Source of the DNA: Acidobacteriota bacterium
Lineage (GTDB): Bacteria; Acidobacteriota; Terriglobia; Acidiferrales; UBA7541
Assembly (NCBI GenBank): GCA_003167215.1
Contig: PMTV01000061.1
Span: 66,476-114,937, forward strand
Length of the DNA stretch: 48,462 bases
Reading direction: 5' to 3'
Below, in pieces: positions 1-48,462 of this stretch. The translations under genes were made by a program, and so were the position numbers. The notes under the pieces were generated by a model. That model did no database searches. It was not told the origin of the DNA and worked only from the letters and a program-made list of their open reading frames with translations. Each line of letters starts with the position of its first letter. The stretch's first letter is position 1.

Positions 1-306
1 CCGTTGGCCAGCCTCGGTGGCGCAGCGCCTTGCGTCGCCGGAGCAGCGAACGCTTGCTTGATCGATCCGGTTCTGACTCTTGGAACCAAGACCGGTTACG
101 TGGTTGCCGCAGTAGCCGCCACTGGTGCGGGTAGCGTAGTTTCTCCGTTCCAGACTTTCGAAGTGAACGCCACTCCGATATCAGTTTCGACTGGTACGCG
201 TGCGTTCTGCTCCGACCAATCTGGTGTGGTTCGCTACAACACGACCGGTACAGCGATTGGAACCGGCGCGGGTAACTGCGCTGCCGTAGTAACCATCCTT
301 CAGTAG
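1..306 (+). CDS. Type IV pilin-like protein, C-terminal part (cut by window start)
   Basis: This is the last 101 codons of a pilin whose N-terminal helix lies before the window. The reading frame is open from base 1, and the first in-frame TTG at 4 is not a likely start. The sequence is nearly the same as the C-terminal half of the next pilin (679-1182): both carry the cysteine pair segment LGGAAPCVAGA, the segment TKTGY and the segment STGTRAFCSDQSGVVRY. The DNA is also very similar, so the two genes are a recent tandem duplication or have been homogenised. The globular domain is Ala/Gly/Thr-rich with four cysteines that could form two disulfides. The role is inferred to be a subunit of a pilus or pseudopilus on the cell surface. 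Confidence is high for family and low for which filament it builds. Confidence 0.85.
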   Translation, partial: PLASLGGAAPCVAGAANACLIDPVLTLGTKTGYVVAAVAATGAGSVVSPFQTFEVNATPISVSTGTRAFCSDQSGVVRYNTTGTAIGTGAGNCAAVVTILQ

Positions 307-322
307 TTATCTGTGCTCCAAG

Positions 323-357
323 CGGGGAGGAAGCTCAGCTTCCTCCTCGTTTTTTTT
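323..357 (+). terminator. Rho-independent terminator after the first pilin
   Basis: A GC-rich hairpin built on ggaggaag and cttcctcc arms is followed by eight T residues. It lies 17 bases after the stop codon. The hairpin after the second pilin is almost identical, which supports duplication of the whole gene plus terminator. Confidence 0.85.
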
Positions 358-593
358 GCTGGAAACCTCAGTCAATGTGGAGCGCCTCTTGGGTCATTTC
401 AACGTCTAAATTCTAGGAATGAAGCCCGTAAGACCTTTCAAGGCGCTTTCTGCTGACAAAAATAGTCATAAAGTTCGGTCAGGGGGAGGTATTTCGGCGC
501 GGTGTAATCGCGGGCTTATAGAACTAGCTCCCATCCTACTGATAATGAGAGGTATAATCGGTGTGTCGTGTCGGTACATGGGGTGAGCCATTG
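358..593. other. Intergenic region between the first two pilins
   Basis: About 320 bases separate the first terminator from the next pilin start. I see no gene here. A tandem GTGTC pair at 563-572 lies just upstream of the sigma-54 type promoter. It resembles the GTGTC core described for PilR sites in Pseudomonas, but it is closer to the promoter than those sites are, so it is only a candidate. The open frame seen on the opposite strand across this region is a shadow of the pilin coding sequence. Confidence 0.5.
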
Positions 594-609
594 TGGAACG
601 CCGCTTGCC
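594..609 (+). promoter_or_regulatory. Sigma-54 type promoter of the pilin gene
   Basis: The sequence TGGAACGCCGCTTGCC has the invariant GG (595-596) and GC (607-608) separated by exactly ten bases and matches TGGCACG-N4-TTGC well. Transcription would begin about 12 bases further on, giving a leader of roughly 58 bases before the ATG at 679. In several bacteria pilA is sigma-54 dependent and activated by the PilSR two-component system. No pilR or pilS is in the window, so the activator is unknown. Confidence 0.7.
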
Positions 610-678
610 TTTACGGTGGGTGTACCCCGCCAGGGAGTACTAAAGAGTTTGAGCATTTTACTCAAGGAGAGAGAAGAC

Positions 679-1182
679 ATGAATAGGAAACAGAAGGGTT
701 TTTCACTTATCGAATTGCTGATCGTTGTGGCGATTATTTTGATCATCGCAGCTATCGCAATTCCGAACTTGCTTCGCGCCCGTATCGCCGCTAATGAGGC
801 TTCGGCGGTCGGCTCAGTCCGTACGCTCGATACAGCTGAAATCACGTATTCTTCGACGTACGGTACCGGCTTTGCGCAGTTGGCTAACCTCGGTGGCGCA
901 GCGCCTTGCGTCGCCGGAGCAGGGACAGCTTGCTTGATCGATCCGGTTCTAACTCTTGGAACCAAGACCGGTTACCAGGCTGCCGTAGTAGCCGCCACTG
1001 GTGCGGGTACAGTAGTTTCTCCGTTCAATACGTTTGAAGTGAACAACACTGCGTTGTCAGTTTCGACCGGTACGCGTGCGTTCTGCTCCGATCAATCTGG
1101 CGTGGTTCGCTACGCTGTGCAAGCGGCAGCGATTGGAACCGGCGTGGGTGCTTGCGCTGCTATTCCGACCATCCTCCAGTAG
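679..1182 (+). CDS. Type IV pilin / major pseudopilin
   Basis: This 167-residue pilin starts at the ATG at 679, preceded by AAGGAGA at 664-670. The leader MNRKQKG is followed by FSLIELL, so the prepilin peptidase would cut after Gly7 and methylate Phe8; Glu at mature position 5 is present. A hydrophobic helix of about 25 residues ends at the segment LRARIAANEA, typical of the GspG-like pilins of Acidobacteria. The C-terminal domain carries four cysteines. The gene is monocistronic: a sigma-54 type promoter lies upstream and a terminator directly after. It is a near copy of the truncated gene at the window start. The assembly genes encoded from 2840 onward probably export it. Whether it forms a long pilus or a secretion pseudopilus cannot be told from sequence. 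Confidence 0.92.
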   Translation: MNRKQKGFSLIELLIVVAIILIIAAIAIPNLLRARIAANEASAVGSVRTLDTAEITYSSTYGTGFAQLANLGGAAPCVAGAGTACLIDPVLTLGTKTGYQAAVVAATGAGTVVSPFNTFEVNNTALSVSTGTRAFCSDQSGVVRYAVQAAAIGTGVGACAAIPTILQ

Positions 1183-1199
1183 TTGGGATGTGCTTCAAA

Positions 1200-1236
1200 C
1201 GGGGAGGAAGCTCGACTTCCTCCCCGTTTTTTTTTT
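1200..1236 (+). terminator. Rho-independent terminator after the second pilin
   Basis: Perfect 11-bp arms (CGGGGAGGAAG and CTTCCTCCCCG) enclose a 5-base loop and are followed by ten T residues. It lies 17 bases after the stop codon at 1182. Confidence 0.93.
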
Positions 1237-1244
1237 GCGAGAAG

Positions 1245-1258
1245 GGGCAGTGAATTGC
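1245..1258 (+). promoter_or_regulatory. Possible sigma-54 type promoter of the third pilin
   Basis: GG at 1245-1246 and GC at 1257-1258 are ten bases apart. The -12 half reads TTGCA, as in the consensus, but the -24 half is weak. The position, between a terminator and the next pilin, is right. It is weaker than the site at 594. Confidence 0.35.
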
Positions 1259-1307
1259 AATCAAAAATGTCTTAACGGTCGTAGTGGATACATTCGGGGA
1301 AGCGTTT

Positions 1308-1877
1308 ATGCGAGTCCGACCAAAATACAACTCAGCCTTCAGCCCCAGTCGGAGGAACAGCGGCTACGATTCCCGCGGTTTCAGCCTCATCGAACTGCTG
1401 GTCGTAGTGGCGATCATTTTGATCATCGCGGCGATCGCCGTCCCTAACTTTCTTCGGGCGCGCATCGCGGCGAACGAAGCTGCCGCCGCAAACAACACCA
1501 GGACCATCACGACCGCTGCGATAACTTATTCATCGACTTACCAGAACGGTTATCCAAGCAGCCTAGCAACTATGGGCCCACCGCCGGGCGGTCCGGCGAC
1601 TTGCGATGCCGCCGATCTAATCGATACCCTTTTCGCGACCGCCCCCAACCAGAAGAGCGGTTATACCTACGCTTACATCGCATCAAACCCTGTAACCGTT
1701 GCTGCCGGTTGCGGCGCTGCGGGCGACAATAATTACTTGGTGACGGCCACCCCGATGATGGTGGGGATTACGGGATCTCGAAGTTTTTGTAGTGAGGAGC
1801 CCGGGGTCATTCACTACGATTCTACCGGAGCCGCCACGGCCAGCGCCGCTGCATGCGAAGCGCTTCCAGAATTGTAA
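1308..1877 (+). CDS. Type IV pilin-like protein, long leader
   Basis: This 189-residue prepilin has the class III signal: Gly then FSLIELLVVV, with Glu at mature position 5 and the helix ending in FLRARIAANEA. I prefer the ATG at 1308 because GGGGAA lies at 1296-1301; a GTG at 1284 is also in frame. The leader is then about 24 residues, three times longer than in the neighbouring pilin. The globular domain differs from the other two, with a Pro/Gly-rich segment (MGPPPGGPATC), but keeps the late motif SRSFCSEEPGVIHYDSTGA that matches RAFCSDQSGVVRY. It is therefore an older paralogue and could be a minor pilin. It is followed by the LolA-like gene after a 64-base gap. Confidence 0.88.
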   Translation: MRVRPKYNSAFSPSRRNSGYDSRGFSLIELLVVVAIILIIAAIAVPNFLRARIAANEAAAANNTRTITTAAITYSSTYQNGYPSSLATMGPPPGGPATCDAADLIDTLFATAPNQKSGYTYAYIASNPVTVAAGCGAAGDNNYLVTATPMMVGITGSRSFCSEEPGVIHYDSTGAATASAAACEALPEL

Positions 1878-1941
1878 TAGTTTGCCTGGGCGTTCCTCTT
1901 TTTCACCTCAGTTCACAATGCATTCTTGTTAAGATACTCGC

Positions 1942-2649
1942 GTGATTTGCGTCCTCTTTTTTCTCACTTTCGTGTCATTTCAATCTGCGGAGAAACCTGC
2001 AAAAGACGCTCGGCAGCTCGCACGGATGATTGACGCGCACTATCGCCGGGCAGCGACCCTCAAAGCCCGCTTTTATGAGAAGTTTTCCGACGGCGCCGGC
2101 GCGGCCTCTGCTGAATCCGGAATTGTGTACTTCTCGAAGCCCGGGCGTATGCGCTGGGAGTATGAATCGCCGGAGCAAAAGCTTTTCATCGTTGATGGAG
2201 CGAACGTGTGGTTTTACGTTCCTGCAGACCGGACCGCGAGCCGGGCAAAGATAGCAGAGAGCTCGGACTGGCGAACGCCGTTGGCGTTCCTTACTGGAAA
2301 GACCGATCTTGCTCGGCTTTGCCGGAACATCGAAATCGTGGACGGTGCGAACGCGCAGGACGCCAACCTTGGTGACCGTACCACCGTTGCTGGGAACACT
2401 CTTTTGAGTTGCGCTCCTCGTTACAATGCGGCCGATCCTGGTGAGCGCATTCGTGACGTTCTGCTCGAGGTAGATCCCGACGATCGTCTAGTTCGCGTGG
2501 TAGTCCGTCAGGCGGGGAAGGTGGAGACGGAATTTCGATTTGGAGACTGGGAAGAAAACCTGCCGATTCCGGAGACGAAATTTCACTTCGTGCCTCCGCC
2601 AGGCGTGGTCATCGTTGATGAAGCAACTCTCGCGGGCTCGCTACGCTAG
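1942..2649 (+). CDS. lolA: LolA-like outer-membrane lipoprotein carrier protein
   Basis: The protein has 235 residues from a GTG start. It opens with a short hydrophobic segment (VLFFLTFVSF) that fits a signal peptide. The core follows the LolA pattern: a helix rich in charged residues (ARMIDAHYRRAATLKARF), then SGIVYFSKPGRMRWEYESPEQKLFIVDG, a run typical of the LolA half-barrel. LolA accepts lipoproteins from the LolCDE complex and carries them across the periplasm. The length is near that of LolA (about 180-210), slightly longer at the C-terminus. No clear Shine-Dalgarno precedes the GTG, so the start is uncertain. It lies between the pilins and the pilus motor genes, where it may help deliver lipoproteins of the machine; that link is inference. 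Confidence 0.8.
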   Translation: MICVLFFLTFVSFQSAEKPAKDARQLARMIDAHYRRAATLKARFYEKFSDGAGAASAESGIVYFSKPGRMRWEYESPEQKLFIVDGANVWFYVPADRTASRAKIAESSDWRTPLAFLTGKTDLARLCRNIEIVDGANAQDANLGDRTTVAGNTLLSCAPRYNAADPGERIRDVLLEVDPDDRLVRVVVRQAGKVETEFRFGDWEENLPIPETKFHFVPPPGVVIVDEATLAGSLR

Positions 2650-2839
2650 CTTTAAGCGAGAATTCAATAATCTCCGCACTGGCCTCACCCGGCTCCCGTT
2701 CAGATGTCTTAAGCCCTTGTGCCGGTTTGCCTGTGTAACATCATAGTAATGCAGGGATCTTGCGCATAGGACGCGGGTTGTAACGGGTATGGTAAACTAG
2801 AAGGCAAACGTCTCACTGGGCGGGACGTCTAAGTCCTAA

Positions 2840-4054
2840 ATGACTGAATTTGTCTGCAAAGTCGGGGATACCACTGGTCGAGTTTTCCAGCAGATGGAGA
2901 CGGCACAGTCGGAGGCTGAGGCGAGGCAGAAACTTGCTGACCGGGGATTCTTCGTCTTCTCGGTTCGAATGCACTTCGATTTGCTTTCTCAGTTCAGCGG
3001 GGCTTCCCGCGAACGGAAGATTCGCCCTGCCGATTTTCTAATTTTTAACCAGCAATTCAGCACCTTAATCAAGGCGGGCTTGCCCATTTTGAAGGCGCTG
3101 GAGCTCCTCGCCGAGCGAGCCGCGGCGCCTCGCTTGAGGCCCATTCTCCAGGACGTGCGGCAACGCGTACGCGATGGGGCCCTGCTTTCCGAAGCGTTGG
3201 CAGCCCAGGGATCGTTCCCGGCGGTGTACGTCACGGCGATTTCGGCGGGCGAACGCAGCGGCAATCTAACGGGAGTCATCGATCAATATATTTCGTACTT
3301 GCGAGTGAGCACCGGTTTCCGCACCGCTTTGCTCACGGCATTGATTTATCCCGCGATTCTAGTGGTGACCGTAATTTTGGTTCTCAGCTACCTGGTGACA
3401 TATGCCATGCCTCAGTTTGCAAAACTTTATCAGGATCTGGGAGTGCCTTTGCCGGCCATGACGCAACTGATGCTGAACATGGCCGTGCCGCTGCGCAATT
3501 ATTTCGTCGTGTTTGCCGGGATTGCTGTTTTGATCGCTGCTGCTATTTTCTTGTGGACGCGGACGTTGGAGGGAGCGCTGGCGATCGACCGTTTAAAGCC
3601 CAAAGTTCCGATCGTGGGCGATATCTGGCTGAAAGGAGAAATCGCCCAGTTCCTGCGAACTCTAGCTACTCTTCTGGCCGGTGGCACACCGCTGGTTTCC
3701 GGGTTGCAGACATCTTCGGCTGCCATCGGAAGCCGCCTGATCGCGACTTCCGTCGCGCGAGCCTCTGAGCGAGTTCGCGAGGGCAAAAGCCTTAGTGAGA
3801 GCCTGTCCGAAACGCGATTAATCCCGCCCCTGGCTTTGGAAATGATCGAGGTTGGCGAAGCCTCTGGTGCGCTTTCGGCCATGCTGACAAGCGTCGCGGA
3901 ATTCTATGAAGAGGAAGTGAGCACCCGATTGCAGCGTACCCTGATATGGGTCACGCCGGCCATTTTGGTGGTTATGGCGGTGGTGGTAGGCTTTATTTTG
4001 ATTTCTCTCTATCTGCCTCTGTTCTCCCTCCAGATAGGATCTCCTGGAGGCTAG
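2840..4054 (+). CDS. Type IV pilus / type II secretion platform protein (PilC/GspF family)
   Basis: This 404-residue inner-membrane protein has two GspF domains. The first runs from about residue 60 to 190 (FLIFNQQFSTLIKAGLPI, then a membrane helix near LIYPAILVVTVILVLSY). The second runs from about 265 to 395 (FLRTLATLLAGGTPLVSGL, ending in a helix at ILVVMAVVVGFILISLYLPLF). Repeats of the AGxP and GExSG motifs are in place (SAGERSGNL, EVGEASGAL). The platform protein couples the cytoplasmic ATPase to pilin extraction. Seven bases separate it from the ATPase gene, so the two are translated together. Length is normal for the family. PilC and GspF cannot be separated by eye; the PilM/N/O genes downstream favour a type IV pilus. 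Confidence 0.93.
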   Translation: MTEFVCKVGDTTGRVFQQMETAQSEAEARQKLADRGFFVFSVRMHFDLLSQFSGASRERKIRPADFLIFNQQFSTLIKAGLPILKALELLAERAAAPRLRPILQDVRQRVRDGALLSEALAAQGSFPAVYVTAISAGERSGNLTGVIDQYISYLRVSTGFRTALLTALIYPAILVVTVILVLSYLVTYAMPQFAKLYQDLGVPLPAMTQLMLNMAVPLRNYFVVFAGIAVLIAAAIFLWTRTLEGALAIDRLKPKVPIVGDIWLKGEIAQFLRTLATLLAGGTPLVSGLQTSSAAIGSRLIATSVARASERVREGKSLSESLSETRLIPPLALEMIEVGEASGALSAMLTSVAEFYEEEVSTRLQRTLIWVTPAILVVMAVVVGFILISLYLPLFSLQIGSPGG

Positions 4055-4061
4055 ATATTAA

Positions 4062-5693
4062 ATGGCTACGCTCAATAACAATCCGATTACCGGCAATGCG
4101 CCTAATGAAGCGGAACGCGAACAGGCTCGCCGCTTAGCGGAACGCTATCGGTGTCCGTTTGTAGACCTTCGCGAGCAGCGCATCGATCCTGAACTGTTTC
4201 GCAGCATTCCTGCCGAACTAATGTTTCGATACAAGTTTGTCCCTCTCGAATCGCACGAAACCACATTGACTGTGGCCATTGCAGATCCGAGTCAATTGCA
4301 GCTCACCGACGAGCTTTCTCTTTTGCTCGGGAAGCGACTGCAGATAAAGGTGGCAACTACCTCGCAAATTGACGATCTCCTGAAGCGAACAGAGCAATCG
4401 CAACGCGTGCTCGATCAGGCTACCGAAGGTTTTACTCTGCAGGTCGTCGGAGACGAGGAAGACAGCGACGAAAACATCTCGATGGACAAGCTCACGCGCG
4501 GGGACACCGGCGTTAGCCCCGTCGTGCGGCTGGTGAACACGGTCATTTATACCGCGCTCGAGCGCCGCGCGAGTGATATTCACATCGAAACGCGCAACGC
4601 CGAAGTAGTCGTCAAGTACCGAATTGACGGCGTATTGCAATACGCCATGCAGCCGCTGGCAAAAGAGTGGCACGCCACAATCCTTTCACGTATCAAGGTT
4701 ATGAGTGAACTCGATATCGCTGAACGACGTGTGCCGCAGGACGGGCGCTTCCGGGTACGTTACAAAGGACGCTTTATCGATTTCCGCGTTTCCATCATGC
4801 CGTCGGTCCACGGAGAGGACGCCGTACTTCGCGTTCTGGACAAGGAAACTCTCAGCGAAAAATTCCACAACCTGACACTGGATGTCGTGGGGTTCGACCA
4901 GCAGGACATGACGCGCTTCCGCCGCTACATTCACGAACCGTACGGCATGGTCCTGGTCACCGGTCCAACCGGCTCGGGAAAAACCACGACTCTTTACGCG
5001 GCCATCAACGAAATCAAGAACGATGAAGATAAAATCATCACGATTGAAGACCCCGTGGAATATCAAGTGCGCGGCATTACGCAGATCCCCGTGAATGAAA
5101 AGAAGGGACTGACTTTCGCGCGCGGCTTGCGCTCCATCCTGCGCCACGATCCGGATAAGATCATGGTCGGCGAAATTCGCGACCAGGAAACGGCCCAAAT
5201 CGCCATCAACTCCGCGCTCACCGGACACCTTGTCTTCACCACCGTGCACGCGAACAACGTCACCGACGTGATCGGCAGGTTCATCAATATGGGCGTCGAG
5301 CCTTACAATTTCGTTTCGGCGCTGAACTGCATCATGGCCCAACGCTTGGTGCGCGTGATTTGCGAGAACTGCAAGAAGAGGGTGCATTATTCGGCGGAGG
5401 TTTTGAAAGAATCCGGTCTGGATCCGGCCGAATGGATGCAAGTGCCATTTTACGAAGGCCCCGGCTGCCTGGAATGTTCCGGCAGCGGTTATCGTGGCCG
5501 AAGCGCGATCACGGAACTCCTCGATCTTTCCGACCGCATTCGCGAGATGATTATTAATCGCAGGCCGACTTCGGAAATCAAGCGAGTAGCCAAGGAAGAA
5601 GGCATGACGTTTCTGCGCGATTCCGGTATGGGCAAGATCCGCGCGGGAGTTACCACCTTGCGCGAGATCAATAAGGTGACCTTCCTTGACTAG
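4062..5693 (+). CDS. Assembly ATPase of type IV pilus / type II secretion (PilB/GspE family)
   Basis: The 543-residue hexameric motor powers pilin polymerisation. The N-terminal MshEN/GspE-N region (about 25-150) is followed by the N2 domain and the RecA-like domain. Walker A is GPTGSGKTT at residues 301-309 and the Walker B region contains MVGEIRDQETA near 367. The Asp box reads IITIEDPVEYQV and the His box LTGHLVFTTVHAN. A tetracysteine zinc site is present as CENC (434-437) and CLEC (469-472), as in assembly ATPases rather than the retraction ATPase PilT. The frame starts at the ATG at 4062. Its 3' end overlaps the TTG start of pilM by eight bases. No pilT is in view. Confidence 0.95.
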   Translation: MATLNNNPITGNAPNEAEREQARRLAERYRCPFVDLREQRIDPELFRSIPAELMFRYKFVPLESHETTLTVAIADPSQLQLTDELSLLLGKRLQIKVATTSQIDDLLKRTEQSQRVLDQATEGFTLQVVGDEEDSDENISMDKLTRGDTGVSPVVRLVNTVIYTALERRASDIHIETRNAEVVVKYRIDGVLQYAMQPLAKEWHATILSRIKVMSELDIAERRVPQDGRFRVRYKGRFIDFRVSIMPSVHGEDAVLRVLDKETLSEKFHNLTLDVVGFDQQDMTRFRRYIHEPYGMVLVTGPTGSGKTTTLYAAINEIKNDEDKIITIEDPVEYQVRGITQIPVNEKKGLTFARGLRSILRHDPDKIMVGEIRDQETAQIAINSALTGHLVFTTVHANNVTDVIGRFINMGVEPYNFVSALNCIMAQRLVRVICENCKKRVHYSAEVLKESGLDPAEWMQVPFYEGPGCLECSGSGYRGRSAITELLDLSDRIREMIINRRPTSEIKRVAKEEGMTFLRDSGMGKIRAGVTTLREINKVTFLD

Positions 5694-6666
5694 CGCCGCC
5701 AGCCTGACAAGCCAGTTCTACGAACTCGGCCCCGTGCGCCGTATCGAGCGCTGGCTCACGGCTATGCCGCACCCGACTCTGGTGGTAGACATTTCGTCCA
5801 CTCACGTCGCGGCCGCTCGCTGGGGGAAAATCAACGGCGCCTTGGAATCCTACGCAGTCGAACCTCTTCCGTTAGGTGCCGTGCTTCCGTCTCCGGTGGA
5901 AATGAACGTAGCGCAGCCGGATGCAGTGCGGTCGGCTCTTCGACGCGTATTCAGCCGTGTTCCGGCGCGCGAGCACGGTCTGGCGCTCATCATTCCTGAT
6001 CTGGTCGTGCGCGTTTTCATTCTGCCGTTCGACGCCCTTCCGCGCAGCGCGGACGAAGCCCTGCCTCTCCTGCGCTGGCGCCTAAAGAAGAGCGTGCCAT
6101 TCGACGTGGACGAAACGGTGGTCTCCTGGATGCGCCAGGCCGGCAAAGACGGGAATCTGGAGGTCGTGACCGCGGTTGCGCGACAGAAGATTATTCGGGA
6201 GTATGAGGAAATCGTTTTGGGTTTGGACGCGAAGGTCGGAGTCGTTCTGAGTTCAACCCTGGCTACACTGCCTCTGATAGAAGATCGAGACGCCACCCTT
6301 CTCGTTCGCATGTCCGGTAAGACATTGACCACGGTCATCGTGCGCGCGGGTAATCTGTGCGTTCATCGCTCGACGGATATGGCCAGCGACGCGTCTCTCC
6401 TCAGCCCGCAATCGTTGCTCGACGAGATCTTTCCCGCCGTGGCCTACTATCAGGACACCTGGGGCGGAGCGGTGGACCGCGTTCGCCTTTCAGGACTGGG
6501 AGCGCGCGCGGACATCTTTCGCCGAGCGCTTTCCGAAGAACTGAAGTGCCCGGTAGGGCCGCTCGCTGAATCCGAGCCTCCCTTCCATCTCGATTCCGGC
6601 GCGAAAGATCTGCTGCTTCAGAATCTCGATGCGTTGGTCGGCTGGATGATGAACGGAGGGTCCTGA
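5686..6666 (+). CDS. pilM: Pilus assembly protein PilM (actin-like ATPase)
   Basis: The product (326 residues from TTG at 5686) resembles PilM, an FtsA/actin-like cytoplasmic protein that binds the N-terminal tail of PilN and links it to the motor. The phosphate-1 like strand VVDISSTHVAAARW is at about residue 33. The segment LPLLRWRLKKSVPFDVDE matches the family, as does the late LSGLGARADIF. AAGGTGA lies just before the TTG, and the eight-base overlap with the ATPase gene suggests translational coupling. Starts at a GTG (about 5731) or an ATG (5764) are possible alternatives. Four alignment genes follow in the same direction. Confidence 0.8.
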   Translation: MTSAASLTSQFYELGPVRRIERWLTAMPHPTLVVDISSTHVAAARWGKINGALESYAVEPLPLGAVLPSPVEMNVAQPDAVRSALRRVFSRVPAREHGLALIIPDLVVRVFILPFDALPRSADEALPLLRWRLKKSVPFDVDETVVSWMRQAGKDGNLEVVTAVARQKIIREYEEIVLGLDAKVGVVLSSTLATLPLIEDRDATLLVRMSGKTLTTVIVRAGNLCVHRSTDMASDASLLSPQSLLDEIFPAVAYYQDTWGGAVDRVRLSGLGARADIFRRALSEELKCPVGPLAESEPPFHLDSGAKDLLLQNLDALVGWMMNGGS

Positions 6667-6689
6667 GCGCGTCCGCGCGCTTCGCATAT

Positions 6690-7259
6690 ATGAAACTTCG
6701 TCTCAATCTTGCTACCAGGCCGCTGGAAAACAAACGGCCGTTTCTGGCTCTCTCCGGAGTCTTGGGCGCCGTCGGTATTCTTCTGCTTCTGCTTTTGTCT
6801 CACGGAGCTTACAAATCGTGGCGGGCAAACCGGGATTTACGCGCGGACATTGCTCGCTGGGAAGCCGAAATCCGCTCCAATAAACAGAGGCAGGCGACCT
6901 TGCAGGATTATTTTCGCTCCGCGCAAGCGCAACAAGTGTTGGATCGAGCTGCGTTTCTGAACTCGCTTATCGACCAGCGAAGTTTTCCGTGGACCAAGAT
7001 TTTCATGGACCTGGAGAAAATTTTGCCCGCCGGCGTCCGGGTGATGAACATTTCGCCGAGGCTTGTGAACGGAAAGGCTCTGGTTGAGATTACCATCGGC
7101 GCGGCTTCGGATGACAGCAAGATAAAGTTTATTGAGGCGCTCGAGAAATCGCCGGCGTTTTCAAACGTGCAGATTCAAGGGGAACGCCATTCCGAGCAGA
7201 TCACGCCCTCGTCCGACAAGATCACGCTGGAGCTGACGGCGTTGTACGAGACTACATGA
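6690..7259 (+). CDS. pilN: Pilus assembly protein PilN
   Basis: This 189-residue bitopic protein has a short cytoplasmic tail whose motif LNLATRPLENKRPF is the PilM-binding signature of PilN. One membrane helix follows at about residues 19-40, and then a coiled coil and a ferredoxin-like periplasmic domain (VRVMNISPRLVNGKALVEITI). PilN pairs with PilO to align the motor with the secretin. The start is the ATG at 6690, 23 bases after pilM, with no strong Shine-Dalgarno. The stop overlaps the pilO start by four bases (ATGA). Confidence 0.85.
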   Translation: MKLRLNLATRPLENKRPFLALSGVLGAVGILLLLLLSHGAYKSWRANRDLRADIARWEAEIRSNKQRQATLQDYFRSAQAQQVLDRAAFLNSLIDQRSFPWTKIFMDLEKILPAGVRVMNISPRLVNGKALVEITIGAASDDSKIKFIEALEKSPAFSNVQIQGERHSEQITPSSDKITLELTALYETT

Positions 7260-7807
7260 ATATGAAACGTTCCTGGAATACCTGGAAGAAACTGATCTTT
7301 TGCGCGCTGGGGGTTCTGCTTCTCGCGGACCTGGCCCTGGTCTTCATTCTCTGGCAATCCACGCGCGAAGGGGTCGAGAGCATGCGCGAGCAGCGAGGTC
7401 GCCTGCAGAACGAGGCCAAGCTCCTGAAGGCGGATGTCGCGCGAGGGGATGCGATTCGCGCTTCGCTTCCCAAGGTGGGAAAGGACTGCGACGCCTTTTA
7501 TCACGACGCGTTCCTCGGCGACGGCGCCGGTTATTCAGCAATCGAAGAGGATCTCGGAAATATCGCCACCAAGGCAGGCTTAAAGACCACGACAATTACT
7601 TTCAATCAAAAAGACGTGAAGGAAAGGGGAGTGACGCTTGTTACCGTTCTGGATTCGGTCGACGGAGATTATCCGGCCATCATCCAATTTATCAATGGTC
7701 TCGAGCGTTCGAAATATTTCTATCTTTTGAATAATCTTCAGCTGGACACGGCCTCGGCCGGCGACATCCGGCTGCATCTGGAACTGCGCACTTATTTTCG
7801 GATCTGA
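7256..7807 (+). CDS. pilO: PilO-like pilus alignment protein
   Basis: The 183-residue protein has a cytoplasmic stub, one membrane helix (about 12-32, LIFCALGVLLLADLALVFIL), a charged coiled coil to about residue 70, and a ferredoxin-like domain in the second half with VDGDYPAIIQFINGLERSKYF. This layout is the PilO pattern. It overlaps pilN by four bases and is followed after four bases by the next gene, so it sits in the middle of the alignment operon. Identification rests on layout and gene order more than on strict motifs. Confidence 0.72.
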   Translation: MNMKRSWNTWKKLIFCALGVLLLADLALVFILWQSTREGVESMREQRGRLQNEAKLLKADVARGDAIRASLPKVGKDCDAFYHDAFLGDGAGYSAIEEDLGNIATKAGLKTTTITFNQKDVKERGVTLVTVLDSVDGDYPAIIQFINGLERSKYFYLLNNLQLDTASAGDIRLHLELRTYFRI

Positions 7808-7811
7808 GCCG

Positions 7812-8381
7812 ATGTCACGACGAACACAAATCGGGGTGCTTATAGGGCTGGTAGCTCTTCTCGTTGTGGTGTACCTCGCCAATCGCACCCAAATGCCCGG
7901 CTTGGAAGGCGTTTTGGCGTCCGACGGTAAATTTCAACCGCTAAACGTGGACGAGCCGCAGCTTCGAATTGACCTGCTCGAAAAACTTCAGAAACTCGAA
8001 TATTCAGGCACCCATCGCAATATTTTCAGCGCGGTAGCTCTTCCAGTAGAGCCGACGCCTGCGGAAAAGGCCAAGTTGGAGCATCGCTATCCGACTGTTG
8101 ATGCGCCGCCACCTCCGCCTGCGGTCCAGGTTCCTGCACAGTTTTTCGGGTACGCTTCGATGAAGAGCAGTCCTAGGCGTTTGGCGTTTTTCCTCAACGG
8201 CGATGATGTAATCGTTGTGCAGGAAGGCTCGGTTTTCCTCAGCCGCTTCCGGCTGGATAAAATCGGCAATGACTCGGCTGATGTGGAAGAAATTTCCAGC
8301 GGACGGCACGCTACCGTTCCAATGGTGCAGCCGCCGGCAGGAGACGCGGCTCCGGGTTCCCAGCCGCCGCCAAGCCAGTGA
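7812..8381 (+). CDS. PilP/GspC-like bitopic protein
   Basis: This 189-residue protein has an N-terminal membrane helix (VLIGLVALLVVVYLA), then a linker with NIFSAVALP, a Pro-rich stretch (DAPPPPPAVQVPAQFFGY), and a small beta domain. The beta domain (RLAFFLNGDDVIVVQEGSVFL) resembles the HR domain of PilP or GspC, which docks to the secretin. The last 20 residues are Pro/Gln-rich and probably disordered. Its place after PilO matches pilP in pil operons. The family assignment is inference; no lipobox is present, unlike PilP, so the GspC-like reading may be better. Confidence 0.6.
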   Translation: MSRRTQIGVLIGLVALLVVVYLANRTQMPGLEGVLASDGKFQPLNVDEPQLRIDLLEKLQKLEYSGTHRNIFSAVALPVEPTPAEKAKLEHRYPTVDAPPPPPAVQVPAQFFGYASMKSSPRRLAFFLNGDDVIVVQEGSVFLSRFRLDKIGNDSADVEEISSGRHATVPMVQPPAGDAAPGSQPPPSQ

Positions 8382-9766
8382 ATTTCCGGCCCCATCCCGA
8401 CGCAACACTGCTCCGCACTCGCTGTTTGCGGAATCGAGTCGCACGCTCCAGAGGCTCGGAAGAATCCGGATTTGCTTTCTTGATGGCGCTCGGAATGATG
8501 CTCATACTTCTCGCGCTGTCTCTGGTCGTGTTGCAGAATTTCGTTACTGACGGCAAGCGTACGCAGGAAGAGGAAACGATTTGGCGCGGCGAACAGTATC
8601 AGCGCGCCATCCGCCTCTATTACCATAAGATGGGCCATTACCCCCAGACGCTTGAGGATCTTCAAAAGGGCGGCCTTCAGCTCCATTTCCTTCGCCAAGC
8701 TTACAAAAATCCGATGAACAAAACGGATGGCACTTGGCGTTTCATTTACGTCAACGCCGCGGGCCAAATTATCGGCAGCATCCGCTATGCCACGCTGCAA
8801 CAAATGGTGCTGATTGACCAGTATGCCGGCCTGCTTCCAGCGGCTGTCGCGTTAGGTCCGCAGCCGGCTCAGATCGGAGTGCCGGCAGCTAGTCTTGCGA
8901 GCAGTTCGGGTTCGCAGAAACCGCAGAATCCACTAGCCGGAATTCTTCCTGGTTCTGGACTTTCAGACTATGCCGCAGCAATCGGCGCGGCACAATCGCA
9001 GCAACAAGCCCAGAACTCGCAGTCGGGGTCCTCGGGCCAATCGCCTGATCAATCGAATGGACTACTTCCGCCCGGCATTACCGCTGATCAAGTGAATCAA
9101 GCCGCCCAAACCGGACAGCTTCCGGCCGGTATGTCGGCGGATCAAGTGGCCCAGCTTATTCAACAAAGTGGCCAACTTCCGGCTGGCATTTCAGCGGCTC
9201 AAGTGTCTCAGTACATTCAAAGCGGACAGCTTCCGCCCGGCATTACGCCGGATCTAGTGGCGCAGTACCTCCAAAGTTTGCAGAATCCGCAGGGTGCTCT
9301 TCAATCCGGCCAACCAAGTCTTGGAGCATCGCCTACTGGGCCCTCAGGTTCGTTCAGTTTAGGGTCGGCATCGACCGCACAGCCGGGGCTGGGCGGTTTG
9401 GGCGCGAATCCGCTGCTGGCGATGAAGCCAACGGGAGTAGTGGACGGCCCAGTCCTCGGCGGCTTTCTGACGGGCGTTGCATGCACAACGAAAAAGAAAT
9501 CGGTCAAGGTGTATCGACGGGGGAATAAATATGAAGAGTGGGAATTCATTTGGAATCCTCTGGAAGACGCTCTAGCAGCCGCGCAGCAAGGTGGCGGCGC
9601 GCCGCAGGGAGGGGTTCTAGGGCTGGGCCAAACCTCCAGTACGCCTGGAAGCAGCTTTGGGGGTAACAACTCCAACCCCTTCGGAAACTCCTCTACGTCG
9701 CCAGGGTCTTCTGGATCGCAGCAACCCCCACCCCAGCAGCCCCCGATGCAGCCATCGCCCCAGTAG
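8378..9766 (+). CDS. Pseudopilin-like membrane protein with repeat-rich tail
   Basis: The GTG start at 8378 overlaps the stop of the preceding gene (GTGA). Near residue 31 the segment SGFAFLMALGMMLILLALS looks like a prepilin cleavage site followed by a helix, but mature position 5 is Met instead of the usual Glu. It continues with YYHKMGHYPQTLEDLQ, the GspG-like segment seen in pseudopilins. After about residue 170 the protein becomes Gln/Ser/Gly/Pro-rich and holds four tandem repeats (residues 230-302). A second ordered stretch at about 345-395 includes KKKSVKVYRRGNKYEEWEF, a beta-rich piece also reminiscent of pseudopilins. At 462 residues it is much longer than GspG. A minor pseudopilin or a tip protein of this machine is a fair guess. 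Confidence 0.6.
   Translation: MNFRPHPDATLLRTRCLRNRVARSRGSEESGFAFLMALGMMLILLALSLVVLQNFVTDGKRTQEEETIWRGEQYQRAIRLYYHKMGHYPQTLEDLQKGGLQLHFLRQAYKNPMNKTDGTWRFIYVNAAGQIIGSIRYATLQQMVLIDQYAGLLPAAVALGPQPAQIGVPAASLASSSGSQKPQNPLAGILPGSGLSDYAAAIGAAQSQQQAQNSQSGSSGQSPDQSNGLLPPGITADQVNQAAQTGQLPAGMSADQVAQLIQQSGQLPAGISAAQVSQYIQSGQLPPGITPDLVAQYLQSLQNPQGALQSGQPSLGASPTGPSGSFSLGSASTAQPGLGGLGANPLLAMKPTGVVDGPVLGGFLTGVACTTKKKSVKVYRRGNKYEEWEFIWNPLEDALAAAQQGGGAPQGGVLGLGQTSSTPGSSFGGNNSNPFGNSSTSPGSSGSQQPPPQQPPMQPSPQ
9065..9283 (+). repeat. Four tandem 18-19-codon repeats inside the pseudopilin-like gene
   Basis: Residues 230-302 contain four copies of the pattern LP(P/A)G(I/M)(T/S)-x-(D/A)-x-V-x-Q followed by a Gln/Ser-rich end, starting at residues 230, 248, 267 and 285. 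The units differ at the DNA level, so the array is not new. The repeats look like short helices linked by Pro-Gly turns. Confidence 0.8.
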
Positions 9767-9889
9767 CTTCGTTACGATTCGTCCTACCGAACCAGTCAAG
9801 CTTGCAGCGATTGTGTGTTTGCGCGGCGCAGGCAAACTTTTGATTAACAGTGCGGGGGAGTTGAATGTCGAGGCTCTTCCCGCCTCGGA

Positions 9890-10540
9890 TTATTTTCCGA
9901 TCGTAGGAGCGGTTGTTGAAGCCAGGCTCGCCGTGATTTTTCGCACGTACTTCTGTGTTTCGGGGAAGGGAGGAATGCCGCCGTACCGCGCAACCATGTC
10001 TGGTCCTGCGTTGTAAGCAGCCAGCGCTAAAGGCAAGTTGCCGCGATATCGCTCGAGGAGGTCCTTCAGGTAGTGTGTTCCTGCATCGATGTTCTGCGCC
10101 GGATCAAAAATATTTGCCACTGAATAGCGCGCTGCCGTCTCGGGAATTAATTGCATCAGTCCCTGCGCTTGTTTGCGGGACACCGCGCGGGGATTGAAAT
10201 TCGACTCCACGGCGATCAGGTGTGTGATTAATTTTTCGTTCACCCCATGCTTCAGCGCAGCCGCGTGAATCAAATTCCCAAAAGGGCCATTGGCCGGCGC
10301 CAGTGCCGGGAGCGCGGCAAATTGATCCTCAGGCTCGACGGAAAGCAGATCGCTGGCTTGCACTTCCACCGTGCCGCCGTCCATGGACAATCGCACGACT
10401 TCGCCCGAGCGCTCGTAGCCCGTGATATGCAGTCGAAGTCCCGAGCGCAGCACGGCATAGTCGGCCCGCGCGGTGGACGCGCCAGCCGCTGAAAAAATCA
10501 TCGCGGCGAATATCGTAATCAGAAGTGTTAGGCGACGCAT
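9890..10540 (-). CDS. Lytic transglycosylase (SLT domain), secreted
   Basis: The protein starts best at the ATG at 10540: the next residues (RRLTLLITIFAAMIFSAAG, then an Ala-rich cut site) form a signal peptide. A longer frame runs upstream but adds a non-signal tail. A small N-terminal domain is followed by a goose-type lysozyme/SLT fold: the catalytic Glu lies in AVESNFNP, followed by GLMQLIPETA and LALAAYNAGP. Such enzymes cleave the glycan of peptidoglycan to 1,6-anhydromuramyl ends. Placed tail to tail with the pilus operon, it could open the wall for the machine, but it may also act in general turnover. Length (216 residues) is normal for this class. Confidence 0.88.
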   Translation of the reverse strand: MRRLTLLITIFAAMIFSAAGASTARADYAVLRSGLRLHITGYERSGEVVRLSMDGGTVEVQASDLLSVEPEDQFAALPALAPANGPFGNLIHAAALKHGVNEKLITHLIAVESNFNPRAVSRKQAQGLMQLIPETAARYSVANIFDPAQNIDAGTHYLKDLLERYRGNLPLALAAYNAGPDMVARYGGIPPFPETQKYVRKITASLASTTAPTIGK

Positions 10541-10627
10541 TCGTGGTCTCTTACTTCGCTTTGTGTTCGCAACTCTCGGTGCTGTCCAATGATCAATTAT
10601 ACCGCGGCAGGCTCGCCACACGCCAAC

Positions 10628-11476
10628 TCATATCTTGCCGAGGGCGTAGGTACCAATAGCTTCCGCCAAGCCATTCTCATCGTTCGACGAGGTCATCGCC
10701 CAGCCGAACGATTTCAACTCCTCCACGCAATTGGCCATCACCACCGGCAGTCCCGCAAACTCAAGCATCTCGCGGTCGTTCCAATTGTCGCCAATGGCCA
10801 TTACCTCTTCTCGGGCAATTCCTCTGCGCCGGGTCCATTCTTTCAGCGCCACTCCCTTCGTGACGCCAGCCCGCAAAACATCGAGGATCGCAAAGTCGCG
10901 CTTCTCATACTCGGTTAGCGCAAGTGTAAATCCCGCCGCGATTGGCAGCGCCGCCAGTTGGCGCATCGCCGACCGGATGGGCCGGCACCCTCCGGTGTAC
11001 AACACCTGGATCGGGTCCTCGCCATTCAGGCAATCCACGAGCGGCGAGACCACGGCGATGTATGCGCGGTTCCGCTGAAAATATCCTCCGCGGCGCGGAT
11101 CGTCCCAGTCCACCTTTTCGAAAATAATCTGGCGCTCGAGCACCCGATCGAAAACAACCCCGGCGTTTGATCGAAATTCCGCGGTCGCTTCCAGCACTTG
11201 CCGCGCCGTATCGCTCGGGAGAAGAAGCTGCTGGTGCGTCTCGCCGTTCTTGCTCTTGATTAGCGCGCCGTTGTTCACGATCAAATGCAGATCGCACTTC
11301 AGTTCGTCGGCAATGGGGCGCGCGAAATCGAATCTCCTCCCGGTAACCAGCACAATCTCAATTCCGCGCGACGACGCCTCCGCCACTGCGCGCGCGTTCT
11401 TTTCCGGCAGTTGCCCACGGCTATCCAGCAGCGTTCCGTCAATGTCCATCGCAATCAATTTGATCGGCACGCTCAC
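10628..11476 (-). CDS. Cof-type HAD-superfamily phosphatase
   Basis: This 282-residue protein shows the HAD motifs in order: motif I DIDGTLLD near residue 11, motif II VTGRR near 44, a Lys in the long cap-containing middle, and motif III GDNWNDREML near 228. Cof/YidA-type (C2B cap) members hydrolyse small sugar phosphates or nucleotide phosphates. The substrate cannot be read from sequence. It begins at a GTG, 87 bases upstream of the transglycosylase start, in the same direction; the two may share a transcript. It diverges from the small membrane protein gene at 11694. Confidence 0.88.
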   Translation of the reverse strand: MSVPIKLIAMDIDGTLLDSRGQLPEKNARAVAEASSRGIEIVLVTGRRFDFARPIADELKCDLHLIVNNGALIKSKNGETHQQLLLPSDTARQVLEATAEFRSNAGVVFDRVLERQIIFEKVDWDDPRRGGYFQRNRAYIAVVSPLVDCLNGEDPIQVLYTGGCRPIRSAMRQLAALPIAAGFTLALTEYEKRDFAILDVLRAGVTKGVALKEWTRRRGIAREEVMAIGDNWNDREMLEFAGLPVVMANCVEELKSFGWAMTSSNDENGLAEAIGTYALGKI

Positions 11477-11693
11477 ATTCTATCGTGACATCTGCCGCGC
11501 CGGCTCTGCTGCGCAGCAATATTCTCGCGCGGTGGAGCGAGCAAGCACAGGGCAACCATCTGGGATTGTTGCACGTCCATATAAGGCAACTAGAGTGTCC
11601 GATTGTTTGCACGCGAAATCGCGATTAGTAGTAAATTCTTCTTGCGGCTGGTGCCAAGGCAGCAACGGTCGAGCATGTCGGTAAAAGGAAGGG

Positions 11694-12116
11694 ATGGAGT
11701 CTTTTCTCAATCTTCTGTGGGTCGCAATTGCTGCAGGCGCTTTCTGCTTCTGGCGGACTCGCTGGCTGCACGAGCGCCGCGACCATCGGCGCCAACCCCT
11801 GCAAGAATGGACCGCCTTTGCCTGCGCCCTCGTTCTTCTGTTCTTCGCAGTCTCTTTGACCGACGACCTTCATTCCGAATTGATGATTTTCGACGAATGC
11901 TCAACGAGCCGGCGGCATTCGCTCAGCCTGACGCGCTCGCACGATACGCCACAGCATCGAACGGTCGCGAATCACAGCGGCCTGGCGGCAACTGAGAGCG
12001 CTTCGTTTGATCCGTTTCAAGATTTTGATCGGCTAATTCTTGCCGAGGAAATTTCGCCCTCATCCCTTGAATTGTCAATCCGCCCCGGCCGAGCTCCGCC
12101 GTCCCTGCCCCTTTAG
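11694..12116 (+). CDS. Small membrane protein of unknown function
   Basis: The 140-residue product has two predicted membrane segments: LLWVAIAAGAFCFW near the N-terminus and AFACALVLLFFAVSL at about residues 42-56. They are joined by an Arg/His-rich loop (LHERRDHRRQP). The remainder contains SLTDDLHSELMIFDE and is soluble. I do not recognise a named family. It lies directly ahead of the metal pump genes on the same strand, which suggests a link with metal handling, but nothing in it proves one. A GGAAGGG motif precedes the start. The coding call rests on composition and the clean pair of helices. Confidence 0.6.
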   Translation: MESFLNLLWVAIAAGAFCFWRTRWLHERRDHRRQPLQEWTAFACALVLLFFAVSLTDDLHSELMIFDECSTSRRHSLSLTRSHDTPQHRTVANHSGLAATESASFDPFQDFDRLILAEEISPSSLELSIRPGRAPPSLPL

Positions 12117-12267
12117 CACGGTCTCTCGCCGCCTTTCATTTGCGGCAGCGGACCCCAAGCTCCTTTCAATACTAATCCGAGCGCGTTTGGATCAGTAGCC
12201 AAACACCGTCTCTCGATCCACAAGAATATCTTCCAAGGGCGCATCGCGTCGTTATCGGAGTTCTTGT

Positions 12268-13395
12268 ATGAAGACAGCGGTTTTGATCTTGTGCTGTGCG
12301 TTGGCCGTTTTCGGAGCCGGCTGCGGCAGCGATTCCAAGCAGGATGCAGCGGCGGAAGCGCCTCCCTCCGTGTCGACCGTGCAGGAGCAAGATTCCAGCG
12401 TCGTCACACTCGAGCATCCCGAGCGGTTTCCACTTGTCGCGGCTGTCGAGCATATTGCTACGTCTTCGTTACAAGTGACCGGAACTGTGGCTCCCGATGT
12501 CTCGCGCACGGTTCCGGTCATCTCGCTGGCTTCCGGGCGAGTGGTGGATATACGCGCTCGATTGGGTGACACGGTGGAGAAAGGCCAGCTTCTGATGCGA
12601 GTTCAGAGCGTGGACGTTGCCGGGGCATATTCCGATTATCGAAAGGCTGTCGCCGACGAAGTTCTCGCTCGCACGCAATTCGAGCGTGCCAAGGAACTTT
12701 ATCAGCACGGCGCAATTGCGTTGAACGATCTAGAAGTTGCCCAGGATGCGGAGGAAAAGGCCAAGGTCGACGTGGAGACCACCGCGGAGCATCTCCGCGC
12801 GCTGGGAAGCCCGCTGGACCGCCCCGGTGCGATTGTGGATATCGTTGCGCCGGTCTCTGGCGTGATTACCGACCAGCAAGTTACCAATGCCGCGGGTGTA
12901 CAAAGCTTATCTTCCACTAATCCCTTCACAATTTCTGATCTCTCGCACGTTTGGATTCTCTGTGATGTTTATGAGAACGAGCTCCCGAATGTACACGTGG
13001 GCGAAACTGCCGACGTCACTCCGAACGCCTATCCCGATCAGGTCATCGAAGGCCGGATCAGCAACATCGGAGCCGTTCTCGATCCCGTCCTCCGAACGGC
13101 CAAGGTTCGCATGGAGGTGCGCAATTCGGGGACGCTGCGCCCCGGCATGTTTGTGACCGCTACCTTTCACGGATTAAAGAAAGAGATGCACGCCTCCGTT
13201 CCGGCATCCGCCATTGTGCACTTGCACGACCGCGACTGGGTCTACGTGCCTGTGGAAGGCGGCAAATTTCGCCGGATAGAAGTGAAGAGTGGAAACATGT
13301 TGCCAGGTCGCATGCAGGAGTTGCTCTCCGGATTGCAACCGGGGCAGAAAGTTGTAGCGAATGCACTCGAATTACAAAACACACTGGAACAGTAA
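12268..13395 (+). CDS. RND efflux periplasmic adaptor (CusB/CzcB type), lipoprotein
   Basis: The 375-residue adaptor starts with a lipoprotein signal (ILCCALAVFGAGCG; lipobox GAGC with Cys20). Then come a lipoyl half-motif (SGRVVDIRARLGDTVEKGQLL), an alpha-hairpin (SDYRKAVADEVLARTQFERAKELY), the second lipoyl half (IVAPVSGVITDQQVTNAAGV), a beta-barrel and a membrane-proximal domain. Such adaptors bridge the inner-membrane pump to an outer-membrane channel. No Met/His-rich metal-binding tail is present. The stop is directly followed by the pump ATG at 13396, so the two are co-translated. The outer-membrane factor is missing from the window. Confidence 0.92.
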   Translation: MKTAVLILCCALAVFGAGCGSDSKQDAAAEAPPSVSTVQEQDSSVVTLEHPERFPLVAAVEHIATSSLQVTGTVAPDVSRTVPVISLASGRVVDIRARLGDTVEKGQLLMRVQSVDVAGAYSDYRKAVADEVLARTQFERAKELYQHGAIALNDLEVAQDAEEKAKVDVETTAEHLRALGSPLDRPGAIVDIVAPVSGVITDQQVTNAAGVQSLSSTNPFTISDLSHVWILCDVYENELPNVHVGETADVTPNAYPDQVIEGRISNIGAVLDPVLRTAKVRMEVRNSGTLRPGMFVTATFHGLKKEMHASVPASAIVHLHDRDWVYVPVEGGKFRRIEVKSGNMLPGRMQELLSGLQPGQKVVANALELQNTLEQ

Positions 13396-16300
13396 ATGAT
13401 TCGTGGACTCGTAGATTTTGCGCTGAATAACCGTTTTATTGTGCTGACGATTGCGATCCTCCTCCTCTTCTGGGGCGCGATTTCGTTCCACAACTTGCCG
13501 GTGGAAGCTTATCCGGACGTGGCGGATAACTACGTTCAGATCATCACGCAGTGGCCGGGTCGAGCAGCGGAGGAAATCGAGCAACAAGTCACAATTCCAA
13601 TTGAAATCCAGATGAATGGGATTCCTCATCTCACCCATCTACGATCCGTATCGCTTGCGGGGCTTTCCAGCCTAATGCTCATCTTCGATGACGAATCGAA
13701 TAATGACTGGAATCGTCAGAAGGTGCTCGAAAGACTTTCGCAGGTCACGCTGCCCGCTAATCTGCAGCCGCAGATGGGTACCGACTACAGCCCAGTCGGC
13801 CAAATCTTTTTTTACACGTTGAAGAGCACCAATCCGCAGTATGACGTCATGGCGCTGAAATCTCTCGAGGATTGGGTTCTTGAAAAACAATTCAAGTCAG
13901 TGCCGAATGTTGTTGACGTTTCCAGTTTCGGCGGTATCACCCGTGAATATCAGGTCCGGGTGGATCCCGCCAAGCTCGTTGCCTACGGCTTGAGCATTGG
14001 CCAAGTCGAGCAGCAACTTGCTAACAATAACGTGAACGCGGGCGGAGGATTCATTGAGGAAGGCCAACAGCAAATAAACGTCCGCGCTGTCGGCCTGGTC
14101 AGCAGCGTTCAAGATATTGAGCAAACTGTTCTGAAGGCTCAGAACGGCATCCCCATTCTCGTGAAGGACGTCGCCGTCGTGACGCAAGGACCCAAAGTCC
14201 GCCTGGGCCGATTCGCGAAAGCAATTCATCGCGAAGACGGGCAGATTATCGATGACGACGATGTAGTTTCGGGAATCGTTCTGTTGCGCAAGGGTGCAGC
14301 CGCAGATCCAACACTCATTGCGATTCATGAAAAGGTGAAGGAGCTGAACGATCACATCTTGCCTAAAGGAGTGAAGGTTGTACCGTTCATTGACCGCAGC
14401 GACCTTGTGCACTTCACCACTTACACGGTACTGCGCAACCTGACCGAAGGAATTATTCTCGTCGTCATCGTTCTCTTTCTCTTTCTGGGCAATGTACGCG
14501 GGGCGCTCATTGTGGCACTGACGATCCCGTTTTCTCTCCTCTTCGCCTCGATTTGCCTTGATTTGCGCCACATTCCGGCCAACTTGCTCTCACTCGGGGC
14601 GCTCGATTTCGGAATGGTCGTGGATGGGGCCGTAGTGATGGTCGAAAATATTGTTCGCCATTTGAGCACTCGCGGCGGCAGACCGACGATGCAATGCATC
14701 CGGGATGCCGCCCATGAAGTGCAGCGTCCGGTTTTCTTTGCCATCGCTATTATTATTACCGCTTATATGCCGATTTTCACGCTGCAACGCGTTGAAGGGC
14801 GGTTGTTCAAGCCGATGGCCTGGACCGTCGCGTTCGCGCTTCTTGGAGCGCTTATTTTTTCGATCTTGATCGCACCGGTTCTCGCCAGTGTGTTTTTCCG
14901 CGATAGCATTCGTGAATGGAGGAATCCGGTTCTTGTATTTCTTACGAACCAATACCGGACACGTGTGCGCTGGGCTATTGAGCATCGCTGGATTACCTTG
15001 ACAGCAGGCATTGCGGCATTAGGTATCGCTATGTTCCTCGTGTTTGGAGGCGTGATCGGCTCGGAATTTCTGCCACATCTCGACGAAGGAGCCATCTGGG
15101 TCCGCGGCACGCTGGCGCCCAGCACCGGACCCAGCGAGGGAACGCATGTGTCTGACCAGGCTCGAATCGCGCTTGCCTCCTTTCCCGAGGTTACGGTCGT
15201 AACCAGCCAAGTGGGGCGTCCGGATGATGGAACCGATACCACAGGCTTCTTCAACACAGAATACTTCGTTGATTTGAAGCCGAAGGACAAGTGGCGTCCT
15301 GTTTTCCACGAACGCAAGGACGAGCTCATCGCAGCCATGGACCGCGAGCTGGAGAAAATCCCAGGTGTCATTTGGAATTTCTCTCAGCCGATCGAAGACA
15401 ATATGGAGGAAGCGGTCAGCGGCGTGAAAGGCGAACTCGCCGTCAAACTATATGGCGACGATCTTAAGCTGCTCGAAGAAAAAGGCGATCAGATCGTGGG
15501 CATCATGAGCAAGATTCCTGGAATCGAGGATCTGGGTCTATTTCGAGTGCTCGGCCAACCAAATCTCAATTTCACCGTCGACCGTCTGCAAGCCGCCCGT
15601 TACGGCATCAACGTAGCGGACATCCAGGATGCTATTCAGACCGCCGTGGGCGGCAATGCCGTAAGCCAAGTTCTTCAGGGCGAAGAGCGCTACGACCTCG
15701 TGGTGCGGTATCAGGAGCCTTATAGAGATACGAAAGAGGCGATCGAGAGCATTCGGTTGCTTGCGCCATCCGGCGAGCGCGTTTCGCTGGGGCAGTTGTG
15801 CAAAGTATCGGTCACCGATGGCGGCTCAGAAATCTACCGGGAAGAAAACTCACGCTATGTCGCCATCAAATACAGCGTGCGCGGCCGCGATCTTGGCAGC
15901 ACGGTAGAAGAAGCGATGAAGAAAATTGGGGAGCAAGTCAAACTCCCTACCGGCTACCATCTGGATTGGGCAGGCGAATACGAGAGTCAGAAGAGATCCG
16001 AAAAACGCTTGCTCATTGTCCTGCCAATTACCATCCTCTTAATTTTTATCATTCTCTATGCCATGTTTGGCTCGTGGAAGTGGGGACTTCTAATTCTTGG
16101 CGTCGTCGCCATGGCGCCTATCGGTGGGTTACTCGCGCTACTGATTACTGGCACGCACTTTAGCGTATCCTCCGGAGTCGGCTTTCTAGCCCTTTTTGGC
16201 GTTTCCGTTCAAACGGGCGTCATTATGCTCGAGTACATCAATCAGCTCCGGGCGCGTGGCCATTCGATCGAAGATTCTGCCGTGGAGGGCGCAGTTCTCC

Positions 16301-16527
16301 GGCTCCGTCCCATCATGATGACGATGCTAGTTGCCACACTCGGACTGCTCCCCGCCGCCCTCTCGCACGCCATCGGTTCTGATTCGCAACGCCCTTTCGC
16401 GATCGTGATTGTGGGCGGCCTTATTGCTTCCCTGGTGATGGGAATCTTCTTGCTTCCCACGCTGTACGTGTGGGTTGCGCGCGACGGTGATAGGCTCCCG
16501 CAAGCCGAATCAAACGTCGAAGTCTAG
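13396..16527 (+). CDS. Heavy-metal efflux RND pump (CzcA/CusA family)
   Basis: This 1043-residue trimeric proton antiporter has the usual twelve membrane helices in two halves and two large periplasmic loops. In helix 4 the residues D404, D410 and E417 (in LDFGMVVDGAVVMVEN) match the D402/D408/E415 proton relay described for CzcA, which defines the heavy-metal (HME) RND class. The porter signature GRPDDGTDTTGFFN is also typical. The N-terminal helix and the opening segment VEAYPDVADNYVQIITQWPG are canonical. Substrate (Cu/Ag or Zn/Co/Cd) cannot be fixed: metal-ligand Met triads need alignment. A second complete adaptor plus pump pair follows immediately. Confidence 0.95.
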   Translation: MIRGLVDFALNNRFIVLTIAILLLFWGAISFHNLPVEAYPDVADNYVQIITQWPGRAAEEIEQQVTIPIEIQMNGIPHLTHLRSVSLAGLSSLMLIFDDESNNDWNRQKVLERLSQVTLPANLQPQMGTDYSPVGQIFFYTLKSTNPQYDVMALKSLEDWVLEKQFKSVPNVVDVSSFGGITREYQVRVDPAKLVAYGLSIGQVEQQLANNNVNAGGGFIEEGQQQINVRAVGLVSSVQDIEQTVLKAQNGIPILVKDVAVVTQGPKVRLGRFAKAIHREDGQIIDDDDVVSGIVLLRKGAAADPTLIAIHEKVKELNDHILPKGVKVVPFIDRSDLVHFTTYTVLRNLTEGIILVVIVLFLFLGNVRGALIVALTIPFSLLFASICLDLRHIPANLLSLGALDFGMVVDGAVVMVENIVRHLSTRGGRPTMQCIRDAAHEVQRPVFFAIAIIITAYMPIFTLQRVEGRLFKPMAWTVAFALLGALIFSILIAPVLASVFFRDSIREWRNPVLVFLTNQYRTRVRWAIEHRWITLTAGIAALGIAMFLVFGGVIGSEFLPHLDEGAIWVRGTLAPSTGPSEGTHVSDQARIALASFPEVTVVTSQVGRPDDGTDTTGFFNTEYFVDLKPKDKWRPVFHERKDELIAAMDRELEKIPGVIWNFSQPIEDNMEEAVSGVKGELAVKLYGDDLKLLEEKGDQIVGIMSKIPGIEDLGLFRVLGQPNLNFTVDRLQAARYGINVADIQDAIQTAVGGNAVSQVLQGEERYDLVVRYQEPYRDTKEAIESIRLLAPSGERVSLGQLCKVSVTDGGSEIYREENSRYVAIKYSVRGRDLGSTVEEAMKKIGEQVKLPTGYHLDWAGEYESQKRSEKRLLIVLPITILLIFIILYAMFGSWKWGLLILGVVAMAPIGGLLALLITGTHFSVSSGVGFLALFGVSVQTGVIMLEYINQLRARGHSIEDSAVEGAVLRLRPIMMTMLVATLGLLPAALSHAIGSDSQRPFAIVIVGGLIASLVMGIFLLPTLYVWVARDGDRLPQAESNVEV

Positions 16528-16683
16528 CCGGTCGGTCACCATATACGTTTTGGCGGCTGCGCCTGCGTTTGTTAAACTAAGTCTTCAGTGGCCAAAGTAA
16601 ACTCCCCTCTGACATTTCGCGCCAATCCAAGACAGTACTGGACTGGGATTTTCAGCAAACAAAGGTCGGCCTGGAGTCATGAA

Positions 16684-17808
16684 ATGAAGTCCGCGGTCTT
16701 AATGCTCGGCATCGTCTTTGTAATCGCCGCTGGCGGATGCGGCAGCTCGGGCAGCGGGTCTGAGCAAGCCAACGCCCAGGCCGGCCAATCCGCGGCTCCG
16801 AGCGACAACGAATACGTAGCGACTGACGCCAAAGGAATTCAGACTATCACGGTGAATTCTTCTTCCGTCCCCGATTATCTCGTCTTGCCTGCGCACATCG
16901 AAGCCGATCCGACCCGCGTAGTCCATGTTTATCCGCCTACCGGAGGGCGAATCGTGGAGATGAAGGTTCGCCCCTCCGACCACGTGGAGAAAGGTCAGTT
17001 GCTCGCTCTGCTCGAGAGCAACGATCTTTCCCGTGCTGTTGCGGATTATCACAAAGCCAAGGTAGATGCGGAGGTGAAACAGCAAGGCCTGACCCGTGCG
17101 GAAGATCTCCTGGCGCACCACGCCATCGCGCAAAAGGATTACCAACAAGCTCAGGGTGAGGCCAAGATCGCTCAAGCTGAATTGGAAGCGACTGCGCAAC
17201 TGATACGCGTTTTCGGAATGGATCCTGACCATGCCTCCACAGAACTGCGTGTCGTCGCTCCACGTTCGGGCGTAGTCCTGGATATTGGCGCGGCCAGTGG
17301 CGAGTATTCCAAATCTCTTGATGCGCCGCAGCCGCTCTGCACCATCGCCGACATCTCAACCGTCTGGGCTCTCGGTGACATTTACGAAAGAGATTTCGCG
17401 GGTCTCAAGATGGGCGAAGAAGCGCAAGTAACGCTCGACGCGTATCCGGACCAGCGTTGGCCGGGCCGCGTCGGAGTGCTCTCCGATGCCGTCGATCCTA
17501 CTACGCGCACGCTGCATTTGCGCGTCGTGCTCCCAAACCCCGGCGGGCGCATCAAGCCCGCAATGTTTGGCTCGATCCGTGTCTTGCGCTCCTCTTCGCA
17601 GGGCATAGTCGTTCCGGCGTCAGCCGTTATTAGGGAAGGGAATGAAGCGCATGTTTTCATCTCGAAAGGCAACGGGCGCTTCGAACGGCGGACCATCAAG
17701 TTGGGCCGCGCGATGGACGGTTCGATTGAGATTCTCTCCGGCGTAAACCCAGGTGATTCGATTGTTTCTGAGGGAGCTCTCCTCTTGCGCGCCGCGGCTC
17801 AGAGCTAA
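16684..17808 (+). CDS. Second RND periplasmic adaptor (CusB/CzcB type), lipoprotein
   Basis: I place the start at the ATG at 16684, preceded by GGAG; the frame also opens 96 bases earlier at a GTG, but that tail has no signal. The new N-terminus is a lipoprotein signal (MLGIVFVIAAGGCGS, lipobox AGGC). Layout: lipoyl halves GRIVEMKVRPSDHVEKGQLL and VVAPRSGVVLDIGAASGEY, a hairpin between, then a beta-barrel (AYPDQRWPGRVGVLSDAVD). It differs widely from the first adaptor, so the two pairs are not a recent copy. It is six bases upstream of its pump. A 156-base gap separates it from the first pump, so it may have its own promoter. Confidence 0.9.
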   Translation: MKSAVLMLGIVFVIAAGGCGSSGSGSEQANAQAGQSAAPSDNEYVATDAKGIQTITVNSSSVPDYLVLPAHIEADPTRVVHVYPPTGGRIVEMKVRPSDHVEKGQLLALLESNDLSRAVADYHKAKVDAEVKQQGLTRAEDLLAHHAIAQKDYQQAQGEAKIAQAELEATAQLIRVFGMDPDHASTELRVVAPRSGVVLDIGAASGEYSKSLDAPQPLCTIADISTVWALGDIYERDFAGLKMGEEAQVTLDAYPDQRWPGRVGVLSDAVDPTTRTLHLRVVLPNPGGRIKPAMFGSIRVLRSSSQGIVVPASAVIREGNEAHVFISKGNGRFERRTIKLGRAMDGSIEILSGVNPGDSIVSEGALLLRAAAQS

Positions 17809-17814
17809 TCCAAA

Positions 17815-20800
17815 ATGCGCAAGTTCATAGCCTCCCTGTTGCGTTATCGGCCGCTGATGGTCGTCGTACTGCTTGCCTGGATCGCGGGCGGAATCGTGAT
17901 TTTCCTGCAACTCGACATCGAAGCGTATCCGGACCCTTCGCCGCCCCTGGTGGAAGTAATTACGCAAAATCCTTCGTGGTCCGCGGAAGAAATGGAGCGG
18001 CAGGTCACCGTTCCGGTTGAGACGGTTCTCTTTGGAATCCCGCATCTTCAGTATGTCCGCTCGATCACCATTTTTGGATTGAGCGATGTGAAACTCTATT
18101 TCGACTATGACAGCAATTATTTGTGGGACCGCCAGGAGGCCTTGAACCGCCTGCAACAGGTCACTTTGCCGGCAAACTTGTCCCCGCAGCTTTCGCCCTG
18201 GTCGCCCGTAGGAGAAATCTATCGTTATCGCCTGGCCGGTCCCGGATACACGCTCAACGAACTGAAGGCTACGGAAGATTGGTTCGTCGAGCGCGAGATC
18301 AAGCAAGTTTCGGGAATTATCGATGTCACGTCCTTTGGCGGCAGCACGCGCGAATACATCGCGGAAATTGATCCGCAAAAATTGTTGCAATACAACGTGA
18401 CCTTGCCCCAAGTCGTTTCCGCTATCGGCTCGAGCAACGCCAACGTCGGCGGCAATTATCTGACCATGGGCGATCAGAGCGTCAACATCCGCGGCCTGGG
18501 CCTTCTCCGCTCCATCGCTGAGATGGAAAACGTTCTCATCACCTCGCGAAATGGCGTGCCCGTTTACCTGCGCGATGTAGCGAAAGTCTATGAAGGATCT
18601 CAGCCGCGCCTCGGACAAGTCGGCGTAAACCACGACGACGATGCCATTGAGGGGATCGTTCTCCTGCAGCGAGGCGAAAAGTCCCTGCCGGCTCTGCGGC
18701 AACTCGAGCGGAAGGTGAAGAGTCTTAACAATGGCCGGCTTCCGCGCGGCATGAAGCTGGTCACGCTTTATAACCGCAGGGATCTGATTCAAGTGACGAC
18801 TTCGACCGTGCGCCACATTGTGATCATGGGGCTGACCCTGGTTACGCTCGTCCTCATTATTTTCTTGGGCGACATCCCAATTTCTTTAATCGCTGCGCTT
18901 ACCATTCCATGTTCGCTTCTCTTTGCATTCGCCGTAATGGTTCTCACCGGAGGATCGGCCAACCTCATTTCAATTGGCGCCATTGATTTCGGCATTCTCG
19001 TGGACGCATCGGTGATCGTGCTTGAGAACATCTATCGGCGGTTTCAAGCGTCCGACGGAGCGGATTCTACTTTCGACTTAGTTGCCGACGCTACGGCGGA
19101 GGCGGTGCGCCCGGTTTTGTTCTCCGTTCTCGTGATCATCGTGGCACTGATTCCGCTTTTCACTATGCAGGGCGTGCCGGGCAAGATCTTTGCGCCAATG
19201 TCGGAGACCTACGGCTTCGCTCTTGTTGGCGCCACTCTGTTTGCCATCCTGCTGGCACCCGTGCTCGCTTCATGGAGAAAGCCGGAGAGAGTCCGCGCCC
19301 ATCACACGCGTCTCGTCACCTGGCTGAACAAGCGCTACGCCTCGTCTCTTCGGTGGACGCTGACGCATCGCAAAACGGCTCTTGTCATTGCGGGTGCGGC
19401 GCTCGTCGCAACCTTTGTGCTCGGCTCGTTCCTCGGCGGCGAGTTTATGCCCAAACTCGAGGAAGGGAACTTATGGGTTCGAGCCACGCTTCCGCAAGAT
19501 GTGTCTTACGAATCCTCGGCGAAGACGGCGCACGACATTCGCGAAATTCTGCTCAGTTTCCCCGTTGTGACCCAGGTCGTTTCGCAGACTGGCCGGCCCG
19601 ACGACGGCACGGACGTCACCACTTTTAATAACATCGAGTTCATGGTTTCGCTCAAGAATCCGTCGGCTTGGCCCAGCGGTCTAAGCAAGGATGAACTCAT
19701 TCACCGCATGGACGCGCAGCTCGAAAAATTCCCCGGGATCGATTTCAATTTTTCGCAGAACATCCAGGATAACGTCGAAGAAGCTATGTCGGGAGTGAAA
19801 GGTGAAAACTCCTTGAAACTTTTCGGCGACGATATCGACGTGCTGGTCGCCAGGGCTGCGGAGATTCGAGACATCATGGCTAAGGTTCCGGGAGTGGCTG
19901 ATCTGGGAGTTTTTCAGGAAACCGGCCAGCCCGAGCTGATCGTTTCGATCGATCGCGGCGCCAGCGCGCGCTACGGACTGATGGCCGCCGACGTGAACAC
20001 CGCCGTGCAGGCTGCCATCGGAGGTCTTGCGCCAACGCAGATACTGCAGGGCGACCGCCGCTTCGATTTTGTCGTCCGTTATAAGCCCGAATACCGACGC
20101 ACGCCGGAGGAGATTCGCAACATCCTGCTGCCTACGCCTGACGGAAATCGCGTCCCTCTGGGACAAGTTGCGGACGTTTCGCTGCACGAAGGCGCTTTCA
20201 TGATTTACCGCGAAAATGGCCAGCGTTACATTCCAGTCAAGTTCAGCGTGCGCGGCCGCGATCTCGCCGGAACGATTCAGGACGTGCAAGCGCGCCTCAA
20301 CCGCCAAGTTCATCTTGCTGAGGGTTACCACATCGAATGGGCAGGTGAGTATGACAGTCTGCTGAAAGAACAACGCCGCCTGGCGATCGTGATTCCGCTT
20401 AGTTTGCTCGTGATTTTCGGTCTGCTCTTCACCGCTTTCAACTCCTTGCGCCACGCAGTGCTGGTGTTGGCCATGCTGCCCTTTGGACTCACAGGAGGAG
20501 TATTGTCGCTGCTGGTTACGCACACGCCGTTCAGCATCTCCGCCGCCGTCGGTTTCGCCTCTGTGATCGGAGTCTGTACGCTGGGTGGCGTTGTTTTCAT
20601 CTCGGGAATCCGCCGAAAGGAACGGGGTGCGCCGTCTAAACTCTGGGCGATCGAAGCAGGCGGCCTCGCAGAAATGAGGCCGGTGGTAATGGCGTGCGCC
20701 GCGGCTGGCTTGGGTCTATTGCCGGCTGCGCTTTCTTCGGGCATTGGAGTGCAAGCGCAGCAGCCTTTAGCTCGTGTGGTCGTGGGCGGCATGATCACTT

Positions 20801-20916
20801 CGCCGCTCGCGATCTTGTTTGTGATCCCAGTTCTCGCCAGCTACTGGCTCCCCTCGCCTTCACGCGCCTCCGCGAAAGCAGCGGCCGATGCGGATGCCGA
20901 CGCTCCAGCAACATAA
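17815..20916 (+). CDS. Second heavy-metal efflux RND pump (CzcA/CusA family)
   Basis: This 1033-residue pump has the same organisation as the first. The proton relay residues are D391, D397 and E404 in IDFGILVDASVIVLEN, and the porter motif GRPDDGTDVTTFNN is kept. In helix 4 it has DAS where the first pump has DGA, a consistent difference between subgroups. The C-terminal tail is Ala/Asp-rich (AKAAADADADAPA). Proteins of this kind export divalent or monovalent metals with an adaptor and a TolC-like channel. The tandem arrangement of two different pairs suggests two substrate ranges; this is inference. Confidence 0.93.
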   Translation: MRKFIASLLRYRPLMVVVLLAWIAGGIVIFLQLDIEAYPDPSPPLVEVITQNPSWSAEEMERQVTVPVETVLFGIPHLQYVRSITIFGLSDVKLYFDYDSNYLWDRQEALNRLQQVTLPANLSPQLSPWSPVGEIYRYRLAGPGYTLNELKATEDWFVEREIKQVSGIIDVTSFGGSTREYIAEIDPQKLLQYNVTLPQVVSAIGSSNANVGGNYLTMGDQSVNIRGLGLLRSIAEMENVLITSRNGVPVYLRDVAKVYEGSQPRLGQVGVNHDDDAIEGIVLLQRGEKSLPALRQLERKVKSLNNGRLPRGMKLVTLYNRRDLIQVTTSTVRHIVIMGLTLVTLVLIIFLGDIPISLIAALTIPCSLLFAFAVMVLTGGSANLISIGAIDFGILVDASVIVLENIYRRFQASDGADSTFDLVADATAEAVRPVLFSVLVIIVALIPLFTMQGVPGKIFAPMSETYGFALVGATLFAILLAPVLASWRKPERVRAHHTRLVTWLNKRYASSLRWTLTHRKTALVIAGAALVATFVLGSFLGGEFMPKLEEGNLWVRATLPQDVSYESSAKTAHDIREILLSFPVVTQVVSQTGRPDDGTDVTTFNNIEFMVSLKNPSAWPSGLSKDELIHRMDAQLEKFPGIDFNFSQNIQDNVEEAMSGVKGENSLKLFGDDIDVLVARAAEIRDIMAKVPGVADLGVFQETGQPELIVSIDRGASARYGLMAADVNTAVQAAIGGLAPTQILQGDRRFDFVVRYKPEYRRTPEEIRNILLPTPDGNRVPLGQVADVSLHEGAFMIYRENGQRYIPVKFSVRGRDLAGTIQDVQARLNRQVHLAEGYHIEWAGEYDSLLKEQRRLAIVIPLSLLVIFGLLFTAFNSLRHAVLVLAMLPFGLTGGVLSLLVTHTPFSISAAVGFASVIGVCTLGGVVFISGIRRKERGAPSKLWAIEAGGLAEMRPVVMACAAAGLGLLPAALSSGIGVQAQQPLARVVVGGMITSPLAILFVIPVLASYWLPSPSRASAKAAADADADAPAT

Positions 20917-21043
20917 TGCAGCTTCCGCTGGAACAGGTTAGGCGCCTCTTCGCTGGTTTGTTAGAATAAAACGCTGAGTAGCGTGCAGTTCAGTTGGGGA
21001 GCACGGTCCGATCTGTATCGGCCGGCGCGGTAAGCAACAAAAT

Positions 21044-21119
21044 GGGCGTGTAGCTCAGTTGGGAGAGCGCATCGTTCGCAACGATGAGGCCGGGGGTTCG
21101 AGCCCCCCCACGTCCACCA
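21044..21119 (+). tRNA. tRNA-Ala (anticodon CGC)
   Basis: A complete 76-base cloverleaf is present. The acceptor GGGCGTG pairs with CACGTCC, including a G3:U70 wobble, the identity mark of alanine tRNA. The D arm is GCTC/GAGC, the anticodon stem CATCG/CGATG holds loop TTCGCAA (anticodon CGC), and the T arm has TTCGAGC. The CCA end is encoded. An integrase gene begins (3' end first) 26 bases downstream, so the tRNA 3' end is the probable attachment site. A weak -10 (TAGAAT at 20961-20966) lies upstream. Confidence 0.96.
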
Positions 21120-21144
21120 TCAAATCGTCAAGCAGGCGTGCGTT

Positions 21145-22248
21145 TCATTGATGTTTATTTGCTCGTGTTTCAGAATTGTATCGTTGCTGCGCAGCCCGAA
21201 CCGTGGCTTCGAGTTGGTCTTGGCGAGCCTTAACCCAAGGGGAGTAATGCTTTTCAGTGACTTTGATTGATTGATGTCCCAGCAGAACGGAAACATCGGA
21301 AAGCGACACCCCAGCGAGCAGCAATTCAACGGCGAACGTATCGCGCCAACGGTGTGCATGCCCGTTCTCGACCTTGGCTAGTTCGTATAGCGTCTTAAAC
21401 GCCCGCTGATAATCGCGGACACACGACTTTGTTGTGGAAAGCCCCGTCCAAAAATAATACCCATTCGGCTGCACTTCAGCATCCAGTGCTAACACAGCAT
21501 CTTTCGGCAACGGGACTCGAATGTCCGTTCCCGTCTTTGCGGTTCGTAGAATCAGAATTCCGTCTTTCAATTGGCGTTTCGAGAGTGTCACTGCGTCTGT
21601 GATTCTCAGTCCCGAGTGCCGCAATAGCAGAACAAGTGCCTTTAGTCGTGAGCCCCAGTGAGCATTGGGGTGCTTCGCACTCGGGTATTTATCGCACGCC
21701 GCCAGCACTCGATTAAATTCGTCTCTCGTGTACGGCATCGTTGGCGGCTGATTTACTTTCGGTGGAGTAATCGACAGAGCGTAATTCTTCGCAACCCACC
21801 CAGACTCCAAGCAAAAGCGAAAGAATGTCCTGAGTGCTTCCAGCTTCTTTCGCGCCGAGAAATTCTTATTTTTCCATGACTCACGAAAGAGCCGCAGTTC
21901 GTGGACGCCCAATTCATCGAGATGGGTCATGCCCTTCTCTTCAGCAAATGCATTCAATTGCTTGAAGAGCAATCGGTACTTGTAGACGCTCGGTGGACGT
22001 AGCCCCCTTGCTTCGGCGTCACGAATGAAAGATTGAGTAGCTTCGAGAATTGTCTTCTGAGCCTTATCGCCGTCCGTCTCCATCTTGAGAACTCGCTTCA
22101 TAGCGACTTCCCAGTTGCGTGTTCTAAGAGACTGCAATGTTCGTTTCGTTTTGAAGACCTTGTCCACCCAAATTGGGCATGAGCAGCGGCGGTAATTTCT
22201 GTCTCGGTGCGGACAGGTTCGGCTGTGCCTGCGAAATGCTTTAATCAT
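21145..22248 (-). CDS. int: Tyrosine-type site-specific integrase
   Basis: The 367-residue protein opens with a Cys/His cluster (CPHRDRNYRRCSCPIW) often seen in integrases of this phylum. A SAM-like core-binding domain follows (about 70-165) and then the catalytic domain. The active-site residues are all visible: Arg in HSGLRITDA, Lys in RTAKTGTD, His-x-x-Arg in HRWRDTF, His in LLGHQS and the nucleophile Tyr in KHYSPW. It transcribes toward the tRNA-Ala gene, with its stop codon 26 bases from the tRNA, the common layout of an element inserted at a tRNA 3' end. Its start overlaps the stop of the upstream DNA-binding gene by four bases (ATGA). Confidence 0.95.
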   Translation of the reverse strand: MIKAFRRHSRTCPHRDRNYRRCSCPIWVDKVFKTKRTLQSLRTRNWEVAMKRVLKMETDGDKAQKTILEATQSFIRDAEARGLRPPSVYKYRLLFKQLNAFAEEKGMTHLDELGVHELRLFRESWKNKNFSARKKLEALRTFFRFCLESGWVAKNYALSITPPKVNQPPTMPYTRDEFNRVLAACDKYPSAKHPNAHWGSRLKALVLLLRHSGLRITDAVTLSKRQLKDGILILRTAKTGTDIRVPLPKDAVLALDAEVQPNGYYFWTGLSTTKSCVRDYQRAFKTLYELAKVENGHAHRWRDTFAVELLLAGVSLSDVSVLLGHQSIKVTEKHYSPWVKARQDQLEATVRAAQQRYNSETRANKHQ

Positions 22249-22697
22249 TTCTTCGCCCGCTTGCGCTTCACTCGCTCCACAACTTCCCGTGGAATTCGCA
22301 GGGTGATGCGCTTTCTCTTTCCGCGTGGATGTTCTTCCCCGAGCGCAATGACGCCAGGTTCGTCGGTGAACAGTCTTCGGATTGTATCGGGTGAGAGATT
22401 CAGAAGAGCGGCGACTTCAGCGACCGAGTAGAAATCCTTGACGCCGGGGGACTCAGCCGAAGTTCTCTTCGCTTGGGGCTTCTCGGCGAGCGCACGAATT
22501 CTTTCGATGGCGGCATCATCAAACATATGGCAGGCAGGGAACGCAAAATCCTCCCGCACTTCGTTGGGACGCTTTGGAACCGGGAGATACACGGCGGGAT
22601 TGCTATCGGTCGGTTTTACCCTGCCAGTTGAAATCCACAATTGGAGCAATTCCACGGTTACGCCAGCACGCCGAGCGGCTTCTTTGATGCTGTGCAT
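22245..22697 (-). CDS. Excisionase-like / helix-turn-helix DNA-binding protein
   Basis: From the ATG at 22697 the protein has 150 residues. A helix-turn-helix at the N-terminus (IKEAARRAGVTVELLQLWI) resembles MerR/AlpA-type folds. The C-terminal half (DFYSVAEVAALLNLSPDTI) is a second such domain, followed by a very basic end (RVKRKRAKK). The upstream extension in this frame has no sign of being coding. The stop overlaps the integrase start, so the pair is translated together. It probably directs excision or represses the integrase; two tandem DNA-binding domains would allow binding of arm sites. Shine-Dalgarno is weak. Confidence 0.75.
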   Translation of the reverse strand: MHSIKEAARRAGVTVELLQLWISTGRVKPTDSNPAVYLPVPKRPNEVREDFAFPACHMFDDAAIERIRALAEKPQAKRTSAESPGVKDFYSVAEVAALLNLSPDTIRRLFTDEPGVIALGEEHPRGKRKRITLRIPREVVERVKRKRAKK

Positions 22698-22868
22698 GGG
22701 CGGGATGATACCACGCGACTGCTGCACGGGGTCAGAACGTGTGTCGAACCTAAACAGTACATCGGTACCACTGAAGGCGGAAGAGCAGCACTGCATTCCC
22801 CTCCGATTAGCAAAGGCGGAAACCCGCTGTGCGGGACGATTTAAATTCTCCAGAGGACAACCAAGATA

Positions 22869-22979
22869 ATGCTACGCCCATACCAATCCAAAACGCTCGA
22901 CGCCATTCGCTCAAACTATCAAGCAGGAATCCGACGACAAGTCGTAAGCGCAGCAACGGGCACGGGGGAGGCTTCTTAG
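22869..22979 (+). pseudogene. Truncated superfamily II helicase (N-terminal 36 residues)
   Basis: The frame from ATG at 22869 reads LRPYQSKTLDAIRSNYQAG, then AATGTGEAS and a stop. This is the start of a DEAD/DEAH-type helicase: the opening LRPYQ motif and the Walker A ATGTGKT, with the essential Lys-Thr changed to Glu-Ala and the rest missing. AGAGGA precedes the ATG. The stop falls inside the 3' end of the opposite-strand gene at 22976. I read it as a gene cut by a recombination event. The missing part was not found elsewhere in the window. Confidence 0.65.
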
Positions 22980-23728
22980 AATATAATCGTCGGCGTTGCG
23001 ACTAGCCTTACAGGTTGTAAGCTATATACCACCACAACCAAAGGATGTGACGGGCCGATACTCGTACTCACTGTTTCTCTAGCATGTATTCCCCTTGTGA
23101 AAGGCCCGCCGCCCATTTGCGCCCCCACGTTTTTTACAGTATGTGCAATGTCGGAAATTGGATTATCAAATTCTAGCGCGATGGTAAATGGCGCTGTCAC
23201 TTCTTGATTTGGCACAATTGTTATTTCGGTCTCAACAAAACCCTCTTTCGGGGGAAAGGCTGTTCCGGGTGAATCTACGGATGCAACGGTCAATACCAAT
23301 GGTGGTGGACCACAGTTTACATTGGCTTGATTGCCTGACCCACCTTGCTGAACCGAGCTACAGGGTCCCTGAGTTATCGAACCACTTTGTACATTGTCGT
23401 GACCGCTCTGAACTTGTTCTGCACGAGTCTTAGGTATCGAAGTAGAGGCAACTGATTTAGCTATTTCTGCTAGCTGAATTATTGGCGCGGGCGGGGGCTT
23501 CACATGAAGCACAACCGGAGGATTATCAGCCAACTGCTCGTACGCTACAGCCTGCGCCACAATCACGACAGCTACAAATATGGACGCACGCAGCCATGCT
23601 GGAACGGTCGTTTTCCGGTCGAAGAATCTCTCCCACAGGTCAACTGCTCCCGTCAGTAATAAGAGAATTCCCCAAACGTTTCCGAACACAATCCATAAAT
23701 AGTGGACGATTGAAGTAAAGAAGTGCAT
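22976..23728 (-). CDS. Membrane-anchored protein of unknown function
   Basis: The 250-residue protein has two helices near the N-terminus: VHYLWIVFGNVWGILLLLTG and then WLRASIFVAVVIVAQAVAY. A Pro-rich linker follows (VLHVKPPPAPIIQ), then a Ser/Gln/Gly-rich piece with CSSVQQGGSGNQANVNC, and a beta-rich C-terminal half. The paired Cys around the Gly-Asn-Gln motif recurs in uncharacterised membrane proteins; I know of no assigned role. It is on the - strand, between the helicase remnant and the non-coding locus at 23941. Its promoter is probably in 23729-23800. An origin in the mobile element is likely by position. Confidence 0.65.
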   Translation of the reverse strand: MHFFTSIVHYLWIVFGNVWGILLLLTGAVDLWERFFDRKTTVPAWLRASIFVAVVIVAQAVAYEQLADNPPVVLHVKPPPAPIIQLAEIAKSVASTSIPKTRAEQVQSGHDNVQSGSITQGPCSSVQQGGSGNQANVNCGPPPLVLTVASVDSPGTAFPPKEGFVETEITIVPNQEVTAPFTIALEFDNPISDIAHTVKNVGAQMGGGPFTRGIHARETVSTSIGPSHPLVVVVYSLQPVRLVATPTIIF

Positions 23729-23940
23729 CAGAGCAATTATTATACATGCCTTCTTTTGCTATAAGGTCCTCGCGGAGAAACGAAATCATACCAGATTCGC
23801 GCCAAAGCCAATGTAACCCTCAGTGAATACAGCGGTTGGGAGGATTCGTTACATGGGTACAAGATGGTCCAAGAATGGGTCACAATTGCACTCGATGCGG
23901 ACTGTCCAGAAGTGGGACGTGCCGGTTTGGTAATTCATGC

Positions 23941-23969
23941 TTGACATTTTGGACGCGGCGTGTTATCAT
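23941..23969 (+). promoter_or_regulatory. Strong sigma-70 type promoter
   Basis: TTGACA (23941-23946) is a perfect -35 box, and TATCAT (23964-23969) a five-of-six -10 box with an exact 17-base spacer. No credible coding sequence follows for about 460 bases, which suggests it drives a non-coding transcript. Confidence 0.7.
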
Positions 23970-23975
23970 ATTTGT

Positions 23976-24221
23976 ACGTTGTTTTTTGCCCCGCCGAAGC
24001 AACACTCTGGCAGGACACCCCAAAGAAGCTGATTCGATGATTTTCGTAGCGCACGCCGGGCTGCGACGCAGGGCGAACTGCGAGACTGGTTTTTTAAGTG
24101 ATTGTCCGCGAAGGGTATTCCTAGATTTTCGTTTAAGTTTGTGCCTACTCGCCCTAGGACAATCACTCAAAGAAGCCAGATTACATTTGCCTGCAAAGGC
24201 ATTTGTGAATCTGGCTTTTTT
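23976..24221 (+). ncRNA. Candidate small RNA (about 245 nt)
   Basis: A transcript from the promoter at 23941 would end at the terminator at 24173-24221. It holds an 11-bp perfect inverted repeat, AGTGATTGTCC (24097-24107) with GGACAATCACT (24157-24167), around 49 bases. Inside, CCTAG and CTAGG can also pair. Frames across the region on both strands have no protein-like pattern. No known RNA family is recognised. The evidence is structural only. Confidence 0.45.
24173..24221 (+). terminator. Rho-independent terminator with long hairpin
   Basis: AAGCCAGATT (24173-24182) pairs fully with AATCTGGCTT (24208-24217). The inner arms pair as well, apart from a TT/TT internal loop. T residues follow from 24216 to 24221. 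It ends the candidate small RNA and also shields the gene at 24435. Confidence 0.8.
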
Positions 24222-24434
24222 GTTTTCCGGCGAATGCTGTGAGGCACGCACCTCCAAGAACGACTAAGTTTTTCGTGACGACTGTCGCGGAATGCAGCAA
24301 GTAGCAGGGATTTTCCACAAGCGAAACTACCTCAAGTTATTTCGCCTCAAGTGTTGTTCCCGTCGCAAGACAAAATCAAAACCTGAAAACTAAACAAAGT
24401 CTTATCCCACGAATTGGATAAGCAAGGAAGAATC
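24222..24434. other. Non-coding leader before the ssDNA-binding-like gene
   Basis: This stretch, with 23729-23940, makes up the remaining gene-free part between 23729 and 24434. A 7-bp inverted repeat (CTTATCC at 24401-24407 with GGATAAG at 24416-24422) ends just before the Shine-Dalgarno AAGGAAG (24424-24430). It could be an operator or a hairpin that hides the ribosome binding site. Nothing else is seen. Confidence 0.45.
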
Positions 24435-24953
24435 ATGTCATTCACATTCAACAGCGGTAAACAGTTTCAAGTTGCAGAAGAAGGCAATCACCAAGCCGTC
24501 CTAGCCGCGTTTATCGACGTGGGAAAGTCCGAGGGTGAGTTCGGTGAAAAAGACCAAGTTATTGCAGTCTGGGTACTGGACGTCAATGACGAGGAGAGCG
24601 GAGAGCCGCTTATCGCGGTGCAGTATTTAACAAAGTCGGTTCACGAGAAGGCGAATCTGACGAAAGTCGTCAAAGCCCTTACAGGGTCGTTTCCCTCCCT
24701 CGCCTTCAAGTTCGATGACTTGATGGCGCTGCTGGGGCGCGGGGCCACTTTGGCACTCACGCACGTTGAGAAAGAAGGTCGCGTCCGCTCGAAGATTGTT
24801 CTTGTATCAAAGCCCGACGCCAAAGCAGAAACCGTGGCTGTTCCCGAAGGTTGGGAGCCGCCAGCAGGTTTAACGAAGGGCGCCCTCGGTGTCTACACGT
24901 CGGCTTTACTGGCTGCACAAAACGACGAGAAGACTGCAGAAGACGTGATTTAG
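24435..24953 (+). CDS. Phage/plasmid-type protein, possibly ssDNA-binding (replication accessory)
   Basis: The ATG at 24435 follows AAGGAAG at 24424-24430; a TTG 21 bases upstream is less likely. The 172-residue protein begins FTFNSGKQFQVAEEGNHQAV and has HEKANLTKVVKALTG in the middle. This layout resembles small single-strand annealing or ssDNA-binding proteins of phages (DUF669-like), with an OB-like beta-rich first half. I cannot name the family with certainty. It lies one structured gap upstream of the primase-helicase, a common neighbour of such proteins. The acidic C-terminal tail (NDEKTAEDVI) recalls SSB tails that bind partners. Confidence 0.6.
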   Translation: MSFTFNSGKQFQVAEEGNHQAVLAAFIDVGKSEGEFGEKDQVIAVWVLDVNDEESGEPLIAVQYLTKSVHEKANLTKVVKALTGSFPSLAFKFDDLMALLGRGATLALTHVEKEGRVRSKIVLVSKPDAKAETVAVPEGWEPPAGLTKGALGVYTSALLAAQNDEKTAEDVI

Positions 24954-25005
24954 TTTTCAGCAAAGTTTGTAGTGTTTAAAGAGCCCCCCACGCAGCAAGC
25001 GCGGT

Positions 25006-25088
25006 CTCGCAGGTTCGCCTGCGAGGGCGTGTTGGCTTAAGTAACCAACAAGGCGGCTGGTGCCTCATCCTCGCCAGCCGTCTATTTT
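25006..25088 (+). terminator. Consecutive hairpins between the two replication genes
   Basis: CTCGCAGG-TTCG-CCTGCGAG (25006-25025) is a perfect 8-bp hairpin with a TTCG loop. GTTGG and CCAAC (from about 25031) can form a small second one. GGCGGCTGG (25052-25060) pairs with CCAGCCGTC (25074-25082) and is followed by a T-rich tract, as in a terminator. The set may reduce read-through into the primase gene or act as an attenuator. Confidence 0.5.
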
Positions 25089-25133
25089 CCTACTAGGGAT
25101 GAACGCAGCCCAATTCGATTCTAAGGATGACAC

Positions 25134-27350
25134 ATGAAAGAAGCAGTTCAACAACTAAAAAGATTATTCGGCGAGTCAGTGAACACTTTGTTGCTGATTT
25201 GCTTTATGTTCTTGCCAACAAACGGACGCCCGCCGCTGCATGAATTCAAAACTTTAGAGGAAGCCGTCAGCGATGGATACCAAGTCCATCTCGAAAAGAT
25301 GAACAAGACGCATCACGTCTACGTCTCGATGGCTTTTTTCAAGCCTGGGTCGACACGACGCAAGAAAGAGTCCATCGCGGAATGCTCCCACGTATTCATT
25401 GAAGTTGACGAAGATGGCGAGGCGAAACTTAGGGAAGTTCGCGCCGCAATTGAAACAGGCGAAATCCCAGAACCTTCTGTGATTCTGGAATCAAGCCCGC
25501 ACCATTTTCACTTCAAGTGGAATGTCGAAGGTTTCGATGTAGCTGCCTGTGAGGCGATGAATCGTTCTCTCGTGGCTCGATTCGGCGGCGATAGACAATC
25601 TACAGATGCGGCACGCTTACTGCGCGTGGCCGGTTTCCGCAATCACAACCATGAAGGAAAGCCGCCGGTTAAACTCATTTCGCTGGGTAATTGTCTCGAC
25701 TTGCCGTTTACTGCAAACGATTTCCACATTCCGCTGGAGCAACCAAAACCAGTGGTTGAATACGAGGCGGGCAGTGACGCGGAAGTGCAAACCAACATCG
25801 GATGCCTAAAGACGGCGTTCGACGCCGCAGGTGTGGAAGTCAAATATTCAAAACCTTGGGACGGCGTAGGCTTACTCTTTGAACTTGTTGAATGCCCGTG
25901 GAGCGACGTCCATACCAAGAATGAATTTAACGGCACGGATAACATCAAGGGTGGCTGCGGTGCGATGGTGTTTGCTAGCGGTGCCTACGATTTCAAATGT
26001 TTCCATGACCACTGCGTAGATAGAACCTGGGACGACTTCAAAGCGTATTTGATTGAGCACGCGCAAGGCGTCAAATTGAAGTGGAGCGACGCCGGGGAGA
26101 TTGTGTTCCCCGCGCCTCGTGCTGAAATCCCAACGACGTTGGGGGCGGGGGAAGAACTAGAAGAAAACGAAGCGCAAGACGTGGAAGAACCCCTGCCAGA
26201 TTTCACTTCGGGGCTCACGGGTTCGATTGCGGACTATTGTCGTGCGGTCGAGCCTGACTTCCCCATGGAGTTCAAGGTTATGTCTTGCGTAACCAAGATT
26301 GGTTTGGCTCTCAGTGGCAAAACGGCTATGGTGGGCGCACCGAATGTGCAACCCAGGTTTTTCACTGCCTTGCTTGCGGAAGCGGGGTGGGGCAAGACGG
26401 GAAGTATCCAAACAACATTGTTGGATGACCCTTCACTCTACGCTACTGCGCTATCAGTGGAAACAGGACCCGCGTTGGTTGCCACGTTTCAAAATTGCGC
26501 CAAGCACGTTCCGCCGAATGAACCCTTGAGACTGCTGATATCGCCGGATGAAATCAAAGACGTGTTCGAAAAGTCCAAAGCCTCTAAAGAAGCCAAAGAC
26601 TCTTTGGGCACGAAACTATTGCTGCTGTTCGAGAACAACAGCACAGGCAACAACACAAAGCAGGACGGCGACATTCAAATCAAGAATGCACATCTCGCCA
26701 TGTTGGGTGGCGCGACCCCGTCAGTCTACGATGCCATGTGGGGCAATACTGCGGGTGCAGGTGGTGGGATGCAATCACGCATGACGCCTATCGGCACGAA
26801 CAACAAGGAAGTGCCGTTGGAACGACGTGAGACGAATACGGAAGCCATGGGGAGTGCATTGGTGCGCATTCTGCACCAAATCGAAAAAGCGCCGTCTTTG
26901 ATTCACGTTTCCGATGAAGCAAAAGCCATCATGCAATCATGGTGGAACGAGATTAGAACCCGCGACGTCGATAAGCGTCATTTGACGCGCATGTCGGACA
27001 TCGTGAAACGGTATCTCATCGTGTTGGCGGTCTCGAATGACACCGATGTCGTGAACGAGCCTTTGATGCGGATGGGTGTGGACTTTGGTAACCACGTCTT
27101 AGCTATGAGGATTCGGCATAATCCACAAGATGCTTCCAACCCTACCCAGCAGTTCGAGAACCGCATCGAACCGTGCTATCGGAAGCATGGGGATATGACG
27201 GACAGACAACTGATGCAGCGGATAAAGCCGGATAGATTTCCCGGCGGATACGGGGCGTTCAACCAAGCCAATCGCAATTTGCGGGAAGCAGGTCGGGTGA
27301 TGCCAAGGGCACAAATTAAGGGCAGTCGAAAACATATGTGGGGTCTGTGA
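25134..27350 (+). CDS. Primase-helicase fusion replication protein (RepB-like primase plus DUF3987-like ATPase)
   Basis: This 738-residue protein probably starts replication of the element. Residues 60-210 form a RepB/AEP-type primase core: VFIEVDEDG (metal-binding acids), SSPHHFHFKW and TDAARLLRVAGFRN match its motifs in order. A zinc-binding stretch (CPWSDVHTKN to CFHDHC, about 265-300) follows. The C-terminal half is a P-loop ATPase of the DUF3987 type: EAGWGKTGS is Walker A near residue 420 and LRLLISPDE Walker B. The ATG at 25134 has AAGGA at 25123. Length and domain order suit plasmid and phage replicases. The next gene begins within its stop (TGATG). The iteron-like array is 450 bases downstream. 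Confidence 0.85.
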   Translation: MKEAVQQLKRLFGESVNTLLLICFMFLPTNGRPPLHEFKTLEEAVSDGYQVHLEKMNKTHHVYVSMAFFKPGSTRRKKESIAECSHVFIEVDEDGEAKLREVRAAIETGEIPEPSVILESSPHHFHFKWNVEGFDVAACEAMNRSLVARFGGDRQSTDAARLLRVAGFRNHNHEGKPPVKLISLGNCLDLPFTANDFHIPLEQPKPVVEYEAGSDAEVQTNIGCLKTAFDAAGVEVKYSKPWDGVGLLFELVECPWSDVHTKNEFNGTDNIKGGCGAMVFASGAYDFKCFHDHCVDRTWDDFKAYLIEHAQGVKLKWSDAGEIVFPAPRAEIPTTLGAGEELEENEAQDVEEPLPDFTSGLTGSIADYCRAVEPDFPMEFKVMSCVTKIGLALSGKTAMVGAPNVQPRFFTALLAEAGWGKTGSIQTTLLDDPSLYATALSVETGPALVATFQNCAKHVPPNEPLRLLISPDEIKDVFEKSKASKEAKDSLGTKLLLLFENNSTGNNTKQDGDIQIKNAHLAMLGGATPSVYDAMWGNTAGAGGGMQSRMTPIGTNNKEVPLERRETNTEAMGSALVRILHQIEKAPSLIHVSDEAKAIMQSWWNEIRTRDVDKRHLTRMSDIVKRYLIVLAVSNDTDVVNEPLMRMGVDFGNHVLAMRIRHNPQDASNPTQQFENRIEPCYRKHGDMTDRQLMQRIKPDRFPGGYGAFNQANRNLREAGRVMPRAQIKGSRKHMWGL

Positions 27351-27790
27351 TGATTAGATATTCAGAGTATTCTCGAAACCCAGAGCGGCTAAACCAGATT
27401 CAAACCATCGAAGCCCAGCACGATTTTAGCGATGCGGGATACCCCGATAAATTGGACTTTGGGCGCGTGCTGCGAACTCACGGAAACTTGAATGCGAATG
27501 GCGTTGACTCTCCCGTTAGACCGGCGTCCGTTGACGTCGATTTCCAGCAGTTTCACGATGCATGGGAGTGGCTGGAGAGTGAACGCTCGCAGAACCACCA
27601 TAGGGGGCGCCATGACTGGGTAAGTAGTTCCCCCTTGGCGCAGACATGCGCGAAGAGCCTGGGTCGCCCGATATCCAACGGGGCAATGATTGCAGCCGGG
27701 TATGAACTGGGGGTCAAATCGCGCCGAGGGAGAGGGTTCGACATGGAATTCAACCTGCCGCCAATCGCGCAATCGGGGAAACACAAATAA
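27350..27790 (+). CDS. Hypothetical protein downstream of the primase-helicase
   Basis: Translation starts at the ATG at 27350, overlapping the primase-helicase stop (TGATG), so the two genes are coupled. The 146-residue product is hydrophilic with no membrane segment. It has a helical middle (DFQQFHDAWEWLESERSQNHHRGR) and a C-terminal half with SLGRPISNGAMIAAGYELG that resembles a short DNA-binding helix-turn-helix. I do not recognise the family. Its position suggests a role in initiation, for example as a repressor or origin-binding factor acting on the repeats that begin eight bases after its stop. This is inference from place alone. Confidence 0.55.
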   Translation: MIRYSEYSRNPERLNQIQTIEAQHDFSDAGYPDKLDFGRVLRTHGNLNANGVDSPVRPASVDVDFQQFHDAWEWLESERSQNHHRGRHDWVSSSPLAQTCAKSLGRPISNGAMIAAGYELGVKSRRGRGFDMEFNLPPIAQSGKHK

Positions 27791-27797
27791 AGGACTT

Positions 27798-27987
27798 AAG
27801 TGTTCCCAAAAGATGGGAACACTTTGGGAACACTTGGGTCTTAAAAAAGACGATGTGGGAACACTTCAGCTTTTGTAGTAGTGATTCTAAACGATTAAAG
27901 TGTTCCCATACTCTATAAGAGACAAAGAGAAAAACATGTCTAAAAAGGTGGTGGTGTCTTATATGGGAACACTTCCTGGGAACACTT
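27798..27987. repeat. Seven 11-bp repeats, iteron-like array (TGGGAACACTT)
   Basis: Identical copies lie at 27814-27824, 27825-27835, 27856-27866, 27964-27974 and 27977-27987 on the + strand and at 27798-27808 and 27898-27908 on the - strand. The first pair forms a perfect 11-bp inverted repeat with a 5-base gap. The sixth and seventh are 13 bases apart, the second and third touch. Exact copies in a gene-free stretch right after a replication gene fit either an origin of replication or an operator set for the element. I favour an origin; no experiment is implied. Confidence 0.8.
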
Positions 27988-28537
27988 CATTTTTTTTTGG
28001 TGAAATTCGAGCGAAATGTTGACGGGGAGAGATGCCGATTCGGAGCGGTAGGAATCGAGCCAGGCAGTTGTCGGTTTTCTGGAATATTACGCCACGGTGC
28101 TGTAATTGAGTGCCCGGCAACAGGTATCGAGAGACAGTTCCGTATCGCGCACCTGTCTAAGGTTTTGAAAGTGAGGAAAATATCTCGGAAATGTCAGGAA
28201 AACTCGTAAGCATCTGTGTTTTCAACAAACACTCTGATTTCCGGTAACAAATAGGGCGTTGTTACGGCATGTTACGGCTGTCACACCCTATTCGCGTGGC
28301 AAATCGCTGTAGTGGCCCTCCGAGCGCGGGGAAATGGCATCCTGGTGGGCAATTCCAAACGGCTAGGTATTGGCAAGGCGAACCTATCGGCTGGGATTTG
28401 TGCACTTAATGCACAGACGGGCTTACAGATGACTGCGGCGAATGATACACAATACCCAAGTGTTACATTGGGGGTCTGAAACGCAGGAGTTAGGTGGCGG
28501 GAATCGGGCGCTTTGAAAGCCCCGATTTTGCGTAGTG
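27988..28537. other. Gene-free stretch after the iteron-like array
   Basis: It starts with a T-tract (27990-27999). Two 11-bp direct copies of AGTGTTACATT occur at 28459-28469 and 28534-28544, the second overlapping the end of the recombinase gene. A hairpin with AATCGGG and CCCGATT arms lies at about 28502-28528. A 55-codon open frame from a GTG at 28312 to 28479 (LGIGKANLSAGICALNAQ) looks protein-like but has no ribosome binding site, so I leave it uncalled. AT-rich unwinding DNA expected beside an origin is not striking. Confidence 0.4.
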
Positions 28538-29113
28538 TTACATTCGGACGGACAGCAATGCGGCGTGCTTGGCGGCGTCCGCCTGGTCTTGCGATACCTC
28601 GAAATAGTGTTGAGTCGAGGTAATCAGCTTGTGGCCCATGATGACTCGCAGTTCCTTGATGTCCGCGCCACGGTCGGCCAGCTTTTGACCCAGCGTATGC
28701 TTGAGGGCATGAACGCCCCGCTTTGAATCTGGCAAGCCAGCCTTCTCGGCATAGTAGCGAAACAACCGATAGACCTGGACCCGGCTCAGAACGGCATTCT
28801 TTCGCGATGGGAACAGGTACGGCGATTCGGGTTTAACTCGCAGCCAGTTCTCAATCGCCTTCCGCTGGTCAAGCAGGGCATTGCTGTGAGGAGCCAGTTT
28901 TTCCGTTGTGGTCAATGACCCCTTCGAGCGTTGAACCCGAATCGTCTGGTCTTTGACCGAGATGTCGGACACAAGCAACTTGCCGCATTCGTTGGCCCTC
29001 ATCGCATGGCTATAGCAAATCAGGAGCAATGCGTGGTCGCGTGCACTTTCCTTCTTGGCGGCAGAAAGAACAGCGAGCAACTCACGGTCGGACAACGGCT
29101 GCATTCTAATCAT
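28538..29113 (-). CDS. Tyrosine recombinase, catalytic domain only
   Basis: The 191-residue protein is a short tyrosine recombinase lacking the usual N-terminal core-binding domain. Residues: Arg in SHAMRANE, Lys in QRSKGS, HALKHT in place of His-x-x-Arg (Lys at the second position), His in MGHKL and Tyr in QHYFEV. Short recombinases of this type act in integration or inversion, sometimes with a second protein. It shares ATGA with the small basic gene upstream (29110-29232). It is the second recombinase of the element and unrelated in detail to the first. The direct repeats at 28459 and 28534 may be its sites. Confidence 0.88.
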   Translation of the reverse strand: MIRMQPLSDRELLAVLSAAKKESARDHALLLICYSHAMRANECGKLLVSDISVKDQTIRVQRSKGSLTTTEKLAPHSNALLDQRKAIENWLRVKPESPYLFPSRKNAVLSRVQVYRLFRYYAEKAGLPDSKRGVHALKHTLGQKLADRGADIKELRVIMGHKLITSTQHYFEVSQDQADAAKHAALLSVRM

Positions 29114-29232
29114 GGTTTCTTCCTCGGACGACCGCCGAGTTTGCCGTTCGCGCGAGAAGACTTTGCTTTCTTCTTGGACGTTCGGCTTCCCAACAGCCGC
29201 ATGGCTTTAGAGATTAATTCTTTCTCGTTCAC
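29110..29232 (-). CDS. Very small basic protein, partner of the short recombinase
   Basis: A GTG at 29232 opens a 40-residue frame, MNEKELISKAMRLL followed by a Lys/Arg-rich part that ends in NGKLGGRPRKK. Such ends are common in small DNA-binding proteins of mobile elements. It overlaps the recombinase by four bases (ATGA), and a promoter lies just upstream (29241-29267), so it is the first gene of that transcript. It could supply the DNA-arm binding that the recombinase lacks. Evidence: context, overlap and composition. Confidence 0.6.
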   Translation of the reverse strand: MNEKELISKAMRLLGSRTSKKKAKSSRANGKLGGRPRKKP

Positions 29233-29240
29233 GAAGGAAG

Positions 29241-29267
29241 ATTATCCTAGTCGTTAGGTTATGTCAA
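29241..29267 (-). promoter_or_regulatory. Promoter with inverted repeat upstream of the small basic gene
   Basis: On the - strand TTGACA is a perfect -35, followed by a GATAAT -10 after 15 bases, a short spacer. Between and around them are mirrored TTAGG and CCTAA pieces and CCTA/TAGG halves, the pattern of a repressor operator. Transcription leads into the 40-residue gene and the short recombinase. A repressor acting here is not identified. Confidence 0.55.
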
Positions 29268-29623
29268 GCCTAATCTTGGGGGTTCCACCCGTCGACCGTT
29301 GTTTTCACTGGGTGTGCTTTTCGGCGGCGCGGTATTTCCCACGGAGGGTTTTCATTTTCGGATTCGAGCGAGCAAATGTGCTCGGGGTTTTCTTGAGCAG
29401 CTTTTAGGGTGGTCGGGGAGGAGGTAAGGCCACCGGTGCGGAGAACCCCAGGGCATCAGGAAGCGGTCCAGCTTTTGGTGTCAACATACCTCGCCTCAAT
29501 CGCCCAAATTATTTCGGCGGTAGGAGGGACCCTTCGCACCCGCCCGCTCTGCCAAATTTCCAAAGGGTGGTACGCGAGTTCCGATTTTTATCCCGCACAT
29601 ATATTTTCAAGGAGAGGCAACTG
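29268..29623. other. Gap between divergent transcripts
   Basis: The stretch separates the recombinase unit (-) from the long + operon. CGAGC and GCTCG (about 29373-29388) form a small hairpin followed by GGGTTTT, a weak terminator. The 3' end carries AAGGAGAGG at about 29609, a strong Shine-Dalgarno for 29624. TATATT at about 29598 could be a -10, but no -35 matches well. I see no gene. Confidence 0.4.
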
Positions 29624-30457
29624 ATGTCGATAGTGCATACAAAAGAAGAAAGAGCAGAAAAGTGTCGCCTCGAAGCTATCGCGAGTAACGCCATGCTGTC
29701 CGAAGCCGAGAGGGAGTTGGCGCGGGAAAGAATCCAAAGAATTCGCGACGCCGCAGTAGCTCGGGCAAAATTGCGGGAGATACAAGGGCGGGACATCACG
29801 GAGCCTGCGGATGAGCCTGAACCTGCTGCGCCGCCCGTGACGCGCGATGAAGGCGAGTCCGACACTGCCTATGAATATCGTCTTGCTTTGTATCGCCTCG
29901 ATTTGGATTTGCGTGCCGCCGGTGAAGTTTTGAACGACCCGAACGCATCGCTTGCAAAACGCCAATCCGCCAAAGCCACGATTCGGAAGGCGCATAAGGA
30001 AAGGGAAGCACTCAATCCGCCGACTCCAGTCCTGCCCGGTATTGCACTCGCTCCTGATGCGCCCGCGCCGGTGGTGGAAACTGAAGACCGACCGTTTCGT
30101 TACGCCGATTACCATCCGTTCACAACTTCGCTCAAGCCAGGCACCGCCGGATATAACGCCGCGCTCAAAGCGTGGGAATCTAGTCGCGACCAGCTTGAAA
30201 GATGGGCGTATCTCGGTAGATTGGAAAAAGAAGACCTCGAGGCGCTCGCCAAAGAATTAGCACGATACCAAAAACCCAAGGACAACAGCTGCTACCCCGA
30301 CCTGAAACAACGAGAATCTGACACGCCGTTTGTTGCCTCGCCGTTGCAAAAACAGGTTTGGAAAGAGCAGTCAGAAGAGTTTGCAAGGCAGCGGGGAGAG
30401 AGTGTTGATTCTCCGAAGCCTGCACCAATACCTGAGCCGCCCGAATTTATTTATTAG
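29624..30457 (+). CDS. Hypothetical protein, first gene of the long + operon
   Basis: I place the start at the ATG at 29624, with AAGGAGAGG directly upstream; an earlier frame opening at 29567 has none. The 277-residue product is strongly charged: residues 5-65 look like a continuous helix or coiled coil (EERAEKCRLEAIASNAML). A Pro-rich linker follows (DEPEPAAPPV), then a helix near 85-125, a second Pro-rich linker (PGIALAPDAPAPVVE) and a C-terminal part with YHPFTTSLKPGTAGYNAALKAWE. It ends in PEPPEFIY. No membrane segment or signal is seen. The layout suits a scaffold or a DNA-bound protein; I do not recognise the family. Eighteen small genes follow in the same direction. Confidence 0.65.
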   Translation: MSIVHTKEERAEKCRLEAIASNAMLSEAERELARERIQRIRDAAVARAKLREIQGRDITEPADEPEPAAPPVTRDEGESDTAYEYRLALYRLDLDLRAAGEVLNDPNASLAKRQSAKATIRKAHKEREALNPPTPVLPGIALAPDAPAPVVETEDRPFRYADYHPFTTSLKPGTAGYNAALKAWESSRDQLERWAYLGRLEKEDLEALAKELARYQKPKDNSCYPDLKQRESDTPFVASPLQKQVWKEQSEEFARQRGESVDSPKPAPIPEPPEFIY

Positions 30458-30514
30458 ATTTGGATTTGCCTTCGAGCCGCAGACAGCGGACGAAGTTTTT
30501 GAGGAGACACGAAC

Positions 30515-30940
30515 ATGGAAAGTAATATCCAGCACGCTCAAACAAAAATGCAAATGAACGTCAGCAAGGAAGCCGACGCCGAATTCATGCGTTTGCTTGA
30601 AAGTGAAGACCCCGAGCGGTACGCAAACTTAATGAGAAACCTCCGCCGTGATAATCCCGACGTGCGCATATCAGAAGACCACGCCCTGACTAACTTCATG
30701 CTGGGTCTGCCAACAGGGCAATGGCGATTCGCGGTCGTCGCTGGCAAAGACTCAATCCACCTGCAGTCAGTAACGCTTCCCGCCGTGCCGTGCGCCGCAT
30801 ATGTCCCGACAGCATCTGCGCGAATATGTGCCAATACATCGAGCAGCCATCATCCGTTGCCCCAGGAAGCCCGCTCGAACGCCCGTTACTGCGACCGTGC
30901 ATGCCAGCAGGAAGCCTATCGCCATCGGACTGCCGTCTGA
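30515..30940 (+). CDS. Hypothetical protein with a C-terminal Cys motif
   Basis: The ATG at 30515 follows GAGGAGA. The 141-residue protein has a helical first half (MNVSKEADAEFMRLLESED) and a C-terminal segment with RSNARYCDRACQQEAYRHR. That segment resembles a common miniature zinc-ribbon end (RSxAKYCSxxCRQxAYR) found in many mobile-element proteins. A single earlier Cys (ICANT) could complete a metal site. Function is unknown; nucleic-acid binding is plausible. It lies 57 bases after the previous gene. Confidence 0.6.
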   Translation: MESNIQHAQTKMQMNVSKEADAEFMRLLESEDPERYANLMRNLRRDNPDVRISEDHALTNFMLGLPTGQWRFAVVAGKDSIHLQSVTLPAVPCAAYVPTASARICANTSSSHHPLPQEARSNARYCDRACQQEAYRHRTAV

Positions 30941-31099
30941 AAGTCCTAGACCAGCGATTTTAGGCGTTTATCCCTCACAAAACCTTCGAATGGCGTGGGT
31001 TTCAGAGGGGTGGTCAAAGTGCCTACGTGGTAGGAGCCACCCCCCGTGTTTGTGACGGATACGAAGCCCCAAAAAAGCCCCGAACAGGAGAAATGGATT

Positions 31100-31309
31100 A
31101 TGCCCGACTCACCTAAAGATGAGGTTTTGCGCCGTCGCGCTTTGCGACAAAACACGCTTCGAGGTCAATCGCAATACCAACGAGAGAAGCGAAAAACAGA
31201 TGTTGGAGGCAACATCCCGCTCGAACGAAGTCTCCCCGAGCATCGCGCCCTGCCGTTCAACCTCGAAGACCCAGACCCAGATGAAGCGAGCACAGCGGGG
31301 AAACAATGA
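31100..31309 (+). CDS. Small charged protein of unknown function
   Basis: The ATG at 31100 has AGGAG about ten bases upstream, which fits better than the GTG at 31046. The 69-residue product is basic at first (DEVLRRRALRQNTLRGQSQ) and acidic at the end (DLEDPD-like segment LEDPDPDEA). No domain is recognised. Its last codons overlap the KTSC gene start (ATGA), so it is translated with it. The call rests on the start signal and tight coupling. Confidence 0.5.
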   Translation: MPDSPKDEVLRRRALRQNTLRGQSQYQREKRKTDVGGNIPLERSLPEHRALPFNLEDPDPDEASTAGKQ

Positions 31310-31596
31310 GCGACCGTTTAGCAACAGCGGCTCGACTCTTAGCTACAGACTCTAGCCGCAGGACTTTGCCGCGTCGAAAAGCCGTTGATTCCGAGAATCT
31401 CAGGAGCGTGGGATTCAACCCTCGCACTCTTGAATTGAGTATTCGGTTTTGGTCGGGACCTGAGATTTACGTCTTCAGAAACGTGCCTGTTGCTGTACAC
31501 AAAAACTTGATGGCGGCGGAGAGCGTCGGTTCGTATTTTGCAGCGCATGTGAGGAGCGTCTATCCGTTCACTTTGAGGAAGCCAACAGAGGAGTAG
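31306..31596 (+). CDS. KTSC-domain protein
   Basis: The 96-residue protein begins with a short basic helix and holds a KTSC-type domain: VDSENLRSVGFNPRTLELSI, then a strand with IYVFRNVPVAVHKNLMAAES and VGSYFAAHVR. KTSC domains occur in phage and bacterial proteins and at the end of some lysyl-tRNA synthetases, and may bind RNA; their role is not settled. It overlaps the gene before it by four bases and is followed after one base by the next. Length suits a single-domain protein. Confidence 0.8.
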   Translation: MSDRLATAARLLATDSSRRTLPRRKAVDSENLRSVGFNPRTLELSIRFWSGPEIYVFRNVPVAVHKNLMAAESVGSYFAAHVRSVYPFTLRKPTEE

Positions 31597-31597
31597 C

Positions 31598-31819
31598 ATG
31601 ATTGCCAATAAACTCATCTCGCCAACTAGCAAGTTTGGTCTAAATACCGCCAAAGCTACCGAGTTTCTGCCGGTTCGAGTCATCGAGGTAAACAGCGATG
31701 CGAAGTTTGGAACGGTTGCATATGAGGAAGCCGTTCGTCTTGCCTGCCTGAAAGCCAAACAAGCGGAGCAAGAAGCATTTCTGAAGGAGCAAAATGCATC
31801 CCGCCAACAGTCTGAATGA
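31598..31819 (+). CDS. Small protein of unknown function
   Basis: The ATG at 31598 comes two bases after the previous stop. The 73-residue product has a beta-like start (FLPVRVIEVNSDAKFGTVAY) and a helical, Lys/Glu/Gln-rich C-terminus (ARLACLKAKQAEQEAFLKE-like helix). No membrane segment is present. It overlaps the next frame (31794) by 26 bases. I do not recognise the family. The clean operon spacing supports the call. Confidence 0.5.
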   Translation: MIANKLISPTSKFGLNTAKATEFLPVRVIEVNSDAKFGTVAYEEAVRLACLKAKQAEQEAFLKEQNASRQQSE

Positions 31820-32009
31820 AACCAGCGGCACGACTCGTTTTCAGAATCACCATTTTTGTACAGCATCGTATCGGGAACTTTTGCAGATTACCGACGCTAT
31901 ATTTCTCGCTGAAGAAACGCAGATTGAAAGTATTCGTCAGGGCGACATCGAGTCTGCTTTGTGGAATCAAGCGGCATCGGGCGTCAAAGTTTTGAGCAGT
32001 AAGAAGTAG
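31794..32009 (+). CDS. Small hypothetical protein, overlapping start
   Basis: This 71-residue frame starts inside the end of the preceding gene, in another frame. It holds RELLQITDAIFLAEETQIES, a plausible amphipathic helix, and ends in KVLSSKK. No motif is recognised. It fits the direction and pace of the operon, and a Shine-Dalgarno-like GGAG lies at 31787. The call is tentative because the overlap is long. Confidence 0.4.
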   Translation: MHPANSLNETSGTTRFQNHHFCTASYRELLQITDAIFLAEETQIESIRQGDIESALWNQAASGVKVLSSKK

Positions 32010-32051
32010 AACCGAATTCGCGCAACGCTCTAACGAGCACAGGAGAACTAC

Positions 32052-32804
32052 ATGTCTAAGAACCCAGAATTTCGCAATATCTTCGACCGTCAAGGTACAT
32101 TGGCGAAGCAGGAATTCAAACAGAAGTTGGCTGAACAGGACGCACAAGAAGCCGCGACGCCGAAAGCCGCAACTCCGCCACGTCCTAAGCACGGCGGATT
32201 GCTGGAAGACGGCAAGCTGACTGCAGCCCGACTTGCGGAGCAGAATCGACGTGCGGTCCTTCAAACACAGTCAGCCGTCTCACAGCAAGAATTGTCCGAT
32301 ACCGACAAAGAAGCGATTCTTGCGGCTTTCGTTTTGCGCCATCGCGACCCTTCCAAGTCGGACTTTTTGTATGAGTCCGATTTTAATTTGAACCAACTTC
32401 ACCGAGGCATGACGCGAGCAGCACAGCAGGGCAAAGTGCGTTGGGATTCCGCAGGTGTTGAAACGGTTCACGGCATTTTGGTGAGCGGTGGATATTACGA
32501 GTCCTCATCTCGGGTACGCGGTCTAAGAGCCGCACCACGAGAGATTCCCGACCCCGAACCAGGACCAGCAAAATCCTACGTGCCGTATGTTGCACCATCC
32601 GCTGTTTCAGTAGACCCACGGAATATGAGTCTGAATGAACTGAGAGAAATCGAGAAGCGAAGACAGCGGAATCGTGAGCAACCAGAATCCGTTGAGCCGC
32701 AAGAATTATCTCGCGGCGAACTGTTGGCTCTTCCTTTGTCCGAGCATAAGAAATTGGTGCAAGCGCAACGGTCAGCAAAATCTAAATCTGCAGGAGAGAG
32801 ATAA
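32052..32804 (+). CDS. Hypothetical protein with a possible winged-helix middle
   Basis: The 250-residue product starts at the ATG at 32052 after AGGAG. Residues 1-85 are Ala/Gln/Lys-rich and probably disordered. A compact middle (KEAILAAFVLRHRDP, then DFNLNQLHRGMTRAAQQGKV) looks like a winged-helix unit. The C-terminal third is charged and has the linear motif LSRGELLALPLSEHKKL. The gene that follows shares the pattern of a F-N-L element plus G-K and the LS-x-x-x-L-x-ALP motif, so the two may be distant relatives. No known family is recognised. It is separated from the next gene by one base. Confidence 0.6.
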   Translation: MSKNPEFRNIFDRQGTLAKQEFKQKLAEQDAQEAATPKAATPPRPKHGGLLEDGKLTAARLAEQNRRAVLQTQSAVSQQELSDTDKEAILAAFVLRHRDPSKSDFLYESDFNLNQLHRGMTRAAQQGKVRWDSAGVETVHGILVSGGYYESSSRVRGLRAAPREIPDPEPGPAKSYVPYVAPSAVSVDPRNMSLNELREIEKRRQRNREQPESVEPQELSRGELLALPLSEHKKLVQAQRSAKSKSAGER

Positions 32805-32805
32805 C

Positions 32806-33486
32806 ATGAGCATACGTCCCACACTAGATTCGTGGATTTCATCTCAAACGGGGAAGCGGTTTGAATGCTATAACGACTTTGATACTTACGAATATCGTTC
32901 GGGCATCGCCGTTGAGCAATTCTGTCAAGATGTCGGAGTGAAATATTACGGCACGCCGTACAACGCCAAAATACTTTTTGGTTGGTTGGATGCTGCCGAA
33001 GTCCCAGTGACGCGATTTAATCTTGGCGTTGCGTTTCAGGAACTTTCTCGCGAGGGGAAGTTTCAACTGCGACCTGCGCAAGAAGTTCCCGAGTTAGACC
33101 TGTCAACTTTGTCCGCCAAGCAACTCAAGGCTTTGCCGCGAGCGCCGGTTACGCTGCACGACGTTGCCACGCAGATGCATTCCAAATCCACGGTTAAGCT
33201 GAACTACAAACTGCCCGATACGGAAATGAATCGGCAACTCCTGCACGCTGAGTTTCTAAATCGGCAGGAAATGTGTCGCATTGGGGCTGACCCACGGAAA
33301 ACGGAATTGGGTCATCAACACAAGTTGAGTTTGCGGCGCGAGCATGAAGCCAATGCACAGCCAGCACTGGATGATATTCGACGCGCAGCACGGCATAAAG
33401 TTGCCATGGAGCACGGAAGAATTAAAAGGGATTCACCCGAGTTTAATCGCCTCGTGGCTGAAGAACTGGCGACGCAGGTCCAGTAG
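32806..33486 (+). CDS. Hypothetical protein related in layout to its upstream neighbour
   Basis: The ATG at 32806 follows CAGGAGAG; an earlier opening of the frame overlaps the previous gene and lacks a Shine-Dalgarno. The 226-residue product begins with a folded stretch (RFECYNDFDTYEYRSGIAVE), then TRFNLGVAFQELSREGKF and the linear motif LSAKQLKALPRAP. The C-terminal 90 residues form a charged helical region (RREHEANAQPALDDIRRAA). It lacks membrane segments. I do not know the family. The layout and pattern match to 32052-32804 suggest an old duplication, which is inference from short motifs only. Confidence 0.6.
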   Translation: MSIRPTLDSWISSQTGKRFECYNDFDTYEYRSGIAVEQFCQDVGVKYYGTPYNAKILFGWLDAAEVPVTRFNLGVAFQELSREGKFQLRPAQEVPELDLSTLSAKQLKALPRAPVTLHDVATQMHSKSTVKLNYKLPDTEMNRQLLHAEFLNRQEMCRIGADPRKTELGHQHKLSLRREHEANAQPALDDIRRAARHKVAMEHGRIKRDSPEFNRLVAEELATQVQ

Positions 33487-33551
33487 TAACTCACGAAATG
33501 GCGTAGAACCAAAATAAAACGTCGCTCAAGCGACAATGGAGCAACACAACC

Positions 33552-33800
33552 ATGCCTCAGAACCAAACCACAGCACAGAAACTCACCACAGCAAAGTCCG
33601 TCCTAGCGAAAGCAAAGTCGGCATTTCCTGACAAGAGCAATGCCGCCACATCGGCAGGTAGCGACTTGGCGCAGAAGGAAGCCAACATCGACGCCTATAG
33701 CCGGTCGTTGGAGGGTCTTCCGCACCACGGCGTAGGAATCGAATCCCACAATGGGGGCGCTAGTGGCTATGCTCAAGGAACAGATACCCGCAAGCCGTAA
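33552..33800 (+). CDS. Small hydrophilic protein of unknown function
   Basis: The 82-residue frame starts with MPQNQTTAQKLTTAKSVLAK. The first half is Ala/Lys/Ser-rich and the second Gly/His/Ser-rich (GLPHHGVGIESHNGGASG), so it is probably disordered. The Shine-Dalgarno is poor (GGAGC about ten bases before). No motif is recognised. It lies in the operon with a structured gap on its 3' side. Confidence 0.4.
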   Translation: MPQNQTTAQKLTTAKSVLAKAKSAFPDKSNAATSAGSDLAQKEANIDAYSRSLEGLPHHGVGIESHNGGASGYAQGTDTRKP

Positions 33801-33831
33801 AGAATTGTGCGGGTTCTCCCTCCCGCAAATA

Positions 33832-33885
33832 ACCATGGTCTGGCGTCTTCGAGTCCTGAAGCCCGCAGGCACCAGAAATGGTTTT
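33832..33885 (+). terminator. Hairpin with T-tract, possible attenuator
   Basis: ACCAT (33832-33836) and the following TCTGG pair with CCAGA and ATGGT (33872-33882); CTTC and GAAG can pair inside. GGTTTT follows at 33880-33885. It separates the hydrophilic genes upstream from the beta-rich genes at 33919 and 34302, so it may tune their levels. Imperfect pairing lowers confidence. Confidence 0.4.
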
Positions 33886-33918
33886 AATTCGCACTGCAAC
33901 TCTTAAGGAAAAATATTC

Positions 33919-34302
33919 ATGCCCGCGATTCAAACTCAAACTCAACTTAGTGGCCCAGGAACCTTCTCCTCGGGCGTGACTCCTCCCGTCAACACGCCTG
34001 TCGCCGTCAATGCTGCGGGCAGTGTCAGCATCACTGGGAGCGGCTATCTGATAGTCCTGGTCGCCGATTCAATCAGCGGACGTGCGGTTTGCGGCATCGC
34101 TGACATGATTCGACCGAGTGAATTATTGAGCGGCGTCAAAAAGTTCAACATCAGTGCGTCAAATCTTTTTGCGCAGGCAGCAAACCTTCAGGTTTCAGTT
34201 TCCACACGTCAGATGGATGGGGCGGCTCCAAGCGCTGCGCCAACTCTCGGCGCATCATCTTTGAGCGCGTTAAGTACCGTCGCGAAAGCGGAGCAAGTCT
34301 AA
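33919..34302 (+). CDS. Small Ser/Thr/Ala-rich beta protein
   Basis: AAGGAAA precedes the ATG at 33919. The 127-residue product is Ser/Thr/Val/Ala-rich with short strands (GTFSSGVTPPVNTPVAVN, YLIVLVADSISGRAVCGI). No signal peptide or membrane helix stands out. It overlaps the next gene by one base (TAATG), which implies balanced translation of the two. Small coat or spike proteins have this composition, but so do many others. No family is recognised. Confidence 0.55.
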   Translation: MPAIQTQTQLSGPGTFSSGVTPPVNTPVAVNAAGSVSITGSGYLIVLVADSISGRAVCGIADMIRPSELLSGVKKFNISASNLFAQAANLQVSVSTRQMDGAAPSAAPTLGASSLSALSTVAKAEQV

Positions 34303-35090
34303 TGGCAATCTCAGTTCTACAAACAGCGACCAGCAGCGTGGGCGGGACCGGACCAACACTATCCGTGTCCGTTACATTTTCATCCGCCGTCACGGCGGGC
34401 AGCACTCTTGCAGCGACGTGGGCGGTTAACGGAGTCAATCATGCTCCCAGTTTCAATTCGGTGACCGACACTCTTAATAATTCCTATGGACCCGCCGTGA
34501 CCAACATTGAAACGGGAATCAGCGATGGATATGGCGACACCATCGCGCTATGGACGGGAATATATTTCGCCGCCAACTCTCCCGGCGGCTCCAACAAAGT
34601 GACGATGGTTTATAATCTCGGGCAAGGATACGCTTCGGACGGCTTTCTGACTATCTATGAGATTGCGGGTCTGAGTTTACATCCTGAAGTTGACCAGACG
34701 GGCGCACAAACAGGAACGTCTTTCCCGCCATCTTTCTCCTTCACACCGAATGCCAGCAGCACAATCGCATTGGCGGCATTTGAGACGTTCAACGGAACTG
34801 CAGGCTTTCCCGACGTGACCGCTGGCGCTGGTTGGACCCTTGACACTGCAAGTTTCAGTCCTTGGGTATTCTCCAATAGTTCAGCCCCTGGAGGGCTTAT
34901 TTACGGCGCGGCTGCCAGTGAACACCGGATTCTTTCCAACAATTCCCCAGTTAATGTTGCGATATCCCAGTCGGTGGCTGGCAACAATTGGGTAGGCTGC
35001 GCCTGCACATTAGAAGTTGCTGGTGCTTCAGGCGGTGGTTATCCCCACTGGCTTTCAACACAAAACCGCGACACCATGCGTCATAGATAG
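34302..35090 (+). CDS. Gly/Ser/Thr-rich beta-sandwich-like protein
   Basis: The 262-residue product begins with AISVLQTATSSVGGTGPT, lacks a signal, and is built of alternating strands rich in Gly, Ser, Thr and Asn. The patterns VTFSSAVTAGSTLAATW and LTIYEIAGLSLHPEVDQ resemble concanavalin-like or Ig-like sandwich folds used in virion spikes and in surface adhesins. An ending with WVGCACTLEVAG also fits. It is translationally coupled to the small beta protein before it. Structural role in a particle, or an exported adhesin by a non-Sec route, are both open. I do not recognise a named family. Confidence 0.6.
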   Translation: MAISVLQTATSSVGGTGPTLSVSVTFSSAVTAGSTLAATWAVNGVNHAPSFNSVTDTLNNSYGPAVTNIETGISDGYGDTIALWTGIYFAANSPGGSNKVTMVYNLGQGYASDGFLTIYEIAGLSLHPEVDQTGAQTGTSFPPSFSFTPNASSTIALAAFETFNGTAGFPDVTAGAGWTLDTASFSPWVFSNSSAPGGLIYGAAASEHRILSNNSPVNVAISQSVAGNNWVGCACTLEVAGASGGGYPHWLSTQNRDTMRHR

Positions 35091-35098
35091 AGGAACAA

Positions 35099-35401
35099 AT
35101 GTCCTTAACTCCCGAACAAGAGCAAGCGAAGCAAATCGAAAAGGTGTGGCTTCTCGACATGGCGGGTTCGGCTCCTCGCCAAGAACGTCGCGCAGCGTTG
35201 GCTCTCCTGCAAGCGAATCATCGTTTGAATGTGAATCAAGTCTGGGGGCAAGTTCAAGCCACGTATTTGCCTAAAATTTTAGAAGAGATTCAATCTGCCA
35301 TCGAAACTCAAATGGCGAAAACCTCCGCGCTCGAAGCAGAACTTGCTGCATGGCGGAAACATTTCCTGTTCAGAGTCTTTCAGTTTTTCTTCCACTATTA
35401 A
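35099..35401 (+). CDS. Small helical protein with hydrophobic C-terminus
   Basis: Starting nine bases after the previous stop, this 100-residue protein is mainly helical (EQEQAKQIEKVWLLDMAGSA, then QETQMAKTSALEAELAAW-like coil). It ends in an aromatic stretch (HFLFRVFQFFFHY) that could sit on or in a membrane or pack in a particle. No domain is recognised. The coupling with the beta-rich proteins hints at a shared structure. Confidence 0.5.
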   Translation: MSLTPEQEQAKQIEKVWLLDMAGSAPRQERRAALALLQANHRLNVNQVWGQVQATYLPKILEEIQSAIETQMAKTSALEAELAAWRKHFLFRVFQFFFHY

Positions 35402-35474
35402 TCGTCGCGCGATAGCGGCGCGTTTCCGAATCAAACTGGACGGCGTGCCCAGCCGGGAATAAACTCCTCCAGTC

Positions 35475-36038
35475 ATGCTCAAGCACCTAGCCATCCTAAC
35501 CCTTGGTCTGCTTGTCGGCGGGGTCATCGGCGTGGTCGCCACCTACGCCATCATGCACCGGGTGAATCACAACTGGGTGGAACTGGCGAAAGTACACGAC
35601 GGACTTGCGTATTCGAACGAAGTATTCGTTGACGCGGACATCCCACTGCCCGACATTAAGGACCCGCAGGGTCAAGCAAAGTTTGTCGACCGTGGGGTGG
35701 GCAAGGGAACGGAACTGGGATTTCTGGTGAAAGTCAGCATGGACAAGCTGGACACGAGCAAGCTGCCGGAGAAATACAAGAAACCGCGACTTTGGGGCCA
35801 GGTTACCTTCGAACCAACCACGATTGTCACGTACAACGCACACTTGGAATTTATTCTTAAAGACGCTGATGGATTCACTCTGATGTCTACAAAGAGCGAC
35901 CCGGTTTACGTGGAGTCTGGAGAAGAGAACGCGCTGCAGGGCTTCGCCCAAGATGCAATCCCCGATGCACTGGTGCGGCGAACCAAGTCAATCGTGATGC
36001 AACTGGTCCTAGATAAATGCGAAACATGTCGTCCGTAA
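35475..36038 (+). CDS. Membrane-anchored protein of unknown function
   Basis: The 187-residue product has one N-terminal helix (HLAILTLGLLVGGVIGVVATY) with a positive flank, then a periplasmic-type domain of beta strands with PTTIVTYNAHLEFILKDADG. It ends in CETCRP, a Cys pair at the tail. A signal-anchor topology is likely. No family is recognised. It is followed by a lipoprotein gene 27 bases on, so the two may act at the envelope, for instance as a lysis or exclusion pair; this is only context. Confidence 0.6.
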   Translation: MLKHLAILTLGLLVGGVIGVVATYAIMHRVNHNWVELAKVHDGLAYSNEVFVDADIPLPDIKDPQGQAKFVDRGVGKGTELGFLVKVSMDKLDTSKLPEKYKKPRLWGQVTFEPTTIVTYNAHLEFILKDADGFTLMSTKSDPVYVESGEENALQGFAQDAIPDALVRRTKSIVMQLVLDKCETCRP

Positions 36039-36065
36039 AGCTGGCGTGGTGAAAGAAGGCTAGAA

Positions 36066-36302
36066 ATGAAATTATCAATCACTCTTCTAGCTGTTGTGTT
36101 AACCGGGTGTTCGTCGCAGTCCAGATTTGAGCCTGTTCCTAACACTGGTGGACAAGTCGCGTTCGACAAGAAAACAGGCCAGCGATGCAACGCGAATCCA
36201 AAGCCGGTGCCTCTTGACCCATCTGACCCTTGGTATCAAACCTTCCGAGATGCCCAAAAACTCAGTGCTCCGCCACTTCCTTACTGCGTGGACCTGAAGT
36301 AA
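36066..36302 (+). CDS. Small lipoprotein
   Basis: The 78-residue product has a clear lipoprotein signal: KLSITLLAVVLTGCSS, with lipobox LTGC and Cys15. The mature part is short and Pro-rich (PKPVPLDPSDPWYQTF) with two more Cys. GAAGG lies about ten bases before the ATG. Phages and other elements often encode such lipoproteins for exclusion or lysis (Rz1-like). No Rz-like partner is proven here; the membrane protein before it is one option. Confidence 0.65.
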   Translation: MKLSITLLAVVLTGCSSQSRFEPVPNTGGQVAFDKKTGQRCNANPKPVPLDPSDPWYQTFRDAQKLSAPPLPYCVDLK

Positions 36303-36333
36303 TTTCCGGCGATTTTTCGCGTAGAATCGCTGC

Positions 36334-36486
36334 GTGCCAATCTTCAGAAAAGTTGAACGCGCCAAGTCTGTAATTGAAAATGGTCGGGAACTTTTTCTGA
36401 AGACCTGCCCGAAATGTTCCGCCGAGTTTTACGGCGAGAAGAAAGAAACGCGATGTGAATCCTGCCGAGGAAAGCAGCAGAGATGA
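36334..36486 (+). CDS. Fifty-residue zinc-ribbon protein
   Basis: From a GTG at 36334 the frame gives 50 residues: a basic N-terminal helix (FRKVERAKSVIENGREL), then TCPKCSAEFYG and TRCESCRGKQ. The two CxxC pairs are 18 residues apart, a classic zinc ribbon. The stop overlaps the next start (ATGA). The frame is too short for automatic calling but is well supported by the metal motif and the overlap. It probably binds nucleic acid. Confidence 0.6.
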   Translation: MPIFRKVERAKSVIENGRELFLKTCPKCSAEFYGEKKETRCESCRGKQQR

Positions 36487-36899
36487 ATGAATTGTTGGGA
36501 TTGATGCTTTCCCTTATCGCTGTTTTTATAGCGTTGCGTTGGTATGAATACACGCGCCGTCGAGACGCGGAAACTGATGCCAGAAGACCTTGGATTGAAT
36601 TGCATAAGAGCATGGTCGATGTGCGGGCCAAGAGAGCCATGGTTCAAGTCAGTCAGCCGGGCGCGCATGCGGCAAGCGGACCTTCATCATTTGTTGAACT
36701 TCAAAAGGACTATGCGCTGGCTGTGGCCCAACTTCAGGGGCAACTCGACCGCTTGAATGATAACCCGCTGCAGGTTGAAATCTCGGAATTTCTAAAAGTT
36801 AGCAACAAACCAACAGCGTACTGGCAGACGCCAGAGTACGAGACGACATTCGATTCTCTCTGCCAGAAGGTCGCCATGAAGAGCCGCCCAAATGGATAA
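36483..36899 (+). CDS. Membrane-anchored protein with charged tail
   Basis: The 138-residue product has an N-terminal helix (LLGLMLSLIAVFIALRW) followed by an Arg-rich stretch (YEYTRRRDAETDARRPWIE), so the tail is cytoplasmic if the positive-inside rule holds. A helical region (DYALAVAQLQGQLDRL) suggests a coiled coil. No domain is recognised. It overlaps the genes on both sides by four to eight bases, so it is tightly linked in the operon. Confidence 0.55.
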   Translation: MNELLGLMLSLIAVFIALRWYEYTRRRDAETDARRPWIELHKSMVDVRAKRAMVQVSQPGAHAASGPSSFVELQKDYALAVAQLQGQLDRLNDNPLQVEISEFLKVSNKPTAYWQTPEYETTFDSLCQKVAMKSRPNG

Positions 36900-37107
36900 A
36901 ACGATTCTGGAAGCCGCTCAGACAGAGTTGATGCGCCACTCGTGGGATACGTTCGTGAGTGATTCACCGCGGCCAGGAGTGAAAGGCTCAGTTGTTCCGG
37001 GCTGTCCGGCGTGCAGAAAGATTCTGTATTCGGATAATCAGTACCTGAGTCACCTCGCGGTCGATGTGCTGCCTGGCATATTGGAAAAGGCTATGGAACG
37101 CAGTTGA
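36892..37107 (+). CDS. Small protein with CxxC motif
   Basis: The ATG at 36892 overlaps the previous stop by eight bases. The 71-residue product holds VVPGCPACRKILYSDNQYLSH: a CxxC plus a later His, as in half zinc-finger or thiol motifs in small phage proteins. The end is helical (DVLPGILEKAMER). It is acidic at the N-terminus and has no membrane segment. The family is not known to me. Confidence 0.5.
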   Translation: MDKTILEAAQTELMRHSWDTFVSDSPRPGVKGSVVPGCPACRKILYSDNQYLSHLAVDVLPGILEKAMERS

Positions 37108-37177
37108 ATTACCGACTACCGCGCCTGCCCGCACTTCGATTGCAACAGAATCACAAATTAGAAAAGGAATATCACAA

Positions 37178-37462
37178 ATGACAGAAGCCAAAATCAGTTT
37201 CGACCAAATTGCAGCAGGACATCGGGAGGAACCGTCCGCCCCTGCCGCAAAGCCTGTGCTCGATTTTTCTGCGATACCCGGGCATCAGCTTCACCTGCGA
37301 GAACCACAGGACCCTATCGCCATTACGGATGGCATCGAAGTGTTTTCTGTACCGAGAAAATACGTGGCCGCAATTCTGAAAGCCGTTCCCGAACTGCGCT
37401 ACAGTTTCGAGCACATCGGCGGCAAACATCTTGGACGTGCGGGGAAAACTGACCGCAGTTGA
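37178..37462 (+). CDS. Small hypothetical protein, last intact gene of the + operon
   Basis: The ATG at 37178 follows AAAGGAA; a longer frame from 37064 overlaps the gene before it. The 94-residue product begins TEAKISFDQIAAGHREEPSA, has a Pro-rich linker, and a folded C-terminal half (ITDGIEVFSVPRKYVAAILK, YSFEHIGGKHLGR). No domain is recognised. After it the sequence decays into gene remnants, so it marks the end of the intact block. Confidence 0.5.
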   Translation: MTEAKISFDQIAAGHREEPSAPAAKPVLDFSAIPGHQLHLREPQDPIAITDGIEVFSVPRKYVAAILKAVPELRYSFEHIGGKHLGRAGKTDRS

Positions 37463-37603
37463 GAGCGTTCACGGCAGAGCACTTAGACATTCCTTAATCG
37501 CTTTCGCCGTGCCCGTGAATTCCTGCATCCACATATTCGCCAGAAGAAAATTTCTAATGGGATTGGCTGCCTTGTATCCGATATTCGCGAACCACTCCCG
37601 AGC

Positions 37604-37804
37604 TCATGAGATATACCGCGCTTTCTCTTGCGTGTTGACGACTTTGTTCAAATCCACCATCGCGCCCTTCATGGCCTTCAGTTTCTCTAAGTTTTCCTGT
37701 GTTGGGGTGGCACCAAACAAGATTTTCTCGTATCCAAGGCGGCCACTGACAAAAGGCAAGAAGCACCCTATCTCCAGGGCAAGCGTGTCCCGCTTGAATA
37801 GAAA
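37604..37804 (-). pseudogene. Possible remnant of a - strand gene
   Basis: On the - strand a 66-codon open stretch contains LGYEKILFGATPTQENLEKL and ends in NTQEKARYIS then a stop. The amino-acid pattern is protein-like, but there is no start codon with a ribosome binding site. It may be the 3' end of a gene whose front was lost. The open frame on the + strand across the same region (37431-37808) looks random. Together they make 37463-37808 a decayed patch. Confidence 0.3.
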
Positions 37805-37808
37805 TTAG

Positions 37809-38198
37809 ATCACCGAGACAAGCGTCAACCTCGAATACGCACTTGATATTTCTGACCCCGCGGGCACTTCCGTAGGTTGCAAAATCACTCTACTACCCGG
37901 TCAGTCTCCGGCTGAGGAATTCGCAACACTTGCTCATGAACTGGCGCACGAGATGATGCACCGTGACGAACGCCGCAGGAGCACTTCAAAGCGTAGCCGC
38001 GAAACTGAAGCCGAGGCCGTTGCATTTGTCATCTGCCAGGCCATTGGCTTAGAAACGGGCTCAGCCTCTCAAGATTACATTCAGATCTACGATGGCGACG
38101 CGAAGATCTTGACGGACAGTTTGGCGCACATCCAGAAAGCCGCTACGCAAATTCTCAATGCAATCGGCGCGGGGGCTACCTCCGCGCCGATTGCGTAG
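37809..38198 (+). pseudogene. ArdC-like zinc metallopeptidase, C-terminal remnant
   Basis: The frame opens after a TAG at 37806 and reads through to 38198 without an ATG before 37953. It holds ATLAHELAHEMMHRDERRR (the HExxH zinc site as HELAH) and then RETEAEAVAFVICQAIG, where the third ligand Glu lies. It ends in SASQDYIQIYDGDAKIL. This is the metallopeptidase half of ArdC-type proteins, whose N-terminal ssDNA-binding half is missing. ArdC proteins protect plasmid DNA against host restriction during entry. Without a start it is probably dead, unless an unusual start in 37809-37870 is used. Confidence 0.75.
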
Positions 38199-38311
38199 CG
38201 AGCAATTGCGCTCCAGCGAATAAGGGCTATGCTGAGTTCAAGCAATTCCCACAGGCAATCCGATGACAGCTTGCATTGGGACGCCCTGAATTGTCAGCAA
38301 GCAGTTTCCAA

Positions 38312-40501
38312 TCACGCTATCTGGTCTTGAGCAAACGGATCATCCGGGTTTCCGCCTCGTTTTCTAAAATCGTATTCCTTGAGAAACTGATTGGCAGCTC
38401 GTCGCTGTCGATCTGAAAGCGACATGTTCTCGCTCAGGTTTCGCACACGACTTACGATTTGATCCGCGTCGAGATAAACTTCCAGCCAGCGTGGATCAAG
38501 CCTGTCGCGTTTTTGACCGACGGCATCGCCAAGGCTGAAGCTGGTGCTACTCTGAAGGCATCTTTCCAAGAATTCCGCTAGTTTACGCTCATCCCTCACG
38601 GTCTCTGCTACCCAAGCCCGCGGTTCGTCTCTCCCTTCCTTTTCACTCCAGAAGTTGAGCACCAGCAGCAGCCGAGGGGTACATAAGAGGGAGCCATCCT
38701 GACTTGCACGACGTGTCTTCGTCACTAGGATTCGGTCAAACTCCAACAACTGCTCGCGAGTTACAAACCACTCCTGCTCGGGGCTCGCTTGTTCGCCGTA
38801 CAAACCTTGTTGTTGACCAAGGACAATGAGCGACTTTTGAATTACGTAGAGTCCGCGCCCACGTTCAAACGCTTGCTTGAGTATTTCGTAGCGACGAGGT
38901 GCTTCAAGCCGCTTAAGAAGTTGCCAGATGACCCTACCACTCTGAACATCAACACCCAGATCGAATAAACCGGAACCCACTTCATCTGGTCGTATCAGAT
39001 TGTCACCGATATCCAAAAGGGCTGAGACGATCGGTTCGACCTGGTCAAGACCTATCTCGGTCGCGGTATAGTCTTGCAATCGGACTAGGAATGCACCTGC
39101 CTTAGTCTTCCCATCTGGCCGAATCTGGTCCGCCAGTTTAAGAATTTCAGCGCGGAACAGCTCAGCACTTCCTGCGCTGGTAAGGATTGCTTGCATCTCT
39201 GAATTCGAGATTTCGCCCGTCGGGATGGCGAGACTGAAATAGACCGGAAATATCGAGTCGCTACATACACGCACTTGGCGACGCCACTCAGCCTCCCACT
39301 CGAGCCCGAATTGCGTATTGCCCCAAACTGCCTGGAGTTTGGGAAAAAGGCGCTGCACCATGGCCTTTGTAGGTTCTTCAAGAAGTGGACTGATTTCACG
39401 AATACGATCCAGCCAATTATTGTGAAACTGAGTTAACTCGGCCCTGCCAGGACGTCGCGCGTTGTCGGGCGCATGGCCGGTGAACATTTCCCGATTGTTT
39501 CTGATTGTGTCATAGACTTCTGGGCAAAACATCCGAAGCGACTCGATGGCGATGAAATCGACCGGATTCACCTCGCCGATGACCGCGCGAAAAGTAACCG
39601 CAAGAGCATTCGTGAATCGAACCACGTCCCTAGGAGTTTCAAGGAAATTATCGATACCGTCTAAGAAGATATTTCCCCAGTATGTTTGATTGAAGCTCTT
39701 AGGATCGACTCCCGTGAGTATCTTGTCCACCTGTTCGACAAAGAGCGTTCGAATCGAGACACGGTCAACTAGCGGAAGCTCAAACGGGATTTGCACAATT
39801 TTCTCAAGATAATCCTCGCCTGAACCTCCCTGAAGTTCCCCCAATGATCGAACAACCACGCTCTTATCGAATGCCATAAGATAGGTCACGTTTGGGAAAT
39901 CGCCGACTGACTTAACAGCACGGAAGACTTGCCTAATTTCCTCCGATGTCAGGCGATCTATATCATCAATCATTACAAGAATGCGTCGCGGTTGGTTTCG
40001 AAGCGCGGTCGAGATTTCGTTCTTCAACTTTTCGATATCTTTGGGTTTCGGTCGAAGTATCTTTCCGGCTAACTTTCCCCAACTGACGTACGGTAAAGGC
40101 ATCTCCGAGAGGGCCTCAGCAAAATCCGCTAATCGGCTCCGCACCTCAGACGGAAATTCTTTCCGCTCTTCAATTCTTGCCCGCAGTTGGCTAAAGAATG
40201 CCCGAACCAGATCTTCATGGCCTGAGAACCACCACGGGTTATATGAAACGACAACTGGCTGCTCGCTTTGCCCCAGTTCACTCAGGTAATGCCGCACATA
40301 GTTGAGCATTGTCGTCTTGCCGAAGCCCCACTTGCCGTAAAGGGCCACAACGTGGCCCTCTGCCCGCGGCAACCCAGCGATGCTCTGCGCCAAGCGCTTC
40401 GCGAACGGTGCGTATCCGAGGCGATCCGATTTCGGGTCGCTACCAGGCCGATCAGCGGAGAGATCGGATGGTATCTGGGCTTCACGAGGATTCGTAGTCA
40501 C
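38312..40501 (-). CDS. KAP-family P-loop NTPase
   Basis: The 729-residue protein has a KAP NTPase domain. Walker A is GKWGFGKTT at residues 56-64; the Walker B ILVMIDDIDRL is at about 174-184, with the typical NVTYLMAFDK strand after it. Many KAP proteins carry membrane helices inside the NTPase domain, but none is clear here, so this one is probably cytosolic. The C-terminal half (about 330-729) is helical and unmatched. KAP proteins are linked to phage exclusion and are common in defence islands. It is 262 bases downstream of the DUF499 gene in the same direction; it could be part of that unit or have its own promoter. The start ATG at 40501 is clean. Confidence 0.8.
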   Translation of the reverse strand: MTTNPREAQIPSDLSADRPGSDPKSDRLGYAPFAKRLAQSIAGLPRAEGHVVALYGKWGFGKTTMLNYVRHYLSELGQSEQPVVVSYNPWWFSGHEDLVRAFFSQLRARIEERKEFPSEVRSRLADFAEALSEMPLPYVSWGKLAGKILRPKPKDIEKLKNEISTALRNQPRRILVMIDDIDRLTSEEIRQVFRAVKSVGDFPNVTYLMAFDKSVVVRSLGELQGGSGEDYLEKIVQIPFELPLVDRVSIRTLFVEQVDKILTGVDPKSFNQTYWGNIFLDGIDNFLETPRDVVRFTNALAVTFRAVIGEVNPVDFIAIESLRMFCPEVYDTIRNNREMFTGHAPDNARRPGRAELTQFHNNWLDRIREISPLLEEPTKAMVQRLFPKLQAVWGNTQFGLEWEAEWRRQVRVCSDSIFPVYFSLAIPTGEISNSEMQAILTSAGSAELFRAEILKLADQIRPDGKTKAGAFLVRLQDYTATEIGLDQVEPIVSALLDIGDNLIRPDEVGSGLFDLGVDVQSGRVIWQLLKRLEAPRRYEILKQAFERGRGLYVIQKSLIVLGQQQGLYGEQASPEQEWFVTREQLLEFDRILVTKTRRASQDGSLLCTPRLLLVLNFWSEKEGRDEPRAWVAETVRDERKLAEFLERCLQSSTSFSLGDAVGQKRDRLDPRWLEVYLDADQIVSRVRNLSENMSLSDRQRRAANQFLKEYDFRKRGGNPDDPFAQDQIA

Positions 40502-40561
40502 GACGTATTTCTCTCTCCGGTGATTCTATCTTAGCGAACTGAAAACGACCTTACCTTAGCC

Positions 40562-40621
40562 CTTAGCACAGACATTGTGTTGAAGCATTTGTGCCCGTCT
40601 CGGAGACTAAGCCGTGCTAAG
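40562..40621. repeat. Inverted repeat upstream of the KAP gene
   Basis: CTTAGCAC (40562-40569) and GTGCTAAG (40614-40621) form a perfect 8-bp inverted repeat with a 44-base loop that contains a smaller hairpin (GTCTC and GAGAC around 40598-40607). It lies between the DUF499 stop and the KAP start, 61 bases from the latter. It could be a regulatory leader or operator. The rest of 40502-40763 shows no gene. Confidence 0.45.
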
Positions 40622-40763
40622 AAAGAGCAGAAGCGGTGGTCTCAGCCTCGAACGTAGACCCGCAGTTCCGCTCTATTGAATTTGCGGAAGCCTCGCATTT
40701 TGACTGTACCTCGAAAGAATGCGTCGGCAAAAAACCGCGCTCCTGTCCTCATCCGATTGTGCG

Positions 40764-43700
40764 TCAGTGCGTTTCGAGATCGGAAGTTAGGCCCAATTCC
40801 TGCAACGCCATTCGAGTTTCTTCAATTCTTTGCGTAGAAATTCCACCCTCGGGGCTTACTTCAATACTCAGAGTCAACTTCAGTCCTTGCGCGCCCGCGA
40901 ATTTGGAGAGGACCTTGGTATAGAAGTTCATCCACTTCTGGGCGGGTATCTCACCGGTCCACTTTAGTGCCCCAGGTGTCGCCGGGGGCCGTGGTGTTAG
41001 CAGCGGTTTCGATCCCGGCTTGACGACATCGAGCATCGCCGAGCCTTTGACTGCTCCACTGCTGGCCGTAACGGCAAAACTTCCTTCGTCTTGTGCTGCC
41101 GTAAACACGCCATCCTTATCAATCGAGCCACCCGTCGCCTTCCACTCCACGCCGGCAATGGCAATATCCTGACCGTATTGATCGACTCCTCGGACAATGT
41201 AAGCCTGTCTCTTGCCGGGCTGGATTTGTACGCTACCTGGTGACACAACCAGCGATGCGAGTACTGGAGGCTTTTCTTTCAACTTCTTGTAATTCTCAGC
41301 CGTCTCATGCGTCACGATATACATGTCATCAGAAATCTCTACATCTTGCGCATTGAGGCTGCCCCCGTAGCGAAATGGTTCATACTCACCCGAAGCAGAT
41401 TTCCCAACGTACGCGAGCACCTGCCCCTCGACACCTCGCGCAATCGTGTCTTTGATCGACTCGGGATCGAGAAGCCTCGGAAACAAGGGAGACGCGAAAA
41501 GCGCATCACGGACCGCTTTTGTACTCCATTCCTTGAACGCGGGATTCCAGTTCCTGACTAACAAATTGGGACTGATACCTTTTTCAACTTCTCCATCTTT
41601 CCGTAATCGTTCGAGAATGAACGTAACCATCGAGTCCGCCGCGCTCGAATGAACAAGGCCAAGGTCCACGGTGCGCAGTTGGTTGTCTTTTCCCAAAAGC
41701 GCGATATTTTTGTAGGTGCGCCACACACTTTCCTTAAGGTCTCGCTGCGCCTTCTTCACGTTTTCGTTTAGTTGACGCTTCTGCGTTTCATCGAGATTCA
41801 AGTCTTCCTGTTCGTCTCCTATATCTTCCCAGGCCAAAACCTTTCTCGCTTCGTCGTGAATCGACCCCGCTGAATCCGCAACGCTCCATAGAAGCGCGCT
41901 CTTGAAAGTCCGCGAAGAGCCGCCACATTCCCTCGTCATTGATTCGACCATCTGCATGGCCTTCGTTTTGTCCTGCATCGAAATATCCGGTCCAAGAATC
42001 GCCAGAGTGAGTACCGGGCGGTCGGGTATCTGCCCGCTCTGCTCGGGAAAATAGACTCGTTCCAATCCTGATCCGGCGCTGAACACCCGTTGAATTTCAG
42101 TACGCGCCCGCTCATCAATCTTCGGCGGCTGAATACTGGCCCGCCTGTCAGCGAATCGTTTATTGAGGTTCTCTTTTAAACTGAAGTGGTAACGCGTGCG
42201 CTCAACGGTCAGGTAGTAGCAGGCCTCGGTCAGCGATTCGAGGACAGTTTCAACATTTCCAATATCCAAAGATGGTTCGGCAACAGCGAGGCGAATCTCC
42301 GGCACGGTCGCTTCAACGCGGGTTTGTCCGCCATTCGATTCGAAAAAGATTGTCGTCGCTGCCTTACGGTGAAGGCGTGCCCTCTGAATCGATTCCACTG
42401 CTTCTTTGTCGAGGCGGATAGCGTGCGAATCTTTTTTGCCGCAAATATCAGTAGTAATGGCGCCCTCTAAACGTGGCTCTCCTAATTGCTCGAATAGGGC
42501 CGCACGAAACATCGGGTCTTCCAGCGGAGCCGTACCGATGCCGATCAGAGGGTCACGATGTGCGCCTTTGAATCCTTCCTGATAAGCCTTCGACACCCAT
42601 AGAGCCAATAAGCGCAAGATGCCCCGTGTTCTTTGGAAGCGAGGCAATGCTTGCCACTTGCGCTCAAAGACCGACAAAACCGAGGGGTGAAACGGGTAGG
42701 TCGCGGCGAAAGCTTCGCGCCCTCCATCAACTGGAAACCATTCGGGAATCTGCTGTCTGTGTTCGAGAATCCAGTCAGCATACTCCGCGATTGCCTCGCG
42801 TGCTTCGTCCGGTACGCCGTGCCACTCAAAGAGCCGCCGCCTAATAATTTCAGAAGTCTCGGCTTCAGCCGACATCATCACGGCCTTGCCCACGCGATCC
42901 AGAAGCTTCTTGAATCGTTGTTCGTCCGCTTCATCTTCGGACGTGTATTCAAGTTCGGACGCCGGAATTGATACCACCAAGACAACATTGTCCTGGCCCC
43001 GCACCGTTTCCGAGAGCGCCTGAATAAAATTGTAGAGTGAATTGTGGTAGCCCTTCTTGCGATACGTGCTGACGTAATTGATGATTTCATCCATAAGAAT
43101 CAGACAAGGCCGATCCTTGGGCAACATGGCACGAATCACGTCGCCCTTCGGCTCGATGAACTGTTTCTCGTGCTCCGCAACGAGGGCAAACGACTTCTCG
43201 CCCCCAAGCTGGAAGGCGATTTCGCCCCAAGGAGTCTTTCGCAATGGCGTCCCGTCGTTCCCTCCGCGTCCGGTGAGCGAGTCGAACTCGGTTCCGACGA
43301 ACACAGCAGTAGCTGCTTCAGGAACGGACGAAATACCTGCTTTCTCCAGCAGCTGGGGCACACCTGTCCATTTGTCGGCTTTCGCTCCGCCTTTGGCCAA
43401 GTGATAGAGGAGAGTCAGCGCGTGGGTTTTGCCGCCACCAAACTGAGTCGCCATGTTGAAAACGGCGGAGGTCTCGGTTTTTTCTCCCGACAAGCGGCGA
43501 ATTACTTGAGCGCCAAGCGTTGTAAGTGTCTGCGTCAGATAGGTTCGCTCGAAAAACTGATCGGGTCTCTGATAGTCCGACGGCGCACGCCCGTCGCGAA
43601 CCTGATCGAGGTGGACAGCAAACTCCGCAGCATCGAGCGGTCTTCCTTCGCGCAAATCCTCTCGCGGCGTGACAACCTTGTACCAGGGTTTGAGGGCCAT
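40764..43700 (-). CDS. DUF499-type defence-associated ATPase with Ig-like segment
   Basis: The 978-residue protein starts at the ATG at 43700 after GGAGGA. Residues 1-20 (KPWYKVVTPREDLREGR) and the P-loop TQFGGGKTH (85-93) are typical of DUF499 ATPases; the Walker B LILMDEI is at about 200-206. The middle is helical. Residues 814-893 look like an Ig/Big-type beta domain (LASLVVSPGSVQIQPGKRQA). The last 85 residues return to the DUF499 end (WTGEIPAQKW, then LSIEVSPEGGIS). DUF499 ATPases occur with a DUF1156 methylase in antiphage clusters and in BREX (as PglY/BrxC relatives). Sixteen bases separate it from the 195-residue gene upstream. The partner methylase is damaged here. Confidence 0.85.
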   Translation of the reverse strand: MALKPWYKVVTPREDLREGRPLDAAEFAVHLDQVRDGRAPSDYQRPDQFFERTYLTQTLTTLGAQVIRRLSGEKTETSAVFNMATQFGGGKTHALTLLYHLAKGGAKADKWTGVPQLLEKAGISSVPEAATAVFVGTEFDSLTGRGGNDGTPLRKTPWGEIAFQLGGEKSFALVAEHEKQFIEPKGDVIRAMLPKDRPCLILMDEIINYVSTYRKKGYHNSLYNFIQALSETVRGQDNVVLVVSIPASELEYTSEDEADEQRFKKLLDRVGKAVMMSAEAETSEIIRRRLFEWHGVPDEAREAIAEYADWILEHRQQIPEWFPVDGGREAFAATYPFHPSVLSVFERKWQALPRFQRTRGILRLLALWVSKAYQEGFKGAHRDPLIGIGTAPLEDPMFRAALFEQLGEPRLEGAITTDICGKKDSHAIRLDKEAVESIQRARLHRKAATTIFFESNGGQTRVEATVPEIRLAVAEPSLDIGNVETVLESLTEACYYLTVERTRYHFSLKENLNKRFADRRASIQPPKIDERARTEIQRVFSAGSGLERVYFPEQSGQIPDRPVLTLAILGPDISMQDKTKAMQMVESMTRECGGSSRTFKSALLWSVADSAGSIHDEARKVLAWEDIGDEQEDLNLDETQKRQLNENVKKAQRDLKESVWRTYKNIALLGKDNQLRTVDLGLVHSSAADSMVTFILERLRKDGEVEKGISPNLLVRNWNPAFKEWSTKAVRDALFASPLFPRLLDPESIKDTIARGVEGQVLAYVGKSASGEYEPFRYGGSLNAQDVEISDDMYIVTHETAENYKKLKEKPPVLASLVVSPGSVQIQPGKRQAYIVRGVDQYGQDIAIAGVEWKATGGSIDKDGVFTAAQDEGSFAVTASSGAVKGSAMLDVVKPGSKPLLTPRPPATPGALKWTGEIPAQKWMNFYTKVLSKFAGAQGLKLTLSIEVSPEGGISTQRIEETRMALQELGLTSDLETH

Positions 43701-43716
43701 TACTTGTCCTCCAAAT

Positions 43717-44304
43717 TCAGGCTCGACCGAACCGTCCTACGTTGGTGTCGTATATCCAATCCTTAAAGAACCCATAGGGAAACGTTTTCGATTCAGACCG
43801 CGAACCGACAACGACAAGGGTTTCCCCAAGCAGGGCGGCTCGTTCCGGTAGCTCCATCGCTTGTGCGGCCTCAGCGGAGAGATGTCGAACTAGCTTCGCT
43901 CCCTCGGCTCCATCCTCGCGATAGCAGAAGACAACGCGCAGTTGCGCGCGAATGCACAGGACCTTCCACAACGAATAAGCGACGCGGTCGTCAGTCACGC
44001 TGTTTTCCAATTCAAAAACCGCAACTGGAAAACGCCAGTGCCGCTCCCCAACTGGCTCGAAAGCGATTGCATCGAGCCCTAAGTATTCTTGTCGCGAGAC
44101 GGGAAGTAAGCTCGGCTTGTGCCCCTTCGCAGCACCTTTCCACTCCATCGCTTCGCAAGTGGCGACCACAACCGAAGTCAGCGCTCGAGTCCAGTCGCCT
44201 AGTTGCGCTCTTATCGCCGCGTCACGCAACAGCCCTGAGGCCTCGTGACCGCGAACTGTTTCCATGAATTTTGCGAACCATCGTTCGGCAAGCGCGTGGG
44301 CCAT
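43717..44304 (-). CDS. Defence-cluster protein of unknown family (possible PD-(D/E)xK-like fold)
   Basis: The 195-residue product begins at the ATG at 44304, which overlaps the stop of the chimera upstream (TGATG). It is helical at the N-terminus, then reads LGLDAIAFEPVGERHWRFPV and VAVFELENSVTDDRVAYSLW. An Asp, then a strand with Glu-x-Glu, then a helix with a Lys (SLWKVL) resembles the order of a PD-(D/E)xK nuclease core, but the usual Lys after the second acid is not in place. It stands where a DUF3780-type accessory protein is found in similar clusters; I cannot confirm that match. No membrane segment is seen. Confidence 0.6.
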   Translation of the reverse strand: MAHALAERWFAKFMETVRGHEASGLLRDAAIRAQLGDWTRALTSVVVATCEAMEWKGAAKGHKPSLLPVSRQEYLGLDAIAFEPVGERHWRFPVAVFELENSVTDDRVAYSLWKVLCIRAQLRVVFCYREDGAEGAKLVRHLSAEAAQAMELPERAALLGETLVVVGSRSESKTFPYGFFKDWIYDTNVGRFGRA

Positions 44305-45533
44305 CAGAAACCTAGCCCCTTCTTCCTTGCCAATACGCCTTCCACCCAGCGTCTTTCATCAGTTCCTTTCGGGTAGAGAGCTGAAAGCGCCTGCGCCAAA
44401 CGCCAAAATCTCTGATCCTGACCAGCACCGTCCGCTACCAAGAAACGTTTAAGCGCTTCGCCCCGACCTGCCCCAAAAAGGATCATGCTTTGATGAATCC
44501 GATCAAGGACCGTGTTCCCTAGCCTAGAAGCAGTCTTTTCGCTCCAACCCCTCCCCGATTCTTCGGCTTCCCCTAACACATCGAGTAAGGAAAGCTGCTT
44601 CGGTTTGCCTTTTTGCTTCGTTGGAGCGACACCTTCATTTTTCCCGAAGAGATAACGTGCGCGCTCCGAAACGGGCAGTAGCCTTGCTTTATCACCGTTG
44701 ACATCGACTAAACTGGACAACTGCTCAAAATGTGCCCCTAAACCTTGAGCGATTTTACGAGCTGCGTCATATTCCAAGATGAATCCCGTCAGCTTCGCTT
44801 TCTTTTCAACCACTGCATCTTCCCCTTGCTCCTCAGGTTCATCTGAATCGTCGTCAGTCGTAACAGTGGTGTCTTTGTTTGTCGCTCCCGCAGAAAGTGT
44901 CCACAGCCACATAGCCGTAAGACGCGCATCCTCTTCAAAGCCAGTCGCATCGGCTCCGGCAAAGATCATATTCAATGCCTCTTTGGCGACGGCAGCCCAA
45001 ACATACTCAAGATACTCCTTAAGAAATACCCGCTCGCCGCTGGCCTTCTCTACCCGGGCGTAGCGAGAGAAAATCTCTAACGCCGGACCCAGGCAAGCGA
45101 AGATAGCGTCGGCCCCGACGATTCCTTCCGTTTGAAGGCGAGGCATCCATTCCTCCATCCGTCTGGGCAACTCCGCAAGAACATCCCGCCAATCGCCAAC
45201 ATCGACAGTCCGACTGTGGCTATCGTAATTCTCGCGTGGCCGACACACCAAGTGAATCGACGATTGGAGAGATGCTGAATCCTGAGCCTGTGTCCGGTTC
45301 TGATTTTCAGTATCAATCGGCCATGAGGCTGTGATCCTCCATTCGCTCTCGATAACGGCGGTGAGCAGGGCTTCCCAACTTGACGTCCGAGTATCTGCAA
45401 AAACCACGACACCGATACCGTTTGGTCTTATGATTCCTCGCGCTCGCGCCAGCGCCGCCGTTTCCAGTTGCGCGTACTCTTCCTCGCTCACTTTGAAACC
45501 GATGGATTTCGTGCGCAGCGGCGGCTTCACCAT
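44304..45533 (-). CDS. Chimera: ribbon-helix-helix start fused to C-terminal half of a DUF1156 methylase
   Basis: The first ~28 residues (RTKSIGFKVSEEEYAQLETA) are the start of a ribbon-helix-helix protein of the MobC/CopG kind. After about residue 30 the sequence switches to the C-terminal half of a DUF1156 DNA methylase: RPNGIGVVVFADT, ASWPIDTE, IHLVCRPREN, then ALEIFSRYARVEKASGERVF and EEDARLTAMWLWTLS. The catalytic N-terminal half, with the SAM-binding and NPPY-type motifs, is missing. DUF1156 methylases are usually about 900 residues, so this has 409. AGAGGAAG precedes the ATG at 45533, so it may be expressed. It is coupled to the 195-residue gene. Probably a recombination product; a regulatory role for the remnant is possible. 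Confidence 0.75.
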   Translation of the reverse strand: MVKPPLRTKSIGFKVSEEEYAQLETAALARARGIIRPNGIGVVVFADTRTSSWEALLTAVIESEWRITASWPIDTENQNRTQAQDSASLQSSIHLVCRPRENYDSHSRTVDVGDWRDVLAELPRRMEEWMPRLQTEGIVGADAIFACLGPALEIFSRYARVEKASGERVFLKEYLEYVWAAVAKEALNMIFAGADATGFEEDARLTAMWLWTLSAGATNKDTTVTTDDDSDEPEEQGEDAVVEKKAKLTGFILEYDAARKIAQGLGAHFEQLSSLVDVNGDKARLLPVSERARYLFGKNEGVAPTKQKGKPKQLSLLDVLGEAEESGRGWSEKTASRLGNTVLDRIHQSMILFGAGRGEALKRFLVADGAGQDQRFWRLAQALSALYPKGTDERRWVEGVLARKKGLGF

Positions 45534-45613
45534 GTCCCGGCTTCCTCTCTCGCCATCACAGCCGAGACTAGCAGCCGCGCTTAAGAATCAACAAGTTCGC
45601 CTGCGTTAACTTC

Positions 45614-45743
45614 CGGTTGCTCGACAGCAACCGCATCGGCGGGATTTTTCCTCTAGCCGCTCTGGTTTCAACAGGTTCGCGCACGGTAACCGAAGGTTAC
45701 CGCACAGCTCCCTTTCAGGGGTGGAGTGTCTCCCTTCCACCCC
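45614..45743. repeat. Three strong hairpins in the 5' region of the chimera
   Basis: CGGTTGCT-CGAC-AGCAACCG (45614-45633), GGTAACC-GAA-GGTTACC (45685-45701) and GGGGTGGA with TCCACCCC (45718-45743) are perfect inverted repeats within 130 bases. They lie upstream (on the - strand) of the MobC-like start. Accessory relaxosome proteins bind such inverted repeats at transfer origins, so the stretch may be an oriT remnant. It may also be a leader RNA. Confidence 0.55.
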
Positions 45744-45978
45744 GTGCGCAGCACGGCTAAAAACCTCCACCCCGCCACCACACCTCCGGGAGCGCCCAAC
45801 CGCCCGCACCACCGGGCCGGAATCGCCACACTGCACGGTCCAGATCGGCGGCGGAATCAGGATCGGAAAGCGCGGCTAATCGGACCCGGATCACAGCGCG
45901 GATCGGCGGCTAATTCCCCGTGGTACGGGAACGGATCGGCAGGGCCAAACGGCAGCTAAGGAAAGAACTCGCCCCGGC
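45744..45978. other. GC-rich gene-free stretch with GATCGG repeats
   Basis: No gene is seen. GATCGG occurs at 45843, 45861, 45901 and 45933, in part within a longer pattern (GATCGGCGGC followed by AAT or TAAT). The copies are degenerate and unevenly spaced. It may be the edge of a mobile element or a repeat remnant. Confidence 0.4.
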
Positions 45979-46485
45979 TCAGTGACACTGCTTTTGAATG
46001 GAGTCGTTAAGCTTCCCCTGGCTCTGCTTTTTCAGCAGATCGTCCAGAGTCTTTGACTTCGCCTCCGGCTTCTGCTGGAGGATGGCGTTGTAGGTTTTCA
46101 GAACACTTTCCACTGCGGCCAGGTTCATCGCACCCAGATCGCTGGTCTTGTCAGGATTCTCGATCAGGAACGCAGTGCTGGCTAGCATGTATTGCCGCGT
46201 GATCTGGTGGGAGTAGCTGTACTTCATGCCGTTAAACTCGCTCAGCAGACTTGGGCACAACGGCACGTGGATATCGTGGGCATCACTTACCTGCTTCAAC
46301 GCCGATTCGCCTTGCTTGTTCACGCTGTCGTCCAACGGGCTGCTCTCCAGCTTGTGCGTGATCTCTACCCACTGCGCCCGCTCCTCTGGTGTTGATGTCC
46401 CTTGGGCTGCTGTTCTCGGTGTAATCGCGCCGAACAGGAAGCACAACATTGGAAACCACACCCAAGCCACGCGCCTACTCTGCAT
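45979..46485 (-). CDS. Secreted protein of unknown function
   Basis: The 168-residue product has a signal peptide (WVWFPMLCFLFGAITPRTAAQ, probable cut after the Ala-Ala-Gln region). The mature part is mainly helical with one Cys in HVPLCPSLLSEFNG and a C-terminal Cys (QKQCH). No domain is recognised. It follows the 371-residue secreted protein after 15 bases in the same direction and may share its transcript with the RHS gene. Lys/Gln-rich helices near the end (KSKTLDDLLKKQSQGK) suggest a small helical bundle. Confidence 0.6.
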   Translation of the reverse strand: MQSRRVAWVWFPMLCFLFGAITPRTAAQGTSTPEERAQWVEITHKLESSPLDDSVNKQGESALKQVSDAHDIHVPLCPSLLSEFNGMKYSYSHQITRQYMLASTAFLIENPDKTSDLGAMNLAAVESVLKTYNAILQQKPEAKSKTLDDLLKKQSQGKLNDSIQKQCH

Positions 46486-46500
46486 ATTTCCTCCTACACA

Positions 46501-47616
46501 CTATTGCGGGGCGTCGATCTCGTAGACCGTCAGGGCTGCGGCTTTTGACGGAGCCACGATTGCGAGTTTCGATCCGGCTCGATACAGAAGTGGATTTCCC
46601 CACTGCCTGCCCGTGTCCGTGTCGTTGCTGTCCGCTACGCTCAGAAAGTCCATCGGGTGCCGCCACGCTATCGTCGGCCCCTCCGCCTTCAACAGCAGGA
46701 ACTCGGAAGAGAGGATTTTGTCTCCGCCATGCTCCGGCTCGCGGTCGGGGCTAGTCGTGCAGATTGCCCCGGCATAGTCTGCAACGTCGCCGCTGCTGTA
46801 CTTGTGAGGCACGCACGCCAGCTCCAGTTCCCCGGTATGACCGTTGCTGTAGACAGCAACAGCTCCTTGTGCGGAGAAGCTTCCGTAGAACGCTAGCAGC
46901 CTGTTTGGGCCAAGAACTGTGGCTCCATTATTTCGCCCATGCATGAACTGGAAGTCAAGCTTTGCTTCGGTTGGAGTGCCGTCTTCGTGGTATTCCTGCC
47001 AAGCGCGAGAAGACACCTGGATCCAAGTTGTTCGGCTTTTTGGAGACCAGACGATTGGGTCGTTATAGTAGTTTGGCTTCGGCCCCGCAGCATCAGACGC
47101 GATTTTGAAGTTGGAGAGATCCATTCGAATAAAGCGAAGATAGTACCCAGTAATGGATGCGAAGCTCAGTAAGCCACTCTCGTCGAAGCCTGCGAAGAGG
47201 CGGTAGCGGTCCGCAGAAGTGAACGGAAGAGTATCTGTCCGCCGAACCTCCGAAAGGTCTTTTGCAGAGAGCACAAGCAGTATGTTCGGCTCATGTATCT
47301 CTGCATAGACCAACGTCTGACCATCCGGTGATAGGTAAAAGCCTTCAGCAGCTCGCGCACCATGAACGCGCGGAACAGTGACGACTGCGTGCCTCAACTC
47401 CTTGTGCGTTGCCAGATCGAAGGCCGACACCTGAAGCTGATTAGAAAAGCGCAGCAGATCGAACGAACGATGCGCTTCATAAAGCAGCCCGCCGCCTGCG
47501 GTCATCGCCGGAAGAGAGAGAGCCGTGTTTGCTTTCGCTAGGGGCAGCGTGTACGAGCCTTGCCCCCAGCAGCTAGCGGTCGACAGAAGCAGCGCGAGTA
47601 GACAGTTCTTTTTCAC
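46501..47616 (-). CDS. Secreted beta-propeller-like protein of unknown function
   Basis: The 371-residue product has a signal peptide (CLLALLLSTASCWGQG) and then repeated blades of strands, such as FYLSPDGQTLVYAEIHEP and LLVLSAKDLSEVRR, the pattern of a YVTN/WD-type propeller. It overlaps the RHS stop by four bases (ATGA), so it is translated with the RHS gene. In RHS loci the gene after the toxin end is often the immunity protein; a periplasmic propeller with that place could be one, but it could also be an unrelated secreted protein. No catalytic motif is visible. Confidence 0.6.
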   Translation of the reverse strand: MKKNCLLALLLSTASCWGQGSYTLPLAKANTALSLPAMTAGGGLLYEAHRSFDLLRFSNQLQVSAFDLATHKELRHAVVTVPRVHGARAAEGFYLSPDGQTLVYAEIHEPNILLVLSAKDLSEVRRTDTLPFTSADRYRLFAGFDESGLLSFASITGYYLRFIRMDLSNFKIASDAAGPKPNYYNDPIVWSPKSRTTWIQVSSRAWQEYHEDGTPTEAKLDFQFMHGRNNGATVLGPNRLLAFYGSFSAQGAVAVYSNGHTGELELACVPHKYSSGDVADYAGAICTTSPDREPEHGGDKILSSEFLLLKAEGPTIAWRHPMDFLSVADSNDTDTGRQWGNPLLYRAGSKLAIVAPSKAAALTVYEIDAPQ

Positions 47617-48461
47617 GGCAAGGGCGTGTTTTTCTCTGCCGCTGCGCGGCCACTGGCGGCATCCCTGATCGTGTCAACCATGTGAAGAACGAACTGTTGA
47701 ACATCGACGCCGGTCGGATGCCCCTCGAAGTGCATTTCCATTTGGCCCGAAGGGTTGAGCATGTGGACATAGCCGTTGCTATCTTTCCATTGTGATCCCG
47801 GCTTATGCGCTCCCGACAGAAGATCGATCGCGCTCATCAAGGCGCTCTGTTTGTGGAGCTGAGCTTCAGTGTTCGCAAACGCTCCTGGAGCTAGTTCGGA
47901 GAGCGAAGCGCGACCCTGGCAAGAACCGCCGCAGTCGGAGAAGAAGTTCCCCGAGATATTTGAAAATGCCCCACTCCCATTGAGCTGGGTAGGATCGCTT
48001 CCGTCGATGAACTGCGATCCTCCCGAAGTGGCTCCAGTTGCAGTGTTGGTGAAGCTGACTCCATTGTTTTGATCGAACGTGCCTGTGTAGTTGTTCCCAA
48101 ACTGATCGCTGTATCCAGCGCTGGGATCGCCCTGTTTGTTCATATCGACGTCAGCCGCTTGGAAAGAACCATTAACGGTCTGCCCCTGCACCCACACCGA
48201 AGAGCTGCCGTTCTGAACTTGGCCGCATCCTGAGTGGTCGGAGGTCTGACATGCAAGGTAAAAATCGAGTCCGGTCGGATCGACCAGCGATAGCGGGTTG
48301 TTCCGCACATACGCGTACAGATTTAGGCTCTGCGGATCGGTCAAACGATCCGCGCTGATGAACACCGGATCGGCGGACATGAACCTGCCCATGCTCGATG
48401 CGTCATAGCGAGCACCAAAGTTATCTAAGCCGCTTTCGCTATCGCGTTCTTTGCCGGTGAA
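47613..48461 (-). CDS. RHS-repeat protein, C-terminal end (cut by window end)
   Basis: The frame is open to the right edge. It begins (as read) FTGKERDSESGLDNFGARYD, then MGRFMSADP and QSLNLYAYVRNNPLSLVDPTG, the RHS-associated core signature that closes the shell. After the core, about 240 residues form a variable tip: LACQTSDHSGCGQ, Gly/Asn-rich strands, and NGYVHMLNPSGQMEMHFEG. RHS proteins are large surface or secreted shells that hold a toxin in the tip. The tip is not assigned to any toxin family; His residues in the last third could be functional. The ATG at 48392 inside is an internal Met, not the true start. Confidence 0.88.
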   Translation of the reverse strand, partial: FTGKERDSESGLDNFGARYDASSMGRFMSADPVFISADRLTDPQSLNLYAYVRNNPLSLVDPTGLDFYLACQTSDHSGCGQVQNGSSSVWVQGQTVNGSFQAADVDMNKQGDPSAGYSDQFGNNYTGTFDQNNGVSFTNTATGATSGGSQFIDGSDPTQLNGSGAFSNISGNFFSDCGGSCQGRASLSELAPGAFANTEAQLHKQSALMSAIDLLSGAHKPGSQWKDSNGYVHMLNPSGQMEMHFEGHPTGVDVQQFVLHMVDTIRDAASGRAAAEKNTPLP

Positions 48462-48462
48462 T

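Follow-up and report, generated by a model that had tools for sequence, protein, structure and literature searches.

The window, that is, the whole stretch of 48,462 nucleotides analysed from a draft genome of an Acidobacteriota bacterium (contig PMTV01000061.1), contained on its minus strand an open frame with an ATG start, the 409-aa translation of which is a chimera of the head of a ribbon-helix-helix (RHH) mobilization protein and the tail of HmaB, the N6-methylase of the Hma defence system. The features at this locus, in the order of transcription, were as follows.

45595-45762, minus strand: conserved structured leader of a mobilization cassette, oriT-like or a structured RNA
44304-45533, minus strand: the fused gene, 409 aa
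45434-45533, minus strand: start of an RHH (NikA/MobC-like) mobilization gene, no more than codons 1-33, 64% to 67% identity over 25 aa
45237-45433, minus strand: remnant of the HmaB methyltransferase core, its last strands, residues about 34-99, delimited by alignments and an AF2 model
44304-45206, minus strand: C-terminal region of HmaB, residues about 110-409, 58% to 68% identical to the intact HmaB proteins in its subgroup
43717-44304, minus strand: intact gene for a 195-aa protein, an hma accessory gene with a predicted restriction-endonuclease fold
40764-43700, minus strand: intact hmaC, DUF499 AAA+ ATPase of 978 aa (PADLOC HmaC 2.9e-131, Pfam DUF499 2.1e-21)
38312-40501, minus strand: KAP-family P-loop NTPase, PifA-like (Pfam KAP_NTPase 2.1e-59, PADLOC PifA 1.3e-118)

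Residues 1 to 25 of the fused protein matched RHH mobilization proteins (E 1e-6 to 1e-7), a full-length relative of which matched Pfam NikA-like (4.7e-9). The match stopped at residue 25; the second helix, SEWVRDALL in the relatives, was absent and the strand-helix-helix fold was incomplete. When full-length relatives were aligned, homology to HmaB began at residue 34 to 36 or so, equivalent to HmaB residues about 643 to 648 of 1021, and reached the last residue, and about 375 of some 1020 HmaB residues (the C-terminal 37% or so) were kept. PADLOC matched residues 47-209 to positions 671-820 of the 967 positions of the HmaB profile (E 1e-21); a Pfam search of the 409-aa protein gave no match. 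Homology started after the DPPY motif, at HmaB residue 645 or thereabouts, and the fused protein lacked this motif, the SAM motif (FAGGG), the TRD insert and the DUF1156 domain, which sits N-terminally in intact HmaB (Pfam 9.5e-23 in the nearest relative, G546). The junction was located within codons 25-34, nt 45432-45461, and third-position GC was 0.76 in codons 1-25 versus 0.48 in the next 25. The stop codon overlapped the ATG of the next gene (TGATG), the same 1-base overlap as that between hmaB and the 195-aa gene in Planktothrix, and across the three genes from the fused gene to hmaC, roughly 1,580 codons, there was neither a stop nor a frameshift.

The original prediction had proposed an RHH mobilization-type start running in frame into a decapitated DUF1156 methylase within a defence operon, with a junction at 45430-45465 and the coupling to the following genes kept; the 25-aa RHH match, the HmaB homology from about residue 34, the junction given by full-length alignment and the TGATG overlap agree with it on each of these points. 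It had further described the remainder as the C-terminal half of the methylase, which is correct for the end retained and too large for its size, just over a third remaining. The methyltransferase half, said to be gone, is missing together with its SAM and DPPY motifs, and the loss exceeded the methylase domain and included HmaA.

The Hma system was named in PADLOC (PMC8565338) and has been described as a Type-1 DUF499-centred, BREX-related and restriction-modification-like system, in which the methylase protects self DNA and the helicase-nuclease cuts (PMC12839542). The nearest intact relative, G546, encoded HmaA, HmaB, the 195-aa protein and HmaC in an uninterrupted series, and shared with the window 68% identity in the HmaB tail, 68% in the 195-aa protein and 74% in HmaC (across residues 1-976); thus, the right parent of the fusion was an hma operon. 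Planktothrix had the same gene order, except that two additional genes separate the helicase from the methylase. No match to the SF2 helicase HmaA was found in the window, and the genome to which it belongs gave just weak helicase matches (31% to 34% identity over 86 aa); the N-terminal 600 aa of HmaB were also absent from this genome, which is 96% complete.

The leader had 23 matches in 89 genomes of the family, compared to 0 for the reversed control pattern, and its hairpins showed paired changes. Fourteen of the 20 copies examined were located 130-200 bp before an RHH gene, and no match was obtained in an Rfam search. It may be an as yet unnamed structured RNA, or else serve an acidobacterial mobilizable element as its transfer origin. 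Further copies were observed at L113:1630-1800(-), L117:1262-1440(+), L111:1400-1568(-) and L116:1470-1632(+). Complete RHH relatives in genomes G061 and G071 were about 110 aa long and were followed by a gene of about 290 aa (orf290), after which G071 and a second contig of G061 carried a 924-aa TrwC relaxase; TrwC represents the relaxase family of plasmid R388. Since the leader in the window lies 191-194 bp before the RHH start, as in the intact cassettes, the left parent of the fusion was the head of such a mobilization cassette; orf290 had no match in the window. Elsewhere in the window, nt 21044-27350 contained a tRNA-Ala, a tyrosine recombinase (21145-22248), a MerR/HTH gene (22245-22796) and a RepB-primase/DUF3987 protein (25134-27350). 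An integrase beside a tRNA-Ala, together with a RepB-type primase, fits the left end of an integrated element, and no second tRNA-Ala end closing the element was found in the window.

The gene for the 195-aa protein was present in about 28 of 80 related hma loci, and residues E73, D78, E98, E100 and K114 were invariant in the alignment columns. Its AF2 model (pLDDT 89) had mostly restriction-endonuclease-fold nucleases as its top VIA-align rows (NucC, BstYI, BglII and BamHI), with Z up to 7.6 and so below 8; there was no Pfam match above the cut-off and no significant Foldseek match. E73, D78, E98 and E100 are arranged much as in the active site of BamHI, and the invariant residues and the model together suggest a restriction-endonuclease fold whose active site is BamHI-like. 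The KAP NTPase gene comes directly after hmaC and is absent beside the hma locus of G546; it is probably a neighbour outside the hma operon.

The C-terminal 280-300 residues of these methylases are described as three helix-turn-helix (HTH)-like domains (PMC12839542); the corresponding region of the fused protein is homologous in sequence to HmaB, and the domain assignment is taken from that study. The AF2 model of the fused protein (pLDDT 66) was mostly helical in the region of the HTH triad and low in overall confidence; residues 1-12 were of very low confidence, the helix at 17-34, to which the RHH head contributes, aligned with a methyltransferase helix, and residues 17-103 matched the C-terminal parts of Rossmann methyltransferases with Z up to 7.0. 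When the fused protein was searched against solved structures and folds, it returned just weak methyltransferase matches, again at residues 17-103. Judged by its sequence, the fused protein cannot methylate DNA, and any DNA binding would, if anything, come from the C-terminal HTH triad, a part that the original prediction did not name.

Branch lengths were compared with those of the nearest relative, G546, using G653 as the outgroup. The HmaB tail had a branch of 0.18 in the window and 0.15 in G546 (CI of the difference -0.04 to 0.11), HmaC 0.11 versus 0.18, and the 195-aa protein 0.13 versus 0.28; these sequences gave no sign of free drift of the remaining genes. As a long-functionless scar should look worse, the lack of stops and frameshifts and the normal rates indicate that a scar would be recent or that the rest of the operon is partly selected. 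On relaxed constraint in the methyltransferase remnant the signals were mixed: its profile score, fifth lowest of 78 (z -2.0), hinted at it, but the fixed-tree branch ratio of 0.77 did not, and the odd residues FAD..TSSWEA were shared with L035, an acidobacterial HmaB that is intact. A count of departures at strongly conserved columns was unremarkable.

A search of 399 genomes of the class found 23 that matched HmaB, including that of the window, and the junction was absent from the 22 others; neither the junction nor the RHH head was present in the 80 best related loci, and a junction search of viral contigs found nothing. A full HmaB of about 1000 aa was encoded in 59 of the 64 related loci that had at least 2.1 kb of upstream sequence. 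On the two corresponding checks named in the original prediction, the fusion was thus found only here, and the N-terminal part is not normal for the family, within these genomes and loci.

Several other hma loci were found to be broken. In locus L050 (Sphaerospermopsis), helicase residues 1-381 run out of frame into HmaB at residue 504 or so; the region, nt 8481-11155 and chromosomal, comprised the N-terminal third of the helicase and the HmaB tail, with hmaC intact. Locus L049 (Scytonema) kept 60 helicase residues, with HmaB from about residue 489. In locus L043 (Verrucomicrobia), whose contig ends 1.2 kb further up, the head of a TrwC relaxase (4.1e-47) meets HmaB at residue 563 or so, again out of frame, and L038 (Dethiobacter) had an internal deletion in HmaB (398-633) with hmaA kept. 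In all four the methylase core was wholly or partly gone but the HmaB tail and a full HmaC were kept, and most of hmaA was also lost in L049 and L050; in contrast to the window, however, their breakpoints lay elsewhere and none carried the RHH head. Additionally, L075 had HmaB from about residue 658 and no HmaC, and G207 carried an hma operon that was a pseudogene throughout. Locus L147 (G741:C32, about nt 2985-3400, minus strand) had the start of HmaA in frame with the last 78 HmaB residues, and no HmaC. These seven cases indicate that deletion has broken hma operons repeatedly and with end points that vary. Because its patterns came from the HmaB tail, the first survey was blind to losses of the tail; an HmaC-based survey within the phylum found that loci in which HmaC is intact and the contig long enough encode a full HmaB.

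The fusion is probably a scar of a deletion or an illegitimate recombination. A break would have joined codon 25-33 or so of the RHH gene that heads an integrated mobilizable element to about codon 645 of hmaB; with it would have gone the remainder of the mobilization cassette, hmaA in full and the two thirds of hmaB that are catalytic. The in-frame join would be due to chance (1 in 3). The RHH start site should now drive the fused protein and then, since the TGATG overlap is preserved, hmaC and the 195-aa gene as well. Lacking the helicase-nuclease HmaA, the operon should not restrict phage in the known way. We infer all three of these points, a single deletion event, expression of the fused gene and loss of the defence function. 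The scar is supported by losses of this kind at the other broken hma loci, among which L043 likewise had a mobilization gene as its upstream parent. No locus with an intact mobilization cassette directly before an intact hma operon was found, and the arrangement that preceded the deletion is therefore one that we infer.

It is unlikely, by comparison, that the locus is a retained module lacking the methylase, in which the HTH triad of HmaB would bind DNA, dock on HmaC and act with the nuclease-like 195-aa protein in a DNA-scanning or abortive defence without self-methylation. Such a module would account for the open frames and normal substitution rates of all three genes, the intact HmaC, the conserved residues E73, D78, E98, E100 and K114 with the restriction-endonuclease-like fold, and the other four loci that kept the HmaB tail and a full HmaC. 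However, the breakpoint was different in each of these truncated loci and the 195-aa gene was present in none of the four; the deletion in L050 looks recent owing to its very short branch, and G207 and G741 represent plain decay after a like loss. In the HmaC-based survey, acidobacterial loci on long enough contigs keep a full HmaB, and the recurrence is partly a sampling effect of the first survey, which selected for the HmaB tail. The broader proposition, that the HTH triad, HmaC and the BamHI-like nuclease make up a minimal but working defence unit in no need of methylase or helicase, a state that hma operons would repeatedly reach by loss of their front half, is more doubtful still.

An assembly or library chimera, by which two unrelated fragments were joined in the draft, would explain why the junction occurs in no other genome and why GC steps at the junction, and the draft of 68 contigs and the position of the gene near a contig end would allow it; it is improbable, as the RHH head and leader are single-copy in the genome and thus offer no repeat to misjoin, neither missing half turns up anywhere in the assembly, not even at the end of another contig, and the join is in frame with the TGATG coupling intact. 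The DNA-binding regulator suggested in the original prediction, taken here to mean that the RHH head binds the mobilization leader and controls the operon, draws on the native place of the head behind the conserved leader and is very improbable: an RHH fold requires one strand and two helices per monomer, whereas about 33 residues at most are left, with the strand and the first helix but not the second, and in the model the helix at 17-34 aligns with one of a methyltransferase.

If the locus is a scar, it shows how hma operons carried by mobile elements are taken apart starting at the front, and warns that a DUF1156-family match next to a DUF499 ATPase need not mean a methylating system. If the remainder is selected, DNA recognition and the ATPase of BREX-related systems would be separable from methylation, here in a natural deletion mutant. 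The single feature that lifts the remnant above a curiosity is the nuclease-like 195-aa protein kept without the methylase, which would be either inert alone or able to work without self-marking.

Compared to the RHH-orf290-TrwC cassettes of the acidobacterial integrative elements in G061 and G071, the window has the leader and the RHH start at the same spacing, but it keeps only 25-33 codons of the RHH gene, and its genome has no TrwC relaxase. Compared to the Hma system, it has an intact HmaC, the C-terminal region of HmaB, and the gene order and 195-aa gene overlap seen in G546 and Planktothrix, but neither HmaA nor the DUF1156, TRD, SAM and DPPY parts of HmaB, and its start is borrowed from another gene. 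As read from the sequence, membership in a working Hma system fails on two of the three core parts, and the locus is best filed as a degraded member of this known system at a mobile-element scar.
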